Shown in pieces: positions 1-59,782 of a stretch of 59,782 nt of DNA. Below the pieces are notes generated by a model that was not told the DNA's origin, made no database searches, and was given only the letters and a program-made list of their open reading frames with translations. Numbering within the stretch: the first letter of the stretch is position 1; each line of letters begins with the position of its first letter. Made by a program: the position numbers and the translations under genes. The stretch comes from a virus. Location of the stretch: positions 1 to 59,782 of the IMG/VR virus record IMGVR_UViG_3300008117_000092; one strand, given 5' to 3'.

Positions 1-407
1 CGGATCTAGTTGCAGGTTGCGTAGGCGAGGGTATTGCACACAAGTTCATGGCTCACCGTAAAGTGGCTGGTTCGTTACCCAAACCCGAAGACATTCTTGC
101 AGGCAAAGTAAAAGAACTCAAGACCAAAGAAGTGTCGGCCATGTATTCGCTGACTACTAGTATGTGTTATGAGTTGCAAGACTACTACACAAAGAACAAG
201 GACAAGATTGCCGAGCTCCATAAGATGGCCGACAACTTCTTGCGGTTCATGATGGATAACTTTACAACCGAAGTCACTGTTATGGGTGCGCGAGTTGCGT
301 TGACAACATACAACCTTCCAATGGTGCCAGGCAAGATGCCAAGTTTTGATGAGTTTCATCAGCGTTACGGCAAGTATGTGTTAGCAGCAGCTGGTTCTAG
401 TAAGTAA
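1..407 (+). CDS. MoxR-type AAA+ ATPase, C-terminal part (5' truncated)
   Basis: The frame is open from the first bases of the window, so this is the end of a longer gene, not a gene starting at the ATG at 48. The visible part (about 134 residues) begins DLVAGCVGEGIAHKFMAHRK and holds the helical lid and C-terminal region typical of MoxR-family ATPases that are paired with VWA/metallopeptidase-like partners: a short VGEG.A..F segment, then LPKPEDILAGK, then a long helical tail. The Walker motifs would lie upstream, outside the window. The partner-like gene follows at 828, which supports the assignment. MoxR ATPases are thought to act as chaperone-like remodelling motors with a VWA protein. The substrate is unknown. 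The alternative is a CobS-like ATPase, which belongs to the same superfamily. Confidence 0.7.
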   Translation, partial: DLVAGCVGEGIAHKFMAHRKVAGSLPKPEDILAGKVKELKTKEVSAMYSLTTSMCYELQDYYTKNKDKIAELHKMADNFLRFMMDNFTTEVTVMGARVALTTYNLPMVPGKMPSFDEFHQRYGKYVLAAAGSSK

Positions 408-426
408 TTGAGTCGCGTGTGAGGCA

Positions 427-458
427 GGGGCAGGACTTGGTCCGTAAGACCCCTTTTT
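427..458 (+). terminator. possible rho-independent terminator
   Basis: GGGG at 427-430 can pair with CCCC at 450-453, and an inner GGAC-TTG-GTCC hairpin lies at 433-443. The outer stem is followed directly by TTTTT at 454-458. It lies just after the stop codon of the MoxR-like gene. The internal loop is asymmetric, so the structure is only moderately convincing. Confidence 0.4.
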
Positions 459-461
459 ATT

Positions 462-779
462 ATGAAATATTTTGTTGAACAGTTAGACCGGCGACACAAC
501 GGACATGCCCTTTGGCAATACCGTTTACGGATGCAAAGAACTGTGGACTTGGAAAAGTCTCATCATAGAAATTTTCATATACTAAGGTCCTGGATGCAGG
601 AGCAGTACGGCAATAGCTGCGAGCGTGATTTGTACGCAAATATTGCATTGGCTTGTAAAGGTTACGAACCTTTTGATCCGCCTTGGTGTTGGCATATAGA
701 TAGAGATTATCCGAATAATCTATACATATATATAAAGAACCGCGAGGTCCTTAGTAATATCACACTACGATGGGTTTGA
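462..779 (+). CDS. hypothetical protein, 105 aa
   Basis: I do not recognise this protein. It is 105 residues, rich in aromatic and basic residues, with no signal peptide or membrane segment. The C-terminal third (PPWCWHIDRDYPNNLYIYIK) is aromatic and suggests a compact beta-rich end. The ATG at 462 follows the candidate terminator and has no clear Shine-Dalgarno sequence in front of it. It lies between the MoxR-like ATPase and the VWA/metallopeptidase-like gene, so it could belong to that system, but nothing in the sequence proves this. The competing reading frame on the - strand is shorter and unrecognisable. Confidence 0.5.
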   Translation: MKYFVEQLDRRHNGHALWQYRLRMQRTVDLEKSHHRNFHILRSWMQEQYGNSCERDLYANIALACKGYEPFDPPWCWHIDRDYPNNLYIYIKNREVLSNITLRWV

Positions 780-804
780 CTATAAATCCAAAACACGCTA
801 TAAT
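776..804 (+). promoter_or_regulatory. sigma70-type promoter for the VWA/metallopeptidase-like gene
   Basis: TTGACT at 776-781, a 17-base spacer, then TATAAT at 799-804. This is a near-perfect bacterial housekeeping promoter. A Shine-Dalgarno sequence AAGGAG at 817-822 lies 5 bases before the ATG at 828. The -35 box overlaps the stop codon of the preceding gene. It suggests transcription by unmodified host RNA polymerase early in infection. Confidence 0.75.
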
Positions 805-827
805 GTATTACAGAATAAGGAGTAGCA

Positions 828-2075
828 ATGGCAGAATCTACAGTAATTGACAAGCAAAAAGTAGTAACAGTAACGGATCCGCGCACAGATGCAGCGGCCC
901 GTGAGAAACTGACTACTGCTCGCATTGGCTTGCTACTAAAGGCTCCGTTCTTTGGACAGTTGGCTACCCGTATGACACTAACTAATGCGGATGAGTGGTG
1001 CGGAACCGCAGCAACTGATGGACGCAAGTTCTATTACAATAGTGAGTTTGTCAACCGGATGCCGCTAAAACAGTTGGAATTCCTAGTCGGACACGAGATT
1101 CTGCATGCGGTTTATGATCACATGGGCCGGCGCGGAGATCGTATGCCGCGACTGAGTAATATTGCTGCGGACTATTGTGTGAACCAAGACCTAGTAGAAC
1201 AACGCATCGGCGAGAAGATATCCGTAGTGCCAATCTTGTTTGACAACAAGTTTCGAGGTTGGAGCTACGAAGAAGTGTATGACTACTTGTATGAGAATTC
1301 AGACAAGATAGACATCAGCCAGCTGGAGAAAATGATCCTGGACGATCACCTTGAAGAAGACGGCGACGGTGACGGCGAGGATGGATCAGGCAAGCCAAAG
1401 ATCAGCAAAGAAGAAGCGCAGGCTATCCGCGACGAGATCAAAGGCGCGGTTATTAGTGCTGCACAGGCGGCAGGTGCGGGTAACTTGCCCGGAGGCGTCA
1501 AGCGACTGCTCAAAGACATTACAGCACCAGTAATTGGTTGGAAGGAATTACTACAGCAACAGATTACATCGGTTATCAAGAACGACTATACTTGGGCTCG
1601 ACCAAGTCGTAGAGGTTGGCACTTGGATGCAGTGATGCCGGGTCTCAAGCCTGGAGAAATGATTGATATCTGTATTGCAATGGATCAATCCGGATCTATC
1701 AGTGAAGCGGATAGTAAAGCATTCTTGGGTGAGATCCGAGGTATCATGGAAGCGTTCGACGAGTACAAGATCACGCTGTGGTGCTTTGACACCGAAGTTT
1801 ACAATGTCAAGACTTACACATCAGACAACATTGAAGATATTGAAAACTATGAACCCATGGGCGGTGGCGGCACTGACTTCATGATCAATTGGGAATTCAT
1901 GAAGCAGGAGAACATTGAACCCAAGAAGTTTATCATGTTCACTGACGGCATGCCATTTGGCGAATGGGGAGAAGAAGAGTACTGCGAAACAGTTTGGATT
2001 ATCAAGGGCAATCCCGGATGTGAACCACCGTGGGGCATTTGGGCGCACTATGAAGAAGCAGCGAAAGGACGATAA
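828..2075 (+). CDS. VWA domain / metallopeptidase-like protein (DUF2201 type), MoxR partner
   Basis: This 415-residue protein has the two-part architecture of the DUF2201 family. The N-terminal metallopeptidase-like part (about residues 25-160) contains an HEILH motif at 89-93, matching HExxH zinc-peptidase signatures. An acidic linker rich in Asp, Glu and Gly lies at about 170-190. The C-terminal VWA-like part (about 275-415) has the MIDAS motif DQSGS at 286-290, then GGGGTDF and FTDGMPF. In bacteria such proteins are encoded beside MoxR AAA+ ATPases, and a MoxR-like gene ends at 407 here. The pair probably forms a remodelling or metal-dependent complex; the phage role is unknown. The start is fixed by AAGGAG and a strong promoter. 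The gene looks richer in GC than the later genes. Whether the HExxH site is catalytic cannot be told from sequence. Confidence 0.8.
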   Translation: MAESTVIDKQKVVTVTDPRTDAAAREKLTTARIGLLLKAPFFGQLATRMTLTNADEWCGTAATDGRKFYYNSEFVNRMPLKQLEFLVGHEILHAVYDHMGRRGDRMPRLSNIAADYCVNQDLVEQRIGEKISVVPILFDNKFRGWSYEEVYDYLYENSDKIDISQLEKMILDDHLEEDGDGDGEDGSGKPKISKEEAQAIRDEIKGAVISAAQAAGAGNLPGGVKRLLKDITAPVIGWKELLQQQITSVIKNDYTWARPSRRGWHLDAVMPGLKPGEMIDICIAMDQSGSISEADSKAFLGEIRGIMEAFDEYKITLWCFDTEVYNVKTYTSDNIEDIENYEPMGGGGTDFMINWEFMKQENIEPKKFIMFTDGMPFGEWGEEEYCETVWIIKGNPGCEPPWGIWAHYEEAAKGR

Positions 2076-2293
2076 TGATTGTAGAACTTAACGAAGAAGC
2101 AGTAGACGGCTTGATTAAGAGTATATTAATTCAGGACTACAAAAATTTATGTTCAGATATAAACAATCTCGAATCCGCTAAAGAATTGCCCAAGTACAAA
2201 CAGGAAGATTTACAACATAATTATCGTTACAAAAACGCGATGGAGATTCTAATGGAATATTACATTGGTTTTGATTGGCAGAGGCAAATATGA
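2075..2293 (+). CDS. small hypothetical protein, 72 aa
   Basis: I do not recognise this protein. Its ATG overlaps the stop codon of the VWA-like gene (TAATG), the usual arrangement for translational coupling, so it belongs to the same operon. It is acidic in the first half and ends in an aromatic stretch (MEYYIGFDWQRQ). No membrane segment, signal peptide or known motif is visible. The next gene begins within its last codons. Confidence 0.55.
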   Translation: MIVELNEEAVDGLIKSILIQDYKNLCSDINNLESAKELPKYKQEDLQHNYRYKNAMEILMEYYIGFDWQRQI

Positions 2294-2673
2294 AACATGT
2301 TGGTTTGGCGGTTGGTATGAACATGATTGAACGAATTGATCATGTTCGTGAACTTGCTGACTTCTTTGGCTTTAGATTGGGTCGAGACCCTCATTCAGGA
2401 TTCAGCGAAAGCATTGACATAATTGCACTATATCCTAGTGGCGATCGTTTGCCCACTTACAGTCGTGATACCTGCTTGTTCAAAGGGTCTTTAGCGGATG
2501 TTGAAAATTTTCTAGATGGTGTTCGCTGGGCCAGAAAATATGATAACCTAATAGGTGCCATGAGTGATAAACGTAGAGAACAATACGAATCTAAAGAAGT
2601 TGCTCGATTAGCACGAATTGTTTATAATAAAGAGAAAGCAGAAACTTTTAAAACTCTCAAAAAGGAATTCTAA
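2290..2673 (+). CDS. hypothetical protein, 127 aa
   Basis: I do not recognise this protein. The frame is open from a TTG at 2275, but the ATG at 2290 (MKHVGLAVGMN) is the better start because purine-rich AGAGG lies just ahead of it. The protein is soluble and mixed alpha/beta in appearance, with a basic, helical C-terminal third (about residues 85-127) rich in Lys, Arg and Glu. It overlaps the preceding gene by 4 bases and its stop codon overlaps the next ATG (TAATG at 2671-2675), so it is part of a tightly coupled run of small genes. Its function is unknown. Confidence 0.6.
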   Translation: MKHVGLAVGMNMIERIDHVRELADFFGFRLGRDPHSGFSESIDIIALYPSGDRLPTYSRDTCLFKGSLADVENFLDGVRWARKYDNLIGAMSDKRREQYESKEVARLARIVYNKEKAETFKTLKKEF

Positions 2674-2960
2674 TGGAACCAGTAAATTTTGACGAAATCA
2701 AGGCAAGCAAAAAAGTAAAACAATTGATCGCCGAACTTCAAGAACGTCTTTTGTTAACTGAAGATGCACTTGAAGATATTACTCGTGCAGCAGAGATAGT
2801 TGAAATCACCGGACAACGAGAAATGCTCAGTACTTGGATTGCTCAATCAAATGAATTCTTAAAGGATCGTATCGTACGACCTGATACCAGTGTATCCGCA
2901 GATCAACAAAAGATCCTTGTAGTAACCGACGAAACTAACGCTAATAAAAATGTTACGTAA
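2673..2960 (+). CDS. hypothetical helical protein, 95 aa
   Basis: I do not recognise this protein. It is highly helical, with a heptad-like pattern across about residues 12-50 (VKQLIAELQERLLLTEDALE), which suggests a short coiled coil and oligomerisation. The C-terminal 25 residues are polar and probably disordered. It is coupled to the preceding gene through TAATG and overlaps the following gene by 11 bases. No catalytic motif is visible. Confidence 0.55.
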   Translation: MEPVNFDEIKASKKVKQLIAELQERLLLTEDALEDITRAAEIVEITGQREMLSTWIAQSNEFLKDRIVRPDTSVSADQQKILVVTDETNANKNVT

Positions 2961-3237
2961 CGGCGAAGCTAATCCGTTAACTGTACATGGGCTTAGAGAG
3001 ATGGACCGTTGTCCGCCTCACTTTGTTCAAGTAAAGTTTGAGTTACGAAATTCTCATAAACAAATTGCTGATTGGATTTGGGAAAACTTTGAAGGCCGTT
3101 TCTGGTTAGGAGACGTTTACTATCCCACTGAAACCGGATCAATAGCAATGACTGCTTGTGCTGCATTTGAACTGCCAGGCGAAGCCAGTATGTTTTCTCT
3201 TTGCTTGGATCAAATCCAACAATCTTACTACACATAA
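2950..3237 (+). CDS. hypothetical protein, 95 aa
   Basis: I do not recognise this protein. The start ATG at 2950 lies inside the end of the preceding gene. The sequence has a compact alpha/beta character with aromatic positions (IADWIWENFEGRFWLGDVYY) and no signal peptide or membrane segment. It is the last member of the coupled run that starts at 828. A 56-base gap that is rich in A and T follows. Confidence 0.55.
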   Translation: MLRNGEANPLTVHGLREMDRCPPHFVQVKFELRNSHKQIADWIWENFEGRFWLGDVYYPTETGSIAMTACAAFELPGEASMFSLCLDQIQQSYYT

Positions 3238-3293
3238 AAAAAAATAGATTGATTTTGTTACCATTAAATATATGTAACTTTAATGGAGACAAA

Positions 3294-3515
3294 ATGGAAG
3301 AAAATCCCCAAACACCTGAACAACCAAATCTTGCTCTTTCTGATTTAGTACTTCTACTGAATTTGATTCGAGTAACCAGCGAACGCGGCGCAATCAAAGC
3401 AGATGAACTTAGTACAGTCGGAACAGTTTACGACCGATTGTATAAATTTTTAGAGGCCAGTGGCGCCATAAATAAATCAGCACCAACCGAACAGCCCGCA
3501 GAAGAATCTGTATAA
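3294..3515 (+). CDS. small hypothetical protein, 73 aa
   Basis: I do not recognise this protein. The same frame is open upstream to 3201, but the ATG at 3294 is preceded by a good Shine-Dalgarno sequence (GGAGA at 3285-3289), which fixes the start. The core (about residues 14-55) is helical, with a pattern like LSDLVLLLNLIRVTSERGAI then a second helix ending YKFLEAS. The tail is Pro, Glu and Ala rich and probably disordered. It resembles small conserved proteins of aquatic T4-like phages, but I have no function for it. Confidence 0.6.
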   Translation: MEENPQTPEQPNLALSDLVLLLNLIRVTSERGAIKADELSTVGTVYDRLYKFLEASGAINKSAPTEQPAEESV

Positions 3516-3534
3516 AAATCAAGGAGAAACTTTT

Positions 3535-4209
3535 ATGTTAAAACATGTCGGCAAGCACAACGACAAGAGATGTGTTATTGTCTTTAGAAAAATTCCAGAA
3601 CTAGAACATATGGCATTAGTAGTTTACAGTGACTTACTGCCAAGAATGATTCACGACGAAATCATGCGAGCTTTAGAAAGTCCGCAAGGTCAAGAAGCCA
3701 AAGAACTCAGCGACGTATTATTTAGAACTATCATGGCAGATGGTCACAACTGTTTAGAAAGCTTACATCGTAACGGATTGCTAAAAAAGGTTCCAACCAA
3801 TCAGGTTCTAGTTACGCCGACCTCAACATCAAGTGTTCGTCTTGACGAACTCAATGATATTTTGGACGAAATGCAAAAAGGCGAAGAAGCTGTTAAAAAA
3901 CTTCAGGAAATGGACGCCAGCCGTGGCATGAGTGGAAAACAAAAACCAAGACGTGCCGAGATCCAAGAAATTGGCGAACGCCGCACACGCGAAGCTCAAG
4001 GCAACACAAGTGCAGCAGATATGTTGGCAGGCATGCTCACTGACTCAGACTTGGCTACACAACGGTTAGAACAGGCACAAAAGATGGAAGCCAGTGCTCG
4101 ACAATTGCTAGCCGAAGCAGAAAGATTAAAAGCAGAAGCACAAAGTCTAAGTCCAAAGGTCGATAATGTCGGAACAGAAACCAAAAAAACAAAAAAGCAA
4201 GCGGCTTAA
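3535..4209 (+). CDS. conserved phage protein with C-terminal coiled coil, 224 aa
   Basis: It starts after a strong Shine-Dalgarno sequence (AAGGAGA, about 3521-3527). The N-terminal part (residues 1-100) is a folded domain beginning MLKHVGKHNDKRCVIVFRK, with HMALVVYSDLLPRMIHDEIM. The region 100-165 is charged and probably flexible. Residues 170-205 form an Ala/Glu/Lys-rich coiled coil (RLEQAQKMEASARQLLAEAE). The tail is very basic (ETKKTKKQAA). This type of protein appears familiar from T4-like phages of aquatic bacteria, but I cannot attach a function. The coiled coil and the separate N-terminal domain suggest an oligomeric or adaptor protein. The next gene starts inside its 3' end. Confidence 0.65.
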   Translation: MLKHVGKHNDKRCVIVFRKIPELEHMALVVYSDLLPRMIHDEIMRALESPQGQEAKELSDVLFRTIMADGHNCLESLHRNGLLKKVPTNQVLVTPTSTSSVRLDELNDILDEMQKGEEAVKKLQEMDASRGMSGKQKPRRAEIQEIGERRTREAQGNTSAADMLAGMLTDSDLATQRLEQAQKMEASARQLLAEAERLKAEAQSLSPKVDNVGTETKKTKKQAA

Positions 4210-4501
4210 TTTAAATTCAAAATCTCAATGGGAATCAATTTTAAAATCTGTAGAGAAAAAAGAGATTCCCATTACTCTACTAGAAAGTGTTTCGGTTAAC
4301 TTAACCGATGGCACCATCGTTAATATTAACATTAAAGAACTTCTTGATGAGGGAAACGATCCTGACGTTCTTGAAAAGATGTTAAAAACAAAACTAACTG
4401 CATTAGATTATATTATAGAGGATATAGATTTCTATATAAGTGTATCAGCAGTGCAAAAAGCAGTACAACCTGCTACAGACGAACTATTAAAAAATTTATG
4501 A
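4166..4501 (+). CDS. hypothetical phage protein, 111 aa
   Basis: I do not recognise the family with certainty. The gene overlaps the preceding one by 44 bases in another frame and its stop overlaps the DHFR start (ATGA at 4498-4501). The protein has a basic N-terminus (MSEQKPKKQKSKR) followed by an acidic globular part of about 85 residues with NLTDGTIVNINIKELLDEG. There is no membrane segment. The linkage to the preceding gene and to DHFR suggests joint expression and not necessarily related function. Confidence 0.6.
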   Translation: MSEQKPKKQKSKRLNLNSKSQWESILKSVEKKEIPITLLESVSVNLTDGTIVNINIKELLDEGNDPDVLEKMLKTKLTALDYIIEDIDFYISVSAVQKAVQPATDELLKNL

Positions 4502-5004
4502 TTTGTACAATTTTTGCTACCGACCAAGTGGGCACATTTGGTAATCGCGGAACATTACCTTGGCCGATGCACCCGGAAGATATGGCTTGGTTTCGAGAAC
4601 ACACACTAAATCAAATTGTAGTAATGGGACGGAACACATGGGACGATCCCAAAATGAAAAAGCCATTGCCCGACAGAATCAACTGTGTTATTTCAAACAA
4701 GCCACTTAATATCAATACTGTACGTAGAATATCAGGTGATGTTAAAAAGAAAATCCGAGAACTGCAATCTCTTTATCCAAACAAAAATATTTTCATAATT
4801 GGCGGACCAAGTATTATTATGGAATGTAAAGATCTAATAGATTATGCATATGTAACGCATCGTAAAGGAGCTGCTTTTAGCGATGTAAGGATAGATATGA
4901 GAGCTTTTATGACTGGAATGAGAATCACAAGTAGTAGACCTAGCACAGATAAAATGTTAAACTTTAGTATCTACAAAAATGTAGATATATTCAGACCTTT
5001 ATAA
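4498..5004 (+). CDS. folA: dihydrofolate reductase
   Basis: This protein reduces 7,8-dihydrofolate to tetrahydrofolate with NADPH, regenerating the cofactor consumed by the thymidylate synthase encoded immediately downstream. Family features visible in order: N-terminal strand MICTIFATDQVGTFGNRG, the LPWPMHPEDMAWF substrate-loop region with the acidic residue D28 in the place of E. coli D27, VVMGRNTW (residues 41-48), PLPDRINCVIS, and the IIGG cofactor motif near residue 97. At 168 residues it has the normal length for bacterial and phage DHFR. It overlaps the gene before it by ATGA, and the thymidylate synthase ATG follows its stop codon with no gap. In T4 the equivalent gene is frd. Confidence 0.92.
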   Translation: MICTIFATDQVGTFGNRGTLPWPMHPEDMAWFREHTLNQIVVMGRNTWDDPKMKKPLPDRINCVISNKPLNINTVRRISGDVKKKIRELQSLYPNKNIFIIGGPSIIMECKDLIDYAYVTHRKGAAFSDVRIDMRAFMTGMRITSSRPSTDKMLNFSIYKNVDIFRPL

Positions 5005-5922
5005 ATGGAACAACAATACTTAAATGCCTTGCGTGACGTATTAGAAAACGGAACACGCAGAGATGATCGTACGGGTATAGGTACTGTATCTCGATTTGGT
5101 ATGCAACAGCGGTATGATTTAAGTCAAGGATTCCCGGCTGTTACTACAAAAAAATTAGCGTGGAATGCTGTGGTAGGCGAACTGCTCTGGATGATTGAAG
5201 GTTCTGGCGACGAACGCAGACTGGCAGAAATCACACATGGTACTAGAGAAGGCACAGTCACTATCTGGACTCCTAATGCTCTAGCATCATATTGGAAGGC
5301 CAAGGCCAAGTACGAAGGCGATCTAGGGCGAGTATACGGAGTACAATGGCGCCATTGGCGTACTATCAAACCTAGAGCTGCCGGTGGTACCTTTCGCGAT
5401 GACTTTGGTGTAACTTATCGCAGACAGGGAAACGATGTTGAAGTTCGTGAAGTTGATCAGTTAAAACAATTGATAGAAGGTATCAAGTTAGATCCCTACG
5501 GCCGAAGACATATCCTAACTGCCTGGAATCCGGGTGAACTAGATAGGATGGCCTTACCGCCCTGTCATTGCTTTGCACAGTTTTATGTGGCAGATGGAAG
5601 ATTGTCGTGCCAGATGTATCAGCGATCCTGCGATATGTTTTTGGGGGTTCCCTTTAACATCGCGAGCTATAGTTTACTAACACACATGATTGCACAGGTG
5701 TGTGGTTTGCAAGTAGGCGAGTTTGTTCACGTACTCGGCGATGCACATATATATCTGGATCATCGAGAACAGGTAAATGAACAGCTGAAGCGTGAACCAT
5801 TACCTGCTCCACGGCTATGGCTTAATCCTGATATCACTGATATTACCAAATTTACTATGGCTGATATTCGACTAGAAGGATATCAATCACACAATGCTAT
5901 TCGGGCGAAAATGGCAGTATGA
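5005..5922 (+). CDS. thyA: thymidylate synthase (ThyA type)
   Basis: ThyA methylates dUMP to dTMP using methylene-tetrahydrofolate, releasing dihydrofolate for the adjacent DHFR. The 305-residue protein has the full family pattern: RDDRTGIGT near the N-terminus (phosphate binding), LLWMIEGSGD, YGVQWRHW (residues 111-118), the catalytic cysteine C187 in PPCHCFAQFYV, QRSCDMFLGVPFNIASY (206-222), LGDAHIYLDH (244-253), and a normal C-terminal AV end. There is no intron or insertion. It starts directly at the DHFR stop codon and overlaps the next small gene by ATGA. This is the folate-using ThyA enzyme and not flavin-dependent ThyX, which is the more usual type in many cyanophages. Confidence 0.96.
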   Translation: MEQQYLNALRDVLENGTRRDDRTGIGTVSRFGMQQRYDLSQGFPAVTTKKLAWNAVVGELLWMIEGSGDERRLAEITHGTREGTVTIWTPNALASYWKAKAKYEGDLGRVYGVQWRHWRTIKPRAAGGTFRDDFGVTYRRQGNDVEVREVDQLKQLIEGIKLDPYGRRHILTAWNPGELDRMALPPCHCFAQFYVADGRLSCQMYQRSCDMFLGVPFNIASYSLLTHMIAQVCGLQVGEFVHVLGDAHIYLDHREQVNEQLKREPLPAPRLWLNPDITDITKFTMADIRLEGYQSHNAIRAKMAV

Positions 5923-6149
5923 TATTACATTCATTTTCAATGGGGGATGTTGAAGATCCGTATTTGTATGCAGCGTTTCCGCTGAGTGAATGGCAACAAA
6001 CCGAACACGGTCGTTGGGTAATGGAAAATGTTGTTGGTGAACCCACATTTCACATTACTCCTGATATGCAAAACTATGGATACCGTGTTGTGATAACAGG
6101 TAATCTTAAACCCGAAGCACTAACATACTTTACTTTAAAATACCGATGA
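5919..6149 (+). CDS. small hypothetical protein, 76 aa
   Basis: I do not recognise a function. It is coupled to ThyA by ATGA (5919-5922) and to the epimerase gene by a 4-base overlap at its end, so all three are probably translated from one message. The protein contains MGDVEDPYLYAAFPLSEWQQ and a strand-rich second half with aromatic residues. The linkage to ThyA is its only functional hint. No membrane segment or catalytic motif is visible. Confidence 0.6.
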   Translation: MILHSFSMGDVEDPYLYAAFPLSEWQQTEHGRWVMENVVGEPTFHITPDMQNYGYRVVITGNLKPEALTYFTLKYR

Positions 6150-7120
6150 GAGCATTTATAACAGGATCAGCAGGATTTATAGGACACAATGTTGTACGTA
6201 TTTTAGAACAACAAGGTGTAGAATGTTTTGGTATTGATAATAGGACCAATTACGGTTTTGTTCCTCAAGACGAACTTGATTATCTTTTACGAGAAAGATT
6301 TAAAAGAATAAGATCAATTCCATTAGTAGCTGATATTAGAAACACAGATGACATTCGAAGTAGAATTGGAATTTTCAATTGCGACACTGTTATTCATTTA
6401 GCCAGTTTTCCAAGACAAAAAGTAGTTGGTCAGAATCCTGTAGTAGCTAGTGAAGTTATGAGTACTGGCTTAATAAATTTACTAGAAGCAGCTAGATTTA
6501 ATCGTGTTAAACGATTTGTTTACATTAGTAGTAGTATGGTGTATGGAGATTTTGAGTCAGATGTAACTGAAGATGCTGTGTGTAATCCTATTGGACAGTA
6601 TGGCATCATGAAATACATGGGCGAAAAACTGGTAGAGGATTATTCCCGGCAGTACGGATTTGAATCAGTTATAATTCGTCCAAGTGCTGTATACGGTGAA
6701 CTAGATGTAGAAGATCGTGTGGTTTCTAAATTCATGCTAGGTGCCATGCGAGGTGATACTTTAAAAGTAAAAGGCGCAAGCGAGGTACTTGATTTTACTT
6801 ACGTACAAGATGCTGCTCGAGGTATTGTGCAGGCAACCCTAAGTAAAAATAGTGCCAACAAAATTTATAATATTACACGTAGTTCTGAACGACAATATAC
6901 ACTTCAAGATGCAGCCGAACTTGCTATTCAAATTGCAGGCCGAGGAACACTAGAAATTCAAGATAGAGATTTGGCATTTCCCAAGCGCGGTAGATTGAAT
7001 ATTGATCGTGCAGTTAAAGATTTTAATTATTCTCCTTCAGTTAATGTGGAAGAAGGGTTCTTGAAATATTATGATTGGTTCCAATCTTCGACTTATTGGC
7101 AACAGAAATTATGCATGTAA
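6146..7120 (+). CDS. NAD-dependent nucleotide-sugar epimerase/dehydratase (extended SDR)
   Basis: This 324-residue protein is an extended short-chain dehydrogenase/reductase of the UDP-glucose 4-epimerase / dTDP-glucose dehydratase type. The Rossmann dinucleotide motif GSAGFIG lies at residues 7-13, VIHLASFPR near 82-90, the serine motif SSSMVYGD at 128-135, and the catalytic YGIMK (Y152, K156). The segment IIRPSAVYGE follows. It acts in the cytoplasm on a nucleotide sugar; the exact sugar cannot be told. The aminotransferase gene follows with a 10-base overlap, and an epimerase or dehydratase next to a DegT aminotransferase is the standard pair for making amino sugars. It is linked by overlap to the small gene behind ThyA. 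Confidence 0.88.
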   Translation: MRAFITGSAGFIGHNVVRILEQQGVECFGIDNRTNYGFVPQDELDYLLRERFKRIRSIPLVADIRNTDDIRSRIGIFNCDTVIHLASFPRQKVVGQNPVVASEVMSTGLINLLEAARFNRVKRFVYISSSMVYGDFESDVTEDAVCNPIGQYGIMKYMGEKLVEDYSRQYGFESVIIRPSAVYGELDVEDRVVSKFMLGAMRGDTLKVKGASEVLDFTYVQDAARGIVQATLSKNSANKIYNITRSSERQYTLQDAAELAIQIAGRGTLEIQDRDLAFPKRGRLNIDRAVKDFNYSPSVNVEEGFLKYYDWFQSSTYWQQKLCM

Positions 7121-8211
7121 TCCCTTTCTTTGGCGTACACAGACAATATAATAATTTACGCGAAGAAATATTAGACATAACTGACAGAGTATATTCTACT
7201 GGTCGAGTTCTTGACGGTGAATACACACACGAATTTGAAAAACAAATCGCCAAAAGAACTCATAGAGAATATGCTCTTGCAGTCAACTCCGGCACACAGG
7301 CATTGATATTTTCTTTATTTGCCACTGTTGATCACACGCCTTATTCAGTATTAATTCCTACACTCAGTTTTGTAGCCACTATCAACAGTGTGCTCATGAA
7401 CAACTTTACGCCTGTTTTTTGTGACGTTGATCATAAAGGTTTGATTGACTTAGATGCATACGAACACAAACTAGATAACAGTGTTGGTGCTGTTATGTAT
7501 GTGAATTTGTTTGGTAACTGTGTCAATTACGATAGATTTAGAATACAAACAGAATTTTTTAATGATAATTTAAAAATAATAGAAGATGCAGCGCAAAGTT
7601 TTGGTGCATCTTACAAAGGAATACCCAGCGGAAAAATGGGCCATGTAAGTGTACTCAGTTTTGATCCGACTAAAAATTTAAACAATTATGGATCAGGCGG
7701 AATGATTCTCACTGATGACCATAACATATACGAAACATGTAGAGCTCTTAGAGATAATGGTAAACCTTTGCATGACAATGCCGGTACCAATAGCAAGATG
7801 AGCGAAGCCGACTGTGCCCAACTGTTAGTCAAACTGAAATATTTTGAGAGTTGGCAACAACGTAGAACTGATATAGCCAATTATTACATTGATCAATTGT
7901 ATCAATATTGTGACATACTGATACCTAACCAAGATGTTCAACATGCTTGGCATAAATTTGTGATTAGAACCAATGCCAGAAACAGTTTGATTTATCAATT
8001 GTCATTGGCCGGAATTGAAAGCAAAATACATTACGAACATGCACTTTACGATATAGGAGTAGGCTTTAATTACATTGACTACAGTAGAGATCTTTATACT
8101 GAAACAGCAGCATTCACAAGAGAATGTGTGAGTTTACCAATATATCCTGAACTTACTGATGGTGAAGTAGAATCTGTTGCTGCTGTTATTAGGAACTATT
8201 TGTCTGATTGA
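7111..8211 (+). CDS. DegT/DnrJ/EryC1/StrS-family sugar aminotransferase
   Basis: A PLP-dependent aminotransferase that normally adds an amino group to a keto-sugar nucleotide. The ATG at 7111 (MHVIPFFGVHRQ) is preferred to the TTG at 7075, because it begins at the usual family N-terminus. Motifs on the 366-residue protein: NSGTQAL (59-65), EDAAQSFGA (158-166, D159 for the pyridine nitrogen), the PLP lysine K188 in SFDPTKNL, and GSGGM just after. The last 23 bases overlap the convergent - strand gene at 8189. It pairs with the SDR gene upstream and suggests synthesis of an aminodeoxy sugar by the phage. The product sugar is unknown. Confidence 0.88.
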   Translation: MHVIPFFGVHRQYNNLREEILDITDRVYSTGRVLDGEYTHEFEKQIAKRTHREYALAVNSGTQALIFSLFATVDHTPYSVLIPTLSFVATINSVLMNNFTPVFCDVDHKGLIDLDAYEHKLDNSVGAVMYVNLFGNCVNYDRFRIQTEFFNDNLKIIEDAAQSFGASYKGIPSGKMGHVSVLSFDPTKNLNNYGSGGMILTDDHNIYETCRALRDNGKPLHDNAGTNSKMSEADCAQLLVKLKYFESWQQRRTDIANYYIDQLYQYCDILIPNQDVQHAWHKFVIRTNARNSLIYQLSLAGIESKIHYEHALYDIGVGFNYIDYSRDLYTETAAFTRECVSLPIYPELTDGEVESVAAVIRNYLSD

Positions 8212-10009
8212 ATCTTTCTCGTAACCACGCCCATTCAAAGCTCAACATGAGTTTATCAAGATCACCATCAACTTCGTTGTAGTATTTAACTGCGTCAGCT
8301 GCGCCCTTTAAACACCATTCAGCAAAATCTCCATTAGCAACTGTTAACCAAGTATCTAATCTATATTCAGTCTCTATAGTGGGTTGCGTTGTCATGAAGT
8401 GTTTGAGTTTGACCACTTCTCTAAATGCTGTACGCCATGTGGTCCATGGATCTTGATTAAATCTTGCTACTCCGCTCAGTAAAGGCACAGATTCGTGCGG
8501 CTGACTTAGTGTAAAATCAATTCCCGGCGAGTTGTTTTCTAAAACTAATTTTTTATTATAGGCGATCATGCCTTGATGTCCGTATTCCAAGCCGTTTAAA
8601 GGATTACGAGAATTAAAAATATAATGCTTGGGTTGTTGCCAATAATCTGGTTGCCACTCGTACCATGGGAAGGTATTGCCCTCTACTTCTAGTTTTGCAA
8701 ATACAGCAAAGAACCAAGGTGTCGTACTGGCTCTTGCTGCTGCTTGATAGGCTGCAACACGACCGTTAACTCCACGTATCCATTTAACATCACTATTGGT
8801 CATGTACTCAGTATGATAAAACATTAATTCTTCATCAGGTTCACCGTTGCTGATAAAAACTATGTCTAAACGTTTGTTTGGTGTTTTGGTTTTATCTTTT
8901 AAAATATATGGATAGTCGTATATTTGTGTTTCAACAAAACTTTTTGCATCTCTAGGAACTAAAGATGTGCCACCGTTGCATGAAATAGGTACAACTACTC
9001 TGTCTTTAGCACTCCAAAGACATATTGTTTCTTCCCGGTATATAAACTCATTGCTGTTAATAAATGTAGCGTAAGGAAAATTAAATTCATAATTTTTAAC
9101 TGCCTCTACTACAGTATCACCATCATATACTACAGTGGGTTCTCGAAATCTATTAACCGTTTGATCTGTGCAGTAATTTATAACATTGAACCAATCTAAT
9201 AATTCTAGTTCATATAATTGCTGCTTGAATGATCGTACATGAATATAAAACGTATCACCACGACGTTGTGTTCCACTGGCAAACACATGTACCATTTCTT
9301 GTTGTGAAGGATCAGGATGCCAGGTAAAGTCAAATTTGCTGTAATCACAAATACTGCTTGTAATCCAAACAAATTCAGTGGTAGCAAGATTAACTATACG
9401 TTTGAACACATTTAAGTGGTTGTCAACATAACGAGTAAGTTTTATATCAGGAAATGTTTTTTTAAGATCCAAGTACTGTGTTTGACTTTCTGCGTTAAGA
9501 AAGTCCATGTAGAATATTTGTGTAGCATTAGTACGGATTTTTTGACTGCTGACATATTTTATTCCAGCAGTTCCTTTATAAATAGGACCGCCGTCTTGTT
9601 GCCAATTGGTAGGAAAATGATATTCGTAATCAGGTTCTAATTCATCAGGATGCCACGAGTAATCAAAATCATTGTCATTTATATTAGTCGGAACGATCCA
9701 AGATGACATCTCAACACAGCGTGTGACTTTTTGTTCTGTTCTAAAATGCCATTCTTTATTTTTAACAGTTTCTTTATTGGCTAGATAAGCTCCGCCTGTA
9801 CGTTGCCATTGTGTACCAAAACAATGAATATGAGTTTCTTCCCAAGGAGCAGGACGCCAATCAAAATCAAAATTGCTGTAATCATTACAGCCATAAATAA
9901 ACCAGTAGAGCCTAGTTCTACTCTTCAAAGCAGCTTCTTCTAAATTGTCAGCATACTTTTCAAAAGCAAATAAATTTGGTTTATTGCCTGAATAAAAAAC
10001 GTCAAACAT
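8189..10009 (-). CDS. large glycosyltransferase-like repeat protein, 606 aa
   Basis: The protein carries four degenerate copies of one module: W-x-P-(D/A)...H-x-F...Q...GG. They lie at about residues 47-75 (FDWRPAPWEETHIHCFG), 116-143 (YSWHPDELEPDYEYHF), 227-253 (FTWHPDPSQQEMVHVF) and 450-482 (YEWQPDYWQQPKHYIF). The last copy sits in a C-terminal domain (about 380-540) that matches the whole glycosyltransferase-like protein at 26582-27511, including NGLEYG..G and a W(R/K)xxFRE(V/G)VK segment. The DGD metal motif of that relative is replaced here by F-A-K, so this copy may bind and not transfer sugar. Such proteins are known from aquatic T4-like phages without assigned function. The start codon shares a CATG with the divergent gene at 10008, and its 3' end overlaps the aminotransferase gene. 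Confidence 0.7.
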   Translation of the reverse strand: MFDVFYSGNKPNLFAFEKYADNLEEAALKSRTRLYWFIYGCNDYSNFDFDWRPAPWEETHIHCFGTQWQRTGGAYLANKETVKNKEWHFRTEQKVTRCVEMSSWIVPTNINDNDFDYSWHPDELEPDYEYHFPTNWQQDGGPIYKGTAGIKYVSSQKIRTNATQIFYMDFLNAESQTQYLDLKKTFPDIKLTRYVDNHLNVFKRIVNLATTEFVWITSSICDYSKFDFTWHPDPSQQEMVHVFASGTQRRGDTFYIHVRSFKQQLYELELLDWFNVINYCTDQTVNRFREPTVVYDGDTVVEAVKNYEFNFPYATFINSNEFIYREETICLWSAKDRVVVPISCNGGTSLVPRDAKSFVETQIYDYPYILKDKTKTPNKRLDIVFISNGEPDEELMFYHTEYMTNSDVKWIRGVNGRVAAYQAAARASTTPWFFAVFAKLEVEGNTFPWYEWQPDYWQQPKHYIFNSRNPLNGLEYGHQGMIAYNKKLVLENNSPGIDFTLSQPHESVPLLSGVARFNQDPWTTWRTAFREVVKLKHFMTTQPTIETEYRLDTWLTVANGDFAEWCLKGAADAVKYYNEVDGDLDKLMLSFEWAWLRERFNQTNSS

Positions 10010-11207
10010 GTATAATATTAACAGTCATTATGAAAATATTTTATCTTATGCTAAATCTATTATAGCACAACCAACCTTGACATATCTACACCCTTTTGGT
10101 GCTACGCAACCTGAAAATTTAGAAATTGTTGACAATGGTGGCTTTGGTCCATTATTATTTTGTTACGACCAAGAACCAATTATTGAAAATTTTAATGACA
10201 ACTTGTTTCATACATCCTGGCAAATGGTAGATGATTATGGTAATGTAAAACCCTCAATATTACTTAACACAGAAAGACATAGTGTAGCAAAAAATAAAAT
10301 TCTCGAGAAATACAGATTTGTAGATTGTAATTACTTTTTCCACGCATTTGCAGCAGCAGATTGGTATCGAGGTTATAGATATTGCACTAGTATATATCCT
10401 CTGCATCAAAGAAAATTCAAAAAAAAATTTATAACTTTTAACAGATTGACCGGTGGAGCAAGATCATATCGCAGTATTTTAGTTGCAGAACTTGTTAAAA
10501 AAAATTTATTAAATCAAGGATACGTAAGCTACAGTTTAAATTGTCCTCAATACGGAAGGTATGACAACAATTTATATGATTTGGTCAAACAATATCAATT
10601 GCCGTATGATTATATACAAGAATGTGTTACTACACTAAATTCATTGAAACGCAAACTGAACATTGATAATTCCAACGAAATTAGAAATGACAGTCAAACC
10701 TTAGGGGCACTGTCTTATATGATTGATAGTTTCTTACATGTGGTAACTGAAACTTGTTTTTGGGAAGAAAAAACTCATTTAACTGAAAAAATATTTAAAC
10801 CTATAGTGGCCAAACAACCCTTTGTTCTATTGGGTTGTGCAAACAATTTGGAATATTTAAGAAGTTATGGTTTTAAAACTTTTGATCAGTTCTGGGACGA
10901 AAGTTATGACACAATCGAAGATCCAATGCATAGATTACAAGCTGTAGTTAATATAGTGGAAAATATTTGTGCTATGAGTCTAAACGAGTTATATATTTTG
11001 CAACAAAAAATGTCAGAGATTTTAGAACACAATTATAATTGGTTTTATAATCAAGAATTTATCGACAACTGTTGGAAAGAATTAAAAGACAATCTTAAAT
11101 CTGCAATTGCTCAATTACCACCCCGGATTTCTTTAGAAACTCCACTCCAGCCATATCTCTATAATCTGTACAAAAATAAAGAGAAGAAATGCCCGACTGA
11201 TATATAA
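10008..11207 (+). CDS. glycosyltransferase-like protein (exostosin/fucosyltransferase-like C-terminal motif)
   Basis: A 399-residue protein, the only + strand gene in the accessory block. Its C-terminal half has the signature LTEKIFKPIVAKQPFVLLG (near 256-275), followed by YLRSYGFKTFDQFWDESYD. This resembles the nucleotide-sugar-binding end of GT10/GT47-like glycosyltransferases. The same segment is found in the - strand protein at 25054-26055, which is a clear relative. The N-terminal half is not recognisable. The last 37 or so codons (11095-11207) lie antisense to the conserved C-terminus of dCMP deaminase, and the relative ends at about the point where this overlap begins, so the tail looks like a late addition. 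No Shine-Dalgarno sequence precedes the ATG. Confidence 0.7.
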   Translation: MYNINSHYENILSYAKSIIAQPTLTYLHPFGATQPENLEIVDNGGFGPLLFCYDQEPIIENFNDNLFHTSWQMVDDYGNVKPSILLNTERHSVAKNKILEKYRFVDCNYFFHAFAAADWYRGYRYCTSIYPLHQRKFKKKFITFNRLTGGARSYRSILVAELVKKNLLNQGYVSYSLNCPQYGRYDNNLYDLVKQYQLPYDYIQECVTTLNSLKRKLNIDNSNEIRNDSQTLGALSYMIDSFLHVVTETCFWEEKTHLTEKIFKPIVAKQPFVLLGCANNLEYLRSYGFKTFDQFWDESYDTIEDPMHRLQAVVNIVENICAMSLNELYILQQKMSEILEHNYNWFYNQEFIDNCWKELKDNLKSAIAQLPPRISLETPLQPYLYNLYKNKEKKCPTDI

Positions 11208-11532
11208 GTTTTGCGCATTCAATACAGGGGCTATGAGTCACAAACAAACTTGCGCCTTCTCCGCTTTCTACAGAACGTGCCAGTTTGGCTATAGCATTTG
11301 ATTCTGCATGTAACACCTCGTCTTTGGTCTGCAAAAATCTTATTTCTCCATTGGGCCATTTCATTTCATGTTCGCAGTTGTTATCCCAACCCGCTGGCAT
11401 GCCATTATACCCAATGGAGATGATTCTATCATCTTTTACTATGATGCAACCAACTTTTAATCTACGTGCATGACTAAGTTCAGCAAAGGTTTGAGCAGTT
11501 TGCATGTAGGCCCGTTTAAACTTCTCTTTCAT
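11095..11532 (-). CDS. dCMP deaminase
   Basis: This zinc enzyme converts dCMP to dUMP, the substrate of the phage ThyA. The 145-residue protein shows the deaminase zinc motifs HAESN (H75, catalytic E77) and SPCIEC (C103, C106), with VGCIIVKDDRIISIGYNG near the N-terminus and CEHE at 53-56. Family length is normal. It is separated from DHFR and ThyA by about 5 kb and lies on the other strand, inside the accessory block. Its stop region overlaps the + strand glycosyltransferase-like gene by 113 bases. The upstream nucleotidyltransferase gene overlaps its start by 4 bases. Confidence 0.93.
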   Translation of the reverse strand: MKEKFKRAYMQTAQTFAELSHARRLKVGCIIVKDDRIISIGYNGMPAGWDNNCEHEMKWPNGEIRFLQTKDEVLHAESNAIAKLARSVESGEGASLFVTHSPCIECAKLIYQSGISSLYFCTDYRDMAGVEFLKKSGVVIEQLQI

Positions 11533-12104
11533 TCAACACCCATTTGTTTGCGAATTGCAGTGGCACTGATTGCCTGTGTTGTATCATCAAAAGTTTCTTG
11601 CTCAATTATATAACCAACATCTCGACCGTAGGTAATATTAACAATGTTAGGAACTACAATTATTTTATACCTACCTTTGTACTCAGGATCTAAATCAGCA
11701 CTAATATATCTTTTGACTTCTTCTAATCCAAATGGATTGCTATGGTTCCACCCTTGGCAGTCTCTGATCATAATACACACTTGGCCTGTTTTTTTAATGG
11801 CACGTTCAAACAATGCACGATGACCTGCATGCCATGGTTGCCAACGTCCTAGCATTTGTACAGTAGGTTTCCGCCAATCAAATGTAGGAGTATTTTCTAT
11901 TCGAGCAGTACCGTTGACAATCGATAGATATCCTTCACAATACACGTTCCATTTTTCTACACCGTTTTCTACAGTGACATCATCACGCATGGGTACACGA
12001 ATATCTATATGCTCCACCAGATATTCTACACCGTTTTCAAACACACGCCAAACTTGACTACTATCTTTGTGTTGATGATTGAATCTTATGTGATATTTGT
12101 TCAT
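11529..12104 (-). CDS. HxGH-motif nucleotidyltransferase with extra N-terminal domain
   Basis: The C-terminal part (about residues 80-191) is a cytidylyltransferase/adenylyltransferase-type Rossmann domain with GRWQPWHAGH (86-95, the HxGH signature) and ISATAIR near the C-terminus, matching the ISxTxxR motif. It would attach a nucleotide to a phosphorylated substrate, such as NMN, a sugar phosphate or a polyol phosphate; the substrate cannot be read from the sequence. The N-terminal 75 residues form a separate small domain (W-R-V-F-E-N...EYLVEH...YCEGY.SIV.GTARI). The next gene upstream, at 12101-12403, encodes nearly the same N-terminal domain alone. Start codons and stops overlap by 4 bases on both sides, so it is in an operon. 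Confidence 0.82.
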   Translation of the reverse strand: MNKYHIRFNHQHKDSSQVWRVFENGVEYLVEHIDIRVPMRDDVTVENGVEKWNVYCEGYLSIVNGTARIENTPTFDWRKPTVQMLGRWQPWHAGHRALFERAIKKTGQVCIMIRDCQGWNHSNPFGLEEVKRYISADLDPEYKGRYKIIVVPNIVNITYGRDVGYIIEQETFDDTTQAISATAIRKQMGVE

Positions 12105-12403
12105 GTGTAATCCTTAGGTAATGGATTGTTGAAATTAATTGTTGTTTTGTACTGTTCAGTATCAATATTCTCTAATGGAGCTTGTGTTATTCTTGCTGTT
12201 CCATCTACAATAGAAATATAACCTTCACAATACAAATTATAGCTGTCAGTATCATATTCAAAGGTAATGTTACCCCTACAAGGCACATTTATATCTAAAT
12301 GTTCTACTAGATATTCTGTGCCCTGATCAAAATTCTCAAACACACGCCACATTTTTCCGGTGTCGTTATGAGCACGATTAAATCTTATTAGATAATTGTT
12401 CAT
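12101..12403 (-). CDS. stand-alone paralogue of the nucleotidyltransferase N-terminal domain
   Basis: This 100-residue protein aligns by eye along its first 75 residues with the N-terminal domain of the nucleotidyltransferase gene just downstream. Shared positions include WRVFEN, EYLVEH.DI.VP, YCEGY.SIV and GTARI. It lacks the HxGH catalytic domain and ends in a polar tail (about 76-100). The simplest explanation is tandem duplication followed by loss or absence of the enzyme part. It may be a regulatory or assembly partner of the enzyme. The domain is beta-rich, with no recognised family. It overlaps the enzyme gene by 4 bases and the kinase gene by 26 bases. Confidence 0.75.
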   Translation of the reverse strand: MNNYLIRFNRAHNDTGKMWRVFENFDQGTEYLVEHLDINVPCRGNITFEYDTDSYNLYCEGYISIVDGTARITQAPLENIDTEQYKTTINFNNPLPKDYT

Positions 12404-12797
12404 AGATTATCCTTGCCCATCGTCCTGCATCTTGTTCAGTTACTCTAATATCATAATGATCAGGTGCAACAAATGCTCGATTAGTATCTTCAAATCTGCC
12501 CTCTGCGATGGTATCTACCCAGATCAAAAAATGTGGATCGTATATGCTGCGCATTTCAGGTAAAGGGCACACAAAGTCAGCAACAATGTAATCTCTATTA
12601 GATACATCTGCTATTTCACGCATGCGGCGACTCTGACGAATTCTCCCTTCGTAGCTAAAATCCCAGTCATCAAATTTTCTCCTAATTTCATCAGCATTCA
12701 ACCATAGAACATCAGGACTAAAGTAATTTAGTAAATTCAAGGCTAGTGTAGTTTTTCCTGCACCAGGTAAGCCCATAATTAATATTCTAGTTGTCAT
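12378..12797 (-). CDS. P-loop kinase, adenylylsulfate-kinase-like
   Basis: A small 139-residue kinase with a perfect Walker A motif GLPGAGKTT (residues 9-17). NADEIRRKF follows, in the position where adenylylsulfate (APS) kinases have a DGD-like substrate loop, then a strand-aspartate segment LIWVDTIAEGRFEDTNR. Lengths of APS kinases are about 170-200 residues, so this is a short version and may act on another small substrate. Its position between the nucleotidyltransferase and SGNH/carbamoyltransferase genes suggests that it phosphorylates a sugar or an activated intermediate. Gene ends overlap both neighbours by 11 and 26 bases. Confidence 0.78.
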   Translation of the reverse strand: MTTRILIMGLPGAGKTTLALNLLNYFSPDVLWLNADEIRRKFDDWDFSYEGRIRQSRRMREIADVSNRDYIVADFVCPLPEMRSIYDPHFLIWVDTIAEGRFEDTNRAFVAPDHYDIRVTEQDAGRWARIIYEQLSNKI

Positions 12798-13521
12798 GAA
12801 AATACCTAACTGATTTTTTAAAATTTAATTTTTTATCTTCTATATGTTTTTTAAGTTCTAATGCCCATTCATTATGAGCTAATTTACCTGGGTGTATTTT
12901 ATCTTTATCAAACCAATTATTTTTTTTGGTGATACTATATATATTATTTGTTGTACAACAATTAGCCCAATTGATTAAATTAAAAAATTTTTCATTTACA
13001 TTTTTTAATTCTGAAACATAATCTTGATAAAAAGAAAAGATATATTGTACTCCTAGTTGTATTAGTATACTTTGTAAAGAAATTACCTTTATTAAAAAAG
13101 AGTCTACCATTTGATTATAACTTATATTTTTATAGTATGGATCAAATAAGTTCACACATTCTTTATCATTATTTAAATAACCACAACCAAACACCCAATC
13201 TGTTTGAACCAAGTCTTGATCATTAAAGGGATGTATTATTTTTTCAGGCCAGTCATTTTGCTTGTGCTGGTAATTTGAAGTATAAATGGTTTTCAAATCC
13301 TTTTCAGTTCTGTAATCTATTCTATGCGGGTGGGACCACATAATAATGACTGCATCATAATTTCTCAATGATAATTCTGCAACTGTAGATTCAAAAATAT
13401 AGGTATTACCAGCACCAGACTGTGCAAGATTTATCAATTCAAAATTATACATTGATTGTAAAGCATACGGCCAACTATCAGGTCCCCTGCTAAAGCTACA
13501 GCCATTTGTTAAAACTCTCAT
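12787..13521 (-). CDS. SGNH-hydrolase-like protein 1
   Basis: The 244-residue protein has the block arrangement of SGNH/GDSL hydrolases: GCSFSRG at the N-terminus (nucleophile serine block), LAQSGAGNTY near residue 32-41 (Gly and Asn blocks), and HPGKLAHNEWA near the C-terminus (catalytic His block). Such enzymes deacetylate or esterify/hydrolyse acyl groups, often on glycans. There is no signal peptide, so it acts in the cytoplasm of the infected cell or is packed in the virion. It is one of four SGNH-like genes in this block. The start overlaps the carbamoyltransferase gene end by 4 bases (ATGA). Residue-level activity is inferred from motifs only. Confidence 0.72.
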   Translation of the reverse strand: MRVLTNGCSFSRGPDSWPYALQSMYNFELINLAQSGAGNTYIFESTVAELSLRNYDAVIIMWSHPHRIDYRTEKDLKTIYTSNYQHKQNDWPEKIIHPFNDQDLVQTDWVFGCGYLNNDKECVNLFDPYYKNISYNQMVDSFLIKVISLQSILIQLGVQYIFSFYQDYVSELKNVNEKFFNLINWANCCTTNNIYSITKKNNWFDKDKIHPGKLAHNEWALELKKHIEDKKLNFKKSVRYFHDN

Positions 13522-15002
13522 GAAAACACCCGTACTCCGTATTTACTTTCGAATCTATCTGCGTCTGCTCGATCATTTATTATAGGCTCTCCTTTAATAT
13601 TTAATGAAGTATTAAGTAACATAGGACAATCTGTTAGCATGAACCATTTTTCTAAGAGTTCTCTTATTCCTGAACCATCCTTAGGAACCGTTTGTACTCG
13701 ACTGGTCCCATCATAATGGCAGATAGCAGGAAAACGGTTAGGATACCTGCACTGAGCCACTGACTGCATATAACGGTTATTATACCACCCACTGCGGAGA
13801 ACAAAGTACTGATCAGCCATCTCCTCCAATATGACAGGGGCAAAAGGTCTGAATTTTTGTCTGCGTTTGATTTCATTTACTCTATCCTTAATGTTTGGTC
13901 CTCTTGGGTCTGCTAACAAACTTCTATTGCCTAACGCACGAGGCCCGAACTCAGCACGACCGCTAGCAACACCGCAAATCCCGTCAGATAGCAAAGTGTC
14001 AAGAACAGGTGTAACGGGATATGGACCCGGAATATTGTGGCCAAGATAAGCATTGACCCAATTAACACGACGCCCATAAGCGAGAGCGGCAGCGCCAAGA
14101 CTGCTACCAGCATCACCAGGATTAGGCATAATCCAAACGTTTTCAAAATACTCTCCTAGATTTCTATTTGCTAAACAATTAAGTGCGACACCGCCCATGT
14201 AAACAAGATTTGTACTCCACCCAAAGTCTCTAGCACGGCGCATTACATTGTATACCAATCGCTCTAATACTTTTTGTGCGGCGGCTGCTATATCTGAATC
14301 ATGAACATCTTTGGAAAACCCTGCACTGTCTATACCGATGTGTAAATTTTGCTTGAAAGTTGCTTGCCATTCATTTTCTACTAATAAATCTTGTAACGAA
14401 GTTGCGTAGCCATTTCTACCATAAGCACTCATTCCCATTAGAATGTATTCATCCTCGTTTGGCTTGAGGCCCACACGTTCGGTCATTGCCGAATAAAATA
14501 ATCCTATGCTGTGAGGATAGCGTTGACTCCATAATTTTTTATATTGTGCAAAACCTCGATTATTGTACTCTGCTCCCCATATACTAATTGTATCCCATTC
14601 TCCAATTGCATCGATCACTACCACAGTTGCACGATCATACGGACTGGTTTGAAATCCTGCTGCGGCATGACTCAAGTGATGGTCATGGCAACTATATTTT
14701 GGAATTATAGCATCATTTCCAAATTCGTTAGATAATATTTGTTTTGTAGTAAGTCGATTCCATTCAATGCCTTCGCCGCTATATGCTCTACGCAGTTGCT
14801 TTTTCCACGGCTTTTCATAATAGGCAATATGCACAATGGGGCCATGCTTGTTGATGTCACGCACTAAATCTTGATGAATGTGTGCATCATTTTTAATCTT
14901 GCTGTAACGTTCACTGTGAGCAGCAAACAGTATTTCACCTTGATGATCTACTACACTTACAGCAGCATCATGGAATCCAGCACTTATTCCTAATATGTTC
15001 AT
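13518..15002 (-). CDS. carbamoyltransferase, NodU/CmcH family
   Basis: These enzymes use carbamoyl phosphate and ATP to add a carbamoyl group to a hydroxyl, classically on Nod-factor sugars or antibiotics. The 494-residue protein begins MNILGISAGFHDAAVSVVD, typical of the Kae1/HSP70-like N-terminal domain, with the metal-site motif HDHHLSHAAAGF near 108-119. It continues with GGVALNCLANRNL and the YrdC-like/C-terminal signature EFGPRALGNRSLLADPR and LNTSLNIKGEP near the end. The length is slightly short for the family but the ends look complete. It is flanked on both sides by SGNH-like genes, with overlaps of 4 and 35 bases. It suggests carbamoylation of a sugar hydroxyl in the phage-directed glycan pathway. 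Confidence 0.92.
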   Translation of the reverse strand: MNILGISAGFHDAAVSVVDHQGEILFAAHSERYSKIKNDAHIHQDLVRDINKHGPIVHIAYYEKPWKKQLRRAYSGEGIEWNRLTTKQILSNEFGNDAIIPKYSCHDHHLSHAAAGFQTSPYDRATVVVIDAIGEWDTISIWGAEYNNRGFAQYKKLWSQRYPHSIGLFYSAMTERVGLKPNEDEYILMGMSAYGRNGYATSLQDLLVENEWQATFKQNLHIGIDSAGFSKDVHDSDIAAAAQKVLERLVYNVMRRARDFGWSTNLVYMGGVALNCLANRNLGEYFENVWIMPNPGDAGSSLGAAALAYGRRVNWVNAYLGHNIPGPYPVTPVLDTLLSDGICGVASGRAEFGPRALGNRSLLADPRGPNIKDRVNEIKRRQKFRPFAPVILEEMADQYFVLRSGWYNNRYMQSVAQCRYPNRFPAICHYDGTSRVQTVPKDGSGIRELLEKWFMLTDCPMLLNTSLNIKGEPIINDRADADRFESKYGVRVFS

Positions 15003-15609
15003 AAATTTTATCAGCTATTATTTCGTGCCCTTGTTCTAACGGATGACCGTTTGGACCATGCGGTGTACCCCAAGTCCACTCAGCAACACTAGTTGACATA
15101 TCACTTACAAAAAATGATTGATCAATTGCATTTACTAATTTGGGAAAATTATTACTATACAAGTTGTGACTTAAATTTGCGCCACATGAAATAAACATAA
15201 CACAAGGAACGTGATTGAGTTTGCACAAACTCTGCACAAGAATAATTTGTCGTAACCATTTTGCATAATAATACTCTGGAGTATCATACGCGGTCATATG
15301 TTTGATTAAACCTATCCTATGCGTATCGTCAAAGAATGATCTAAAATTCCTACCTGCCCAAATATCATAGATACCTTTATCGTCGGCAAATTCTTGTCTA
15401 TTACAATCTGACCAACCAATGATAACCATTTTGGACTGATTTATTACAGCGTCAATTGCTCTTTTGACCATGCGATTGTTTCCTGTAGCAGGTCTTCCTT
15501 TGTTAACGATTTCTTTATCTAATTTTTTAGCCAACACCGACGGCCATGCTAGCTCTTGGGATGATAGTTCATCTCCGAAGGTAAAACTGTCACCAATTGC
15601 GTATATCAT
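14968..15609 (-). CDS. SGNH-hydrolase-like protein 2
   Basis: A 213-residue SGNH/GDSL-like protein with GDSFTFGDEL at residues 6-15, the Asn/Gly block GRPATGNN (38-45) and NGHPLEQGHEIIA near the C-terminus (His block). No signal peptide or membrane segment is present. Its start codon overlaps the stop codon of a hidden 33-residue gene (ATGA at 15606-15609), so the two are probably translationally coupled. Its end overlaps the carbamoyltransferase start by 35 bases. The combination suggests acyl removal or transfer on the same glycan that is carbamoylated, but this is inference. Confidence 0.75.
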   Translation of the reverse strand: MIYAIGDSFTFGDELSSQELAWPSVLAKKLDKEIVNKGRPATGNNRMVKRAIDAVINQSKMVIIGWSDCNRQEFADDKGIYDIWAGRNFRSFFDDTHRIGLIKHMTAYDTPEYYYAKWLRQIILVQSLCKLNHVPCVMFISCGANLSHNLYSNNFPKLVNAIDQSFFVSDMSTSVAEWTWGTPHGPNGHPLEQGHEIIADKIYEHIRNKCWIP

Positions 15610-15707
15610 TTATATATAAACGGATCACGTTTTCGTAATTCTCTCAATTTACGGCGATATCTTATTTCTAATCGAATTCTGTTCCATAGGTTGCGTAACC
15701 AATTCAT
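15606..15707 (-). CDS. small basic protein, 33 aa
   Basis: This gene is short enough to be missed by usual length cut-offs. It starts at the ATG whose complement is CAT at 15705-15707, with a Shine-Dalgarno sequence AAGGAA at 15715-15720 seven bases upstream. It ends with TGA at 15606-15608, overlapping the next ATG (ATGA), the same junction used by real genes here. The protein is strongly basic (9 Arg and 3 Lys in 33 residues) and predicted to be one amphipathic helix, beginning MNWLRNLWNRIRLEI and ending ELRKRDPFIYK. Similar short basic peptides seem familiar from aquatic T4-like phages, from memory only. Its 5' part overlaps the end of the gene at 15649. It may bind membranes, nucleic acid or a partner protein. 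Confidence 0.72.
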   Translation of the reverse strand: MNWLRNLWNRIRLEIRYRRKLRELRKRDPFIYK

Positions 15708-16503
15708 TGAATTTTTCCTTAATTAATTCAGCTGCTGCTGCGTGTGCCTCTTCTAATGGGTGTGTAGTGCCCATTTGATATTTATTTTCCGCAGCCCATT
15801 GATAAAAACCTCTTGGGTAATTTGTTTCATTAGGTTTAGATCCTGCGTCAAAGAAAAACCATTTATTCCAATCAATCTGTTTATATATTGTATCAAGAAA
15901 AACATCTTGTTGTCTTAAAAAGTTTGGGTGTTCAAAAAAAACATTATCTGCTGAAACAAACAAATAAGGAATATTATTTTGTGCAAAATAGAATTGCAAA
16001 AATAAAATTTCTTTCAAGCTCGAATATAATTCATAGTACTCACTGTTACCCACATGTTTAAAAAATACTTTTGCAAACTCAGATATTCCTGTTAGTTTGG
16101 CAGTATTAATATGTTTTTTTTGAAAATTTAATACCTGTTCGTTTTTAGATTTAAATTCCGCCTCAATTTCAGATGTATTATCTAGCACTGACCAAGAGTT
16201 TATACTATACCACGGAGAATTTTTTTGTTTTGTATCATAATTAAATCTAAATTCGTAACGATTAAAAAATGTCCAAGTCACCAAAGCCGCAATTTTTTCT
16301 TTTTTTTCTTTCAGCTGCTCACATGTTGTTATGACCATTCTACTTATAGCATTGTTAGCATTTCCTGACCAGGCGGCGCAAACATATTCCATGTTGTTTT
16401 GTTTTGCCAATAAAGCAGGATAGGTGCTCATGCTATATCCCGGAAATTGGTCCTTTAATTCAGCACCGTATACAAAACTGTCACCGCCTGCTACTAAAAT
16501 CAT
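15649..16503 (-). CDS. SGNH-hydrolase-like protein 3
   Basis: A 284-residue SGNH-like protein with GGDSFVYGAEL at residues 6-16, WSGNANNAISR (about 44-54, Gly/Asn block) and THPLEEAHAAAAELI near the C-terminus (His block). It is longer than its neighbours, with an extra helical region between about 120 and 200. No signal peptide. The last 58 or so bases overlap the hidden 33-residue gene. The upstream unknown gene ends 23 bases inside this gene. The residue in the nucleophile position is Ser, as in active family members; substrate and activity are not known. Confidence 0.72.
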   Translation of the reverse strand: MILVAGGDSFVYGAELKDQFPGYSMSTYPALLAKQNNMEYVCAAWSGNANNAISRMVITTCEQLKEKKEKIAALVTWTFFNRYEFRFNYDTKQKNSPWYSINSWSVLDNTSEIEAEFKSKNEQVLNFQKKHINTAKLTGISEFAKVFFKHVGNSEYYELYSSLKEILFLQFYFAQNNIPYLFVSADNVFFEHPNFLRQQDVFLDTIYKQIDWNKWFFFDAGSKPNETNYPRGFYQWAAENKYQMGTTHPLEEAHAAAAELIKEKFNELVTQPMEQNSIRNKISP

Positions 16504-17572
16504 ATCCTGGTCTCATCATATCTATTTGCATTTGCTTATAATTAGAATCGGCCCAACTATATTCAAACGTGTTACTAACTCCATCTACTTCAATTTGATA
16601 AATGTCTAAATGACTACCTAAAATGTCCCATACAATTTTATGATCCTTGGTACCAAAGCTTTTTAATAGATCAACTTGACCGATTGGCAAGTATCCGCAA
16701 CTCAATCCGGGATCCATATAATCTCGACCATTATCCGCAAGCCAACGTCTAAAATTATCTTGTTCTGTGTTATGCCATGGATGAGGACCTCCGTATACTA
16801 CATCATTACCCCATTCCACATCAAACTCGCCTGAATAGTATTTTAATTCTGTTATTGCCTCACACACCGTTTCAGTTAATTTTGGTGCACCTTCATCTCT
16901 AAATACTTCATAAAATGTTTTTCCAATTTGAGTCCAATGCATATAAACACCGCCTAGTACTCTATCATATCCATTAACAGCAAACAATTTTCTATGTTCA
17001 TCAGTTAGGTTGTATCTATTAGCATTTAAAAATGTTGTAATTTGACTGGGTCGCACCCAATACGGAAGTGTAGCAGCTTTGCGTTGACTTAAAATTAAGT
17101 TTTCCATTTCATGGCAGATATTGTTTAACTGCCTGATTGCATACTTTGTTTCGTAGTCGGCTTCACAATAGTAATCACTCAAAGACCAAACTGTGCCTTG
17201 CAAAACTTCAAAATGATTATGTAGCCTATTTAATATGTCGTGGTTGAGTCCATTATCTGTATAATCGAATGCAATAACATTTTCTGGAGTATATATATCC
17301 TCAATTTGATAATCATCAAAAAAATTGTTAATAGTAGCAACAGCAGAATTTAACTCGTTACAAAGATATTCTAAATTTCTTGCTGTATATGGGAACCCCA
17401 TAAAACAAAAGTTTTTTTCAAGTAAATTTCCTGATTGTAACAACTCTTTGAGCGCCAGTACCCAGTCTCGAGCTAAACTATTATCATGAGGAATTATACT
17501 ATAATCAAATTGATCCTTGTAATTTAAAGGGTCTCGTAGTACAACTTTAACCAATGGCCGTCCACCATTCAT
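16481..17572 (-). CDS. unknown protein in radical SAM/SGNH cluster, 363 aa
   Basis: I do not recognise this family. The protein is soluble, acidic to neutral, aromatic-rich and apparently single-domain. Distinct segments are GGRPLVKVVLRDPLNYKDQF at the N-terminus, NGYDRVLGGVYMHWTQIGKT in the middle, and HPWHNTEQDNFRRWLADNGR followed by GLSCGYLPIGQVDLLKSFG near the C-terminus. The HPWHN segment with nearby Asp/Glu could be a metal or catalytic site, but this is a guess. It overlaps the first radical SAM gene by 26 bases at its start and an SGNH-like gene at its end, so it is probably made together with them. It may be a partner or substrate of a radical SAM protein. Confidence 0.6.
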   Translation of the reverse strand: MNGGRPLVKVVLRDPLNYKDQFDYSIIPHDNSLARDWVLALKELLQSGNLLEKNFCFMGFPYTARNLEYLCNELNSAVATINNFFDDYQIEDIYTPENVIAFDYTDNGLNHDILNRLHNHFEVLQGTVWSLSDYYCEADYETKYAIRQLNNICHEMENLILSQRKAATLPYWVRPSQITTFLNANRYNLTDEHRKLFAVNGYDRVLGGVYMHWTQIGKTFYEVFRDEGAPKLTETVCEAITELKYYSGEFDVEWGNDVVYGGPHPWHNTEQDNFRRWLADNGRDYMDPGLSCGYLPIGQVDLLKSFGTKDHKIVWDILGSHLDIYQIEVDGVSNTFEYSWADSNYKQMQIDMMRPGYDFSSRR

Positions 17573-18836
17573 ATACGTTCTCTCTCTTTGATAGTATTTC
17601 CTCCATAGTTGTTGATTGTGTACGAATAGATTCTAATTGTAACATGCGAGCTTTGCCTTGAGCAACTCCTTTAAGATAAGCATCAATACCATATTGCTCT
17701 TGAAAGTTTGGGCGTGTTTTAAGTTGAACTAATATATCTCGTAATGAACCAGCCACTCCGGAGTCTAAGATTTCATCTACCCAGGAATCTAAAATTGATC
17801 TAGGTAGGGCTAATGGTGACATAATTATATCCGGTGAGAAACTAAACACAACTTTGGCAAGGATATCTACTCCTAAATCATGACCTAACTTGTGTATATT
17901 AACGACTTCAAACATACCCGGAAGAGTAAGTGTGAAGTCTAATCTCATTTGTCTTGGGTGTCTAGCAAACGCAACTCCTGCCTTAAAATTTTCAAGCCAC
18001 GCTTCATAATCAAGGCCTGTGCGGATATATTCTCCAATTCGGCCTGTACCATCGATACTTGCGCAGATTTGCCAGTCGCGCAGATGAGCAAGTATATCCC
18101 TATAAAGATTACAATTTCTAAAATCAATGCGGCTAAGATTAGTATTGTATCTAGCATAAACATTTGGTCCATCTCCCAGTTCAATAATTCGCTGCATATA
18201 CCGCCAATGTTGTTCATACATTAACGGTTCGCCGCCCACCCAATATACTTCCTCTACACGGTGGTCCTCTACTGCTGCTGCAAACTCGGCTTCAATCTGA
18301 GTAGTCTGGAACTGTTCAATTTGTTTTTTGATTTCAGGCCGCATCCAATTGTTTTTTGGATCTTGCCAATTGACCATGTCGTGTTGTCTTTGCTCACTTT
18401 CCCAACTACTAGACAACATGTCGCCGCACATACGGCATTTGAAATTGCAGAGATTACTAAATCTGTAATCCCACGAAACAGGCTGCATAGTTGTATATCC
18501 CGTTTCATCTGTGCTCTCTAACACTTGCAAATACTTATCGCCGAACAGATTATTAAAATAACTGCGGTAAACGTCAGTGTTTAAAAGTTTGTTATTACAA
18601 ACTTCGCACTCGGGCAATGTTTCTCCGGCTAACATACGACGCCGTACACTACGCATGTGTTCGCCGTTCCAATGCTGTTCTAGTGTAATTGGTACGTATT
18701 GTCCTGTTCCGGAACTAGTATCAATGTATTGTTGAAAATTTTGTGCAGGTTCTCTGCTAGCACAACACATTCTGCGTTCTGTCTGTGGACTTAGATAGGT
18801 ATGAGTCCATGGTGCCATACATAAATTATACTGCAT
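17547..18836 (-). CDS. twitch/SPASM-type radical SAM protein 1
   Basis: A 429-residue radical SAM enzyme. The canonical iron-sulfur motif CNFKCRMC gives C130, C134, C137 for the SAM-binding [4Fe-4S] cluster. Ahead of it is a half-SPASM ('twitch'-like) segment CMAPW...RMCCASREP...CEVC (C6, C24/C25, C77, C80) that could hold an auxiliary cluster. A YWVGGEPLM segment further on fits the family's GGEP strand. Such enzymes perform radical chemistry on peptides, sugars or small molecules. The reaction here is unknown. It overlaps the unknown gene downstream by 26 bases and the SGNH-like gene upstream by 11 bases. It is the first of five related genes. Confidence 0.88.
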   Translation of the reverse strand: MQYNLCMAPWTHTYLSPQTERRMCCASREPAQNFQQYIDTSSGTGQYVPITLEQHWNGEHMRSVRRRMLAGETLPECEVCNNKLLNTDVYRSYFNNLFGDKYLQVLESTDETGYTTMQPVSWDYRFSNLCNFKCRMCGDMLSSSWESEQRQHDMVNWQDPKNNWMRPEIKKQIEQFQTTQIEAEFAAAVEDHRVEEVYWVGGEPLMYEQHWRYMQRIIELGDGPNVYARYNTNLSRIDFRNCNLYRDILAHLRDWQICASIDGTGRIGEYIRTGLDYEAWLENFKAGVAFARHPRQMRLDFTLTLPGMFEVVNIHKLGHDLGVDILAKVVFSFSPDIIMSPLALPRSILDSWVDEILDSGVAGSLRDILVQLKTRPNFQEQYGIDAYLKGVAQGKARMLQLESIRTQSTTMEEILSKRENVYEWWTAIG

Positions 18837-19551
18837 AATCGTCTAAATAATTTTTGCAATTTTCTTTAATAAAATCAATCACAAATTTACTAATGCTTTT
18901 ATGCCCATCTGTAGTAGGATGCCCGTCCTCTGTTATTTGATTTTTATTGTGAGCAAAGTCAAACATGCCTATATGTTTATTAAATGTTATCCAGTTGGAT
19001 TTTCTTGTATCTAAAGCCAGTTGAAACCATTCTGGAGAATAATCATAAATTGCATTATTCATTAACATAAAAAAATAGTTAAATTTACGTAATTCTAAAT
19101 ACGATAAACCTTGAATGATAGTGACCGCCGATAAAACATCAACTTTTTGATTGCCAAAATGTTTGCCGGTGATCCAACCAAATCCTAAAGTATCACTGAT
19201 ATGTGTTATGCCATTGGTATCAATACAACACAAATTTTTGTTCACTTGAACGTTTGCAGAATCACTAATTGCGTCATATCTATGCATTCCAGTTATGTTT
19301 ATACCTATGAGCGTATTGTCAGGTGTAAGTGTTTTATTATTTTCTAACACATAGATTAAATTAGTAAACGCAGCTATGTTGCCGCCGCCAGGTATAGCCA
19401 AATTAACGAACTTATCTTGTGCAGGATTCATTTCTGCAAAACAAAAGTGTGGCCATACACTACCTTGATTTTTCCAAGCATTTTTGTTACTGTGGGGCAA
19501 AGGAATCACACCTGCTGTAAAGCTACATCCTGTTGTTATAAAATTTTTCAA
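18826..19551 (-). CDS. SGNH-hydrolase-like protein 4
   Basis: A 241-residue SGNH-like protein with GCSFTAGV at residues 8-15, LAIPGGGNIAAF near 50-61 (Gly/Asn block), and EDGHPTTDGHKSISKF near the C-terminus (His block). Like the protein at 12787 it has GCSF instead of GDSF, which suggests that these two form one subgroup. It lies between radical SAM proteins 1 and 2: its start directly follows the stop of radical SAM 2 and its end overlaps radical SAM 1 by 11 bases. This placement ties the SGNH proteins to the radical SAM genes as well as to the carbamoyltransferase. Confidence 0.72.
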   Translation of the reverse strand: MKNFITTGCSFTAGVIPLPHSNKNAWKNQGSVWPHFCFAEMNPAQDKFVNLAIPGGGNIAAFTNLIYVLENNKTLTPDNTLIGINITGMHRYDAISDSANVQVNKNLCCIDTNGITHISDTLGFGWITGKHFGNQKVDVLSAVTIIQGLSYLELRKFNYFFMLMNNAIYDYSPEWFQLALDTRKSNWITFNKHIGMFDFAHNKNQITEDGHPTTDGHKSISKFVIDFIKENCKNYLDDYAV

Positions 19552-20763
19552 TTAATACCCCATTGCCAATGCTATTTCTGAATGTGTATTTTTAAAATTT
19601 TGTTTTCTATAAGCATCAGCAAGTTTCATTTTTTCTAAAAATTCTTCGCCATTACTACCTGATCCGTTTTTAATAAATTTAATTATGTTATTAATTTCTT
19701 GTTGATATTTTAAAGTTTTCCAGGAAGTAGTTTCTAGTTTATTCAAAACAAGTTCTTTAGCAGCAGAAGTCAAATTTTGAACACTCATGTGGTCCGGGCT
19801 GTGTAACATATTAAAATATACATCATTAAAATTTTTTGTTTCTGCCCAATTTAAAAGTTCGTCTAAGTAATAAACATTTTGAATGTTTATTGTAAAACAC
19901 AATTGAGTGGTAATATTTTTATGCAATTGTCTATGGGAATGTATACTATCTATAATATTGTTTGCTGTATGCCAACTCGCACCATGTCTTTCGTATTCAA
20001 ATCTTTCTCCTACATTATCTATGCTGAAAGCGATATCTACTCTTCCAAAATTTTTCCACAATAAAATCAAATCTGAAGGCCATTGTGTTGCATTAGTATT
20101 ATAATGAATATCTATGTTGCCGGAGTAACCTTGTTCAACAGCATATTTTAAAAGTTCAATGTGTTCTTGTATAAGCCAAGGCTCTCCACCGGTAAATTCA
20201 ATGTAGCTAATATTAGGAAGTAGTATTCTTAAATTAGCCCAAAAATTTGTTTCTGGATTACGTGGCCATGCGCCTTGTTTGAGCCACTTGTATGCAATAT
20301 GAGTTTTTTTATCAAAATCTCGAGGCATGTACTCTAATTCTTCAGCTGCCCATTTACTACTAGACCATGACCCACATATACGGCACTTTAAATTACAAAT
20401 ATTACCGAGCTTGAGATCTAGAAACCAAAGTTGATTTGGTTGATCATTTTCCCAATCAACCTTTGAATAGAGTTCTTTCAATCGTATTCTACTGTTTATT
20501 CGTTTGCTTGTTCTTCCTGCAGCTTCCTCGTCCCAACATAATTTGCATGTGTCAGGTTTTTTTCCTGCGCGAAACTGCCTACGCAAATTCTGCATGTATT
20601 CGCTGTGATATATAGTTTCTAAATCGTCTTTATTAAGATCAAACTTGACGCCATCGGCGTTGGTAATTTCTTCTCTAGCTAGACAACAAGGCCTAGCAGT
20701 ACCAATAGGACTGGTTTCTATGCTTATCCACGGAAGCATACAGATTGTTTTAGGCAAGTTCAT
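19552..20763 (-). CDS. twitch/SPASM-type radical SAM protein 2
   Basis: A 403-residue radical SAM protein with NICNLKCRICGSW (C123, C127, C130) and an N-terminal auxiliary-cluster segment CMLPWISIETSPIGTARPCC (C8, C26, C27) followed by CKLCWDEE (C73, C76). FTGGEPWLI lies further on, as the family's GGEP strand. It belongs to the same subgroup as radical SAM proteins 1 and 3, which share the Cys-Cys pair in the N-terminal segment. It overlaps radical SAM protein 3 by 14 bases. No precursor peptide gene is visible beside it. Confidence 0.88.
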   Translation of the reverse strand: MNLPKTICMLPWISIETSPIGTARPCCLAREEITNADGVKFDLNKDDLETIYHSEYMQNLRRQFRAGKKPDTCKLCWDEEAAGRTSKRINSRIRLKELYSKVDWENDQPNQLWFLDLKLGNICNLKCRICGSWSSSKWAAEELEYMPRDFDKKTHIAYKWLKQGAWPRNPETNFWANLRILLPNISYIEFTGGEPWLIQEHIELLKYAVEQGYSGNIDIHYNTNATQWPSDLILLWKNFGRVDIAFSIDNVGERFEYERHGASWHTANNIIDSIHSHRQLHKNITTQLCFTINIQNVYYLDELLNWAETKNFNDVYFNMLHSPDHMSVQNLTSAAKELVLNKLETTSWKTLKYQQEINNIIKFIKNGSGSNGEEFLEKMKLADAYRKQNFKNTHSEIALAMGY

Positions 20764-22339
20764 TAAATTCAGAAAACACTTTCCAAAAATTTTCGTTTCT
20801 TATATCATCTAGTTTTTTAATTTGTACCTTAAAGCTTTCAAATTCAACAGTTTGTTTTTTTTCTTTAACAAATTCTTCAATTTCTTTGTTTATGGCTTCG
20901 TCGTCTGTTCTTTTTCCTAGTTGAAAATCATTCCAGTCTGGCCAAGATGATCCTTTATGGCTTTCATATTCAAATTGATTTATTTCAATTTGTATATCTG
21001 AATTGTCAGTTTGAATAAATTTTAATAATGACTCATATCCATTTGTAGCTCGTTTCAATGGATCAATTGGGCGCAACCATTCAATATGCCGTTCATAGGC
21101 AGGTACAATTATCTTATCTTTAAATTCTTTAGGAAAAATATTTGCACGATACCAATTTGGGCTCTGACATAAATTGATATTAAAATCTTTGGCCTTTATT
21201 AACCCTAAGTCTGTCCATTCTTTGTGAAAATCGAGCACGTGAAGCACGTTCATTGCACTCACTGTGGCACTTATATAAAAATCAACATGCGGAACTTCTT
21301 GTATCATTCTGCGACGATTTTCTAAAGTTTGTGCCCAATTTGTTCCTTTGCGCATTAACTCGGCCCTCTCGCCACTTGCATCTAAGCTAGCACCTACACT
21401 AACATTCTTGAAATACTTCCAATAGTCAAATACATGCTTATCTTTATATCTTAATTCACTAAAATTTGTATTATATTGAATTCTAATATCTGTCTTGCCA
21501 TGTTCAATAAGCTTTTCTAACAAGAAATAGTGTTCCTTCATAATTAAAGGCTCACCACCGGCAAAATAAACTTGTTCAAGATATGGTATATGTGGTAGCA
21601 TTTGCTCAAGCATTGCGTCCTCGTTGCCTGCAGTATACTCAACTCGTGCCATTTCTCTTCCAAGAACATCAGGCTTACGATTGTACATTTTTACATGGTC
21701 GCTATACCAATTACTACTAAAAATTGGTCCACAACTACGACAACTAAAATTACATAAATTACTGAATCTTACATCCCAATATCTTATTTGAAATTCAGGA
21801 TGAGTGCCATCAGGGTTAGTTTTTTTTGTATCTTCAATATGATGACCATAGGTTTTATTAGCGTCATTTCTGAGTGAAAAAAATCCATGTTCTTCCCGTT
21901 CGTAACAATTTTTACATTCTTTACTGGGAGTTTCATTCAACATGTTTATTCTAAGTTTTTTAAAGTTGTCATTATTCCATATTTCTGCCATTGTATTTTG
22001 TCGTAAATTACCAACTGGATGCCAATAATCTGCAAAACAGCAAGGATATGCCCTTCCATCAGGAAATCCGTGTAAATGAACCCAAGGCATCATACAAAAT
22101 ACTTTACTGTCCACTAGCTTAAATTTTTGATCGTTTGTAAGAGTATCAAAATTAACATGTAATGGCTTTACTGAATTGTAATCATAACCTATATTAATTT
22201 TAGCCGAGTTTTTTTCTAAGTTCAAGATTTCTTCTAATACACTTTTATTTTTAATATCTACTCCGCTTATATAAGCATCATACGATGGCCAATCTTCGCC
22301 AGCAAACATTTCGTAAGCTTCTTTGTTCAATTTATTCAT
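20750..22339 (-). CDS. twitch/SPASM-type radical SAM protein 3
   Basis: The longest of the set at 529 residues. An extra N-terminal region of about 75 residues precedes the auxiliary-cluster segment (CMMPW at 82, PCCFADY at 100-106, ECKNCYE at 141-147). The radical SAM motif is NLCNFSCRSCG (C196, C200, C203), followed by YFAGGEPLIM. The insertion and a longer C-terminal region (about 430-529, rich in Glu and Lys) set it apart. It overlaps radical SAM 4 by 4 bases. Reaction and substrate are unknown; the domain organisation is the same as in its neighbours. Confidence 0.88.
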   Translation of the reverse strand: MNKLNKEAYEMFAGEDWPSYDAYISGVDIKNKSVLEEILNLEKNSAKINIGYDYNSVKPLHVNFDTLTNDQKFKLVDSKVFCMMPWVHLHGFPDGRAYPCCFADYWHPVGNLRQNTMAEIWNNDNFKKLRINMLNETPSKECKNCYEREEHGFFSLRNDANKTYGHHIEDTKKTNPDGTHPEFQIRYWDVRFSNLCNFSCRSCGPIFSSNWYSDHVKMYNRKPDVLGREMARVEYTAGNEDAMLEQMLPHIPYLEQVYFAGGEPLIMKEHYFLLEKLIEHGKTDIRIQYNTNFSELRYKDKHVFDYWKYFKNVSVGASLDASGERAELMRKGTNWAQTLENRRRMIQEVPHVDFYISATVSAMNVLHVLDFHKEWTDLGLIKAKDFNINLCQSPNWYRANIFPKEFKDKIIVPAYERHIEWLRPIDPLKRATNGYESLLKFIQTDNSDIQIEINQFEYESHKGSSWPDWNDFQLGKRTDDEAINKEIEEFVKEKKQTVEFESFKVQIKKLDDIRNENFWKVFSEFNELA

Positions 22340-23703
22340 AAATTTTTATACCAATCTTGTAAATTAGGAAAACTTGTACAGAAATCTTTTTTCCTTCTTA
22401 TATCATATTGCTGATAAAATTGTTTAAAATCTTTTTGTAATATTGCTTGTTCTGCCGCATTAGCATGTGGTGTTTTAACAATATCAAGATAGTCAATTAA
22501 TCTTTGCACATGGTTGATTTCGTGTTGATGTAGCCATTCGTTATTGTTAGCTTCCAACCAGTGTTCTAACTTGTTTTTATGTGTTGTTCTAATTTCGTCC
22601 GGCAACACCAATGGACTTTGAAACGACGGGAATCTTAAAATATTTAGTGTGAAGTTTGGATAGTCTTTTCCATAACACATTTTCCATTGTACTATGCAAT
22701 CTAAAAAATCTGTAAGACTTTCTAAACATAGAGCATTAACGGTACACATTATGTGCAAGCCGCGTAATTTATTACCAACTTGATTATCTAATATAAGTTC
22801 TATATTATTAATCCAATCATCCCAGTCCAATCCGTCTCTAATATATTCTGCATGAGCGCCGACACTTTCATTACTAGTGTATAAGTCAATGGGTGAGTCC
22901 ACACTTGAAAATAAACGATCGAAATCAACTTGTGCTCCTAGGTTACTATTGATTGCTAGTCTTGTTTGGCTTTTGCCTTTGTTTTCTTTGAACCAATCAA
23001 GCAGTTGCCAAGTATATCCTGACATTAATGGTTCGCCGCCAGTTATACGCAATTCATCTAGTGTTTGATGGAGGTCTGACTCCCACCATTCGAAGAAGGC
23101 ATTGACATATGGGTTATCTTGACCAAATTTAAACAACTGCGCACTGTCATGGCTATGAGTAAAATGATTCCTACCGTCAGACACAAGGTCCATGTAGGGT
23201 CCATTTGTATTGATGTCTTTGACCCAAGTACTACTGAACGCAGGATTGCAATAAGAGCAAGCAAACTGACAAGTACGGTCAAAACTGATTTCAAGAGTTC
23301 TAAGATTGACATCTTCTGAAGCTGGTGTTCTATATGCACGATCAAGATCCTCATCTGAATAGATTACTGTTTTGTAAACACGATCACTGATATTATCTCT
23401 ACCAATGTCTTCAATCTTCCAACAGTATTCACAACCTGCTGGTCGTTCACCCAGTTGCATTTGTCTACGTTCCTCTTTCTTTTTAGGCGTGTTGTGCAAT
23501 GCCCGAGGATTTGCTTGCACATCTGCTATTTCAACCTTGTGAGGCAACGGATGGTGACAACTTGTAGTCATGCCGCTACCTAACCATATAGTCGCATTAT
23601 ACCATTTTGCTCCGCAGAATGAGTCTGACTTGATGTCAATAATTCTGCGCTTGTATTCTAAATCTGTTTCGTTGTTAATTTTGGGCATGATATCTGCATT
23701 CAT
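22336..23703 (-). CDS. twitch/SPASM-type radical SAM protein 4
   Basis: A 455-residue radical SAM protein with CQFACSYC (C145, C149, C152). The N-terminal segment is FCGAKW...TTSCHHPLPH...CEYCW (C30, C49, C91, C94): the Cys-Cys pair of proteins 1-3 is replaced by Cys-His. It shares this pattern, the LHNTPKKKEERR-like stretch and the RITGGEPLMS-type strand with radical SAM protein 5 next to it, so the two look like a tandem duplication. The 29-base overlap with protein 5 supports joint translation. A single Cys-X-X-Cys completes the possible auxiliary site. Confidence 0.88.
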   Translation of the reverse strand: MNADIMPKINNETDLEYKRRIIDIKSDSFCGAKWYNATIWLGSGMTTSCHHPLPHKVEIADVQANPRALHNTPKKKEERRQMQLGERPAGCEYCWKIEDIGRDNISDRVYKTVIYSDEDLDRAYRTPASEDVNLRTLEISFDRTCQFACSYCNPAFSSTWVKDINTNGPYMDLVSDGRNHFTHSHDSAQLFKFGQDNPYVNAFFEWWESDLHQTLDELRITGGEPLMSGYTWQLLDWFKENKGKSQTRLAINSNLGAQVDFDRLFSSVDSPIDLYTSNESVGAHAEYIRDGLDWDDWINNIELILDNQVGNKLRGLHIMCTVNALCLESLTDFLDCIVQWKMCYGKDYPNFTLNILRFPSFQSPLVLPDEIRTTHKNKLEHWLEANNNEWLHQHEINHVQRLIDYLDIVKTPHANAAEQAILQKDFKQFYQQYDIRRKKDFCTSFPNLQDWYKNL

Positions 23704-25057
23704 CCCAAAATTCTTTCATTTCAGGAAAAGTATTCAAAAACCAAGTACCTCTGCGTTTGTCGTGCTCATCAAAGAATCTAAAAAAATCTGCACGTTGTAT
23801 TGTAACATATTCGCGATCTAATTTGCTACCTTCTTGCATCCAATCTACCGCTCGTTGCAATCTTTGTACTTCGTAATCTTTAAAGCCTTGAAATGGCTTT
23901 TCTGGTGTTTCCAGATTGACTTGCATCCAATTGACTACGTCTTGTAGCCTTTTAGTGTACACCGGTGGCAGTATTTGTAAGCTTTGCCATGTGGGCTGTC
24001 TTAATATTGGAGTATCAAACCATACACGTTGATATGTTGTACTATGGCATCTCCGCAAAGATAAAATAGTTTCTAATTGTCTTTTTAATCCTAGTACACT
24101 AAGATTATTCATTGTAATAATGAATGTCAAACTATTACGATGTGGTATGTGAGTTAAGAAATAATCAACCCTGGCCAACACTCGATTGAATTCCATACCA
24201 TGCCTGATATATTCAGCATGTTCAGGTATGCCGCTATCCAAACTCACATACTGCATGAAATGTTCAATATTGGTTTTACATAATTGACTGACATAACTAA
24301 AATATTGTTCCCACAATTTTTCTTCTACACTGAAGTTGCTGGTAACATCAATATGCAAATCAGGTTTGGGAAACGCCAACACATAATCAAACACACGATA
24401 GGTATTGCGATCCATTAACGGCTCGCCCCCGGTCATTCTAAAGTGTTTGAGTTTTGGATATAAACTTGGCCACCATTCCCAAAAGGCATCAACATACGGA
24501 TTATTTTCTCGCACTGGTATAGGTCTTCGGCGACCGGTAAAATGGGAAGCATCATTATGAGTAGTTGAGGTGGGGTATCCTCCAAAACGTCTAACTTCAT
24601 CATCCCAGCTACTACTAAACTGGGGACTACAATAGGAACACTTGAGATTGCAAGCATGATTAAAATTGACTTCCACATAGGAAGGAATACTATCCTCATC
24701 ACCTGTAGCATTTGAAATTTTTTCATAGTGTTCTGCGGCCCAAGGCTCACCTGATCTGTAGTGTCTGTCACTTAAATTTCCTAAATCTTCTTGTGTCCAG
24801 CAATAGCTACATTCACTTGGTCTCTCATGCCTGAGCATGATTTTTCTCTGTTCTTTTTTCCAAGGAGTGTTATGTAATGCACCAGGATTATCTTTTAACA
24901 AACTAGCATCAATTTCATGAAGAGGAGGATGATAACAACTATTAGTTAATCCTGTAGGTAAATGTAAACTAACTTGCTGCCACTTAGCCAAACAGAGGCC
25001 GGGACCTAAACGATCTTTCATTTGTTCAGCTGCTGATAAAAACTTACTTTTTGTCAT
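23675..25057 (-). CDS. twitch/SPASM-type radical SAM protein 5
   Basis: A 460-residue radical SAM protein with CNLKCSYC (C136, C140, C143), preceded by LCLAKWQQ...NSCYHPPLHE...CSYCWTQEDLG (C22, C41, C83, C86). LHNTPWKKEQRK and RMTGGEPLMD match radical SAM protein 4. It is the first radical SAM gene of the row in the direction of transcription, and its start overlaps the end of the glycosyltransferase-like gene at 25054 by 4 bases. The proposed auxiliary cluster site has Cys, Cys-x-His and C-x-x-C. Confidence 0.88.
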   Translation of the reverse strand: MTKSKFLSAAEQMKDRLGPGLCLAKWQQVSLHLPTGLTNSCYHPPLHEIDASLLKDNPGALHNTPWKKEQRKIMLRHERPSECSYCWTQEDLGNLSDRHYRSGEPWAAEHYEKISNATGDEDSIPSYVEVNFNHACNLKCSYCSPQFSSSWDDEVRRFGGYPTSTTHNDASHFTGRRRPIPVRENNPYVDAFWEWWPSLYPKLKHFRMTGGEPLMDRNTYRVFDYVLAFPKPDLHIDVTSNFSVEEKLWEQYFSYVSQLCKTNIEHFMQYVSLDSGIPEHAEYIRHGMEFNRVLARVDYFLTHIPHRNSLTFIITMNNLSVLGLKRQLETILSLRRCHSTTYQRVWFDTPILRQPTWQSLQILPPVYTKRLQDVVNWMQVNLETPEKPFQGFKDYEVQRLQRAVDWMQEGSKLDREYVTIQRADFFRFFDEHDKRRGTWFLNTFPEMKEFWDECRYHAQN

Positions 25058-26055
25058 TTTATTTTTTTGAAATCGTTGGCAGTTAAATTTAAAGCACAGG
25101 AATAGTTATGTTCAATTGTGTCTTGCATGTCTAAATACATTTGATACAACTGATCACTGTTTTGCTTTGATAAAAAATTTATAACCCTTTTAATTTCAAT
25201 TATCTGCGATATATCCGGATCTTCAGAATAAGCTTCATTCCACCATTTTGAAAAAGTTTTGAATCCTAACTTTTCCATATTTTTTAGAAAAAATCTAGGT
25301 CCTTGTACTATAAATGGCGTTTTTAAAAGAATAGGTCGGAAAATTTTTTCAGTTGGAAAAAATGTTTGACCAGTGTGATAAGTTTCGCACACTATTTCTA
25401 CAAAAAAATCTTGATACAGTTGTACAAACGATTCTTTATCATTAACTAGTAATTGTTGAGCAGGGTTTAACAATAAACTTTTATCAATAACAATGGAATC
25501 AGTATTACTGGCCTTAATAGGACAATGCTGTAAAAAATCACTTTCCATAGAAACATCTTTAGTATTATACCTTTTGACTATTTCTTCCAATCCTATATTG
25601 CTTAAATGCAAATCGTCATTTAAATGAAAATGATAATTTATTAACGATTGCTCCTTAAAAAATTTATGCAAATAACTAGTCAAGTGCAATCTGTGTACAT
25701 TTCCTCTGTTTATAAAAATTCCAAAATGTTTAAGTTTGTTTTTTTTGACGGTATTCGCAATGTAATCCTTGGCATTTTTTACTAAATGTATAGGAGGATG
25801 GTATACTATTGATATTTCTTTATGCTGTTCCAATATGTTTGCAGTGAATACAGTAATATTTTTTAAAGAATAATTAAATTTATTAGCTAAATGATCTAGA
25901 AAAGCATATAGACCCAATGATTGAATATCAGGACCTTCTTGAAGAAAATCTAAAGCGAATTTTTCTCCTAATACAACACTCTCTGTTATTTGCGAATAAA
26001 TCAAAGACTTATTCCAAATTCTATTATCTGATGTTTGAATTGCAATTCTTTTCAT
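25054..26055 (-). CDS. glycosyltransferase-like protein, relative of the 10008 gene
   Basis: A 333-residue protein whose C-terminal third carries PTEKIFRPILLKTPFIVQG followed by LGFKTFSKWWNEAYSEDPD. This matches the + strand protein at 10008-11207 over the same segment and continues into a helical end (YLDMQDTIEHNYSC). The motif is like the sugar-nucleotide-binding end of GT10/GT47-type glycosyltransferases. The N-terminal two-thirds is divergent and I cannot assign it. It is translationally linked to radical SAM protein 5 (4-base overlap) and to the oxygenase-like gene (32-base overlap). Confidence 0.68.
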   Translation of the reverse strand: MKRIAIQTSDNRIWNKSLIYSQITESVVLGEKFALDFLQEGPDIQSLGLYAFLDHLANKFNYSLKNITVFTANILEQHKEISIVYHPPIHLVKNAKDYIANTVKKNKLKHFGIFINRGNVHRLHLTSYLHKFFKEQSLINYHFHLNDDLHLSNIGLEEIVKRYNTKDVSMESDFLQHCPIKASNTDSIVIDKSLLLNPAQQLLVNDKESFVQLYQDFFVEIVCETYHTGQTFFPTEKIFRPILLKTPFIVQGPRFFLKNMEKLGFKTFSKWWNEAYSEDPDISQIIEIKRVINFLSKQNSDQLYQMYLDMQDTIEHNYSCALNLTANDFKKIK

Positions 26056-26581
26056 TTAAAAATCCAGAAATTTGAAGTGTATATTTGTTTTCAAAACCTG
26101 CATTAGCACTTAGATGTATAATAGAACTGTCCCACATAAATCCTTCGCCTTGTTGCCAATTGTCATCAGTAGTCCAATTATTATCCTTGTATTGAATAAA
26201 ATGCCCCATTTTATAATCAGTCAGATAGATGTTTGCTCTAACTTTTAACTCTTTTCTATCAGGATATAATTTGTTAATTTGATAAAATGTATCTCTATGT
26301 AAGGGTATGATATTTCCTGGAGGTTGACAAATTGTACTAATCGTAACCACCTCCATTCCTAATTGTTGTCCAATCTCCTCAAAATTTACCTGTGTATTGT
26401 TCCACCATAACTGATGTATTCTTGTATTATACATTGAATATGTGGCTGGAAATCCTCCATATTCCTGATGAATATCTACTAGTTCATGTTGTTGATGTGC
26501 AATACAACTTCCGCTATGTTGTCTATAATCTGCTTCTAAGAAAATTGAAAAATCATAATTGAGTTTAATTTTTTTTAACAT
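26024..26581 (-). CDS. 2-oxoglutarate/Fe(II) oxygenase-like protein
   Basis: A 185-residue protein with the facial-triad pattern of Fe(II)/2-oxoglutarate oxygenases: PLHRDTF gives H95 and D97, and a distal histidine H156 lies in DSSIIHLSANAGF, about 59 residues later. This is followed by NKYTLQISGF, the expected final strand with a basic residue for oxoglutarate. The fold is closest to aspartyl/asparaginyl hydroxylase-like or phage-type oxygenases. It could hydroxylate a sugar, lipid or protein side chain. It overlaps the glycosyltransferase-like gene and is followed immediately by another glycosyltransferase-like gene, so it fits the same pathway. Confidence 0.65.
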   Translation of the reverse strand: MLKKIKLNYDFSIFLEADYRQHSGSCIAHQQHELVDIHQEYGGFPATYSMYNTRIHQLWWNNTQVNFEEIGQQLGMEVVTISTICQPPGNIIPLHRDTFYQINKLYPDRKELKVRANIYLTDYKMGHFIQYKDNNWTTDDNWQQGEGFMWDSSIIHLSANAGFENKYTLQISGFLNEKNCNSNIR

Positions 26582-27511
26582 TTACCATCCTTCTATTCGC
26601 CTGATTACATCCATCTCTGTCATCATGATTTCGCTATTCCGCTGACCGAGACTGTAGTGATGTTTAAAGAATCTGCTTTGTTCGGCTGTGTAAGTTACTA
26701 TTGGTAAACCTAATCTATTTTTTAATGAATCTTCAATTCTCTCGCAACCTTCTCGAGGATCTTCTTTACCAAAGCTGGCCCAAAGTTTCTCTAGCATATC
26801 AAAGTCTTGTACTTGATGATAATCCCACCCTTCCAGCATGATCATGTAAGTACCTAGCCTGGCACCGTACATGGCCCAATAACCGTTTTCTACATCTGCT
26901 CCTAGTGAGTGCCAAATGCATAAATGATCGTAATTTCTCTTGTTAACACCTTCTTCAAATTCTTGTAGCGACGGCTTGTGCCCTCTATTCAAACACATCT
27001 TGACGCCTTCTCTAAATCCTGCTCGCCATGCTTGTTTAGCACTACCATTAGGATAAGTTGTGCTATAACAGTTGTGCATGGCTGTATATTTTGGGTTAAA
27101 ACAAAACTCTACAGCAGTTTCCTCGTCGCCAAGGCTGGCTTCGTGTGTACGCATGTTGAACACAAAATCTCTAGTCCAACAACTTACGCCACCATTACCA
27201 TATCTTAGACCATTTATAACATTCCTTGCCTTCCACCTAAAAACGTGGTCATGATTTCTTTCATCCAACGATAGTTGTAAGTTAAAAAATTCTGGATCCG
27301 GAATATTGTCTCCATCAATGAGAACGAAACGGTCTGTGTCGCTGGCAGCGGCGGCTGCTTTATGCGCTGCATCAGACCCTTTAACTCCATCAACTCTCTT
27401 TGCCCACGGCACCATGTTTTGAATTTTGATCCAAAACTCTTCTTTTTTAGGTTCATCATATGTTAAAAAAATGCAGTCTAAATCTGCAATATCAATTATT
27501 TGTTTGTTCAT
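26582..27511 (-). CDS. GT-A-like glycosyltransferase domain protein, 309 aa
   Basis: A single-domain protein with a GT-A-like N-terminal part: DCIFLTYDEPKKEEFW (about 12-27), GVKGSDAAHKAAAAASDTDR (42-61) and LIDGDN (64-69), where DGD is the probable metal/nucleotide-sugar motif. FRWKARNVINGLRYGNGG follows at 91-108. A later WRAGFREGVKM segment matches the C-terminal domain of the 606-residue protein at 8189-10009, in which DGD is lost. The relationship is by my own alignment. It probably transfers a sugar onto the product of this block. The oxygenase-like start codon directly follows its stop, and the next gene overlaps its start by 20 bases. Confidence 0.7.
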   Translation of the reverse strand: MNKQIIDIADLDCIFLTYDEPKKEEFWIKIQNMVPWAKRVDGVKGSDAAHKAAAAASDTDRFVLIDGDNIPDPEFFNLQLSLDERNHDHVFRWKARNVINGLRYGNGGVSCWTRDFVFNMRTHEASLGDEETAVEFCFNPKYTAMHNCYSTTYPNGSAKQAWRAGFREGVKMCLNRGHKPSLQEFEEGVNKRNYDHLCIWHSLGADVENGYWAMYGARLGTYMIMLEGWDYHQVQDFDMLEKLWASFGKEDPREGCERIEDSLKNRLGLPIVTYTAEQSRFFKHHYSLGQRNSEIMMTEMDVIRRIEGW

Positions 27512-27866
27512 AATATTCTATGTCTTGATATGTTTCATTGTGTTCTAACAGCAAGGCAGCATGGCCTTGCACTGTTTTGTACCCTGTTTGGGATTTTTTC
27601 AATCTTGACTTGTTTGGTTGTTTGGGATCAAGGAGTATCAACTTGTTGTTTTTTACTCTTAACAAAGTTGTGTTATTTTTAAAAAACTCATTTGGATCCG
27701 ATAAAACAATGTAATTATCCCCTTCAGGGTGATCAGTTTCGTAATAACCAATTACGGTGCCATCTTGTTTTTCATAATATAACCTGTTTTCTACAAATAT
27801 TTTTGGTCGTTGCTGGTCGTATTGTTTTACTAATAAAAAAACTTCATCCCAAAATTCATTGCTCAT
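27492..27866 (-). CDS. hypothetical protein, 124 aa
   Basis: I do not recognise a domain. The protein is mixed alpha/beta with GTVIGYYETDHPEGDNYIVL in the middle and a basic C-terminal part (KQPNKSRLKKSQTGYK). It may be a small phage protein with a beta-sheet core. There is no signal peptide or membrane segment. It lies between two glycosyltransferase-like genes, overlapping them by 20 and 11 bases, which ties it to the same operon. Confidence 0.55.
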   Translation of the reverse strand: MSNEFWDEVFLLVKQYDQQRPKIFVENRLYYEKQDGTVIGYYETDHPEGDNYIVLSDPNEFFKNNTTLLRVKNNKLILLDPKQPNKSRLKKSQTGYKTVQGHAALLLEHNETYQDIEYYEQTNN

Positions 27867-28680
27867 AAAATTTTATTATTTCATCAGTTATAAAATTTTT
27901 ATCATAATAATGTAAAGGATGATATTGATTAACATTGTTAATTCTTATCATTCCTTGATCAAATTCTGTAACAAACACTTCTTTAAAACTCAACTCATTG
28001 TCAAATTCGTTTATTGCCGGCTTCATATGTACAAAGTTTATAAAATCAACAGTTGGTAAAGTACACAATTCTTGACCAATAACTTGTGCTGCTAATGCGA
28101 ATACCAAATCAGTACTTGCAATATCTTCTCTGCAATTTTGAATTTGATTTTTGATATTGTTCCACATAGAAAAAATACATTTAACCTTGTCAAAAAAATC
28201 TTTAGCTGTTCTACTATATCTAAAATACATTAATCCATTGTACGTATCCGGTAATAGATTATCGTCAAATGTTTTCCTATAAGTTCTTACATGGGCTGTT
28301 TCTTGTCGATAATTTTTACATCCCACACTCAATACCAAATCGCGTAATCGAAAAGTCGTGATCCAATGATCAATACTGCGTGTAAACAATAAATCACTTT
28401 CTAGCTTGATAGTTTCCTTGAATGGGGTTAAGTCAAATACAAACGCTTCTGTACCATATGGCCCGTAGTTGTGAGCAGGTGCTTCTATCACATAATCAAA
28501 CGCTTTCCAATGTTTATCTGTGATCTGTTTGTTGGTTTCAGCATCAACAATCACAGCAAATTTATTGTTCTTTTGAGTCTTTTTAATACACAAAGCCTGA
28601 ACATAGGCCAAATTTAAATAATCAACATGTTCAGTGTTACAAGCCACAGTCAAATATCCAAGTTGCTCTTTATGATTCAT
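27856..28680 (-). CDS. GT-A-fold glycosyltransferase-like protein A
   Basis: The frame is open to a TTG at 28695, but the ATG at 28680 (MNHKEQLGYLTVACNTE) is the likelier start. The 274-residue protein has the general layout of small GT-A/GT8-like enzymes: a nucleotide-binding N-terminal strand-helix region, FAVIVDAET, and KLESDLLF about 93 residues from this start, where Glu-Ser-Asp sits in the position of the DxD metal motif of its neighbour. A further NGLMYFRYS and an EDIASTDLVFALAA segment follow. It appears to be a diverged paralogue of the next gene upstream (28670-29458) and is co-translated with it. Confidence 0.65.
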   Translation of the reverse strand: MNHKEQLGYLTVACNTEHVDYLNLAYVQALCIKKTQKNNKFAVIVDAETNKQITDKHWKAFDYVIEAPAHNYGPYGTEAFVFDLTPFKETIKLESDLLFTRSIDHWITTFRLRDLVLSVGCKNYRQETAHVRTYRKTFDDNLLPDTYNGLMYFRYSRTAKDFFDKVKCIFSMWNNIKNQIQNCREDIASTDLVFALAAQVIGQELCTLPTVDFINFVHMKPAINEFDNELSFKEVFVTEFDQGMIRINNVNQYHPLHYYDKNFITDEIIKFYEQ

Positions 28681-29458
28681 CAAGTAACCTGTCAATTAAT
28701 CTAGAGAATTTTTCACTTTGCAAATATTTTTTACTCATAACGTGTAAATTTGTTCTTGGAACAACGTAAGACTTGTTACAATCTTTAATTACTAAACTGT
28801 GTTTATGTATTTCTATGTTGTCAATCACTTGATCTACATTTAACATGTTTCCTAGAATTGAATTGGTTTCTAGGTTATATCCATTTAGAATTATATCAGC
28901 TATGGCAAATGCATAATCGTTTCTAAAAATTCTTTCTTGTATATTAAACAAACACCGATAATAATGAAAGTTTTTTTGTATACGACCTATCATGTCAAAA
29001 TACAATTTTGATCTTGCAGTTTTTCTAAAAGCAAAAACAGTGGCCCATACATAGGGCAGACTGGTTTCCCCCATCAAGATTGGAAACTGGTTAGTTAATG
29101 CATAACTATTTCTTTGCAACAAATAGTCCCAATTGGTATCAAATATTTTATTGAGATTATCATCTAATATCAAATAATCAGCATCAATCACAATAGTCTC
29201 ATCATATGGTGAAAGTTCATAGGCATGATGTCTTCCTATGTTTCTCCATTGAATAAAATCGCCAGAGTCTATGTCATACCTTGAATTGTGTGAGTTATTT
29301 TCAAATTCTGCATCTGTAATAATAGTGTACGGCAAACCTAAATTTTTACTAGCAAGTTGTAAAGTACGTTGAGCTATTGATACATAATCAATAGTGTCGA
29401 CATTGTAAGCAAAAGCCAATAAACCTCTAGATTTTTCTAATTGTTTTAAGTTCTGCAT
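28670..29458 (-). CDS. GT-A-fold glycosyltransferase-like protein B
   Basis: A 262-residue protein with a clear VIDADYLI segment (DAD at about 92-94, the GT-A DxD metal motif), preceded by LGLPYTIITDAEF and HHAYELSPYDETI. WATVFAFRKTARSKLYFDMI and RNDYAFAIADIIL follow, as in GT8-like phage and bacterial enzymes. It would transfer a sugar from a nucleotide donor. It is the second gene of the - strand accessory operon and overlaps the start of that operon by 32 bases. The layout matches glycosyltransferase-like protein A. Confidence 0.68.
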   Translation of the reverse strand: MQNLKQLEKSRGLLAFAYNVDTIDYVSIAQRTLQLASKNLGLPYTIITDAEFENNSHNSRYDIDSGDFIQWRNIGRHHAYELSPYDETIVIDADYLILDDNLNKIFDTNWDYLLQRNSYALTNQFPILMGETSLPYVWATVFAFRKTARSKLYFDMIGRIQKNFHYYRCLFNIQERIFRNDYAFAIADIILNGYNLETNSILGNMLNVDQVIDNIEIHKHSLVIKDCNKSYVVPRTNLHVMSKKYLQSEKFSRLIDRLLDES

Positions 29459-29741
29459 GTGCTTGATGCCACCGATTCATAACAGTTTGATAGTGTTGTT
29501 GCGCTGTAACCAAAAACACCTGACGATTAATTTCAATTGGGTTTTGATATACGTCCTCCAAATATAATTCTTCTATAGGCCATGTTTGCACGAATGCTAA
29601 CAGTTCGGGAGTAATTTTAAACATCCCTCCGTTATGAGCGAGATGTAAATCTGTTTGAATTTTTTCACGAAGGATTTTTTTGTTTATTTGGAAATCAGTG
29701 GCCAACTTGATTTCAGTAACAATATCGTCAATTGTGTTCAT
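29427..29741 (-). CDS. conserved small phage protein, 104 aa
   Basis: A 104-residue helical protein with LAHNGGMFKITPELLAFVQT and then LYLEDVYQNPIEINRQVFLV. It resembles small proteins often found next to virion genes in aquatic T4-like phages, but no function is known to me. It is the first gene of the - strand accessory operon, starting just downstream of the terminator hairpin at 29751-29784. Its last 32 bases overlap glycosyltransferase-like protein B. No catalytic motif is visible. Confidence 0.6.
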   Translation of the reverse strand: MNTIDDIVTEIKLATDFQINKKILREKIQTDLHLAHNGGMFKITPELLAFVQTWPIEELYLEDVYQNPIEINRQVFLVTAQQHYQTVMNRWHQAHAELKTIRKI

Positions 29742-29750
29742 TGAATGAAT

Positions 29751-29784
29751 ATAAAAAAGGTTAGTATAATTTTATACTAACCTT
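29751..29784 (-). terminator. rho-independent terminator at the end of the virion operon
   Basis: A perfect 12-base inverted repeat, AAGGTTAGTATA and its complement, with a 4-base loop (29757-29784). On the - strand it is followed by a run of U residues (A-run at 29753-29758 on +). It lies just after the last virion gene (ends 29805), so it ends the structural transcription unit and separates it from the accessory operon. On the + strand no U-run follows. Confidence 0.82.
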
Positions 29785-29804
29785 GTAAAAAAGTAAAGTT
29801 TTTT

Positions 29805-30764
29805 TTAAGAACCTTGACGAGTAACTGTTACAGCACCCCAGGTATTTGATAAATTTGTGGTTTCTGGATAAGATACGTCTACAGTGACAGTAGGAGTTAC
29901 GTTGATACCGTCGTCAAAGCTTAATGCACCAGACCCTTGACTGGAACTGATATTGACCCAAAAACTCAAAATTGTGCCATTGTCGTTGTGTTGTCCTTGC
30001 GGGCCATTGGTTCTATAAGTTATTGTTACCGAGTCAGAAGTGTAACTGCTGGTAGTAGAAGTAACACTGACCAATTGAATATTTGCAATTGTGGCCCCGT
30101 AGTAGCCTTTAGCTGTATCATTGCTGTTTAGTGTACCACCAGTGCCAGTTCTTCCACCGTTGGTATTAGCACCAAATGTAGCAATACCACCTGCATATGT
30201 AAACAAGTTTACCACAGCAGCTGATCTTGAATTGGCGCCGGCATTGTTTACCGCACTGCAATTGAATTTTAGTCTGCCGCCAGCATTAAAGAAAAATCTT
30301 GCTCTATCCGGACTTTCAAATTGCACGTTGGCACCAAAGCTTCTAGTTTGTGTGGCACTAGTGGATGCAACAGACCATGCACTATATGCTGTTAATGAAT
30401 TATGATTGGTTATAACTGCAGAATTGGTAGCGAACAACAGTCTATCTTGATTGAGTCTAGTTATAGTTGTTGGCAGTCCGCCACTGTGACCAATAATTTG
30501 TCCTGCAGTGTTTGCAGTAAGACCGGAGCTGGTGTTTCTTATATGTAAATTGGCACTATTGATATTGTTTACAAGTGTTGCCCACTGTGTGGCTGTGACT
30601 GTACTAGAAACAGCAACGTTACTAATTGGAGTTTGACCGTAACCTCTACTTCCGTTTGCCCATGCCCAAACAGCATGAAAAGTATCTGTATTTGTGCTTG
30701 TATTCGTACCTAATAGATTGTTATAGTCTGTAGCTTCAATCAAACTACCTTGTGAGTAAGCCAT
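29805..30764 (-). CDS. probable tail fibre / virion structural protein, 319 aa
   Basis: A low-complexity, Thr/Ser/Asn/Gly-rich protein of the kind found in phage fibres. It starts MAYSQGSLIEATDYNNLLG, and the central part has repeated small residues with few charges. The C-terminal half (NGPQGQHNDNGTILSFWVNIS onward) looks beta-rich. There is no sugar-cleaving motif. It is the last gene of the virion unit, 41 bases before the terminator hairpin. Its Shine-Dalgarno sequence is AGGAAA. By position and composition it is a fibre or decoration protein, but no family is recognised. Confidence 0.65.
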   Translation of the reverse strand: MAYSQGSLIEATDYNNLLGTNTSTNTDTFHAVWAWANGSRGYGQTPISNVAVSSTVTATQWATLVNNINSANLHIRNTSSGLTANTAGQIIGHSGGLPTTITRLNQDRLLFATNSAVITNHNSLTAYSAWSVASTSATQTRSFGANVQFESPDRARFFFNAGGRLKFNCSAVNNAGANSRSAAVVNLFTYAGGIATFGANTNGGRTGTGGTLNSNDTAKGYYGATIANIQLVSVTSTTSSYTSDSVTITYRTNGPQGQHNDNGTILSFWVNISSSQGSGALSFDDGINVTPTVTVDVSYPETTNLSNTWGAVTVTRQGS

Positions 30765-30774
30765 ATTTTATTTC

Positions 30775-32409
30775 CTAACTGTTGAGTTTGACAATAGCTT
30801 CAATAGTACCTTCTCCATTGTCTAATTTATCCTGTAAGCTTCGACCAATTACATTAAACGGTGAAAGTTCATTTTTTGCGCCAGCTCTAGCTAAACCATT
30901 GCCTGCACTAACTAAGCGATCGCCTTTACGGATCTTTCCTACTACTCTAACGGGAACTCTACCATTTACTGCTACTGGTGGGTGGGTTTCGTCTGAACCT
31001 GCAGCTCCATTCATGAGATAAGCTGCTCTTGTACTTATGACGCCAAACACATCTTCACTCAATTCCTCAGCGGCTGCTGTGATCTCTTTTGCACCACCAA
31101 GTGCAACAACTGTACCAGGATCATATGGTTGATCAGTTTCAAATCTTTCTGCCAAGTCAGCATACTGTGCTTGTACAGAAACACCATAAAAAGTGTTAAA
31201 CCACATTCCTGTGCTGCCTAGATTAACTGTGGTATTTGACGTAGGCAGTATTGACCCTGACGCAAATACTGTATGAACATTGGCATTTGCAGCAAAAACA
31301 TTACCAATCAACATACTCTGACTGAAAACATTGCTCCATCTATTAGTAGTATTGCCCAAAGTGTAAGTTACATTGGCGCTGGGATTTAAACTTGCTGTAA
31401 ATGTACTTACACCGGTTCCACTACCAAGTTGGTTGTCAACGTAACTTTTTGTAGCTAATGTAAGAGCAGGCGACGAAACTGTGGGGTTGGCATAGGCTTC
31501 GGGTAATCCTGTTTGATAATTTCCACGCAAGAATGGAGTTTGAACACCTCCAGTTTTTAGGCTTAAAATTAAATCTCGATTGTTTGTCTGATTTCTTAAA
31601 GTTACCACACCGCTGCTGACAGAGCCTACAAAATCACCAGATTGCCCAAATGTAATGCCCCCATCGCTGGCAGCACCACTCAGTGTTAGTGCTCCTGTGA
31701 TTGTGCCTGATGTGTCGTTTCTCAAGAAACTGGTACCTGGTACTTTAACTCCACTTACTGATAAAGATAACGCAACATCTGCATTTCCGTAATAGGCCTG
31801 ACTCAAATCAGTGCTTAAATTCAAGCCTCGGTTGATTTGTGCAAATCCGCTTACGGCTGTAGTAAATGTGTTTTCCTTGCTCCAGATACCTACTAAAACA
31901 TTGTTAATAAAAAACTTTAAAACCACGTAAGTGGCTGCTGGACTCAATGCAGCCACAGTGTCAGGAATAGCACCTGAATTACCAGTTGCAGTTGTAGCAG
32001 CTGGTCCAATAGTAATCCAGGTACTGCCATTCCATACTTTAAGCTGGCCGTTAACAGTATCATACCATTGTTCGCCTGGTACTGGTGTAGTATTAAAACT
32101 ACTGGCATAGGTCATTGTGGCAATAGTTTTCCAAACTGCATTAGCTGTGCCTTTGGTGGTTGCTGTGTTAATGTTCAGGTATTTGCTTGAAGTGTTCCAC
32201 CAAAGTTGTCCAGGAAGCGGCGCCGATGGCTGACTTCCGTTGGCAAAATTTTCTAGCAATCTTACCATGTTTTGATTCAAAAATATACCGTAGCCGGGAT
32301 AGTTTTTACCAACTAGTGTTAGACTGGTGTTTGTGTTATCAATTGTTCCGTCGGGCAATCCACCACTAATTAAATTAGTCCCGTTAGTTAAGGTAATATT
32401 GTATGCCAT
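30775..32409 (-). CDS. tail fibre protein with peptidase-G2-like C-terminus
   Basis: The 544-residue protein has three regions. Residues 1-80 form an anchor domain (TNTSLTLVGKNYPGYGIFLN, LLENFANGSQP, PGQLWWNTSS) that is shared with the fibre protein at 34602-35717. The middle has fibre-type repeats such as PGEQWYDTVNGQLKVWNGST and a ISGGLPDGT-like start. The C-terminal 130 residues (YADLAERFETDQPYDPGTVV onward) resemble the peptidase G2-like intramolecular chaperone domains of phage tailspikes and fibres, which trimerise the fibre and may cleave themselves off. An ATAAATA motif lies 24 bases upstream of the start. Confidence 0.78.
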   Translation of the reverse strand: MAYNITLTNGTNLISGGLPDGTIDNTNTSLTLVGKNYPGYGIFLNQNMVRLLENFANGSQPSAPLPGQLWWNTSSKYLNINTATTKGTANAVWKTIATMTYASSFNTTPVPGEQWYDTVNGQLKVWNGSTWITIGPAATTATGNSGAIPDTVAALSPAATYVVLKFFINNVLVGIWSKENTFTTAVSGFAQINRGLNLSTDLSQAYYGNADVALSLSVSGVKVPGTSFLRNDTSGTITGALTLSGAASDGGITFGQSGDFVGSVSSGVVTLRNQTNNRDLILSLKTGGVQTPFLRGNYQTGLPEAYANPTVSSPALTLATKSYVDNQLGSGTGVSTFTASLNPSANVTYTLGNTTNRWSNVFSQSMLIGNVFAANANVHTVFASGSILPTSNTTVNLGSTGMWFNTFYGVSVQAQYADLAERFETDQPYDPGTVVALGGAKEITAAAEELSEDVFGVISTRAAYLMNGAAGSDETHPPVAVNGRVPVRVVGKIRKGDRLVSAGNGLARAGAKNELSPFNVIGRSLQDKLDNGEGTIEAIVKLNS

Positions 32410-32433
32410 TTTCTAAAATTCTCCAACTTTTAT

Positions 32434-32440
32434 TATTTAT
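32434..32440 (-). promoter_or_regulatory. T4-type late promoter motif, ATAAATA
   Basis: ATAAATA on the - strand, 24 bases upstream of the fibre gene that starts at 32409. It is the core of the T4 late consensus TATAAATA. It lies in the 67-base gap between the fibre genes. Confidence 0.5.
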
Positions 32441-32476
32441 GCGTGTATTATCAAGCAAGTAAAGCTTATATTAACG

Positions 32477-34600
32477 TTATGAGTAGTTTCTGTTGTTAGT
32501 ACCATAATCGTTTGGATTTTCAGTTGCAGTTGAATCTACACCTCCCGCCCCCATTGTTTTCCATTCATTATTTACTTTGACAAAAACAGAGTTGACTGCT
32601 TTCCATACTCCACTGACTTTTACAAATACTTCCGGAATTTGTTTCCATTCTCCACCAACTTTGACACTGCTTAATCCAAGCGGTTCAATTTCTAAAACTA
32701 CACGGCCATCTAAACCAGGGTTTCCTGGTCCAGGGTCTGTTGTAGTTGAATAGTTGTAAACACCTCCCCGACCTGGGTGAGCACCCATTCCATAAGAAAC
32801 TGTTGCTCCTATGCCACCTGCACCCCCTTGACCGTACCTTGAGTTGTAATACTGCGTGCCTGCGCCTGTTGTGGCTGGATATACGGGATAATTGCCTCCA
32901 CATTCACCGAAAAACCCTGTTCCGCCCCAAGGGGTGTATCCGTAATGGAATCCCAGGCTATCCCCTGATGCTCTACTCATGCCACCTTGGCCGCCCGGAT
33001 AACCACCGCCACCACCACCGCCACCGCCACCAACATCACTGGCTGGTACGTCTCTACCATTTTCCCCGCGTTTGTCACTGCCTATTGAAATTCCTATTAT
33101 TTTAGATATATCAACATAAGTGCTATCTGAAATTCCCTCTACTGGATCAAACGATCCACCTTCGATGCCTATAAATGCATGACCACGTCTACGCTTGCCC
33201 CATGACTCGGTTCTAGTAGATCCAAATTTTGTTTGAAGCACAGCTCGCTCAGCTGCCGAAAACGCACATGCATCAGCTGACAATAAAATTAAAATTTTTC
33301 CTGCCGGAACAGAATTCAAATAGCCTTCTAATCCAGAGGTCCATGGGTTAGCCCAGGTATCAAAACGTCTATAACTTTCTAATGCCAAAGTAGTTGGATT
33401 TACAACAGCCACGTTGTGTCCCCTACCGGTTGATGCAATTCTACGAGTACCTAATGTAAAATAATACCTATCCCAATTGCCACCATCTATATTGTAATTT
33501 GAACTATGAACTGTTATTTGAGTATTCATAGCATTTTTAGTTATGTCAGCATTTGAATCACCAGTTCCTTGAGTGCCGTTTGCAAACTGATCTGGGGTCA
33601 TGCCAGACCCGCCGCCACCGCCACCACCACCGGCAACAATTACCGGGTTACTGTTGACCAATACCCCTGATGCGCCACCACCTCCTCCACCGCCAGTACC
33701 GCCACCATTGTATTGCGGGGTGTACCCACCAACACCATAATATCCTGAGCGTCCTCTACCGCCTTGTCCGCCTCGACCGCCGTTGTAGCTTTGTGTTGCT
33801 TGACCACCTACCAATGTCCTACTAGCACCCCCTACACCACCAGGTGTATTACCTCCATCGTATGGAGCGCCTCTAAAAACTGTACTTGGTTTACCACCTG
33901 ACCCTACAAACACTTCTACCTCATCGCCGGCCTCGACTGTAAAGGTTGTTGTATTGTACAAGCCCGGTGAACCTCTACCACCAGGTGCTGCATAAGTGGT
34001 GCTTCCGCCGTACCAGTTACTAGGCTGATCATATCCAGCGCCGCCTGCACCTCCTGCTCCCCATACATGAGCGGTTATTATGGCAGGGTAATCTGCAGTG
34101 AAAACATATCTACCAATAGCACCAGTTCCAGGAGTTCGTGTACTCCATGCTACGTCACCAATGGACGTCACTGTTTGAAATTCTGAACCTTGTCTAATAG
34201 TAAGGACTGAACTAACTTCTCGAGAAATAGTAACAGCGACTCCGGCCACATCACCCCCATTGTTTGCATTAATGACTATATCCATTAAGCCTCCGGGGTG
34301 ATATACTCTGGTGCTTGTTCCTAAATTAGTTCTATTAATACCGGTATCAAAACGGTACAAGATAACTGTCGTTCCGTTTACTGTAACCGATCCGCCATTG
34401 TCAACTGTGCCAACGACATAATAATAACCTTGTTGAAGTTCAATCTTGCGTCTGATCGTTATTGACTCAACTATCGAACGATCGCTATTCCAAACAGCGT
34501 ATGTGTTTTGAAATGAACCCCAACGGCTGTCTGATCTCGGCACAAGTGTTTCAGTACCAGGCTGCACTACATATTCTTTTATGATTTTTTTTCCGGACAT
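32477..34600 (-). CDS. glycine-rich tail fibre protein with ILEI/PANDER-like domain
   Basis: A 707-residue fibre. The N-terminal 170 residues form a folded region (MSGKKIIKEYVVQPGTETLV onward). A Gly-rich region with poly-Gly runs follows from about 180 to 330. Inside it, about residues 360-480, is a separate domain with RGHNVAVVNPTTLALESYRR, PAGKILILLSADACAFSAAE and RRRGHAFIGIEGG, which matches the ILEI/PANDER fold (as in FAM3/POMGNT1 stem). In POMGNT1 that fold binds glycans, so a receptor role is plausible. The glycine-rich part then resumes to about 620, and the C-terminal repeat is VKVGGEWKQIPEVFVKVSGV. No Shine-Dalgarno sequence is seen; the TGA of the preceding gene is one base away. 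Confidence 0.78.
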   Translation of the reverse strand: MSGKKIIKEYVVQPGTETLVPRSDSRWGSFQNTYAVWNSDRSIVESITIRRKIELQQGYYYVVGTVDNGGSVTVNGTTVILYRFDTGINRTNLGTSTRVYHPGGLMDIVINANNGGDVAGVAVTISREVSSVLTIRQGSEFQTVTSIGDVAWSTRTPGTGAIGRYVFTADYPAIITAHVWGAGGAGGAGYDQPSNWYGGSTTYAAPGGRGSPGLYNTTTFTVEAGDEVEVFVGSGGKPSTVFRGAPYDGGNTPGGVGGASRTLVGGQATQSYNGGRGGQGGRGRSGYYGVGGYTPQYNGGGTGGGGGGGASGVLVNSNPVIVAGGGGGGGGSGMTPDQFANGTQGTGDSNADITKNAMNTQITVHSSNYNIDGGNWDRYYFTLGTRRIASTGRGHNVAVVNPTTLALESYRRFDTWANPWTSGLEGYLNSVPAGKILILLSADACAFSAAERAVLQTKFGSTRTESWGKRRRGHAFIGIEGGSFDPVEGISDSTYVDISKIIGISIGSDKRGENGRDVPASDVGGGGGGGGGGYPGGQGGMSRASGDSLGFHYGYTPWGGTGFFGECGGNYPVYPATTGAGTQYYNSRYGQGGAGGIGATVSYGMGAHPGRGGVYNYSTTTDPGPGNPGLDGRVVLEIEPLGLSSVKVGGEWKQIPEVFVKVSGVWKAVNSVFVKVNNEWKTMGAGGVDSTATENPNDYGTNNRNYS
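33001..33033 (-). repeat. poly-glycine codon tract 1
   Basis: A GGT/GGC run encoding about ten consecutive glycines within the fibre gene. On the + strand it reads as CCACCGCC repeats. Such tracts can form a polyglycine-II bundle in phage fibre tips. Confidence 0.6.
33607..33712 (-). repeat. poly-glycine codon tracts 2 and 3
   Basis: Two further GGN runs, at about 33607-33633 and 33674-33712, encode strings of glycine in the same fibre protein. They frame the start of the ILEI/PANDER-like domain. Confidence 0.6.
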
Positions 34601-34601
34601 G

Positions 34602-35717
34602 TCAAGGAGTGTACTTAAACCAAAAGTCGCCGTTGTTTCCTAAAGCGTTATTTGGGTCGCTTGTGCTAACAAATTTTCTACTGCCGTCCCAATATTCTGA
34701 TCGAATCATTACATAGTTAGTGGTTGCAATTTGAGTTGTATTTGCGCCGAATGCCGCGGTGGGTGCAGTAGGCGTTCCAGTTAGAGTAGGACTATTTAAT
34801 GGAGCCTTTAGTGCTAAATTTGCTGTCACTCCTACATCAATGGCAGTGTTTACAGCATCAAGTCTATTGTTTACATTGGTTATATTTACATTGGCTGCAT
34901 CTACTCGTGCATTGGCAGCTGCCACGTTGGCAATCATGGCAGTGTTGACTGCTATGGTCTGATCCCGTCTCACTACTAAATTGGCGTTGATAATATTTAC
35001 ATTGGCAGTTAGTGCAGTATCTATTGCAGTATTGATGCTGTTCACCCTAGCAATGGTATCACGCAGTGCTATCTGTGCATTTGCGGCTATTATATTTGCC
35101 TTGATTTGATTTTCTTCGCTGGTTCTTATTGCCAAGTTTGCATTTATAATGTTAACATTTGATACTAAATTTGTATTGGCTCTTGATTGTAGTGCTTGTA
35201 ATTCGCTGTCTACATAAAGTTTTGTAGTTACACCAAAATTTGTTGAGGCATTACCATAAACATCAATCAATCCTGTATTACCATCAACATGCAAAACTCT
35301 TGAGCTCACGCCATTCACATTTGCATAAAAACTTACATTACCAACATTGGCCGAATTGGTAATTTGAACATTGCCATCTAAATCTTTTAATGCAAAATTA
35401 TAAGGGCCAAATTGTATGTTTCCTGCTACATCAAGATTGCCTTGTATATCACTACCAACAATAACCCAAGTGTTTGCAGTAGTGTAAGCTTTTAAATTGT
35501 TGACACTGGTGTCAAACCATAATTGTCCATGGATGGGATTGGCTGGACTGTTACCAAATGCAAAGTTCTCTAATAGATGTACAAAATTTTCGTTTGTTTG
35601 ATCGCCATAATTTTGTACTAACCGTCCAAACAGTGTAAGACTTGTGCTAGTAGTATCTTTGGTACCATCTAATACTACAATTACTGATCCGTCGGTTTTA
35701 TTTACAAAATATGACAT
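34602..35717 (-). CDS. tail fibre protein with coiled-coil-type repeat shaft
   Basis: A 371-residue fibre protein. Residues 1-85 form the anchor (STSLTLFGRLVQNYGDQTNE, HLLENFAFGNSPANPIHGQL) that is shared with the fibre at 30775-32409. Residues 180-300 form a long periodic stretch (NVNIINANL repeated twice, with ANAQIALRD-type turns), probably a trimeric helical shaft. The C-terminal part has the fibre repeat LNSPTLTGTPTAPTAAFGAN-(TTQIATTNYV), known from phage tail fibre collections. The final 20 residues look like a compact tip. A good Shine-Dalgarno AGGA precedes the ATG. Confidence 0.78.
   Translation of the reverse strand: MSYFVNKTDGSVIVVLDGTKDTTSTSLTLFGRLVQNYGDQTNENFVHLLENFAFGNSPANPIHGQLWFDTSVNNLKAYTTANTWVIVGSDIQGNLDVAGNIQFGPYNFALKDLDGNVQITNSANVGNVSFYANVNGVSSRVLHVDGNTGLIDVYGNASTNFGVTTKLYVDSELQALQSRANTNLVSNVNIINANLAIRTSEENQIKANIIAANAQIALRDTIARVNSINTAIDTALTANVNIINANLVVRRDQTIAVNTAMIANVAAANARVDAANVNITNVNNRLDAVNTAIDVGVTANLALKAPLNSPTLTGTPTAPTAAFGANTTQIATTNYVMIRSEYWDGSRKFVSTSDPNNALGNNGDFWFKYTP
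34840..35180 (-). repeat. internal repeats in the fibre shaft
   Basis: The DNA encodes NVNIINANL twice, with similar helical segments before and after (about residues 180-290 of the protein). The period is not exact. It indicates a triple-helical shaft; oligomer state is inferred. Confidence 0.5.
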
Positions 35718-35722
35718 TGCGT

Positions 35723-36427
35723 TTATCCTATGCTACTTAAATTTGTTAGTGTTTGAATTCGTACTGTATAATCAATCTGTATCAATCTGTTTAGGCTTTT
35801 TTGTACAGGATGAAATATAACATGTGTTAACAACTTGCCTGTAGTGGCCAAGCCGGATGATCCATCGTTGCTACGAGCTTTTAAACCCAATTCATCAAAG
35901 GTATATGTATCTTCTAAATTTGTGCTGTTATCAAATGCACTTTGCCCAGCGGGTTCACCGTAATCTAACAAACAACTTATTACAATATCTGTGTAAACAC
36001 GGCCCGGCACATGCCTAATTTCTATCTTGTTTCTAGTTGGGTCGGCATTTAATGCGCTGGTATTATCTACAATTTTAGCAAAAGTTGGATTATACAAGTT
36101 ACTGTTACTGGTGTTTACATTAGGCGGCAGATAATTAATAATACCAGTTGGATCTACACTGGTACCACCATTACCAAAATGCATTTCGTAAATGTAGTTC
36201 TGTCCTTTGTTTGCTAGATTGTAAGCTATTGCTTCACTAATATTTTCATAGTGAATAGCATTACGTTTATCAATGTAAACTTGTCCAGATTCTGGATCAA
36301 ATATCTTGATGTGACCCTGAACGTGTATGCCACTAACTTCGTTGGGCTTTGAATTGTTTTCAGTAGAATTTTTGTTTAAATCTTCCATATTTTTATCCAT
36401 ATTACTATTTAGTTTGGCATCTGTCAT
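35723..36427 (-). CDS. virion structural protein, 234 aa (in gp8 position)
   Basis: It begins with about 35 polar residues, then HVQGHIKIFDPESGQVYIDK, AIAYNLANKGQNYIYEMHFG, and a beta-rich C-terminal part ending LIQIDYTVRIQTLTNLSSIG. The protein follows the giant protein by ATGA, in the place where T4 has gp8 behind gp7. T4 gp8 is 334 residues; I see no clear sequence match, so only the position suggests a gp8 role. It is most likely a baseplate wedge or fibre-attachment component. The true start may be one of two later methionines in the polar N-terminus. Confidence 0.6.
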   Translation of the reverse strand: MTDAKLNSNMDKNMEDLNKNSTENNSKPNEVSGIHVQGHIKIFDPESGQVYIDKRNAIHYENISEAIAYNLANKGQNYIYEMHFGNGGTSVDPTGIINYLPPNVNTSNSNLYNPTFAKIVDNTSALNADPTRNKIEIRHVPGRVYTDIVISCLLDYGEPAGQSAFDNSTNLEDTYTFDELGLKARSNDGSSGLATTGKLLTHVIFHPVQKSLNRLIQIDYTVRIQTLTNLSSIG

Positions 36428-39400
36428 GGTATATAACTAGGCTCCGATCTAATAAATTGTGCACCTAAAGTAGTACTGTTTTCAAGCGTTGTGCCAAATT
36501 GCTCCCAAATGTTACTACGCAACAGTGGAGTGTTCGATAGAACCACGTTACCATTGGCGTAAATTGATCCTAGTGTTGTGATAGACAACACATTTGCTGT
36601 GGTGCTTGAAACGCCATTGGTCAAACTGGCTATGTTTACCCTTGTGCCTAAATTTGCAGCAGTTTGGAAAATGCCAGTTACATTTCCAACAGCAACTACA
36701 TTGCTGGAAATTACACTACCTAATATTCTCGCGTTACCAGTATTACCAATAAATTGTGTTATATAGTCACCTATATTAGCTGTTATGTTTGCGCTCAGTG
36801 TCAGCTTAAAAGTTACATCGGAAGTCACCTTAACATTGCCTGAAACTGTCACAGGATTAAAAATCTGTGCGTTTGGTATCAACTGTGCTGAGCTAGAGTC
36901 TGACACAGTGTTTCCTGTTAATATAATGTTGGCGATGCCTGTACCATCTACACCTCTACGCAATTGTCTTAACGAATTCAATTTGATCAATTGAATATTT
37001 GCCGAGTTTACGTATGCGTTTGCGTTAGCATACACATTCCCCTTGGTGAGATAAACGTTGCTGTTTAGTGCAATTAAGGTGTTAACAGGCACATTGGTGT
37101 TTGCTGTCCAAGCTACAGCAGTTGACATTTTGGCAAAATCATATTTTTGATAGTAATATATTCTTTCGCCGTTAATAAACACTATACCTGGGTTTCCTAG
37201 CTCGGCACCCGGAGTTGGTAACTTGCTGGCATCAACAACTAAAATTTCGTCATCAGCTAAATTTAAATTGGCCGACAACGTTGTAGTTGCATTTGCACTT
37301 ATTCTAGTATATTCAATGTTTGCACTCATTGGTTGGAAAACTCTGTAACCATAAGTGGCGGTGTTGCCGGCGGTGTTACTAAACACTCGCATTTCCACAG
37401 CATCATACAGTCTGCCCGGAATCAATTCTTCAGGTGCATGACTTGAGTACGCATCTACATAAGCACCACCAACGATATTGATATCCTGCGGTCTGATACC
37501 CAAGTTACTGTCTAGATATGTGCTGTAAATGTTTGAATCCAGTGAGTCTTTGAGATCTAGATAACTAATTTTGACATCAACATTACCGCCAGTGTTTATT
37601 TCTGCTATGTTCGATGCCACTGTCACTCCGTTGATAGTGACCGCATTGCCTTCGGATACTGCGAATGCCGGCGTTGCATATATGATAGACAGATATTGTG
37701 AATTGACCACAGATTCTAAAACATAGGCATTGGCAGTATTGTTAGCCTGTGTAATCCAATCGCCCACGTTGGCGGTGACAGGATTATCTAACAGTATTTT
37801 CCATGTTGATTCAACTGGTTGCCCGGTCAATGTCATTGAATCTCTACTTACATTAACAATTGTAAAATATCCATTGTTCTGGAAATTAAACGGAACATTG
37901 GCTTCAATTCTAATGCTTTGATCTACTTCAAAACCTGAATTAACAAAATCAAAAGCCGCAATATTACCGCTGTCAATTGTTAATCCTTCGTAATTGAATG
38001 AAACAATGTTGCTAGAGACTTCAAATGCATTAGCTCTAAAGTTGATACCTTGTACAAAGTTACCAGGATAACTAACCCCATTTATCAATTGACTTAGATT
38101 TTTTCCTGGCATACCAACTTCAGGATCATAATATGCTATTACTCGGTCAATTGCATTCAGTAACACATTTCCACTATCAAGTTTGGAATATCTAGTATAG
38201 TCAAATACGGCTTGACTGGTCACATTGGCGTTAGTAGCCAAAAACGCTTGGTTATTGTAAACAACAATGTTTCCTGAAGTTATATAAACGTTACTTGCAT
38301 CAACTGCTGTATTGCCTGCTACCACTATAGTATTTGCATAGGCCGTGTTTGGTTGCCATACAACAAGATTACTTGTGTAATCTACTCTATCAAATTTAAG
38401 TGTAGTATCAATGCTTCTTACTAAATTGTAACTTAAATAAGCTAAACTTAAATTTCCTGCAGGAGCATAGTATTCATTTTTTAACAGTGGATATGCAGTT
38501 GCACCAACTCCGTCACCATTGATAAACACATTTGGTGTCGAAGTATATCCTGATCCAGGATTGGTCACTGTAATTCCGCTGATTTTTCCGTTGCCAAATA
38601 TTGTGGTAATAGCAGCAGCACCTGAACCACCGCCGCCGGTAATTTCTACATTTGGAGGCAATGTATAATTTAATCCAATATTTCCAATTATGTAATCTGT
38701 AACTTTGAATTTGTAGTGATCGTACCAGTCTGAATATAATTCGCTGGTAAACAAATCTGCATCCGCAGGATTTGCCACGTCCGGACTTTTGTACACTCGG
38801 CTTTGACTGTCATAAGCACTTGGTAAATCAAAATCAGTCCAATTTCCATATGCATCGTCTTGTTTTCTATAAATTGGAATGTATTCTCTAACGATGGTTC
38901 TATAAGGTTTTACCTCATTGATATAATCATTGTAGAAATTTTGATTGTCTCTAACATAATTAGGAAACTCCGCTAATTCTCTGAGATTATGAAATACGTC
39001 AATAAAACTTGTTTTAAAGATCCAGTCTGGGCTCTTTTGCTCGGCAAAAATGTAATTGATTAAAGTAAGGAATAGAGTGTTAAACTCGGTGCTTAAATCA
39101 TTGATCAAAATTTCTCTATAAACACTATCGTAAATATTTTGCAGTTCTTTAACTGGCTGAGAATCGTATTGATTAGTGTCATAGACTATGCTATCGTATC
39201 CTGCTCCTACGCTGACATCATAAACAGTAGAATTAATTTGTGCTGTGCCGTTTTGAGCTGCAATTAGATCAAATGAACCATCGGCTAACACTTCGTAAAT
39301 TAACCAAGTTCCTTGTCCACTGTCCAGTACTTTTATATAATCTCCTTGGGACACCAAAAGAGCCTGAGTATCGCTGTAAAGATTGACAGTAAAGTTTATG

Positions 39401-42400
39401 TCTTTGCCGTTTACAAATGATTCAGCATACCAATCTGTTGGCGTCCAAAACAAAGTTGTTGCATAACTTTGTAATTTAAACACCTCAAAACTGTCTGTAG
39501 CGGAATTAAAACTGTAAATGCTCCATCTTCCTTCATATGTACTATCACTGGTTATTAACACTTTATAACCATTAGGATAAGCCTCTGTGTCAAGATATGA
39601 TAAATCGTCAACGTTGTCTGTTTGTGTATCAAAACCTGATGAAGGTAGAGGATCATTTAAGTATAAAGAAAATGGATTTCTTGATAATAGAATAGGATAT
39701 CTAATTAAGATTTCATTAAGCGTTTCTACATAATTTTGTAATGCTGGTAATCTATTTAAAAGCAATGATTGTCTTGGACTGTTTAAGATTCCTAGCTTGT
39801 TCTGAACTGTTAATAAAGGATCTGGTATAGAATAACCATTGATATCAAATCCACTCAAACTGTCTTTTAATTTTGTTATCACTCTTTGAGGAATAGATTG
39901 TGCATCTGATCCTTGTTGCACCAATTGCCATTCGTTGTGAATTAAATTGGTATTTCTAACTGTGGACGTATTCAAATGTATCGCAATATCATTTCCACTT
40001 AATGTTTCAGTTATGTTATAAACTGCCACAGCATTAGGCTTTAATAAAGCAAGATACGGAATGTCTTGATCTTTTGGATTAGTAATATAAGATTCAAGAG
40101 ACTTGGAACTCAATGTTCTTAATGCTCTATTAACATCTACAGTTGTTTTTCCGGACACCCAATAGTAATATTTTTGACTAATAATACCAGTTACTGGGTC
40201 TACAATTGTTACAGATGAATAAGCAGAATCATCTGCGTACCTTGCTATGCCAGTACCTTCAGATATAGCATACTGACTTGGTAAAAAGTCACTTTCTACC
40301 CATTCATATACTGTTACCTGGCTACCTGGAAATAGACTGCCCCAATTTTTTACTCTGTACTGAATCGAACCTTGTTCGTAATCAATAAAACTTACTGTTG
40401 ATAAATCAAACCAGGTTTTACCCACTTGCTTGTTTGACCAATAAAAGTTTGTGTTATTGATTGTGTCAGATCTATTAGAACTATTATAGCTGGCAGGATC
40501 ATATTCTTCTTTGAAATCCAATTCTTGTTCTACTACTCCCAACAGTTTGCCTTTAGCTGGATCCAAATAGTCAAAAAAGTCTATAATATTCTGATTTACT
40601 GTGTTGTATATAAATGAACTATTTACAGCACCAATATCTACTCTTGGTTCTTTATTCCTAATCAAGGTCCATCCAGATTTTGAATTTTGATTGTAATAAA
40701 AATATATGCTGCCGCCTTCGGGTACAATGTCATAATCATTGGATACACCAACTGTCAAATACTCGCCTCGCAATGCAATACCGGCTCCAAAATTAAAACC
40801 TGTGTCAAGATCCGGTCCTGACAATTTTTGCGAATATGCAAACAATGAAGGGTTGTCCACATCCTCGTATGGGTTGGGCATAAGATTGTATAGGTATACT
40901 GCTCCGCTATCTGTGATAAGTTGTACAAACTTTGTACCAGTTCCGTCAAAAGTTGTTGCTGTGCCTTCGTTGGCATCAAAAGTAGTGAGGATAGCTGTAT
41001 CAGCTCCGTTACTACCAATGGCCAATGTATTGATGGTCTGATCAACTGTTAGTGATGTACCAAAGGTTTCTCCGATGCTTTCTGGATGCTTAATTGTTTG
41101 AACAAATTTATACTGCTGTATACCTAGATCAGACAGCGCGGTTCCACTAGATTTGCCATTTAAAATATTAAGTTTTTCAGCAATTACTACTACATCGCTG
41201 ATTATTTTTAATTTGTTGTCTACATTAGATGCAGTTACCCCTGGTATGTTGGCACCATTGATATTATTAATAACAGAAGCAAGTGTTGTGCCTGTGAATG
41301 TAACTATCACATTGTTGATACTGAGTTGATCTCCTAGCGTAACTGTCGGATTTGACACTGTGCCTATTATTTGACCATAAACTCTACCTACATTGAGACA
41401 TCTAGTAACCAGACCTGAAATATAATTGGCTTCTTTGTAATTAGGACTAGACACATATAAGTTACAACCGCTGTTGCACATGGCTAGCAAAGACCCAAAT
41501 TTTCCGCCTTCTAGTCCAACTGTCTCGGGATAAATTGTTTCGTCGTATATAATCTGATTGAATTCTACTTTTATACGATTTCCGGGTGCCAATACTGGAG
41601 TTCCTGGGTCACCGTACTGAATTGAATTTGAGCCAATCACTGTATACAAAGGAGTTACTCCAGCAGGTGCATTTGTAATATCGTAAATTAATTCATCATT
41701 CAGATATACTCTATATACTGGTCCAAAATTATAAGGAAACGTAAACGTATTTGTTACACCGTTGGTAACAATCTCTGCCACAGTAACGTGCCAGGTATCA
41801 ACAGTTCCAGCATTGACAAGTGAGTCGACTGTGGCAGTACTAGAACCAATTGCAAAAATATGGCCAGTGGTATCACAGGCCAATGCCGAACCATAACTTG
41901 AATTACTCGTTCCTGAGATACTAGAGAAAAACGAGTATTTGTTTATTCTCCTTAATATAGAAATTTCAAGCCCCACAGTGGGAGGAGATGTAAATGTAAG
42001 GTTGGTTACAGTGCCAACCGTGCTTACAGTAACAGTAATATCATTGGCTGGCGAGGCTCCGCCCAGACTGGTTCCTGGTATAGTAAGTGTGTCGGCAGCG
42101 GTATAACCAGTACCAGCATTCTCCAAGATAACTTCATACACTAAAGAAGAAACATCAAAGTATTTTTCTACAAAAAATGTAGCGCCGGATCCAGAACCGC
42201 CAGTGGCAGAAACTCCAGTATATGTAGCAGCAGATCCTGTTGCAGTTCCTGTAGAAGTAAATGCTGTAACACCTTGTGTGGCTGTACCTAGTGTGTAGTC
42301 TATGTAAGGAAAATATTGTGAATTTAAGGTGATTACATTCACTACAAAATCAATAGGATAAGTTGCAAATTCACTGAGCGTGTAACTAGTAGCACTTGAA

Positions 42401-45400
42401 GTAGTTATAATTTGCACAGAGCTCGACCTCGGATAGTCTAAGGTATAAGCAAAAACTTTATCAGATCCTGGCATAGCCAAGCTTGCGCCAAACTGATCTC
42501 CTGCACCAGGCGTGTCATTGGCCAATATTTGTATTAAAATTTGATTTTCAAATATGTACACAGCGCCGCCAGCCAATGAATCAGGAGCGCCTACAGCAAC
42601 GAAGCTAACACCGTCTACGGTAGCTGTGGCAATAACTTTACCAAAACTATCCAAATTAGCATTAGCGCCGGAAAGGAAACCAGATGCATCCCATGTGTTT
42701 GAAATATTTCTAGCAAATACACTTACTCTTCCTGCACCACTATCAGGGGCACCGCCATATAAAAATAAAGCGTTGTTGTCGAATGCAACTGATCTACCAA
42801 AATGATCGTTACCCACATATTGGCTTGATCCCAATTGAATTTTGTCTTCGTATTCCCATGGATCAGTTTTTCTATATACTCCCCAATTGCCTTGACTGTC
42901 TAAGTTTTCTACCCAAACAGTATCATTAGTGATCCAACCTTCGTAAGGTATATTGTTTACTAGATCGACAGGAGTATCATATACACTACTTTGTAATTTG
43001 TATAAAATACCGTTGCCTATTACTGCCTCGTTGTCAATAAGCTCTTGTAAATTTTTCGCAATAGTAATTAAAATTCTATCACTGTCAATCACATAATCTA
43101 CTTTATAGATACCGTCGTATCTATCATCAAATTTGGTAAGTGCTACTAGATCATTGACTTGTAAACCATGCGGAACGTTCATGCCTAGCTCTGCCTGAGA
43201 TCCTACATTATATCTTAAAAGGAACGGTATTCCAGGTATGTTAGTGGCTCTAAACACATTCCATTGATTGTTTAAATCTTTGGCAGCCCATATGGTATAT
43301 CCAACCCCAATATCTGAAACAAATGTTGATTCACTGGTATCTTTAATATCAAAAACTGTTGCGTCAACATCGTCAAGATTGACAAATCCAGCCACAGGCA
43401 GTGGTTTTAATTCTGGAGGTTCATTTCTATTTTCAACTCGTAAAAAATCAGATGTAAAACTACCACTTCGCTTGTAAACATCAATTTCCGTAAACGACTT
43501 GACATCAGTCTGAGGATTAGATGCAACATCTACCAATTGAAATACCGCAGGATTGTTATCAAACTCTGAATCAGAAAGTACGAATTCAATAAATTGATTT
43601 ATGTCTGTGGAACCATACTCGCCAACTCTCACTGCCCAATTTTCATACAAGTTTAAAGGACTAGTATCCAAGTTGTTAAATGTGGCTCCTTTTAAAGCAT
43701 TGATTGCGTTTAAAGATCCGCCTTGTTTTATTAAGCCTTGATAAAATTTACTTTGAGTAGTGACGTCAATACCTAGATTTGTAAAATATTGTCTAGGTCT
43801 AAATCCAATTAATCCATTACTGAACAACTGAATTTCTTCATTGATAGGTTGATCATTGATATCGTAAAAACGAAGTGACTGGGCTGCATTTGTTGCCAGG
43901 TTGTTCAAAATACCAGTTTTTATTTCATTGTTGGCCAATAACTCCCAACTTTTAACTTGAAAACTATCAGCTGCACTGATGTTTTCTAAAGCAGCATAGT
44001 ATCTTTGCTTGTAATTAATTATAGTACCTTTGAGGTAATCTACTCCGGGCGACCACTCAGTTATTTCGTCGCTGCTGTAAATGTAGCCTGGCAATTCTAA
44101 ACTGCCGTTCCATTGACTGGTTTTTGCGCCGACCATTTTAATTCTATATTGTCTATTTCCAGATTCTGGAAGATAAATTACGTCCCTGAAAACAGTAACA
44201 TTATCTAGAATTAAAATATGTTCGTACTGCACTAGATTTAGTTCAGCGAATCCAATTGTTTGATTTGATATTGCACGAACAACAAATTCGTTGGTATCTC
44301 TAACAATTGTAAAGTTATTTTTCACAATTGGTTTGTAATTCACATCCATTAGCCTACTACCAGTTGGCGTATTAACTATCTCGTCAACCTGTGAATTGGA
44401 ACTAGTAATTTTCAACGTGTCGGATATAGGGCTGAGAACTATAATGTTTCCAGATTTCCAACCTTGGCTAGTCCAATATAAAAATTCTTTGGCGCTTAAC
44501 ACCCAATTTTTAACTTCGTTCAGTAAGTTTTCTCTATCATCAAATGTGAATCCTTGAGATAAGAGGTACCTTTGGTAACTAATTAAAAAGTCAACAACTT
44601 GCTGTGTTGTACTATATTCAAATCCATAAGGAATAGTTTGTACAATTCTTCTTGAATCTTTAAACACAGTAGCAGACTTACCACTTACATTTATTTTGTA
44701 AGCATTGTTATTTTCTAAACTAGGAATAATCCTGAAATAAGGATCATTGGTATTATATCCACTCACTGTATATCCATTTGCAGTTTTTTCCACAATTACA
44801 GCAGAATAAACTATTTTTGCAAGAGGTGCTCCTTTGTATAATTCAATAGAATAATTTTCGTCAGGAATAATGATGCTGTCATTGATACTGCTTGGGCTAA
44901 CCTGTTCAGCTAGTAATTCTAAGAATTTTTTATCTGAATACCCTGCCATCTTGTAGCATAACTGAACTGATATGTTATTCAATATGTTTTTGACATAATC
45001 ACTGGCATCGCTTATGCCAGTATTTTTTACATAATCTCTTATCCAGTTCACATAACCTGCACTTCGATTTATTGTGCCGCTGGAATCAGTGTAACCGTTG
45101 ACTCTTATGCTGGTTGGTTGTAAGTGCTTGTTATTGTCAACATCTAAAAATTGGCCAAGCACATCATTTCTATAGTATTTTTTTACATCAGACAATAATG
45201 AAAAATAACGTGCTGGTTTACCAATTGCTAAGGCATATTGAACAGCATATGGAAAATCACTGCTTCTACGCCAACTTAATTCAGTTGGTCCAATATCGCC
45301 AACTGCATAACTGGTATTTGCTTTGTCGCTTGAAAAATCTGTTACCAAAAATTCCGAAGGGGGTCTTAGATTTCCGCTGTCATCGACTGGAATAATTGAG

Positions 45401-48400
45401 GTAAGTCCTGGGCGACTATACCTTAGATCAATGCCGGCACGAGCTCCGCTGTGAATGTATCCTGATTCTAAATCGCTCCAGAGTACAAAGTTCCCGCCGG
45501 TATAAGGAGCAGGTCCATACCTATCATTCCAATAGTCGGGCTTTTGACTAAATCCTAACATTTCCCAGGGATGAGTATGTGGGCGATCTGTATCAAAGAA
45601 ATATCTGAATACACTACGCCAAGTACCTGGTAAATTTTCTGCGTTAACAACATCTTTGAATTTTTTGTAATTCCATGTAAAAGCATCTGACGCGGTAAAC
45701 ACATCATTGGTAGTGTAATCAACTCTGTTGGTGCCTACCCATCGTAAAAAACTTTGGCTTAACAAATGGTTGTATTCATTTAGTGTGTAATCTAAGATTC
45801 TAAATTTACCTGGAACATAATCGTTGATGTTAAACAAATTAATATCATACTCAACTTTGATATTGTTGTAAATTCTTCTTTCTAGTTCTAATAGAAAGGT
45901 ATCTCTGTGATCACCAAATGCTGGAGTAATACTACCGTCATGTCCTTGAATTACCTGTATTGGTGTTTGATAGGTATTGTCTAAATAAATTTCTGGAACA
46001 AATTTTGGGTACAATCCCAGTTTTGTTGGTGTTTCCGGAACATAACTACCGTCTGTGTTATTGTATTCTACAATCGTTAAAATATCATTATAAAGAAGAT
46101 TAAATGTATCTTGGATAACCACTGCTGGCCTGGTTTGATCAAAGTAATAATCTTGCTCTTTAACCAGTAATGTTTTTGATGTTACTCCATCTAGTGTGCG
46201 TGTAAGATACACAAAAACTGCTTTGTTACTGATAACATTATCTTGAAATATATTGGTAATTTCATAGGATCTTATATCAGTGTCAAAAACTTGGTAACTT
46301 GGCAAAGTTACTTTGTCATCGTCTCCGTGCGGAATCATATCACTGTAATACCAAGGAAAACTGTCGTTTTTAACAGCGTTGATGGTGGCCATTATTGCAT
46401 CAACAGATTCAGACACGTTATTGGTGTCAAGATCGAGGTTAACAGCAAGTTCTAAAAATTTTATTTTAAATTGATTGTATTCTTTAGATGCAAGTCTAAT
46501 CGAATCAATAAAATTAGCTACAGGATGATTGAGAAATAGACTAGAATATATTATAGGAGCACTTTGTTGCAAAATACTACCACCCCTAGCCGAGTATTTT
46601 ATATCTCTGATATTACTTTTGCCTGGTACTTCTCCAACAATGTCTAAACTGTTATTTTTGAATTCAATTAAATGATTTCTTACCTGACCTAGTGTTAGTA
46701 CATCAATATCTAAATTTAGACTGTTCACATCTAAATTTACAGGTATTTGATAAAATGCTGTATCTGACACAGCAGTTTTATTATAGATGCTAATAAAAAT
46801 AACATCATTTACTGTCAGTAAAGAAGGATCTATTAGAATAGCCAATTTATCAACAGCTTTTGTTATTGCAAATTTACCAACTGCTACTGGTTTGTTATTG
46901 ATCACAACTTTGATATTAGGAATTTCTACGCTGATGTCTGGTAGAATATCTACTGGAAATAAGTTTGTAGATCCGTCATAAACAAAATTAAAAATTTGAT
47001 ATTGTTTGCTAAAATTGTTATTAATTACCCAATTGTTAGTTCTAGTACTTGTAGATCTAGATAGATTTTTTTGTAAAAATCCAGTATTGATGTTGACAGT
47101 CTGAGCTATACCTCCTAATAAGAAATAGGTAAAAGTATCTAGGTTGAAATTGTTTTCAAATTCTATGTCTCCTTGAGTTAGCAAATTTTTATAACTAACC
47201 GGAAAACCTAATACACTGTCGTTGCTTCCTGTTCCTTCTTTGTAGGAAAATATTTTGGTGCCCAAAAACTGTGAACCGTTATAAACTGAAAAGTCGCTAA
47301 AACTGACACCATCACTGTTGATTACGTCAAACAAAGGAGGTTGGTTGACTGACGTTTTTTGTTGGCTTTCTATCCAATTGGTGCCATTGAAATGCCATTG
47401 TTTCTGTCCGTTTACACCGCTATTGACCACAATGGTGTGGCCTTCACTGACTAGAGCATCATTGGCTTCTTCAATATAGGCTCTATAAATTGATGTAACT
47501 GGTGAGGGAGTAGATGCCTCTACTATTGAAAACGTAAAAATTTTATTTCTGACCTCAAGATTTTCATCTTGACTGAAAATAATCCTGTCACCGTGCGTTA
47601 ATGTAAGAGACTGAACATCTGTGGCCGAACCAGTACCAGCGGTTGTTCCGGTGGCTGTGAATCTTACTTTGTATGCTGTGCCGGTAGTGCCCGTTTCTAT
47701 TCCAGTGGCTGTAAATACAGTGCCAGCAATACTGCTTGCTGCACCAATTGAAGTCCAATTAGTATTTCCTACCATGGCAATAATATATTGACTTCCTATT
47801 TCTAAACCAGCTGCAGAAATCAAAGATGCACCAACTGTGGACCAGTTGCTAGTTCCTAATGTAGTGATATCATAGGTTCTTCCTACAACAAGGTCTGACG
47901 AATTTCTAATTAAACTTATAGTGAGTTCAGTGGGTGGATCTGGCGGACCTGCCACAATAACACCTTGCACTTGTGTGTAAGCATTTGTAATCAAGTCGTC
48001 TAATATGTCAACTGGTGCTTTGGCTTCAGTTCCAAAATTAAATAATTGAATGTTTGGATAAAATTCTAAAATTGGTCGCTGTGCTCTATAACTTTGATTT
48101 AGGATCAAATCCGTATTATTGTATTCAGCTGTTTTTTCAATTACATTTACATGAAACCATCTATTGCTTCTTGACCAACCATTTAAATCAATACTACTTC
48201 TATTAATAGTAATGTAATCAAGAGATGCCAAGTTATTATTGTTATCTTCAGGGACTACCAAGTCAGCTTCTGCTATCAACTTGATTGAGTCGCCTACTCC
48301 TTCTACATAAAAAGTTTTATTTGCGTAAGATTCAGTAGCAGTAGAATCAAATTGTATTTTGAGACCATTGGTAAAAACTACGCCGTTTGGACTAACATAA

Positions 48401-49695
48401 TTCTTTTGACCAATTATATCTAAATCAGGATCAATTTCTGCCAATTCTAAATCAACCAATTGAATACCTCCAACTGCTTGATCAGTTTGATCGCTTTGGT
48501 AATATAAAAAACTTAGAGGGGCTGTAATCTGAGGAACTTCGTAATAAACATCTAATCTACTGTAGAATTCTTTACCAGCATTGGCAGCACCTGAAATTAC
48601 TCTAACCTTTTGTTCATTTAATACTGTGGTTTTTCTAGTTAGGTAGATTCTTGGTTTATCATCCTCGTCGTTGTATACTGAAATTTGATAAACATCGTTT
48701 CTTTCATTAAACGGTATTAATACGTCTTGATCTAAGTAAATTACATCATTTAAAACTCTAGCTGTATCGTGCCAGAAGACATCGTCTATGAAAGCAGTAT
48801 TAACAAAGATTAAACTGGCTCCATTTAGAGAAAACGTAGGACCATCAATTCCTCCCAGTAGGGTTTCAAGATCACTCAATAAACAACCTTGTAAAGACTG
48901 ATAGCTGTGATCAGTAGCATAATCTACAGTGTCAATTATTCTCATGTTAGTCCAATTAACTTGAGAATCTGCCAATGGTACCTGGAATATTACACTTCCT
49001 ACATCTTTGCCGTTATCAGTAACACCAAACACTGATCTAGTAGACAAGTTAGGCGCATTTATATCAGCGCCTAACGACCCAGGGCCAGATTGTATGTAAA
49101 ATTTATTTCCTGGTTCATTGATTTGAAACACATATCGTCCGCCCCTGGCCAATGTAATAATTGGATTTGGAGCTTGATTGAACCCGCTGAATTTATAGGT
49201 TTTTGATACAGAATCATATGTCACATCAAAAGTTTGCTGTAACGGAACTGTGCTTGCTGTCACTGTAACTGTGTCTGGACCGTTAGCTAACCAATAATAC
49301 TGAGCAAAATTTATTAATTTGTCTAAATCAATTTGAGGATCAAACGAATAATATTCACTATCAAATAAACGTGAATGATTATCACTTAATCCGCCGTAAA
49401 AATTTATTTTGTTTAATAGGTCAGTATAGGTTGTAACGAATTCTACATTACCAGTTACCGTATCTTTAATTATAACACTAGGTTCAAGTTGATAATCTTG
49501 TCTGTCTTTTGTAGGTTCACTAACATAACTGTCTGTGCTTCTATAAGAAGGTGCTAACTTTCTTCCAATGTATCCGTTTATTCTAGTAAAATCTGGTTCA
49601 CTTAATAACTGATCAGCGGTAGCGTGTAAGAACTTTCTATTCGTATCTGTTCTAAAAATCTCAGGTAAAAATTGTAAAGTTTTAAAAACAGCCAT
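36424..49695 (-). CDS. giant virion structural protein, 4423 aa (in gp7 position)
   Basis: One uninterrupted frame of 13,272 bases. It follows gp6 and precedes the 234-residue protein, as gp7 does in T4 (1032 residues), so it is probably a baseplate-peripheral protein of unusual size. Visible parts: an N-terminal domain (MAVFKTLQFLPEIFRTDTNR); two tandem V-G-x-x-Y-x-I modules at about 600-690; seven FG-GAP-like beta-propeller blades at about 2300, 2350, 2402, 2600, 2733, 2877 and 2968 (e.g. DSFGKVIA..VAVGAPDSLAG), with a GSGSGATF..GTGYTAADTLTI insert between blades 3 and 4; and a C-terminal quarter with NPGSGYTSTPNVFI and GERIYYY. Propellers bind partners or glycans. Shine-Dalgarno AGGAAA precedes the ATG. 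No frameshift is visible. Confidence 0.75.
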   Translation of the reverse strand: MAVFKTLQFLPEIFRTDTNRKFLHATADQLLSEPDFTRINGYIGRKLAPSYRSTDSYVSEPTKDRQDYQLEPSVIIKDTVTGNVEFVTTYTDLLNKINFYGGLSDNHSRLFDSEYYSFDPQIDLDKLINFAQYYWLANGPDTVTVTASTVPLQQTFDVTYDSVSKTYKFSGFNQAPNPIITLARGGRYVFQINEPGNKFYIQSGPGSLGADINAPNLSTRSVFGVTDNGKDVGSVIFQVPLADSQVNWTNMRIIDTVDYATDHSYQSLQGCLLSDLETLLGGIDGPTFSLNGASLIFVNTAFIDDVFWHDTARVLNDVIYLDQDVLIPFNERNDVYQISVYNDEDDKPRIYLTRKTTVLNEQKVRVISGAANAGKEFYSRLDVYYEVPQITAPLSFLYYQSDQTDQAVGGIQLVDLELAEIDPDLDIIGQKNYVSPNGVVFTNGLKIQFDSTATESYANKTFYVEGVGDSIKLIAEADLVVPEDNNNNLASLDYITINRSSIDLNGWSRSNRWFHVNVIEKTAEYNNTDLILNQSYRAQRPILEFYPNIQLFNFGTEAKAPVDILDDLITNAYTQVQGVIVAGPPDPPTELTISLIRNSSDLVVGRTYDITTLGTSNWSTVGASLISAAGLEIGSQYIIAMVGNTNWTSIGAASSIAGTVFTATGIETGTTGTAYKVRFTATGTTAGTGSATDVQSLTLTHGDRIIFSQDENLEVRNKIFTFSIVEASTPSPVTSIYRAYIEEANDALVSEGHTIVVNSGVNGQKQWHFNGTNWIESQQKTSVNQPPLFDVINSDGVSFSDFSVYNGSQFLGTKIFSYKEGTGSNDSVLGFPVSYKNLLTQGDIEFENNFNLDTFTYFLLGGIAQTVNINTGFLQKNLSRSTSTRTNNWVINNNFSKQYQIFNFVYDGSTNLFPVDILPDISVEIPNIKVVINNKPVAVGKFAITKAVDKLAILIDPSLLTVNDVIFISIYNKTAVSDTAFYQIPVNLDVNSLNLDIDVLTLGQVRNHLIEFKNNSLDIVGEVPGKSNIRDIKYSARGGSILQQSAPIIYSSLFLNHPVANFIDSIRLASKEYNQFKIKFLELAVNLDLDTNNVSESVDAIMATINAVKNDSFPWYYSDMIPHGDDDKVTLPSYQVFDTDIRSYEITNIFQDNVISNKAVFVYLTRTLDGVTSKTLLVKEQDYYFDQTRPAVVIQDTFNLLYNDILTIVEYNNTDGSYVPETPTKLGLYPKFVPEIYLDNTYQTPIQVIQGHDGSITPAFGDHRDTFLLELERRIYNNIKVEYDINLFNINDYVPGKFRILDYTLNEYNHLLSQSFLRWVGTNRVDYTTNDVFTASDAFTWNYKKFKDVVNAENLPGTWRSVFRYFFDTDRPHTHPWEMLGFSQKPDYWNDRYGPAPYTGGNFVLWSDLESGYIHSGARAGIDLRYSRPGLTSIIPVDDSGNLRPPSEFLVTDFSSDKANTSYAVGDIGPTELSWRRSSDFPYAVQYALAIGKPARYFSLLSDVKKYYRNDVLGQFLDVDNNKHLQPTSIRVNGYTDSSGTINRSAGYVNWIRDYVKNTGISDASDYVKNILNNISVQLCYKMAGYSDKKFLELLAEQVSPSSINDSIIIPDENYSIELYKGAPLAKIVYSAVIVEKTANGYTVSGYNTNDPYFRIIPSLENNNAYKINVSGKSATVFKDSRRIVQTIPYGFEYSTTQQVVDFLISYQRYLLSQGFTFDDRENLLNEVKNWVLSAKEFLYWTSQGWKSGNIIVLSPISDTLKITSSNSQVDEIVNTPTGSRLMDVNYKPIVKNNFTIVRDTNEFVVRAISNQTIGFAELNLVQYEHILILDNVTVFRDVIYLPESGNRQYRIKMVGAKTSQWNGSLELPGYIYSSDEITEWSPGVDYLKGTIINYKQRYYAALENISAADSFQVKSWELLANNEIKTGILNNLATNAAQSLRFYDINDQPINEEIQLFSNGLIGFRPRQYFTNLGIDVTTQSKFYQGLIKQGGSLNAINALKGATFNNLDTSPLNLYENWAVRVGEYGSTDINQFIEFVLSDSEFDNNPAVFQLVDVASNPQTDVKSFTEIDVYKRSGSFTSDFLRVENRNEPPELKPLPVAGFVNLDDVDATVFDIKDTSESTFVSDIGVGYTIWAAKDLNNQWNVFRATNIPGIPFLLRYNVGSQAELGMNVPHGLQVNDLVALTKFDDRYDGIYKVDYVIDSDRILITIAKNLQELIDNEAVIGNGILYKLQSSVYDTPVDLVNNIPYEGWITNDTVWVENLDSQGNWGVYRKTDPWEYEDKIQLGSSQYVGNDHFGRSVAFDNNALFLYGGAPDSGAGRVSVFARNISNTWDASGFLSGANANLDSFGKVIATATVDGVSFVAVGAPDSLAGGAVYIFENQILIQILANDTPGAGDQFGASLAMPGSDKVFAYTLDYPRSSSVQIITTSSATSYTLSEFATYPIDFVVNVITLNSQYFPYIDYTLGTATQGVTAFTSTGTATGSAATYTGVSATGGSGSGATFFVEKYFDVSSLVYEVILENAGTGYTAADTLTIPGTSLGGASPANDITVTVSTVGTVTNLTFTSPPTVGLEISILRRINKYSFFSSISGTSNSSYGSALACDTTGHIFAIGSSTATVDSLVNAGTVDTWHVTVAEIVTNGVTNTFTFPYNFGPVYRVYLNDELIYDITNAPAGVTPLYTVIGSNSIQYGDPGTPVLAPGNRIKVEFNQIIYDETIYPETVGLEGGKFGSLLAMCNSGCNLYVSSPNYKEANYISGLVTRCLNVGRVYGQIIGTVSNPTVTLGDQLSINNVIVTFTGTTLASVINNINGANIPGVTASNVDNKLKIISDVVVIAEKLNILNGKSSGTALSDLGIQQYKFVQTIKHPESIGETFGTSLTVDQTINTLAIGSNGADTAILTTFDANEGTATTFDGTGTKFVQLITDSGAVYLYNLMPNPYEDVDNPSLFAYSQKLSGPDLDTGFNFGAGIALRGEYLTVGVSNDYDIVPEGGSIYFYYNQNSKSGWTLIRNKEPRVDIGAVNSSFIYNTVNQNIIDFFDYLDPAKGKLLGVVEQELDFKEEYDPASYNSSNRSDTINNTNFYWSNKQVGKTWFDLSTVSFIDYEQGSIQYRVKNWGSLFPGSQVTVYEWVESDFLPSQYAISEGTGIARYADDSAYSSVTIVDPVTGIISQKYYYWVSGKTTVDVNRALRTLSSKSLESYITNPKDQDIPYLALLKPNAVAVYNITETLSGNDIAIHLNTSTVRNTNLIHNEWQLVQQGSDAQSIPQRVITKLKDSLSGFDINGYSIPDPLLTVQNKLGILNSPRQSLLLNRLPALQNYVETLNEILIRYPILLSRNPFSLYLNDPLPSSGFDTQTDNVDDLSYLDTEAYPNGYKVLITSDSTYEGRWSIYSFNSATDSFEVFKLQSYATTLFWTPTDWYAESFVNGKDINFTVNLYSDTQALLVSQGDYIKVLDSGQGTWLIYEVLADGSFDLIAAQNGTAQINSTVYDVSVGAGYDSIVYDTNQYDSQPVKELQNIYDSVYREILINDLSTEFNTLFLTLINYIFAEQKSPDWIFKTSFIDVFHNLRELAEFPNYVRDNQNFYNDYINEVKPYRTIVREYIPIYRKQDDAYGNWTDFDLPSAYDSQSRVYKSPDVANPADADLFTSELYSDWYDHYKFKVTDYIIGNIGLNYTLPPNVEITGGGGSGAAAITTIFGNGKISGITVTNPGSGYTSTPNVFINGDGVGATAYPLLKNEYYAPAGNLSLAYLSYNLVRSIDTTLKFDRVDYTSNLVVWQPNTAYANTIVVAGNTAVDASNVYITSGNIVVYNNQAFLATNANVTSQAVFDYTRYSKLDSGNVLLNAIDRVIAYYDPEVGMPGKNLSQLINGVSYPGNFVQGINFRANAFEVSSNIVSFNYEGLTIDSGNIAAFDFVNSGFEVDQSIRIEANVPFNFQNNGYFTIVNVSRDSMTLTGQPVESTWKILLDNPVTANVGDWITQANNTANAYVLESVVNSQYLSIIYATPAFAVSEGNAVTINGVTVASNIAEINTGGNVDVKISYLDLKDSLDSNIYSTYLDSNLGIRPQDINIVGGAYVDAYSSHAPEELIPGRLYDAVEMRVFSNTAGNTATYGYRVFQPMSANIEYTRISANATTTLSANLNLADDEILVVDASKLPTPGAELGNPGIVFINGERIYYYQKYDFAKMSTAVAWTANTNVPVNTLIALNSNVYLTKGNVYANANAYVNSANIQLIKLNSLRQLRRGVDGTGIANIILTGNTVSDSSSAQLIPNAQIFNPVTVSGNVKVTSDVTFKLTLSANITANIGDYITQFIGNTGNARILGSVISSNVVAVGNVTGIFQTAANLGTRVNIASLTNGVSSTTANVLSITTLGSIYANGNVVLSNTPLLRSNIWEQFGTTLENSTTLGAQFIRSEPSYIP

Positions 49696-49706
49696 TTTTT
49701 TTCCTA

Positions 49707-52700
49707 TTAACCAGTTATATTCAATTGTGCTGCTGTAATCGCAGGTATTATTTGTACATTATCCACTGTGGCTGCACTTACAAGTATCTCGTCGGGGTCC
49801 GCATTTATCTGATATAATGTACCAAATCTACTGTCAGTATTTGATGGAACTATAATAATACTGCTCACGTAAGGTACTAACGCAGTATGTAAATATGCGC
49901 TCAACTCACTGAAGTAAAATGTTTCGCCAAAGTCCCAGTTGTTAATGTCGAAGTATGTGTTAATGGCCGCGATAACTTGGCTTTTGACTTCGTTGTCACT
50001 TATTGTGAGATTTGGATTTTTGATCACTTTAAAAGTGGCTCGTAGTGCGGCGTCTGCTTTGTTACCAAATAATGGTTTAAACACCGCAGGATTATATATT
50101 ATACTATCACTAATAGTCTTAAGTGCTTCAATTGACCCAAACTCTGTTTTAAGCTCTGCAATTGAAGGCGCTGTAGGTTTACTTACTTTGTTACTTGTGT
50201 CAGACAAATAAGCAAAATAATCATTAGAATATGTTTTAGTAAGAATATAAAAATCAATCAGATTGTTAGGACTAGGATCAATTCTTCTATTATTGGGTGC
50301 GTTGTGTTTGTATTGAAACTTTAAATTTTGTCTTCCTACTCTAGCAATGTAATTAGATACTACTGTCAATGAGCTTCCTGTAGACTGGTAAAATGTAGGT
50401 CCATTTTCAGCTGGGACAGCCGCATCGCCAAGACTTGCATAAAAAATAGTTCCGGCTGCATACAAAGAAATATTATTTAAAATATCTGTTTTGGTTTGAA
50501 ATGTACCAACAATTTGCGTTTGATCCACTGGATCGTATCGTAAAAAATTATATTGATCAACAGATTCAATAAAGTAAACGTTTTTATTTTCAGGATTAAC
50601 AGATGGATCAACTAATTCTAAAAATAAATCAGGATCGTCGGGTACCTCATCTAAATTGTCATCTGGAAAAGTTATTTTAATTTTTCTGTTATCATCAATT
50701 CCATCTGCCCCTATAGCTCTATTCCAAATTCTATAGGTTTGACTGTAAAAAAGTGCGTTGCTAGAGTCCGGCTCGGTATTAATTCTTAGAACTTTAATAA
50801 AATCAACTAACGTGGTTGCAGTCCTACTGTCGTACACTCGTACATCGGGATCAAAGTAAAATCTTGTCTCTCTTTCACTTTGAAAATAATAATCTATACC
50901 TCTACTAATAGCAGTGTATTCACCATTGGCAAACGATAAACTAATAAACCAGCTGTTGTCTGCACCAGTTCCAGCAGTGCTGCCGGCGTTTGTTAAACTA
51001 AAACTACCTGAACCAAGATTTTGACTTTCAATAATTGTCCATGTCATGGTAGGTATATCGTATCTTAGTCCAAATGTTTTGTAACTTAAAATTTGTAAAA
51101 TAATACTGTTAATCAATGACTCTGGCCAGTCGTTCGCAAAAACGGGAATAATTTCACTTACAATTGCTCCAGTAGGCACAATCACACTTAGTGTGGCTGT
51201 AGATGATAACCCTGGATTGTTGTAGTCTATAATGCTGGCCCACAAACTTGTACGTTGATATTCTGTTTCTGGTGTCCCAGATTGTAATTGATTCTGTGCA
51301 TCAAAATATTTTCCAGCTGGTGCAATAAATTTCACCAAACTACCTTGAACTAAAAATGTATAGTTAGGACTTGTAAAAGTACCCGAACTACGTCCAGAAC
51401 TGGCAGAAGTTTGTGTCCATACACCCACTGTCGCCACAGTTCCTGTCCCAGTGCCCACGGCTGTGGCTTTGAAAATAGTGCCAACTGTGTTTGATGATGC
51501 TCCAAAACTTGTAAAATTGGTTGATCCTACACTTATGATTTTGTAGGTTGTTCCAACTACCATGCTTGTGGCCACAATAGTAGATCCTAGCGGACTGTTT
51601 CTAGTAGCAGTATTATAATATAAATGTCGCGTAGTGATACTTGAAATTAAAGGTTGAAGCGTGTTCCTAACAATAGCGTTTACTTCTGTTGTGCTAGTAA
51701 ACTGAAATACTTCTGTTTCTTCATAATCTTCTCGATAGATTACACCATCTTCAGCAAAAATATTTGTACTTGAATATTTTCCAGTTGCGTCTATAACATC
51801 AAGATATCTACTTACTCCCGAACTGGTCCTATTAGTTGCCTTTAATTTTAATATATTACTAAAGGTTGTAAATGGCAAAACATTGTAGTCTTCGCCAGTG
51901 ACCATGCGATTTTGTGTATAATACTGTTGAGGTGCTTTTGTTCTAATTTCATCAAGACTTTCTCTTGAGATCGCATTAGTTACTGTATATTGTAAACTAG
52001 CTCTAACAGTCAATGTTTCTGCTCGACCAGTTCTGCCTCTGTAAGGTAGAACTATTGTTATTCCTGACATTTCGTCTGGTGTAATTTTGTAAGTTAAGTT
52101 GTTACTGGTTCGATAGTAAACTCTGAAGCTGCCTACTGGAATATTTGTAAACGAGCCGTCGCCAAAAACTAAATCAATTTGATCATTTGCTCTTGATGCT
52201 ACGCTATAAAGATTTCGTTGGTCGGTATTGTTATAAATGACATTTATTCCATTCACAGCAGGAACTTGCGTCCAGAGTGTGTCCAAGTTTCCGCTTGATG
52301 TTAAACTATATAACCAAACATCGGTGTTATTAATATTATCAAAATTTACGTTAACAATACGATTTGACAAACTTTCAGTAATATTAAAATCTAATGAATT
52401 AAGCGCACCTTGTTTAAAATAGAAAAAATATCCAGTATTGTTACTTGAATTACCTTGATTGTCGTTTCTGTATAAAATATTAAACGAAGCAGATGTACTT
52501 GGTTCTGCCTCATAAATGTATTCCTGATTTAACGATGTAGCACTTACTGCTTCAAAGGGATAGGTCACACCAGCAATGCTGGTTGTAAATGGGTAAGTTG
52601 GTGTAATACCTGCTACAATATCTACAGCATATTCATCTGTTTTTATGCCATTGAGATTTTTTGTTGCTCCTGGTTTGCCAACTGCCTGATTAGCTACCAG

Positions 52701-53189
52701 TGCAGCATTAATAATTGCAGTAAATTGCTCTAACCAGTTTTCATTTGTGCTATCATTCCAGGTAATAATAACATTACTCAAGTTGATGCCGGTGCTGTCA
52801 AACAATGTTTCTGTTGTGCTTACACTGTCAAATTTTAAAAATCCAGAAGCAGGTGTACTTCTTTTTGGGTTGTAACTAACTAATCTTGCTAGTTTTAATA
52901 TGCTGTCTCTACGCTCTGCAGTATCTAAGAAATTTTCTCTGGCATTTAGATCAGCTCTAAATGCTAAACTTTGACCTAGAAAAGCTAAAAGATCAATGAG
53001 TGCAATGTATTCAGAACTGTCTGTAAAATCATTGAAATCTTCTGGATAATAGGTACGTAAGTATTCAATCATTGACTTACGTAAAGTTTCATAATCAAAA
53101 CTTTGAAAATCAGCTTCTCTGAAAGTTTGATAAACTTTGGTCCAATCTTGTTGGACTAATAAACTTGTTTGTCTTGTAGTTATAGCCAT
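49707..53189 (-). CDS. 6: baseplate wedge protein, gp6 type
   Basis: Matches T4 gp6/baseplate J-like proteins, which clamp the wedge and connect it to the hub. It starts MAITTRQTSLLVQQDWTKVY, then FQSFDYETLRKSMIEYLRTY, YIALIDLLAFLGQSLAFRAD, ENFLDTAERRDSILKLARLV (all in the first 110 residues), and the C-terminal part has VIAAINTYFDINNWDFGETF. At 1160 residues it is much longer than T4 gp6 (660). Part of the extra length is an inserted VVGTTYKI...TNFTSFGAS module at about 540-590, like those in the giant protein and in the 369-residue protein. An ATAAATA motif lies 20 bases upstream. Confidence 0.88.
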   Translation of the reverse strand: MAITTRQTSLLVQQDWTKVYQTFREADFQSFDYETLRKSMIEYLRTYYPEDFNDFTDSSEYIALIDLLAFLGQSLAFRADLNARENFLDTAERRDSILKLARLVSYNPKRSTPASGFLKFDSVSTTETLFDSTGINLSNVIITWNDSTNENWLEQFTAIINAALVANQAVGKPGATKNLNGIKTDEYAVDIVAGITPTYPFTTSIAGVTYPFEAVSATSLNQEYIYEAEPSTSASFNILYRNDNQGNSSNNTGYFFYFKQGALNSLDFNITESLSNRIVNVNFDNINNTDVWLYSLTSSGNLDTLWTQVPAVNGINVIYNNTDQRNLYSVASRANDQIDLVFGDGSFTNIPVGSFRVYYRTSNNLTYKITPDEMSGITIVLPYRGRTGRAETLTVRASLQYTVTNAISRESLDEIRTKAPQQYYTQNRMVTGEDYNVLPFTTFSNILKLKATNRTSSGVSRYLDVIDATGKYSSTNIFAEDGVIYREDYEETEVFQFTSTTEVNAIVRNTLQPLISSITTRHLYYNTATRNSPLGSTIVATSMVVGTTYKIISVGSTNFTSFGASSNTVGTIFKATAVGTGTGTVATVGVWTQTSASSGRSSGTFTSPNYTFLVQGSLVKFIAPAGKYFDAQNQLQSGTPETEYQRTSLWASIIDYNNPGLSSTATLSVIVPTGAIVSEIIPVFANDWPESLINSIILQILSYKTFGLRYDIPTMTWTIIESQNLGSGSFSLTNAGSTAGTGADNSWFISLSFANGEYTAISRGIDYYFQSERETRFYFDPDVRVYDSRTATTLVDFIKVLRINTEPDSSNALFYSQTYRIWNRAIGADGIDDNRKIKITFPDDNLDEVPDDPDLFLELVDPSVNPENKNVYFIESVDQYNFLRYDPVDQTQIVGTFQTKTDILNNISLYAAGTIFYASLGDAAVPAENGPTFYQSTGSSLTVVSNYIARVGRQNLKFQYKHNAPNNRRIDPSPNNLIDFYILTKTYSNDYFAYLSDTSNKVSKPTAPSIAELKTEFGSIEALKTISDSIIYNPAVFKPLFGNKADAALRATFKVIKNPNLTISDNEVKSQVIAAINTYFDINNWDFGETFYFSELSAYLHTALVPYVSSIIIVPSNTDSRFGTLYQINADPDEILVSAATVDNVQIIPAITAAQLNITG

Positions 53190-53208
53190 ACTTTATACCC
53201 GTATTTTG

Positions 53209-53215
53209 TATTTAT
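53209..53215 (-). promoter_or_regulatory. T4-type late promoter motif, ATAAATA
   Basis: ATAAATA on the - strand, 20 bases before the gp6 start at 53189. The following bases (CAAAA) resemble those behind the motif at 53623. It is the only element of note in the 47-base gap; a weak AAAGT-ACC-ACTTT hairpin also lies there. Confidence 0.5.
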
Positions 53216-53236
53216 CGAAATAATAAAGTGGTACTT

Positions 53237-53617
53237 TTAAACGGCTATCACAGAGTTCAATTCTTTGTTAAATTGAAGAGTGAGTACGTCACTTAGATCA
53301 TCGGGCAAAAATGTCATTTCAACTTGAATCTGTAAACCGTATTCAAATTGATCAATTAGTATATTGTCCACTCTTACCCTAGGATCATAATTTACAACTC
53401 GTTGAATATCCTCGACAACCAATGCTTTGACGTCAGCGGTTAAGGGCTCAAACAAAATGTTCCAGATTATACTGCCAAATTCTGGATTCATTAATTTTTC
53501 GCCTTTTCTAATGGCAAAATTATTGAGCAAGTCGCGCTTAATTAACTCTAAATCAGTTAGTCTAAACTTTTTGAGCTTGTCAATAGTGCTAAAACCTCGG
53601 TATCTAGTAATGGCCAT
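53237..53617 (-). CDS. 25: baseplate wedge protein, gp25 type
   Basis: The 126-residue protein matches the gp25/GPW family (T4 gp25 is 132 residues), which sits at the hub-wedge interface and starts sheath assembly. Motifs: LIKRDLLNNFAIRKGEKLMN, PEFGSIIWNILFEPL and VNYDPRVRVDNILI, with a C-terminal LQIQVEMTFLPDDLSDVLTL. The proteins of this family share the lysozyme-like fold without activity. It precedes gp6 and follows the 369-residue protein. There is no Shine-Dalgarno sequence: the stop of the previous gene is eight bases upstream. Confidence 0.92.
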   Translation of the reverse strand: MAITRYRGFSTIDKLKKFRLTDLELIKRDLLNNFAIRKGEKLMNPEFGSIIWNILFEPLTADVKALVVEDIQRVVNYDPRVRVDNILIDQFEYGLQIQVEMTFLPDDLSDVLTLQFNKELNSVIAV

Positions 53618-53622
53618 GTTTG

Positions 53623-53629
53623 TATTTAT
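53623..53629 (-). promoter_or_regulatory. possible T4-type late promoter motif near gp25
   Basis: ATAAATA on the - strand, overlapping the stop codon of the 369-residue gene, only 5 bases before the gp25 ATG. The downstream CAAA matches the copy at 53209. If used, the transcript would be leaderless. It may be a chance result of the GAA TAA stop context. Confidence 0.3.
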
Positions 53630-54735
53630 TCTGGGGTATCTGCACCAAGGGTGCCAATAGCGTAACGTCCGCCGTTAAAATATATGTGCCCGGGGCGTCC
53701 TTGACTGTCTAAAGGTTGCCCGGTATTTCGCCAAACATTTGCCTTGGTGGCTATAGAATAGTTTTCTAAATTGATTGTGCCATCTGGTTTGCGAGGATTT
53801 TGATTGAGAGCTGGATTGCCTAGATCTTGATATTGATAGGCCAGTGCCAACATACCAGCTATAGTTTCTTTACTGTCGCCATCTCTTATGGCACCTGCTT
53901 TGATAAGTTCTCTATACTGCTCTTGCATAAAATCATTCATTATAGCGTCTTGCACTTCTGCAGCAGACACAAAAACATCATTAGTATCTACTCCATCTTT
54001 AGCTGCCCATGTACCATCTGCTTTTTTGTATCCGTATCTAGTCAACAACCACTCTGATGTCTGATACTTTCCTAATTTTAAAGGGGAAATAGTAAAAGTT
54101 ACATCGCCGCTTACTGTATGATTACTCCCTAACATTATTTGATTGTTAGTTAAAAATGCTGTTCCGGTGCCGTTTCCTGCAGCATTGGCTACGAATGTGT
54201 TTCCAATTATCACATTAGCAACATTGCCCGGCAATCCAAATAGTGTAAAATTAGTAGTACCAATACTGGTAATAGTGTACGTAAAGCCAGGAACAAAATT
54301 GCCCGAGGTAATGTTGCCTCCTACAGATTTTTGGATGACCATGGTATTGCTGCCAAATCTTCCGGTACTAGGACTACGAATGTTAGCTACCATGCCTAAT
54401 TGTATATCTCTGTGATCGGAGTTGGTAATAATCAATGTGGCCACGTTTGCAAAGTATGTGTTTGCATGTGAAACCACAGTATTGGCGTTTATATTGGCAG
54501 TAAACGGTCCCAGTTGCGGAACTCCAATTCCAACCAGGTTGGCGTTTATGTTGCTTTCAATGTTGCTTATTTGAACCTGTATACACTTGGTTTCAAATTT
54601 TGTAAGAGTTTCAATGTTGGGTTTAAATTTTTCTAAACCAATTCCTCTAGGCGACGACACATTGGCCAATACTTCACGATTGGCAGGATTGATTACCGTA
54701 AAATTACTTGCACTTGTTATACCGGCATTAGACAT
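53626..54735 (-). CDS. baseplate-hub-region virion protein, 369 aa
   Basis: A protein located between gp5-like and gp25. The N-terminal part (1-120) has NPANREVLANVSSPRGIGLE. A module VPGFTYTITSIGTTNFTLFG lies at about 143-196, of the same type as in gp6 and the giant protein. The C-terminal part (250-369) has AEVQDAIMNDFMQEQYREL, AGMLALAYQYQDLGNPALNQ, and WRNTGQPLDSQGRPGHIYFN-GGRYAI. The latter region occurs in other phage virion proteins; its role is unknown to me. Since gp5 here lacks a lysozyme domain, this C-terminal domain could be the hub-associated peptidoglycan enzyme, which is only a guess. The start overlaps the corrected gp5 end by TAATG. Confidence 0.6.
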   Translation of the reverse strand: MSNAGITSASNFTVINPANREVLANVSSPRGIGLEKFKPNIETLTKFETKCIQVQISNIESNINANLVGIGVPQLGPFTANINANTVVSHANTYFANVATLIITNSDHRDIQLGMVANIRSPSTGRFGSNTMVIQKSVGGNITSGNFVPGFTYTITSIGTTNFTLFGLPGNVANVIIGNTFVANAAGNGTGTAFLTNNQIMLGSNHTVSGDVTFTISPLKLGKYQTSEWLLTRYGYKKADGTWAAKDGVDTNDVFVSAAEVQDAIMNDFMQEQYRELIKAGAIRDGDSKETIAGMLALAYQYQDLGNPALNQNPRKPDGTINLENYSIATKANVWRNTGQPLDSQGRPGHIYFNGGRYAIGTLGADTPE

Positions 54736-56068
54736 TATGTTTTTCCTGGCGTCTGTGGTTTGGGTGCAACAATTTTACCGCTGTTTTTTTTGAGTTTGCC
54801 GGTTTGCCTGGTCCACGGTTCGTGAGTGGGTGCAAACGGTGATAAACTTTCAAACAAGGTACTTGATGTTTTCCACAGTTTTGTGTTGTTGTTCCGCTTT
54901 TTATTCCAACGTTGCCTGCATTGAGAGCATAATTTTTTGTTGCAGTAAGTTGATAATGTTGGGTTTCGTTTAAAAAATATTTGTTTGCAGATACTTTGAT
55001 CGAATTGCCGCTGGTAATATTCACGTTGTTGTCTGCGTGTAAATTTAAATCTTGCTGTGCTCTAATACTAACATTGCTATTACTAAAAACGTTTACACTA
55101 CCATCTGGCGTCAATTCAACCCACGCTGTTCCCTTACTATTGCTGATATAAATTAAATCTTCTGTGTCATGCATCAAGATTTGATGACCACTGCTGCTTC
55201 GTAGTCTTAACAATCTGCTTTGACCATAAATGTCACCGTCATCCATTACCAGCGAGTGGCCGCCTTTTCTGTTAGGGAAGGTTTGCACTGTGGATATGCT
55301 TAAACTTTGGTTTTTTAGCAGCTCATCTAGGTTAGGAAAATCAGTTGTGTCGGGACTTGTTCTTCCTGGACTACTTAAACCAATCACTTGGCTTGGAGTT
55401 TCTCTTTGACTGCTACTTGTAATAGTACCACGCACAGGATCCCGGTCAAGTCCTTGTTCAATAACAATGTTAGCTTGCCATGTATGAACAACTTTCGGAA
55501 GGTCGTAAAATTTTGGATCATTGTCTACTGAAAAATTCTCAGATACCAGTTCAGCTGTGGGAAGATAACTTGTGCTGGAAATTCTACCTTTTCCGAATGT
55601 AGAATCGTCATTAATTTTGCCAGTGATTGTGTTACCAAACGGTCTTGCCAACCCAGGTATCATGTGTGTTGTCTGCATGTTAGGAACACAAGCAAACCAA
55701 TATCCCCTGGTAGGGTCACCCATAACAAAAGTTATTAAAACAAAGTTTCCTACATCAGGAGGTACTGCCCAAAATCCATATGTTTGTTGCGAGAATGCAA
55801 AATTGTTTGGATCTGCGGACCCTGGCAGTCCTAGAGTACTTCCTAAAAACGGACTAGCATACCTAACAATAAACCATTTACTAGAATCATCTTCATCACC
55901 ACCTATGTCGGGCACAAACACAGCCAAACGTCCCAGTCTGGCAGGATCAGCATTGTTCTTGATAATTGCTAAAAACGGTCCAGGATCTAGTTTGACAGAA
56001 GCACCGCCTTGCCAGCCACCGCCGGCCCAGTCTGGTATTTTTACTCCAAGTTGTTTATTTGTTGGCAT
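54728..56068 (-). CDS. 5: baseplate hub / spike protein, gp5 type, with apparent 3' frameshift
   Basis: The 446-residue reading frame begins with the OB-fold domain typical of gp5/VgrG hubs (PGPFLAIIKNNADPARLGRL, AVFVPDIGGDEDD) and has a spike beta-helix at about 330-410 (NVSIRAQQDLNLHADNNVNI). There is no inserted lysozyme domain as in T4 gp5. From about 54882 downward the frame turns into a basic, unlikely sequence (KHQVPCLKVYHRLH). In the -1 frame the same DNA encodes SSTLFESLSPFAPTHEPWTR, typical of such baseplate tails, ending TAATG on the next gene's start. So the natural gene probably runs to 54735, with one base missing in the T-run (54879-54882). Confidence 0.85.
   Translation of the reverse strand: MPTNKQLGVKIPDWAGGGWQGGASVKLDPGPFLAIIKNNADPARLGRLAVFVPDIGGDEDDSSKWFIVRYASPFLGSTLGLPGSADPNNFAFSQQTYGFWAVPPDVGNFVLITFVMGDPTRGYWFACVPNMQTTHMIPGLARPFGNTITGKINDDSTFGKGRISSTSYLPTAELVSENFSVDNDPKFYDLPKVVHTWQANIVIEQGLDRDPVRGTITSSSQRETPSQVIGLSSPGRTSPDTTDFPNLDELLKNQSLSISTVQTFPNRKGGHSLVMDDGDIYGQSRLLRLRSSSGHQILMHDTEDLIYISNSKGTAWVELTPDGSVNVFSNSNVSIRAQQDLNLHADNNVNITSGNSIKVSANKYFLNETQHYQLTATKNYALNAGNVGIKSGTTTQNCGKHQVPCLKVYHRLHPLTNRGPGKPANSKKTAVKLLHPNHRRQEKHNV
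54735..54878 (-). other. gp5 C-terminal coding segment in the -1 frame
   Basis: The segment reads LWKTSSTLFESLSPFAP, then THEPWTRQTGKLKKNSG and ends KPQTPGKT before a stop that overlaps the next ATG (TAATG). It continues the gp5 sequence only if one base is added to the A-run of the - strand. Confidence 0.75.
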
Positions 56069-58377
56069 TAGGATTCTGCTCCCGACTGAGTTGATATTCT
56101 CTGTCTGCCAGAGTAATCACTACTTTGATTATTTACAGGTTGAGTAGAGGCTGTGGAAGCTTTTGGTAACTCATCGGGCATCCTAATTAAATCTAGTGTC
56201 TGTGTAAATTGTCCTCGATTAAAATCACTTTGCACTGTCAAAACTTTGTAAATGCCGCTAAATGATCCATCTGTTTTTCTACCGTTACTCAAAATTTCTT
56301 GTTTGTTTTGAATACCAATGCTGTCATCTATGTCTATGGCATTTTTAAAATTTAGTTTGACGTAAACTTGTTCGCTATCAAACAATATTTGGCCGGCAGT
56401 TGGTCCATCTCGCACTATGGGCGTGATTCCTCTATTAGCAATCAACTGTTGGTATTCTTCTGATCTAGGATTATAATAGATATCATCTTGCTTTATAAAA
56501 TCTGGATCACCTATTATTTGTATTTTTATGTTGAGATTGTCGCCGCGAGATTTTGTATAAATGCTATTTTTTAAGTCGCCTACGAGTTTTTCTTCAGGAT
56601 TAGTAGCAGTATTCATACCAGTGGCATTTATATTATACCCGTTTACTTCGGTGGTTTGTGGTACAACTGTGCCTGTTGATTCTGTTCTAGGTTGCTGCAA
56701 ATTTGCAGGATTGTTAGGATCATTGGGATCACTGGTTCTATTAGTGCCTCCCCTGGCTACTTGTTCTCTGTAGGTAGAAATTTGTGTGTAATAAGCGGTA
56801 TCAAAATCAATATCGACACGAGTAATATCCTGATTTTTACCTGTATACAAATAGTTGTATTCTCTTACCACCTGCCTTTCTACATCATTGCCTTTAGTTT
56901 TAGGAAAGTTTGGATGATACGCATTTGCTGTTGTATAAGGTAATATAGTATAATTGACCGTCTTGCTGTAATTGTTTCTTATAATGTCAAAATCTTTTAA
57001 TTCCACTGTAGGAATAATTTTATACCATTTGATATTTTTTGGGCTGGCTTTGCTATCAGTTCTTTCGGCTCCGTTGGTATATTCTTGATTGGCTTGTTCC
57101 TCATCTCTCAATTGATTTTGAACATTGATTTGATTTTTAACATATTCACTTTTGCCTAAAACTTGATCAATGACTTCAATTATACTTGTACCGGCTGCAA
57201 TATTATAGGCTTCAACGTTTTTCAATCCTGAATCTGCAGTTTGGTGAACACCTTTGTTACGATCTCCCATTGTTGAATTTGTGCTTTGTGTGCGTTTAAC
57301 GTCAACGATGTTAGAATCAGCTATTTCTTTGGGCATAACAAAACTGATTTTAGTGGGAGGAAATTGAGTAATTTTGGCTTTACTTGCCACTTCTTCCATG
57401 TATCTATTGTAAGCTGCGGTATAGCTTCCAGTGTTATATATAATTGCAGCTTTTTTTGATTTACTATATTCTGCTATTTCTGCTGCGGTGGGAGACTTTC
57501 CTACTTGATAACTTGAAGTCACTTGAGGGTTTTGCGTTATCCATTTTTGAATGTCTGCTTCTAGTCTCTCTTCTTGGGCTTTTAATTCTCCTGCGAACAG
57601 TTGGGCTTGGTCGTCGCTATTAGAAAAAAAGTCGCCTACAGTTTTAGCATCAACATTCAATACGACTGGAGTAGGAGCAGTTGTTTGATCAAATGCGCTG
57701 TGATTGAACGGAATAGCCCGACAGGAATAGGTGCTACCACTTGCACTAGGCTTGATCTTCATTTCTATAAACTTGATTGCTATCCTTTTTCTGTCAATTA
57801 AATTGTCTGTCCTGTTGAATTTAGACAACATGTCATCCGTTGGACTGGCTAGTAAATCTATTTGCAGTAGATAAGGTTGTGTTGCGTAGTTAGGATTACG
57901 ATCTTCTGAAGTTTCACAAGCACTTAGCAATCTATCTAAGAGACTTAGTCCGTAAGGTTCTGTGATAGTAAACGTTATGTCTATGGCGTTACTAGCTTTG
58001 TTTTTTGCGTTCAACCCCACAATGGTTTGAATTGACAAGTTGTCAATAAAAAAATCCGTACGAAAATCTGGATGTCTTACTGTGTCTGTATCACTAGTGC
58101 CTTTTCCTTTGGAATAACCTCCTGAGCTACTTATCAATGCTTGTTTAGGTGTAAACTTACTAGGGTTAGCTGAAAGCGTGTTGTAATCTTTACTGGTCAA
58201 GAAAAATAAAGTTATTCTATAGGTATAACTTGTGTAGGCATGCAGTTTGTTGAAAGGTTTTTTCTCTGCAGGCTTTGAAGTAAACGAAGATGTATTGCCT
58301 GAAGAGCCTGCACTTACTACCGAACTGCTTTTGTTGGTGCTAGCCGTATCACCGCTGAAATTAGCTTCTGAGGCCAT
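56068..58377 (-). CDS. tail/baseplate hub structural protein, 769 aa
   Basis: I recognise this as a conserved virion protein type of T4-like aquatic phages, placed between gp53 and gp5, where a hub protein would be expected. It begins with a Ser/Thr-rich polar stretch (1-40), followed by YTSYTYRITLFFLTSKDYNT, then RTDFFIDNLSIQTIVGLNAK. The central region (about 250-420) is charged. The segment FDIIRNNYSKTVNYTILPYT followed by HPNFPKTKGNDVERQVVREY and IDFDTAYYTQISTY lies near 455-540, and DGSFSGIYKVLTVQSDFNRG near the C-terminus. Similarity to T4 gp27 is not visible by eye, so a gp27-like hub role is from position only. It is coupled to the gp5-like gene by a one-base overlap. Confidence 0.65.
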   Translation of the reverse strand: MASEANFSGDTASTNKSSSVVSAGSSGNTSSFTSKPAEKKPFNKLHAYTSYTYRITLFFLTSKDYNTLSANPSKFTPKQALISSSGGYSKGKGTSDTDTVRHPDFRTDFFIDNLSIQTIVGLNAKNKASNAIDITFTITEPYGLSLLDRLLSACETSEDRNPNYATQPYLLQIDLLASPTDDMLSKFNRTDNLIDRKRIAIKFIEMKIKPSASGSTYSCRAIPFNHSAFDQTTAPTPVVLNVDAKTVGDFFSNSDDQAQLFAGELKAQEERLEADIQKWITQNPQVTSSYQVGKSPTAAEIAEYSKSKKAAIIYNTGSYTAAYNRYMEEVASKAKITQFPPTKISFVMPKEIADSNIVDVKRTQSTNSTMGDRNKGVHQTADSGLKNVEAYNIAAGTSIIEVIDQVLGKSEYVKNQINVQNQLRDEEQANQEYTNGAERTDSKASPKNIKWYKIIPTVELKDFDIIRNNYSKTVNYTILPYTTANAYHPNFPKTKGNDVERQVVREYNYLYTGKNQDITRVDIDFDTAYYTQISTYREQVARGGTNRTSDPNDPNNPANLQQPRTESTGTVVPQTTEVNGYNINATGMNTATNPEEKLVGDLKNSIYTKSRGDNLNIKIQIIGDPDFIKQDDIYYNPRSEEYQQLIANRGITPIVRDGPTAGQILFDSEQVYVKLNFKNAIDIDDSIGIQNKQEILSNGRKTDGSFSGIYKVLTVQSDFNRGQFTQTLDLIRMPDELPKASTASTQPVNNQSSDYSGRQRISTQSGAES

Positions 58378-58380
58378 CTG

Positions 58381-58686
58381 TTACACCCCTAGTTCTTGTT
58401 TGAGTGTGTCTATTTTAGGTATGTAGATTCTGGTGCCAGCAACAAAATCACGCAAAGGGTCAACTAGTGTATTAGGATTGCGTTGTGCAAACACCCACCA
58501 TAAAGAGCTGGTACCATAAAGGTCAGCTGCTAAAAGATCTGGTCTAAATTCGTACACACTGTCAATCTCGTACAAAACATCATCGGGCAGTTTTGATATA
58601 GGACGATTGGTCATTACATCCAAGAAGTCTCCGAAGCTGTTTGTTTGGTAATAGGGACTTGAGGGCTGATAATTTACTCGAGCCAT
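58381..58686 (-). CDS. 53: baseplate wedge protein, gp53 type
   Basis: A 101-residue protein with the gp53/LysM-like core RPDLLAADLYGTSSLWWVFA followed by QRNPNTLVDPLRDFVAGTRI and YIPKIDTL. T4 gp53 (196 residues) is longer; the present protein keeps only the core that packs the wedge. The segment SSPYYQTNSFGDFLDVMTNR at the N-terminus is typical of the family in aquatic phages. The gene overlaps the start-side neighbour by one base and is followed by the hub-like protein with three bases between. Confidence 0.82.
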   Translation of the reverse strand: MARVNYQPSSPYYQTNSFGDFLDVMTNRPISKLPDDVLYEIDSVYEFRPDLLAADLYGTSSLWWVFAQRNPNTLVDPLRDFVAGTRIYIPKIDTLKQELGV

Positions 58687-59657
58687 TATAGATAACCTCC
58701 CGGATATGGATTGTTCTTGCCAACTATCAGACCGCCACGACCAAACTCTTTGTAATCAAAGTCAATGGCTTGCGATCTACTGATTACCGGCTGTAATGTT
58801 AGGCTAAACGTGCTTATTGTGGGCACTCGATTGAAAGCATTGTTCACAGTGGTTTGATCTATTGTTATACTGTTTGTTTGCCCAGGTGAAGCAAAATATG
58901 TTGAAGCGGTTTGAACTTGCTTGGTAGTAGTAGACTGAGGAGTCATAACTTCTATATAGTCAACATCACCGGGCATGGTGTGTTGAAAACCAGTTACAAC
59001 ACATGGTACATTTGGTAAATAGTGTTGCCCATAACCATTTAAATACACAATCGGCGGAGGACTGCCCTGATATTCACCTGAGGCGCCGTAAAACATTTTT
59101 GTACAAGCTCTAAAAAAGTATAATGCTGCTAAAAAATATTTTCCTTCTTCTACGTTTTGAACTGTAAAGTCTCCATTAATACTAATAGCTGCCACGGAAC
59201 TTGATTCATAAAAATATTGAGCGTAATTTGAATGTGTTAATGGAACCGAGGAATAGTTTGCAGAATGCGATACTGTCACAGTTGGCACATAAGGAAATAT
59301 GAAACCATCAGTTGATCTTAGAGGTGCTAAAAGACCGGTGGACCCAGAATCCCAATATAAAATTTTACTACTAGGATTTATGCTAACTCTCACACGCCAG
59401 TCATTATCTGTATCATTAGAGCCAAATTGCACAGCAGGATTTTGGGTAAATGCTTTGGGCACAGCACGACCACCTGGTAACAAACCTGCAAGACTTCTTC
59501 TAATGTTGGCAGGTATAAACCCGCCGCTGGTTGATGTAAAATTACCATTATTTGGGATTATACCTTGAGCAGAGCCGGCTACTCTACTTGCAGGTCCATT
59601 GGCTAGCGACCGTAATGAACCGCCGAGGTTAGTTAGTATTTGCGTGACTTTTGGCAT
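58686..59657 (-). CDS. baseplate tail-tube cap / tube initiator protein, gp48/gp54 type
   Basis: A 323-residue protein, the first of the - strand virion genes in this window. Its core has FIFPYVPTVTVSHSANYSSV, THSNYAQYFYESSSVAAISI, then FLAALYFFRACTKMFYG and GSPPPIVYLNGYGQHYLPNV, all typical of the T4-like tail-tube cap gp48 (and its relative gp54). The N-terminal 80 residues are Gly/Asn/Ala-rich. At the C-terminus FSLTLQPVISRSQAIDFDYK is also as in the family. Tube caps begin tail-tube polymerisation on the hub. I cannot tell gp48 from gp54 by sequence alone, but gp48 is favoured. An ATAAATA motif lies 22 bases upstream. Confidence 0.75.
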   Translation of the reverse strand: MPKVTQILTNLGGSLRSLANGPASRVAGSAQGIIPNNGNFTSTSGGFIPANIRRSLAGLLPGGRAVPKAFTQNPAVQFGSNDTDNDWRVRVSINPSSKILYWDSGSTGLLAPLRSTDGFIFPYVPTVTVSHSANYSSVPLTHSNYAQYFYESSSVAAISINGDFTVQNVEEGKYFLAALYFFRACTKMFYGASGEYQGSPPPIVYLNGYGQHYLPNVPCVVTGFQHTMPGDVDYIEVMTPQSTTTKQVQTASTYFASPGQTNSITIDQTTVNNAFNRVPTISTFSLTLQPVISRSQAIDFDYKEFGRGGLIVGKNNPYPGGYL

Positions 59658-59679
59658 ATAATTGTTCTTGCTTTTTTAT

Positions 59680-59686
59680 TATTTAT
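59680..59686 (-). promoter_or_regulatory. T4-type late promoter motif, ATAAATA
   Basis: ATAAATA on the - strand, 22 bases before the tail-tube cap gene start (59657). It is followed by ATAAAAAAG, like the copy at 32434 which is followed by ATAAAAG. This makes it the probable start of the whole virion transcript in this window. Confidence 0.55.
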
Positions 59687-59719
59687 TTGCTAAATTAACT
59701 GAGTATTTAAAGGAATCAA

Positions 59720-59782
59720 ATGAAACACAACTATCTAAACAACAGAGACATTTTAAAAGAAATACACAAAAGCAAACTCACG
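59720..59782 (+). CDS. 5' part of a divergent gene (runs off the end)
   Basis: The ATG at 59720 is preceded by AAAGGAA (59709-59715), a good Shine-Dalgarno sequence, with 4-5 bases between. The visible 21 residues start MKHNYLNNRDILKEIHKSKL. It points away from the virion module, with 62 bases between the two start codons that must hold both promoters. The N-terminus is helical and basic. It resembles the start of short conserved proteins in aquatic T4-like phages, but too little is present to name it. Confidence 0.6.
   Translation, partial: MKHNYLNNRDILKEIHKSKLT

Follow-up and report, generated by a model that had tools for sequence, protein, structure and literature searches.

The window analysed here comprises the first 59,782 bases of the 63,887-base IMG/VR virus record IMGVR_UViG_3300008117_000092. 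A glycine-rich gene resembling tail fibres and adhesins (positions 32477..34600, minus strand; 707 aa) belongs to a block of tail genes that shows synteny with jumbo myovirus relatives. It contains an ILEI domain, and this part of the protein matched a tail-family PHROG (phrog_1154, "proximal connector"). Judging by the gene neighbourhood and this match, the product is presumably a tail fibre or adhesin carried on the virion. All of the motifs quoted in the original prediction were found in this minus-strand ORF (34600-32477): RGHNVAVV starts at residue 393 and FDTWANP at residue 413, PAGKILILLSADACAFS covers residues 432-448, and RGHAFIGIEGG residues 472-482. Glycine-rich stretches lie on either side of the domain, as had also been described. 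The next fibre-like gene (30775..32409, minus strand; 544 aa) matched the Peptidase_G2 autoproteolytic domain with 27.8 bits against a cut-off of 25; from its sequence, this domain is possibly a self-cleaving chaperone.

The fibre consists of several modules, all encoded on the minus strand. Residues 1-155 (34136..34600) form a predicted beta-rich N-terminal module that is PA14-like by its relatives: PF07691 (PA14) was matched by two of the six members of alignment A7 (best E 3.1e-6) and not by the window copy, and a profile of this region matched a solved Lap adhesin chain with an E-value of 4e-4. The module is missing in the related locus L020. It is followed by the first half of a glycine-rich scaffold (residues 156-345; 33566..34135), which had phmmer matches to nine relatives and is conserved in alignment A2. 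The ILEI cassette spans residues ~359-506 (33083..33526); these bounds were set by comparison with the relatives in A2 that have an empty site and lack the cassette. The second half of the scaffold (residues 516-642; 32675..33055; alignment A2) leads to C-terminal VKV.G.WK repeats (residues 640-707 and the stop codon; 32477..32683), for which phmmer found 15 relatives and which matched phrog_25859. Neither scaffold half of the window matched PF21722 (Gly_rich_2); the kin L020, L038, L033, and L022 passed the gathering threshold of this model. By its sequence, the scaffold may fold as a polyglycine-II-like lattice.

The core of the ILEI domain (PF15711; residues 393-481; 33158..33424) was recognized with an E-value of 5.6e-11 and 43.2 bits, compared to a gathering cut-off of 27. 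The model scored 48 bits in a scan of the whole record, and none of 14 control genomes was matched. A phmmer search of PDB with the whole protein found POMGnT1 (E 0.0015) and, weakly, FAM3C and FAM3A; a strigolactone esterase entry, the best whole-protein PDB match, and a weak AbTIR match were taken as artefacts of glycine runs. A profile built from 15 phage domains retrieved POMGnT1 (1.8e-8), FAM3A (1.2e-6), FAM3C (1.4e-5), TMEM2 (1.3e-4), and FAM3B (5e-4) from PDB, and each of the 15 domains matched PF15711 on its own. A scan of IMG/VR with the single ILEI domain sequence gave no matches, and alignment scans were required; in the reference genomes, alignment A3 found nothing and alignment A4 found one bacterial locus.

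The predicted structure agreed with this assignment. An AlphaFold2 model of residues 350-506, made with 14 relatives, had a mean pLDDT of 80 and a pTM of 0.80. Foldseek yielded 21 PDB matches with E<=0.001, all of them POMGnT1 stem, FAM3A/B/C, or TMEM2; the best was 5ggn (E 8.6e-8, TM 0.73, 23% identity), and FAM3B and FAM3C were matched as well. No structure outside these groups was below 0.5, the nearest standing at 0.57. The beta-beta-alpha fold that had been proposed is thus borne out by a model that significantly matches this family only. Neither of the outcomes named in the original prediction as refuting it, in sequence family or in fold, was observed. The model of the full-length fibre (mean pLDDT 51.6) was too poor for a fold search. 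We consider the assignment to the ILEI/POMGnT1-stem type secure, in accordance with the original prediction. The domain shares fold and sugar-site residues with the POMGnT1 stem (PDB 5ggf, 5ggj, 5ggn, and others; R129/D179/R207), from which it differs by its low identity and its context: the latter belongs to a human Golgi enzyme and is no virion protein. FAM3 proteins are defined by conserved disulphides and by being stand-alone secreted proteins. The phage domain has its Pfam family and fold in common with FAM3A/B/C (ILEI, PANDER), which are secreted animal signalling proteins, whereas it is itself one module embedded in a 707-aa fibre, with a single cysteine (C445) in residues 350-506.

In the POMGnT1 stem, GlcNAc is reported to be contacted by Arg129, Asp179, and Arg207 (PMC9802357); PMC9437275 also gives Arg129 and Asp179. 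Sugar binding in vitro was reported for FAM3A, FAM3C, and the domain of worm Fam3L2 (PMC9802357). We transferred the residues by the PDB phmmer alignment, using the numbering of the 5ggj construct. R393 (33422..33424, minus strand) and D443 (33272..33274, minus strand) were aligned with Arg129 and Asp179, respectively. R471 (33188..33190, minus strand) was paired with Arg207 by spacing, each residue lying five positions N-terminal of a conserved Phe; the pairwise phmmer alignment is ambiguous here by one residue (R470-R472). All three are invariant in the 15 phage domains, in which 15 of the 121 fully occupied columns are invariant. The naive probability that three contacts all fall in such columns is 0.0016, a value that ignores the clustering of conserved residues in functional or structural cores and treats non-independent sequences as independent. 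When a T4-type connector and two bacterial domains were added to the set, five columns remained invariant, and three of these were the equivalents of R393, D443, and R471. The conservation supports a sugar site without proving it, since invariant residues could instead be structural; the earlier idea of POMGnT1-like sugar binding is strengthened by it. Our searches yielded no binding measurements on phage ILEI domains. By sequence comparison with its animal relatives, the domain of the window presumably binds a sugar.

Using the neighbouring 234-aa gene, we gathered 80 syntenic loci; few of their fibres could be read across the slot in which the cassette lies. In L047, L021, and L027 the slot is empty, and NAI runs straight into GSD/RGENG (alignment A2); the same holds for L020. 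In L023 the slot is occupied by an ILEI domain. L038 carries a PA14-like module at the corresponding place, a weak match of 16.2 bits that lies below the Pfam cut-off, and in L033 a PA14-like module is located slightly further on. The L038 relative (11762..13906 of that locus) also had weak C-terminal matches to Hint domains. The 234-aa neighbour is 91% identical to that of the window in L047, where the slot has no domain, vs. 82% in L023, where it holds ILEI. Because the closer relative is the one lacking the domain, slot content does not track kinship in these cases. The alignments fit a cassette inserted in a loop of the glycine-rich scaffold, which would make the domain an exchangeable receptor-binding module, a kind of module known from other phages. 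It is tempting to go further, and we do so tentatively, as a suggestion that we regard as possible but somewhat doubtful: the fibre may be a general display platform, in which a fixed loop takes entire lectin-type domains (ILEI, PA14-like, or none), which phages would exchange with one another separately from the remaining genome; host range would then shift by domain swap and not by loop mutation.

Of the genes in its block, the fibre diverged most, with 47% identity to L047 over 369 aligned residues, compared to 67-91% for the eight neighbours compared. L018 and L026 lack the gene, and the reading frames on either side of its place are 35 and 17 bases apart there; this group of viruses can therefore do without it. 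Absence and divergence together mark the gene as accessory and quick to change, which would be expected for an adhesin. The contrast with the neighbours can also stem from recombination or relaxed constraint instead of host-range selection.

Among named phages, the 234-aa neighbour had 53% identity in Sinorhizobium phage Phosso, 51% in Agrobacterium phage Atu_ph07, and 45% in Asteriusvirus phages, e.g., 121Q. The genomes of all these phages are about 350-490 kb. No glycine-rich fibre was found at the fibre position in Phosso and Atu_ph07; by eye, the genes present there resemble the 371- and 544-aa proteins that flank the fibre. The window contains a single ORF of 4423 aa (36424..49695, minus strand), and a giant structural gene of ~13 kb occupies the same place in both phages. 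A run of four neighbouring genes that match radical-SAM PHROGs is located at 19552..25057 (minus strand); several radical-SAM genes also lie close to this tail block in Phosso and Atu_ph07. A Nol-like carbamoyltransferase (13518..15002, minus strand; phrog_1601, E 1e-89) and a nucleotide-sugar epimerase match (6146..7120) are possible sugar-modification genes.

ILEI domains were found in other phage proteins as well. A tblastn search with the domain gave 33 records, including a Streptococcus host-range protein, a Lactococcus receptor-binding protein, tail proteins of Alteromonas phage AD45, and T4-type hinge connectors; BFVD contained 33 viral matches with E<=0.001. The closest domain in a named phage record was that of AD45 (35% identity), which belongs to a tail protein of more than 2,000 residues in a phage with no other demonstrated relation to ours. 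Searching the open literature for phage ILEI domains by name returned no relevant paper; the relevant one uses the name POMGnT1-Stem (PMC9437275). This paper, which applied AlphaFold to the adhesion devices of streptococcal phages, described CBM_1 of TP-778L as similar to the POMGnT1 stem, with which it shares the Arg and Asp. The TP-778L Tal protein was found independently in our sequence searches (L003), and it is a close precedent: a module of this type in a phage adhesion protein, with the sugar-site Arg and Asp conserved. TP-778L is, however, a siphophage of a Gram-positive host, and its module is flanked by beta domains and collagen-like linkers in an extended, linear part of Tal, whereas that of the window is inserted inside a glycine-rich scaffold in a jumbo-type myovirus. 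A further phage protein with an ILEI domain is the T4-type proximal connector gp35 of the long tail fibre (Pseudotevenvirus, L004; PF15711, 42.4 bits), but there the domain has a hinge position and no glycine-rich scaffold. In sequence pattern, the scaffold itself resembles the gp38 adhesin of phages S16 and PP01, a polyglycine-II sandwich in which glycine-rich motifs are split by variable segments and receptor-binding loops protrude from the lattice; these loops are short, unlike the whole domain of the window fibre.

Taken together, the data make it likely, in our opinion, that the ILEI domain has a sugar-binding role in adsorption, as a carbohydrate-binding cassette that this jumbo-type myovirus carries in an accessory adhesin with a glycine-rich scaffold. 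We favour a sugar-binding adhesin because ILEI relatives are annotated as receptor-binding and host-range proteins and because of the TP-778L CBM_1 precedent; a display scaffold is suggested because the glycine-rich scaffolds of S16 and PP01 gp38 show variable receptor-binding loops. The scaffold would hold the ILEI module out towards the cell surface, and R393, D443, and R471 would grip a sugar on the host envelope, thereby helping the phage to adsorb. The identity of this sugar, a position of the slot at an exposed end, and an effect on host range are parts of the scheme that we infer. The domain had been proposed as a possible receptor-binding head of the phage. Such a role is plausible; as the gene is missing in the syntenic kin L018 and L026, however, the fibre looks more like an accessory adhesin than like the only head, and ILEI also occurs in T4-type hinge connectors away from the fibre tip.

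Because of these hinge connectors, the main alternative is that the domain has a structural or spacing function in the fibre, as a joint, stabiliser, or oligomerisation module, and does not bind sugar. In T4-type gp35 it lies near the N-terminus, far from the tip, and a structural role is as likely there; the phrog_1154 family to which the domain matched is itself a proximal connector, and the conserved residues may be structural. Nevertheless, the scaffold exists without the domain in L047, L021, L027, and L020, so ILEI is not needed for building the fibre, L038 has its slot filled by an unrelated lectin-like module, and the invariant positions coincide with the sugar contacts of POMGnT1. We regard a structural role as rather unlikely. 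Less probable still is that the fold was reused for a protein or another non-sugar ligand of the host surface. In animals, FAM3 proteins serve as secreted signals (PMC9802357), and S16-like gp38 scaffolds bind outer-membrane proteins; against this, FAM3A, FAM3C, and the Fam3L2 domain also bind sugars in vitro, and the sugar-contact residues are conserved in the phage domains. A chance or composition effect of a low-complexity protein can practically be dismissed: glycine-rich proteins do yield false matches, such as 8if6_C, the top whole-protein phmmer match, but the part matched by ILEI is not glycine-rich, separate sequence and fold evidence agree, and the retrieval of POMGnT1, FAM3, and TMEM2 by the 15-domain profile, with all 15 members matching PF15711, rules it out.

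If a sugar-binding cassette is indeed displayed in this way, a POMGnT1-stem-type sugar-binding module and a glycine-rich display scaffold are joined in one protein. The relatives would then provide a natural series (empty, ILEI, PA14-like) for comparing the effect of the recognition module on host range. Phage ILEI domains themselves are already known. Within the open papers searched, what appears to be new is the placement: an entire lectin-type domain sits as an exchangeable insert within a glycine-rich scaffold, and relatives have this place empty or filled differently.

The view of ILEI as chiefly an animal feature is corrected by its distribution. The original prediction described such domains as known mostly from animals; this does not hold, since they occur in dozens of phage tail proteins, several of which are named ILEI in UniProt, and, within one bacterial phylum, in 54 of 82 genomes; their use by phages has also been published (PMC9437275). 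A direct transfer from animals finds no support, the domain being widespread in bacteria and phages. The phylum is that of a KSB1 genome, in which ILEI lies inside a C25-peptidase protein. In L111 (3..4460) two ILEI domains are found, one on each side of the C25 peptidase domain, and this and other genomes of its phylum have one to three ILEI domains each. The viral contigs L102-L104 and L106-L110 encode a small protein (about 220-315 aa) with an ILEI domain at its end.
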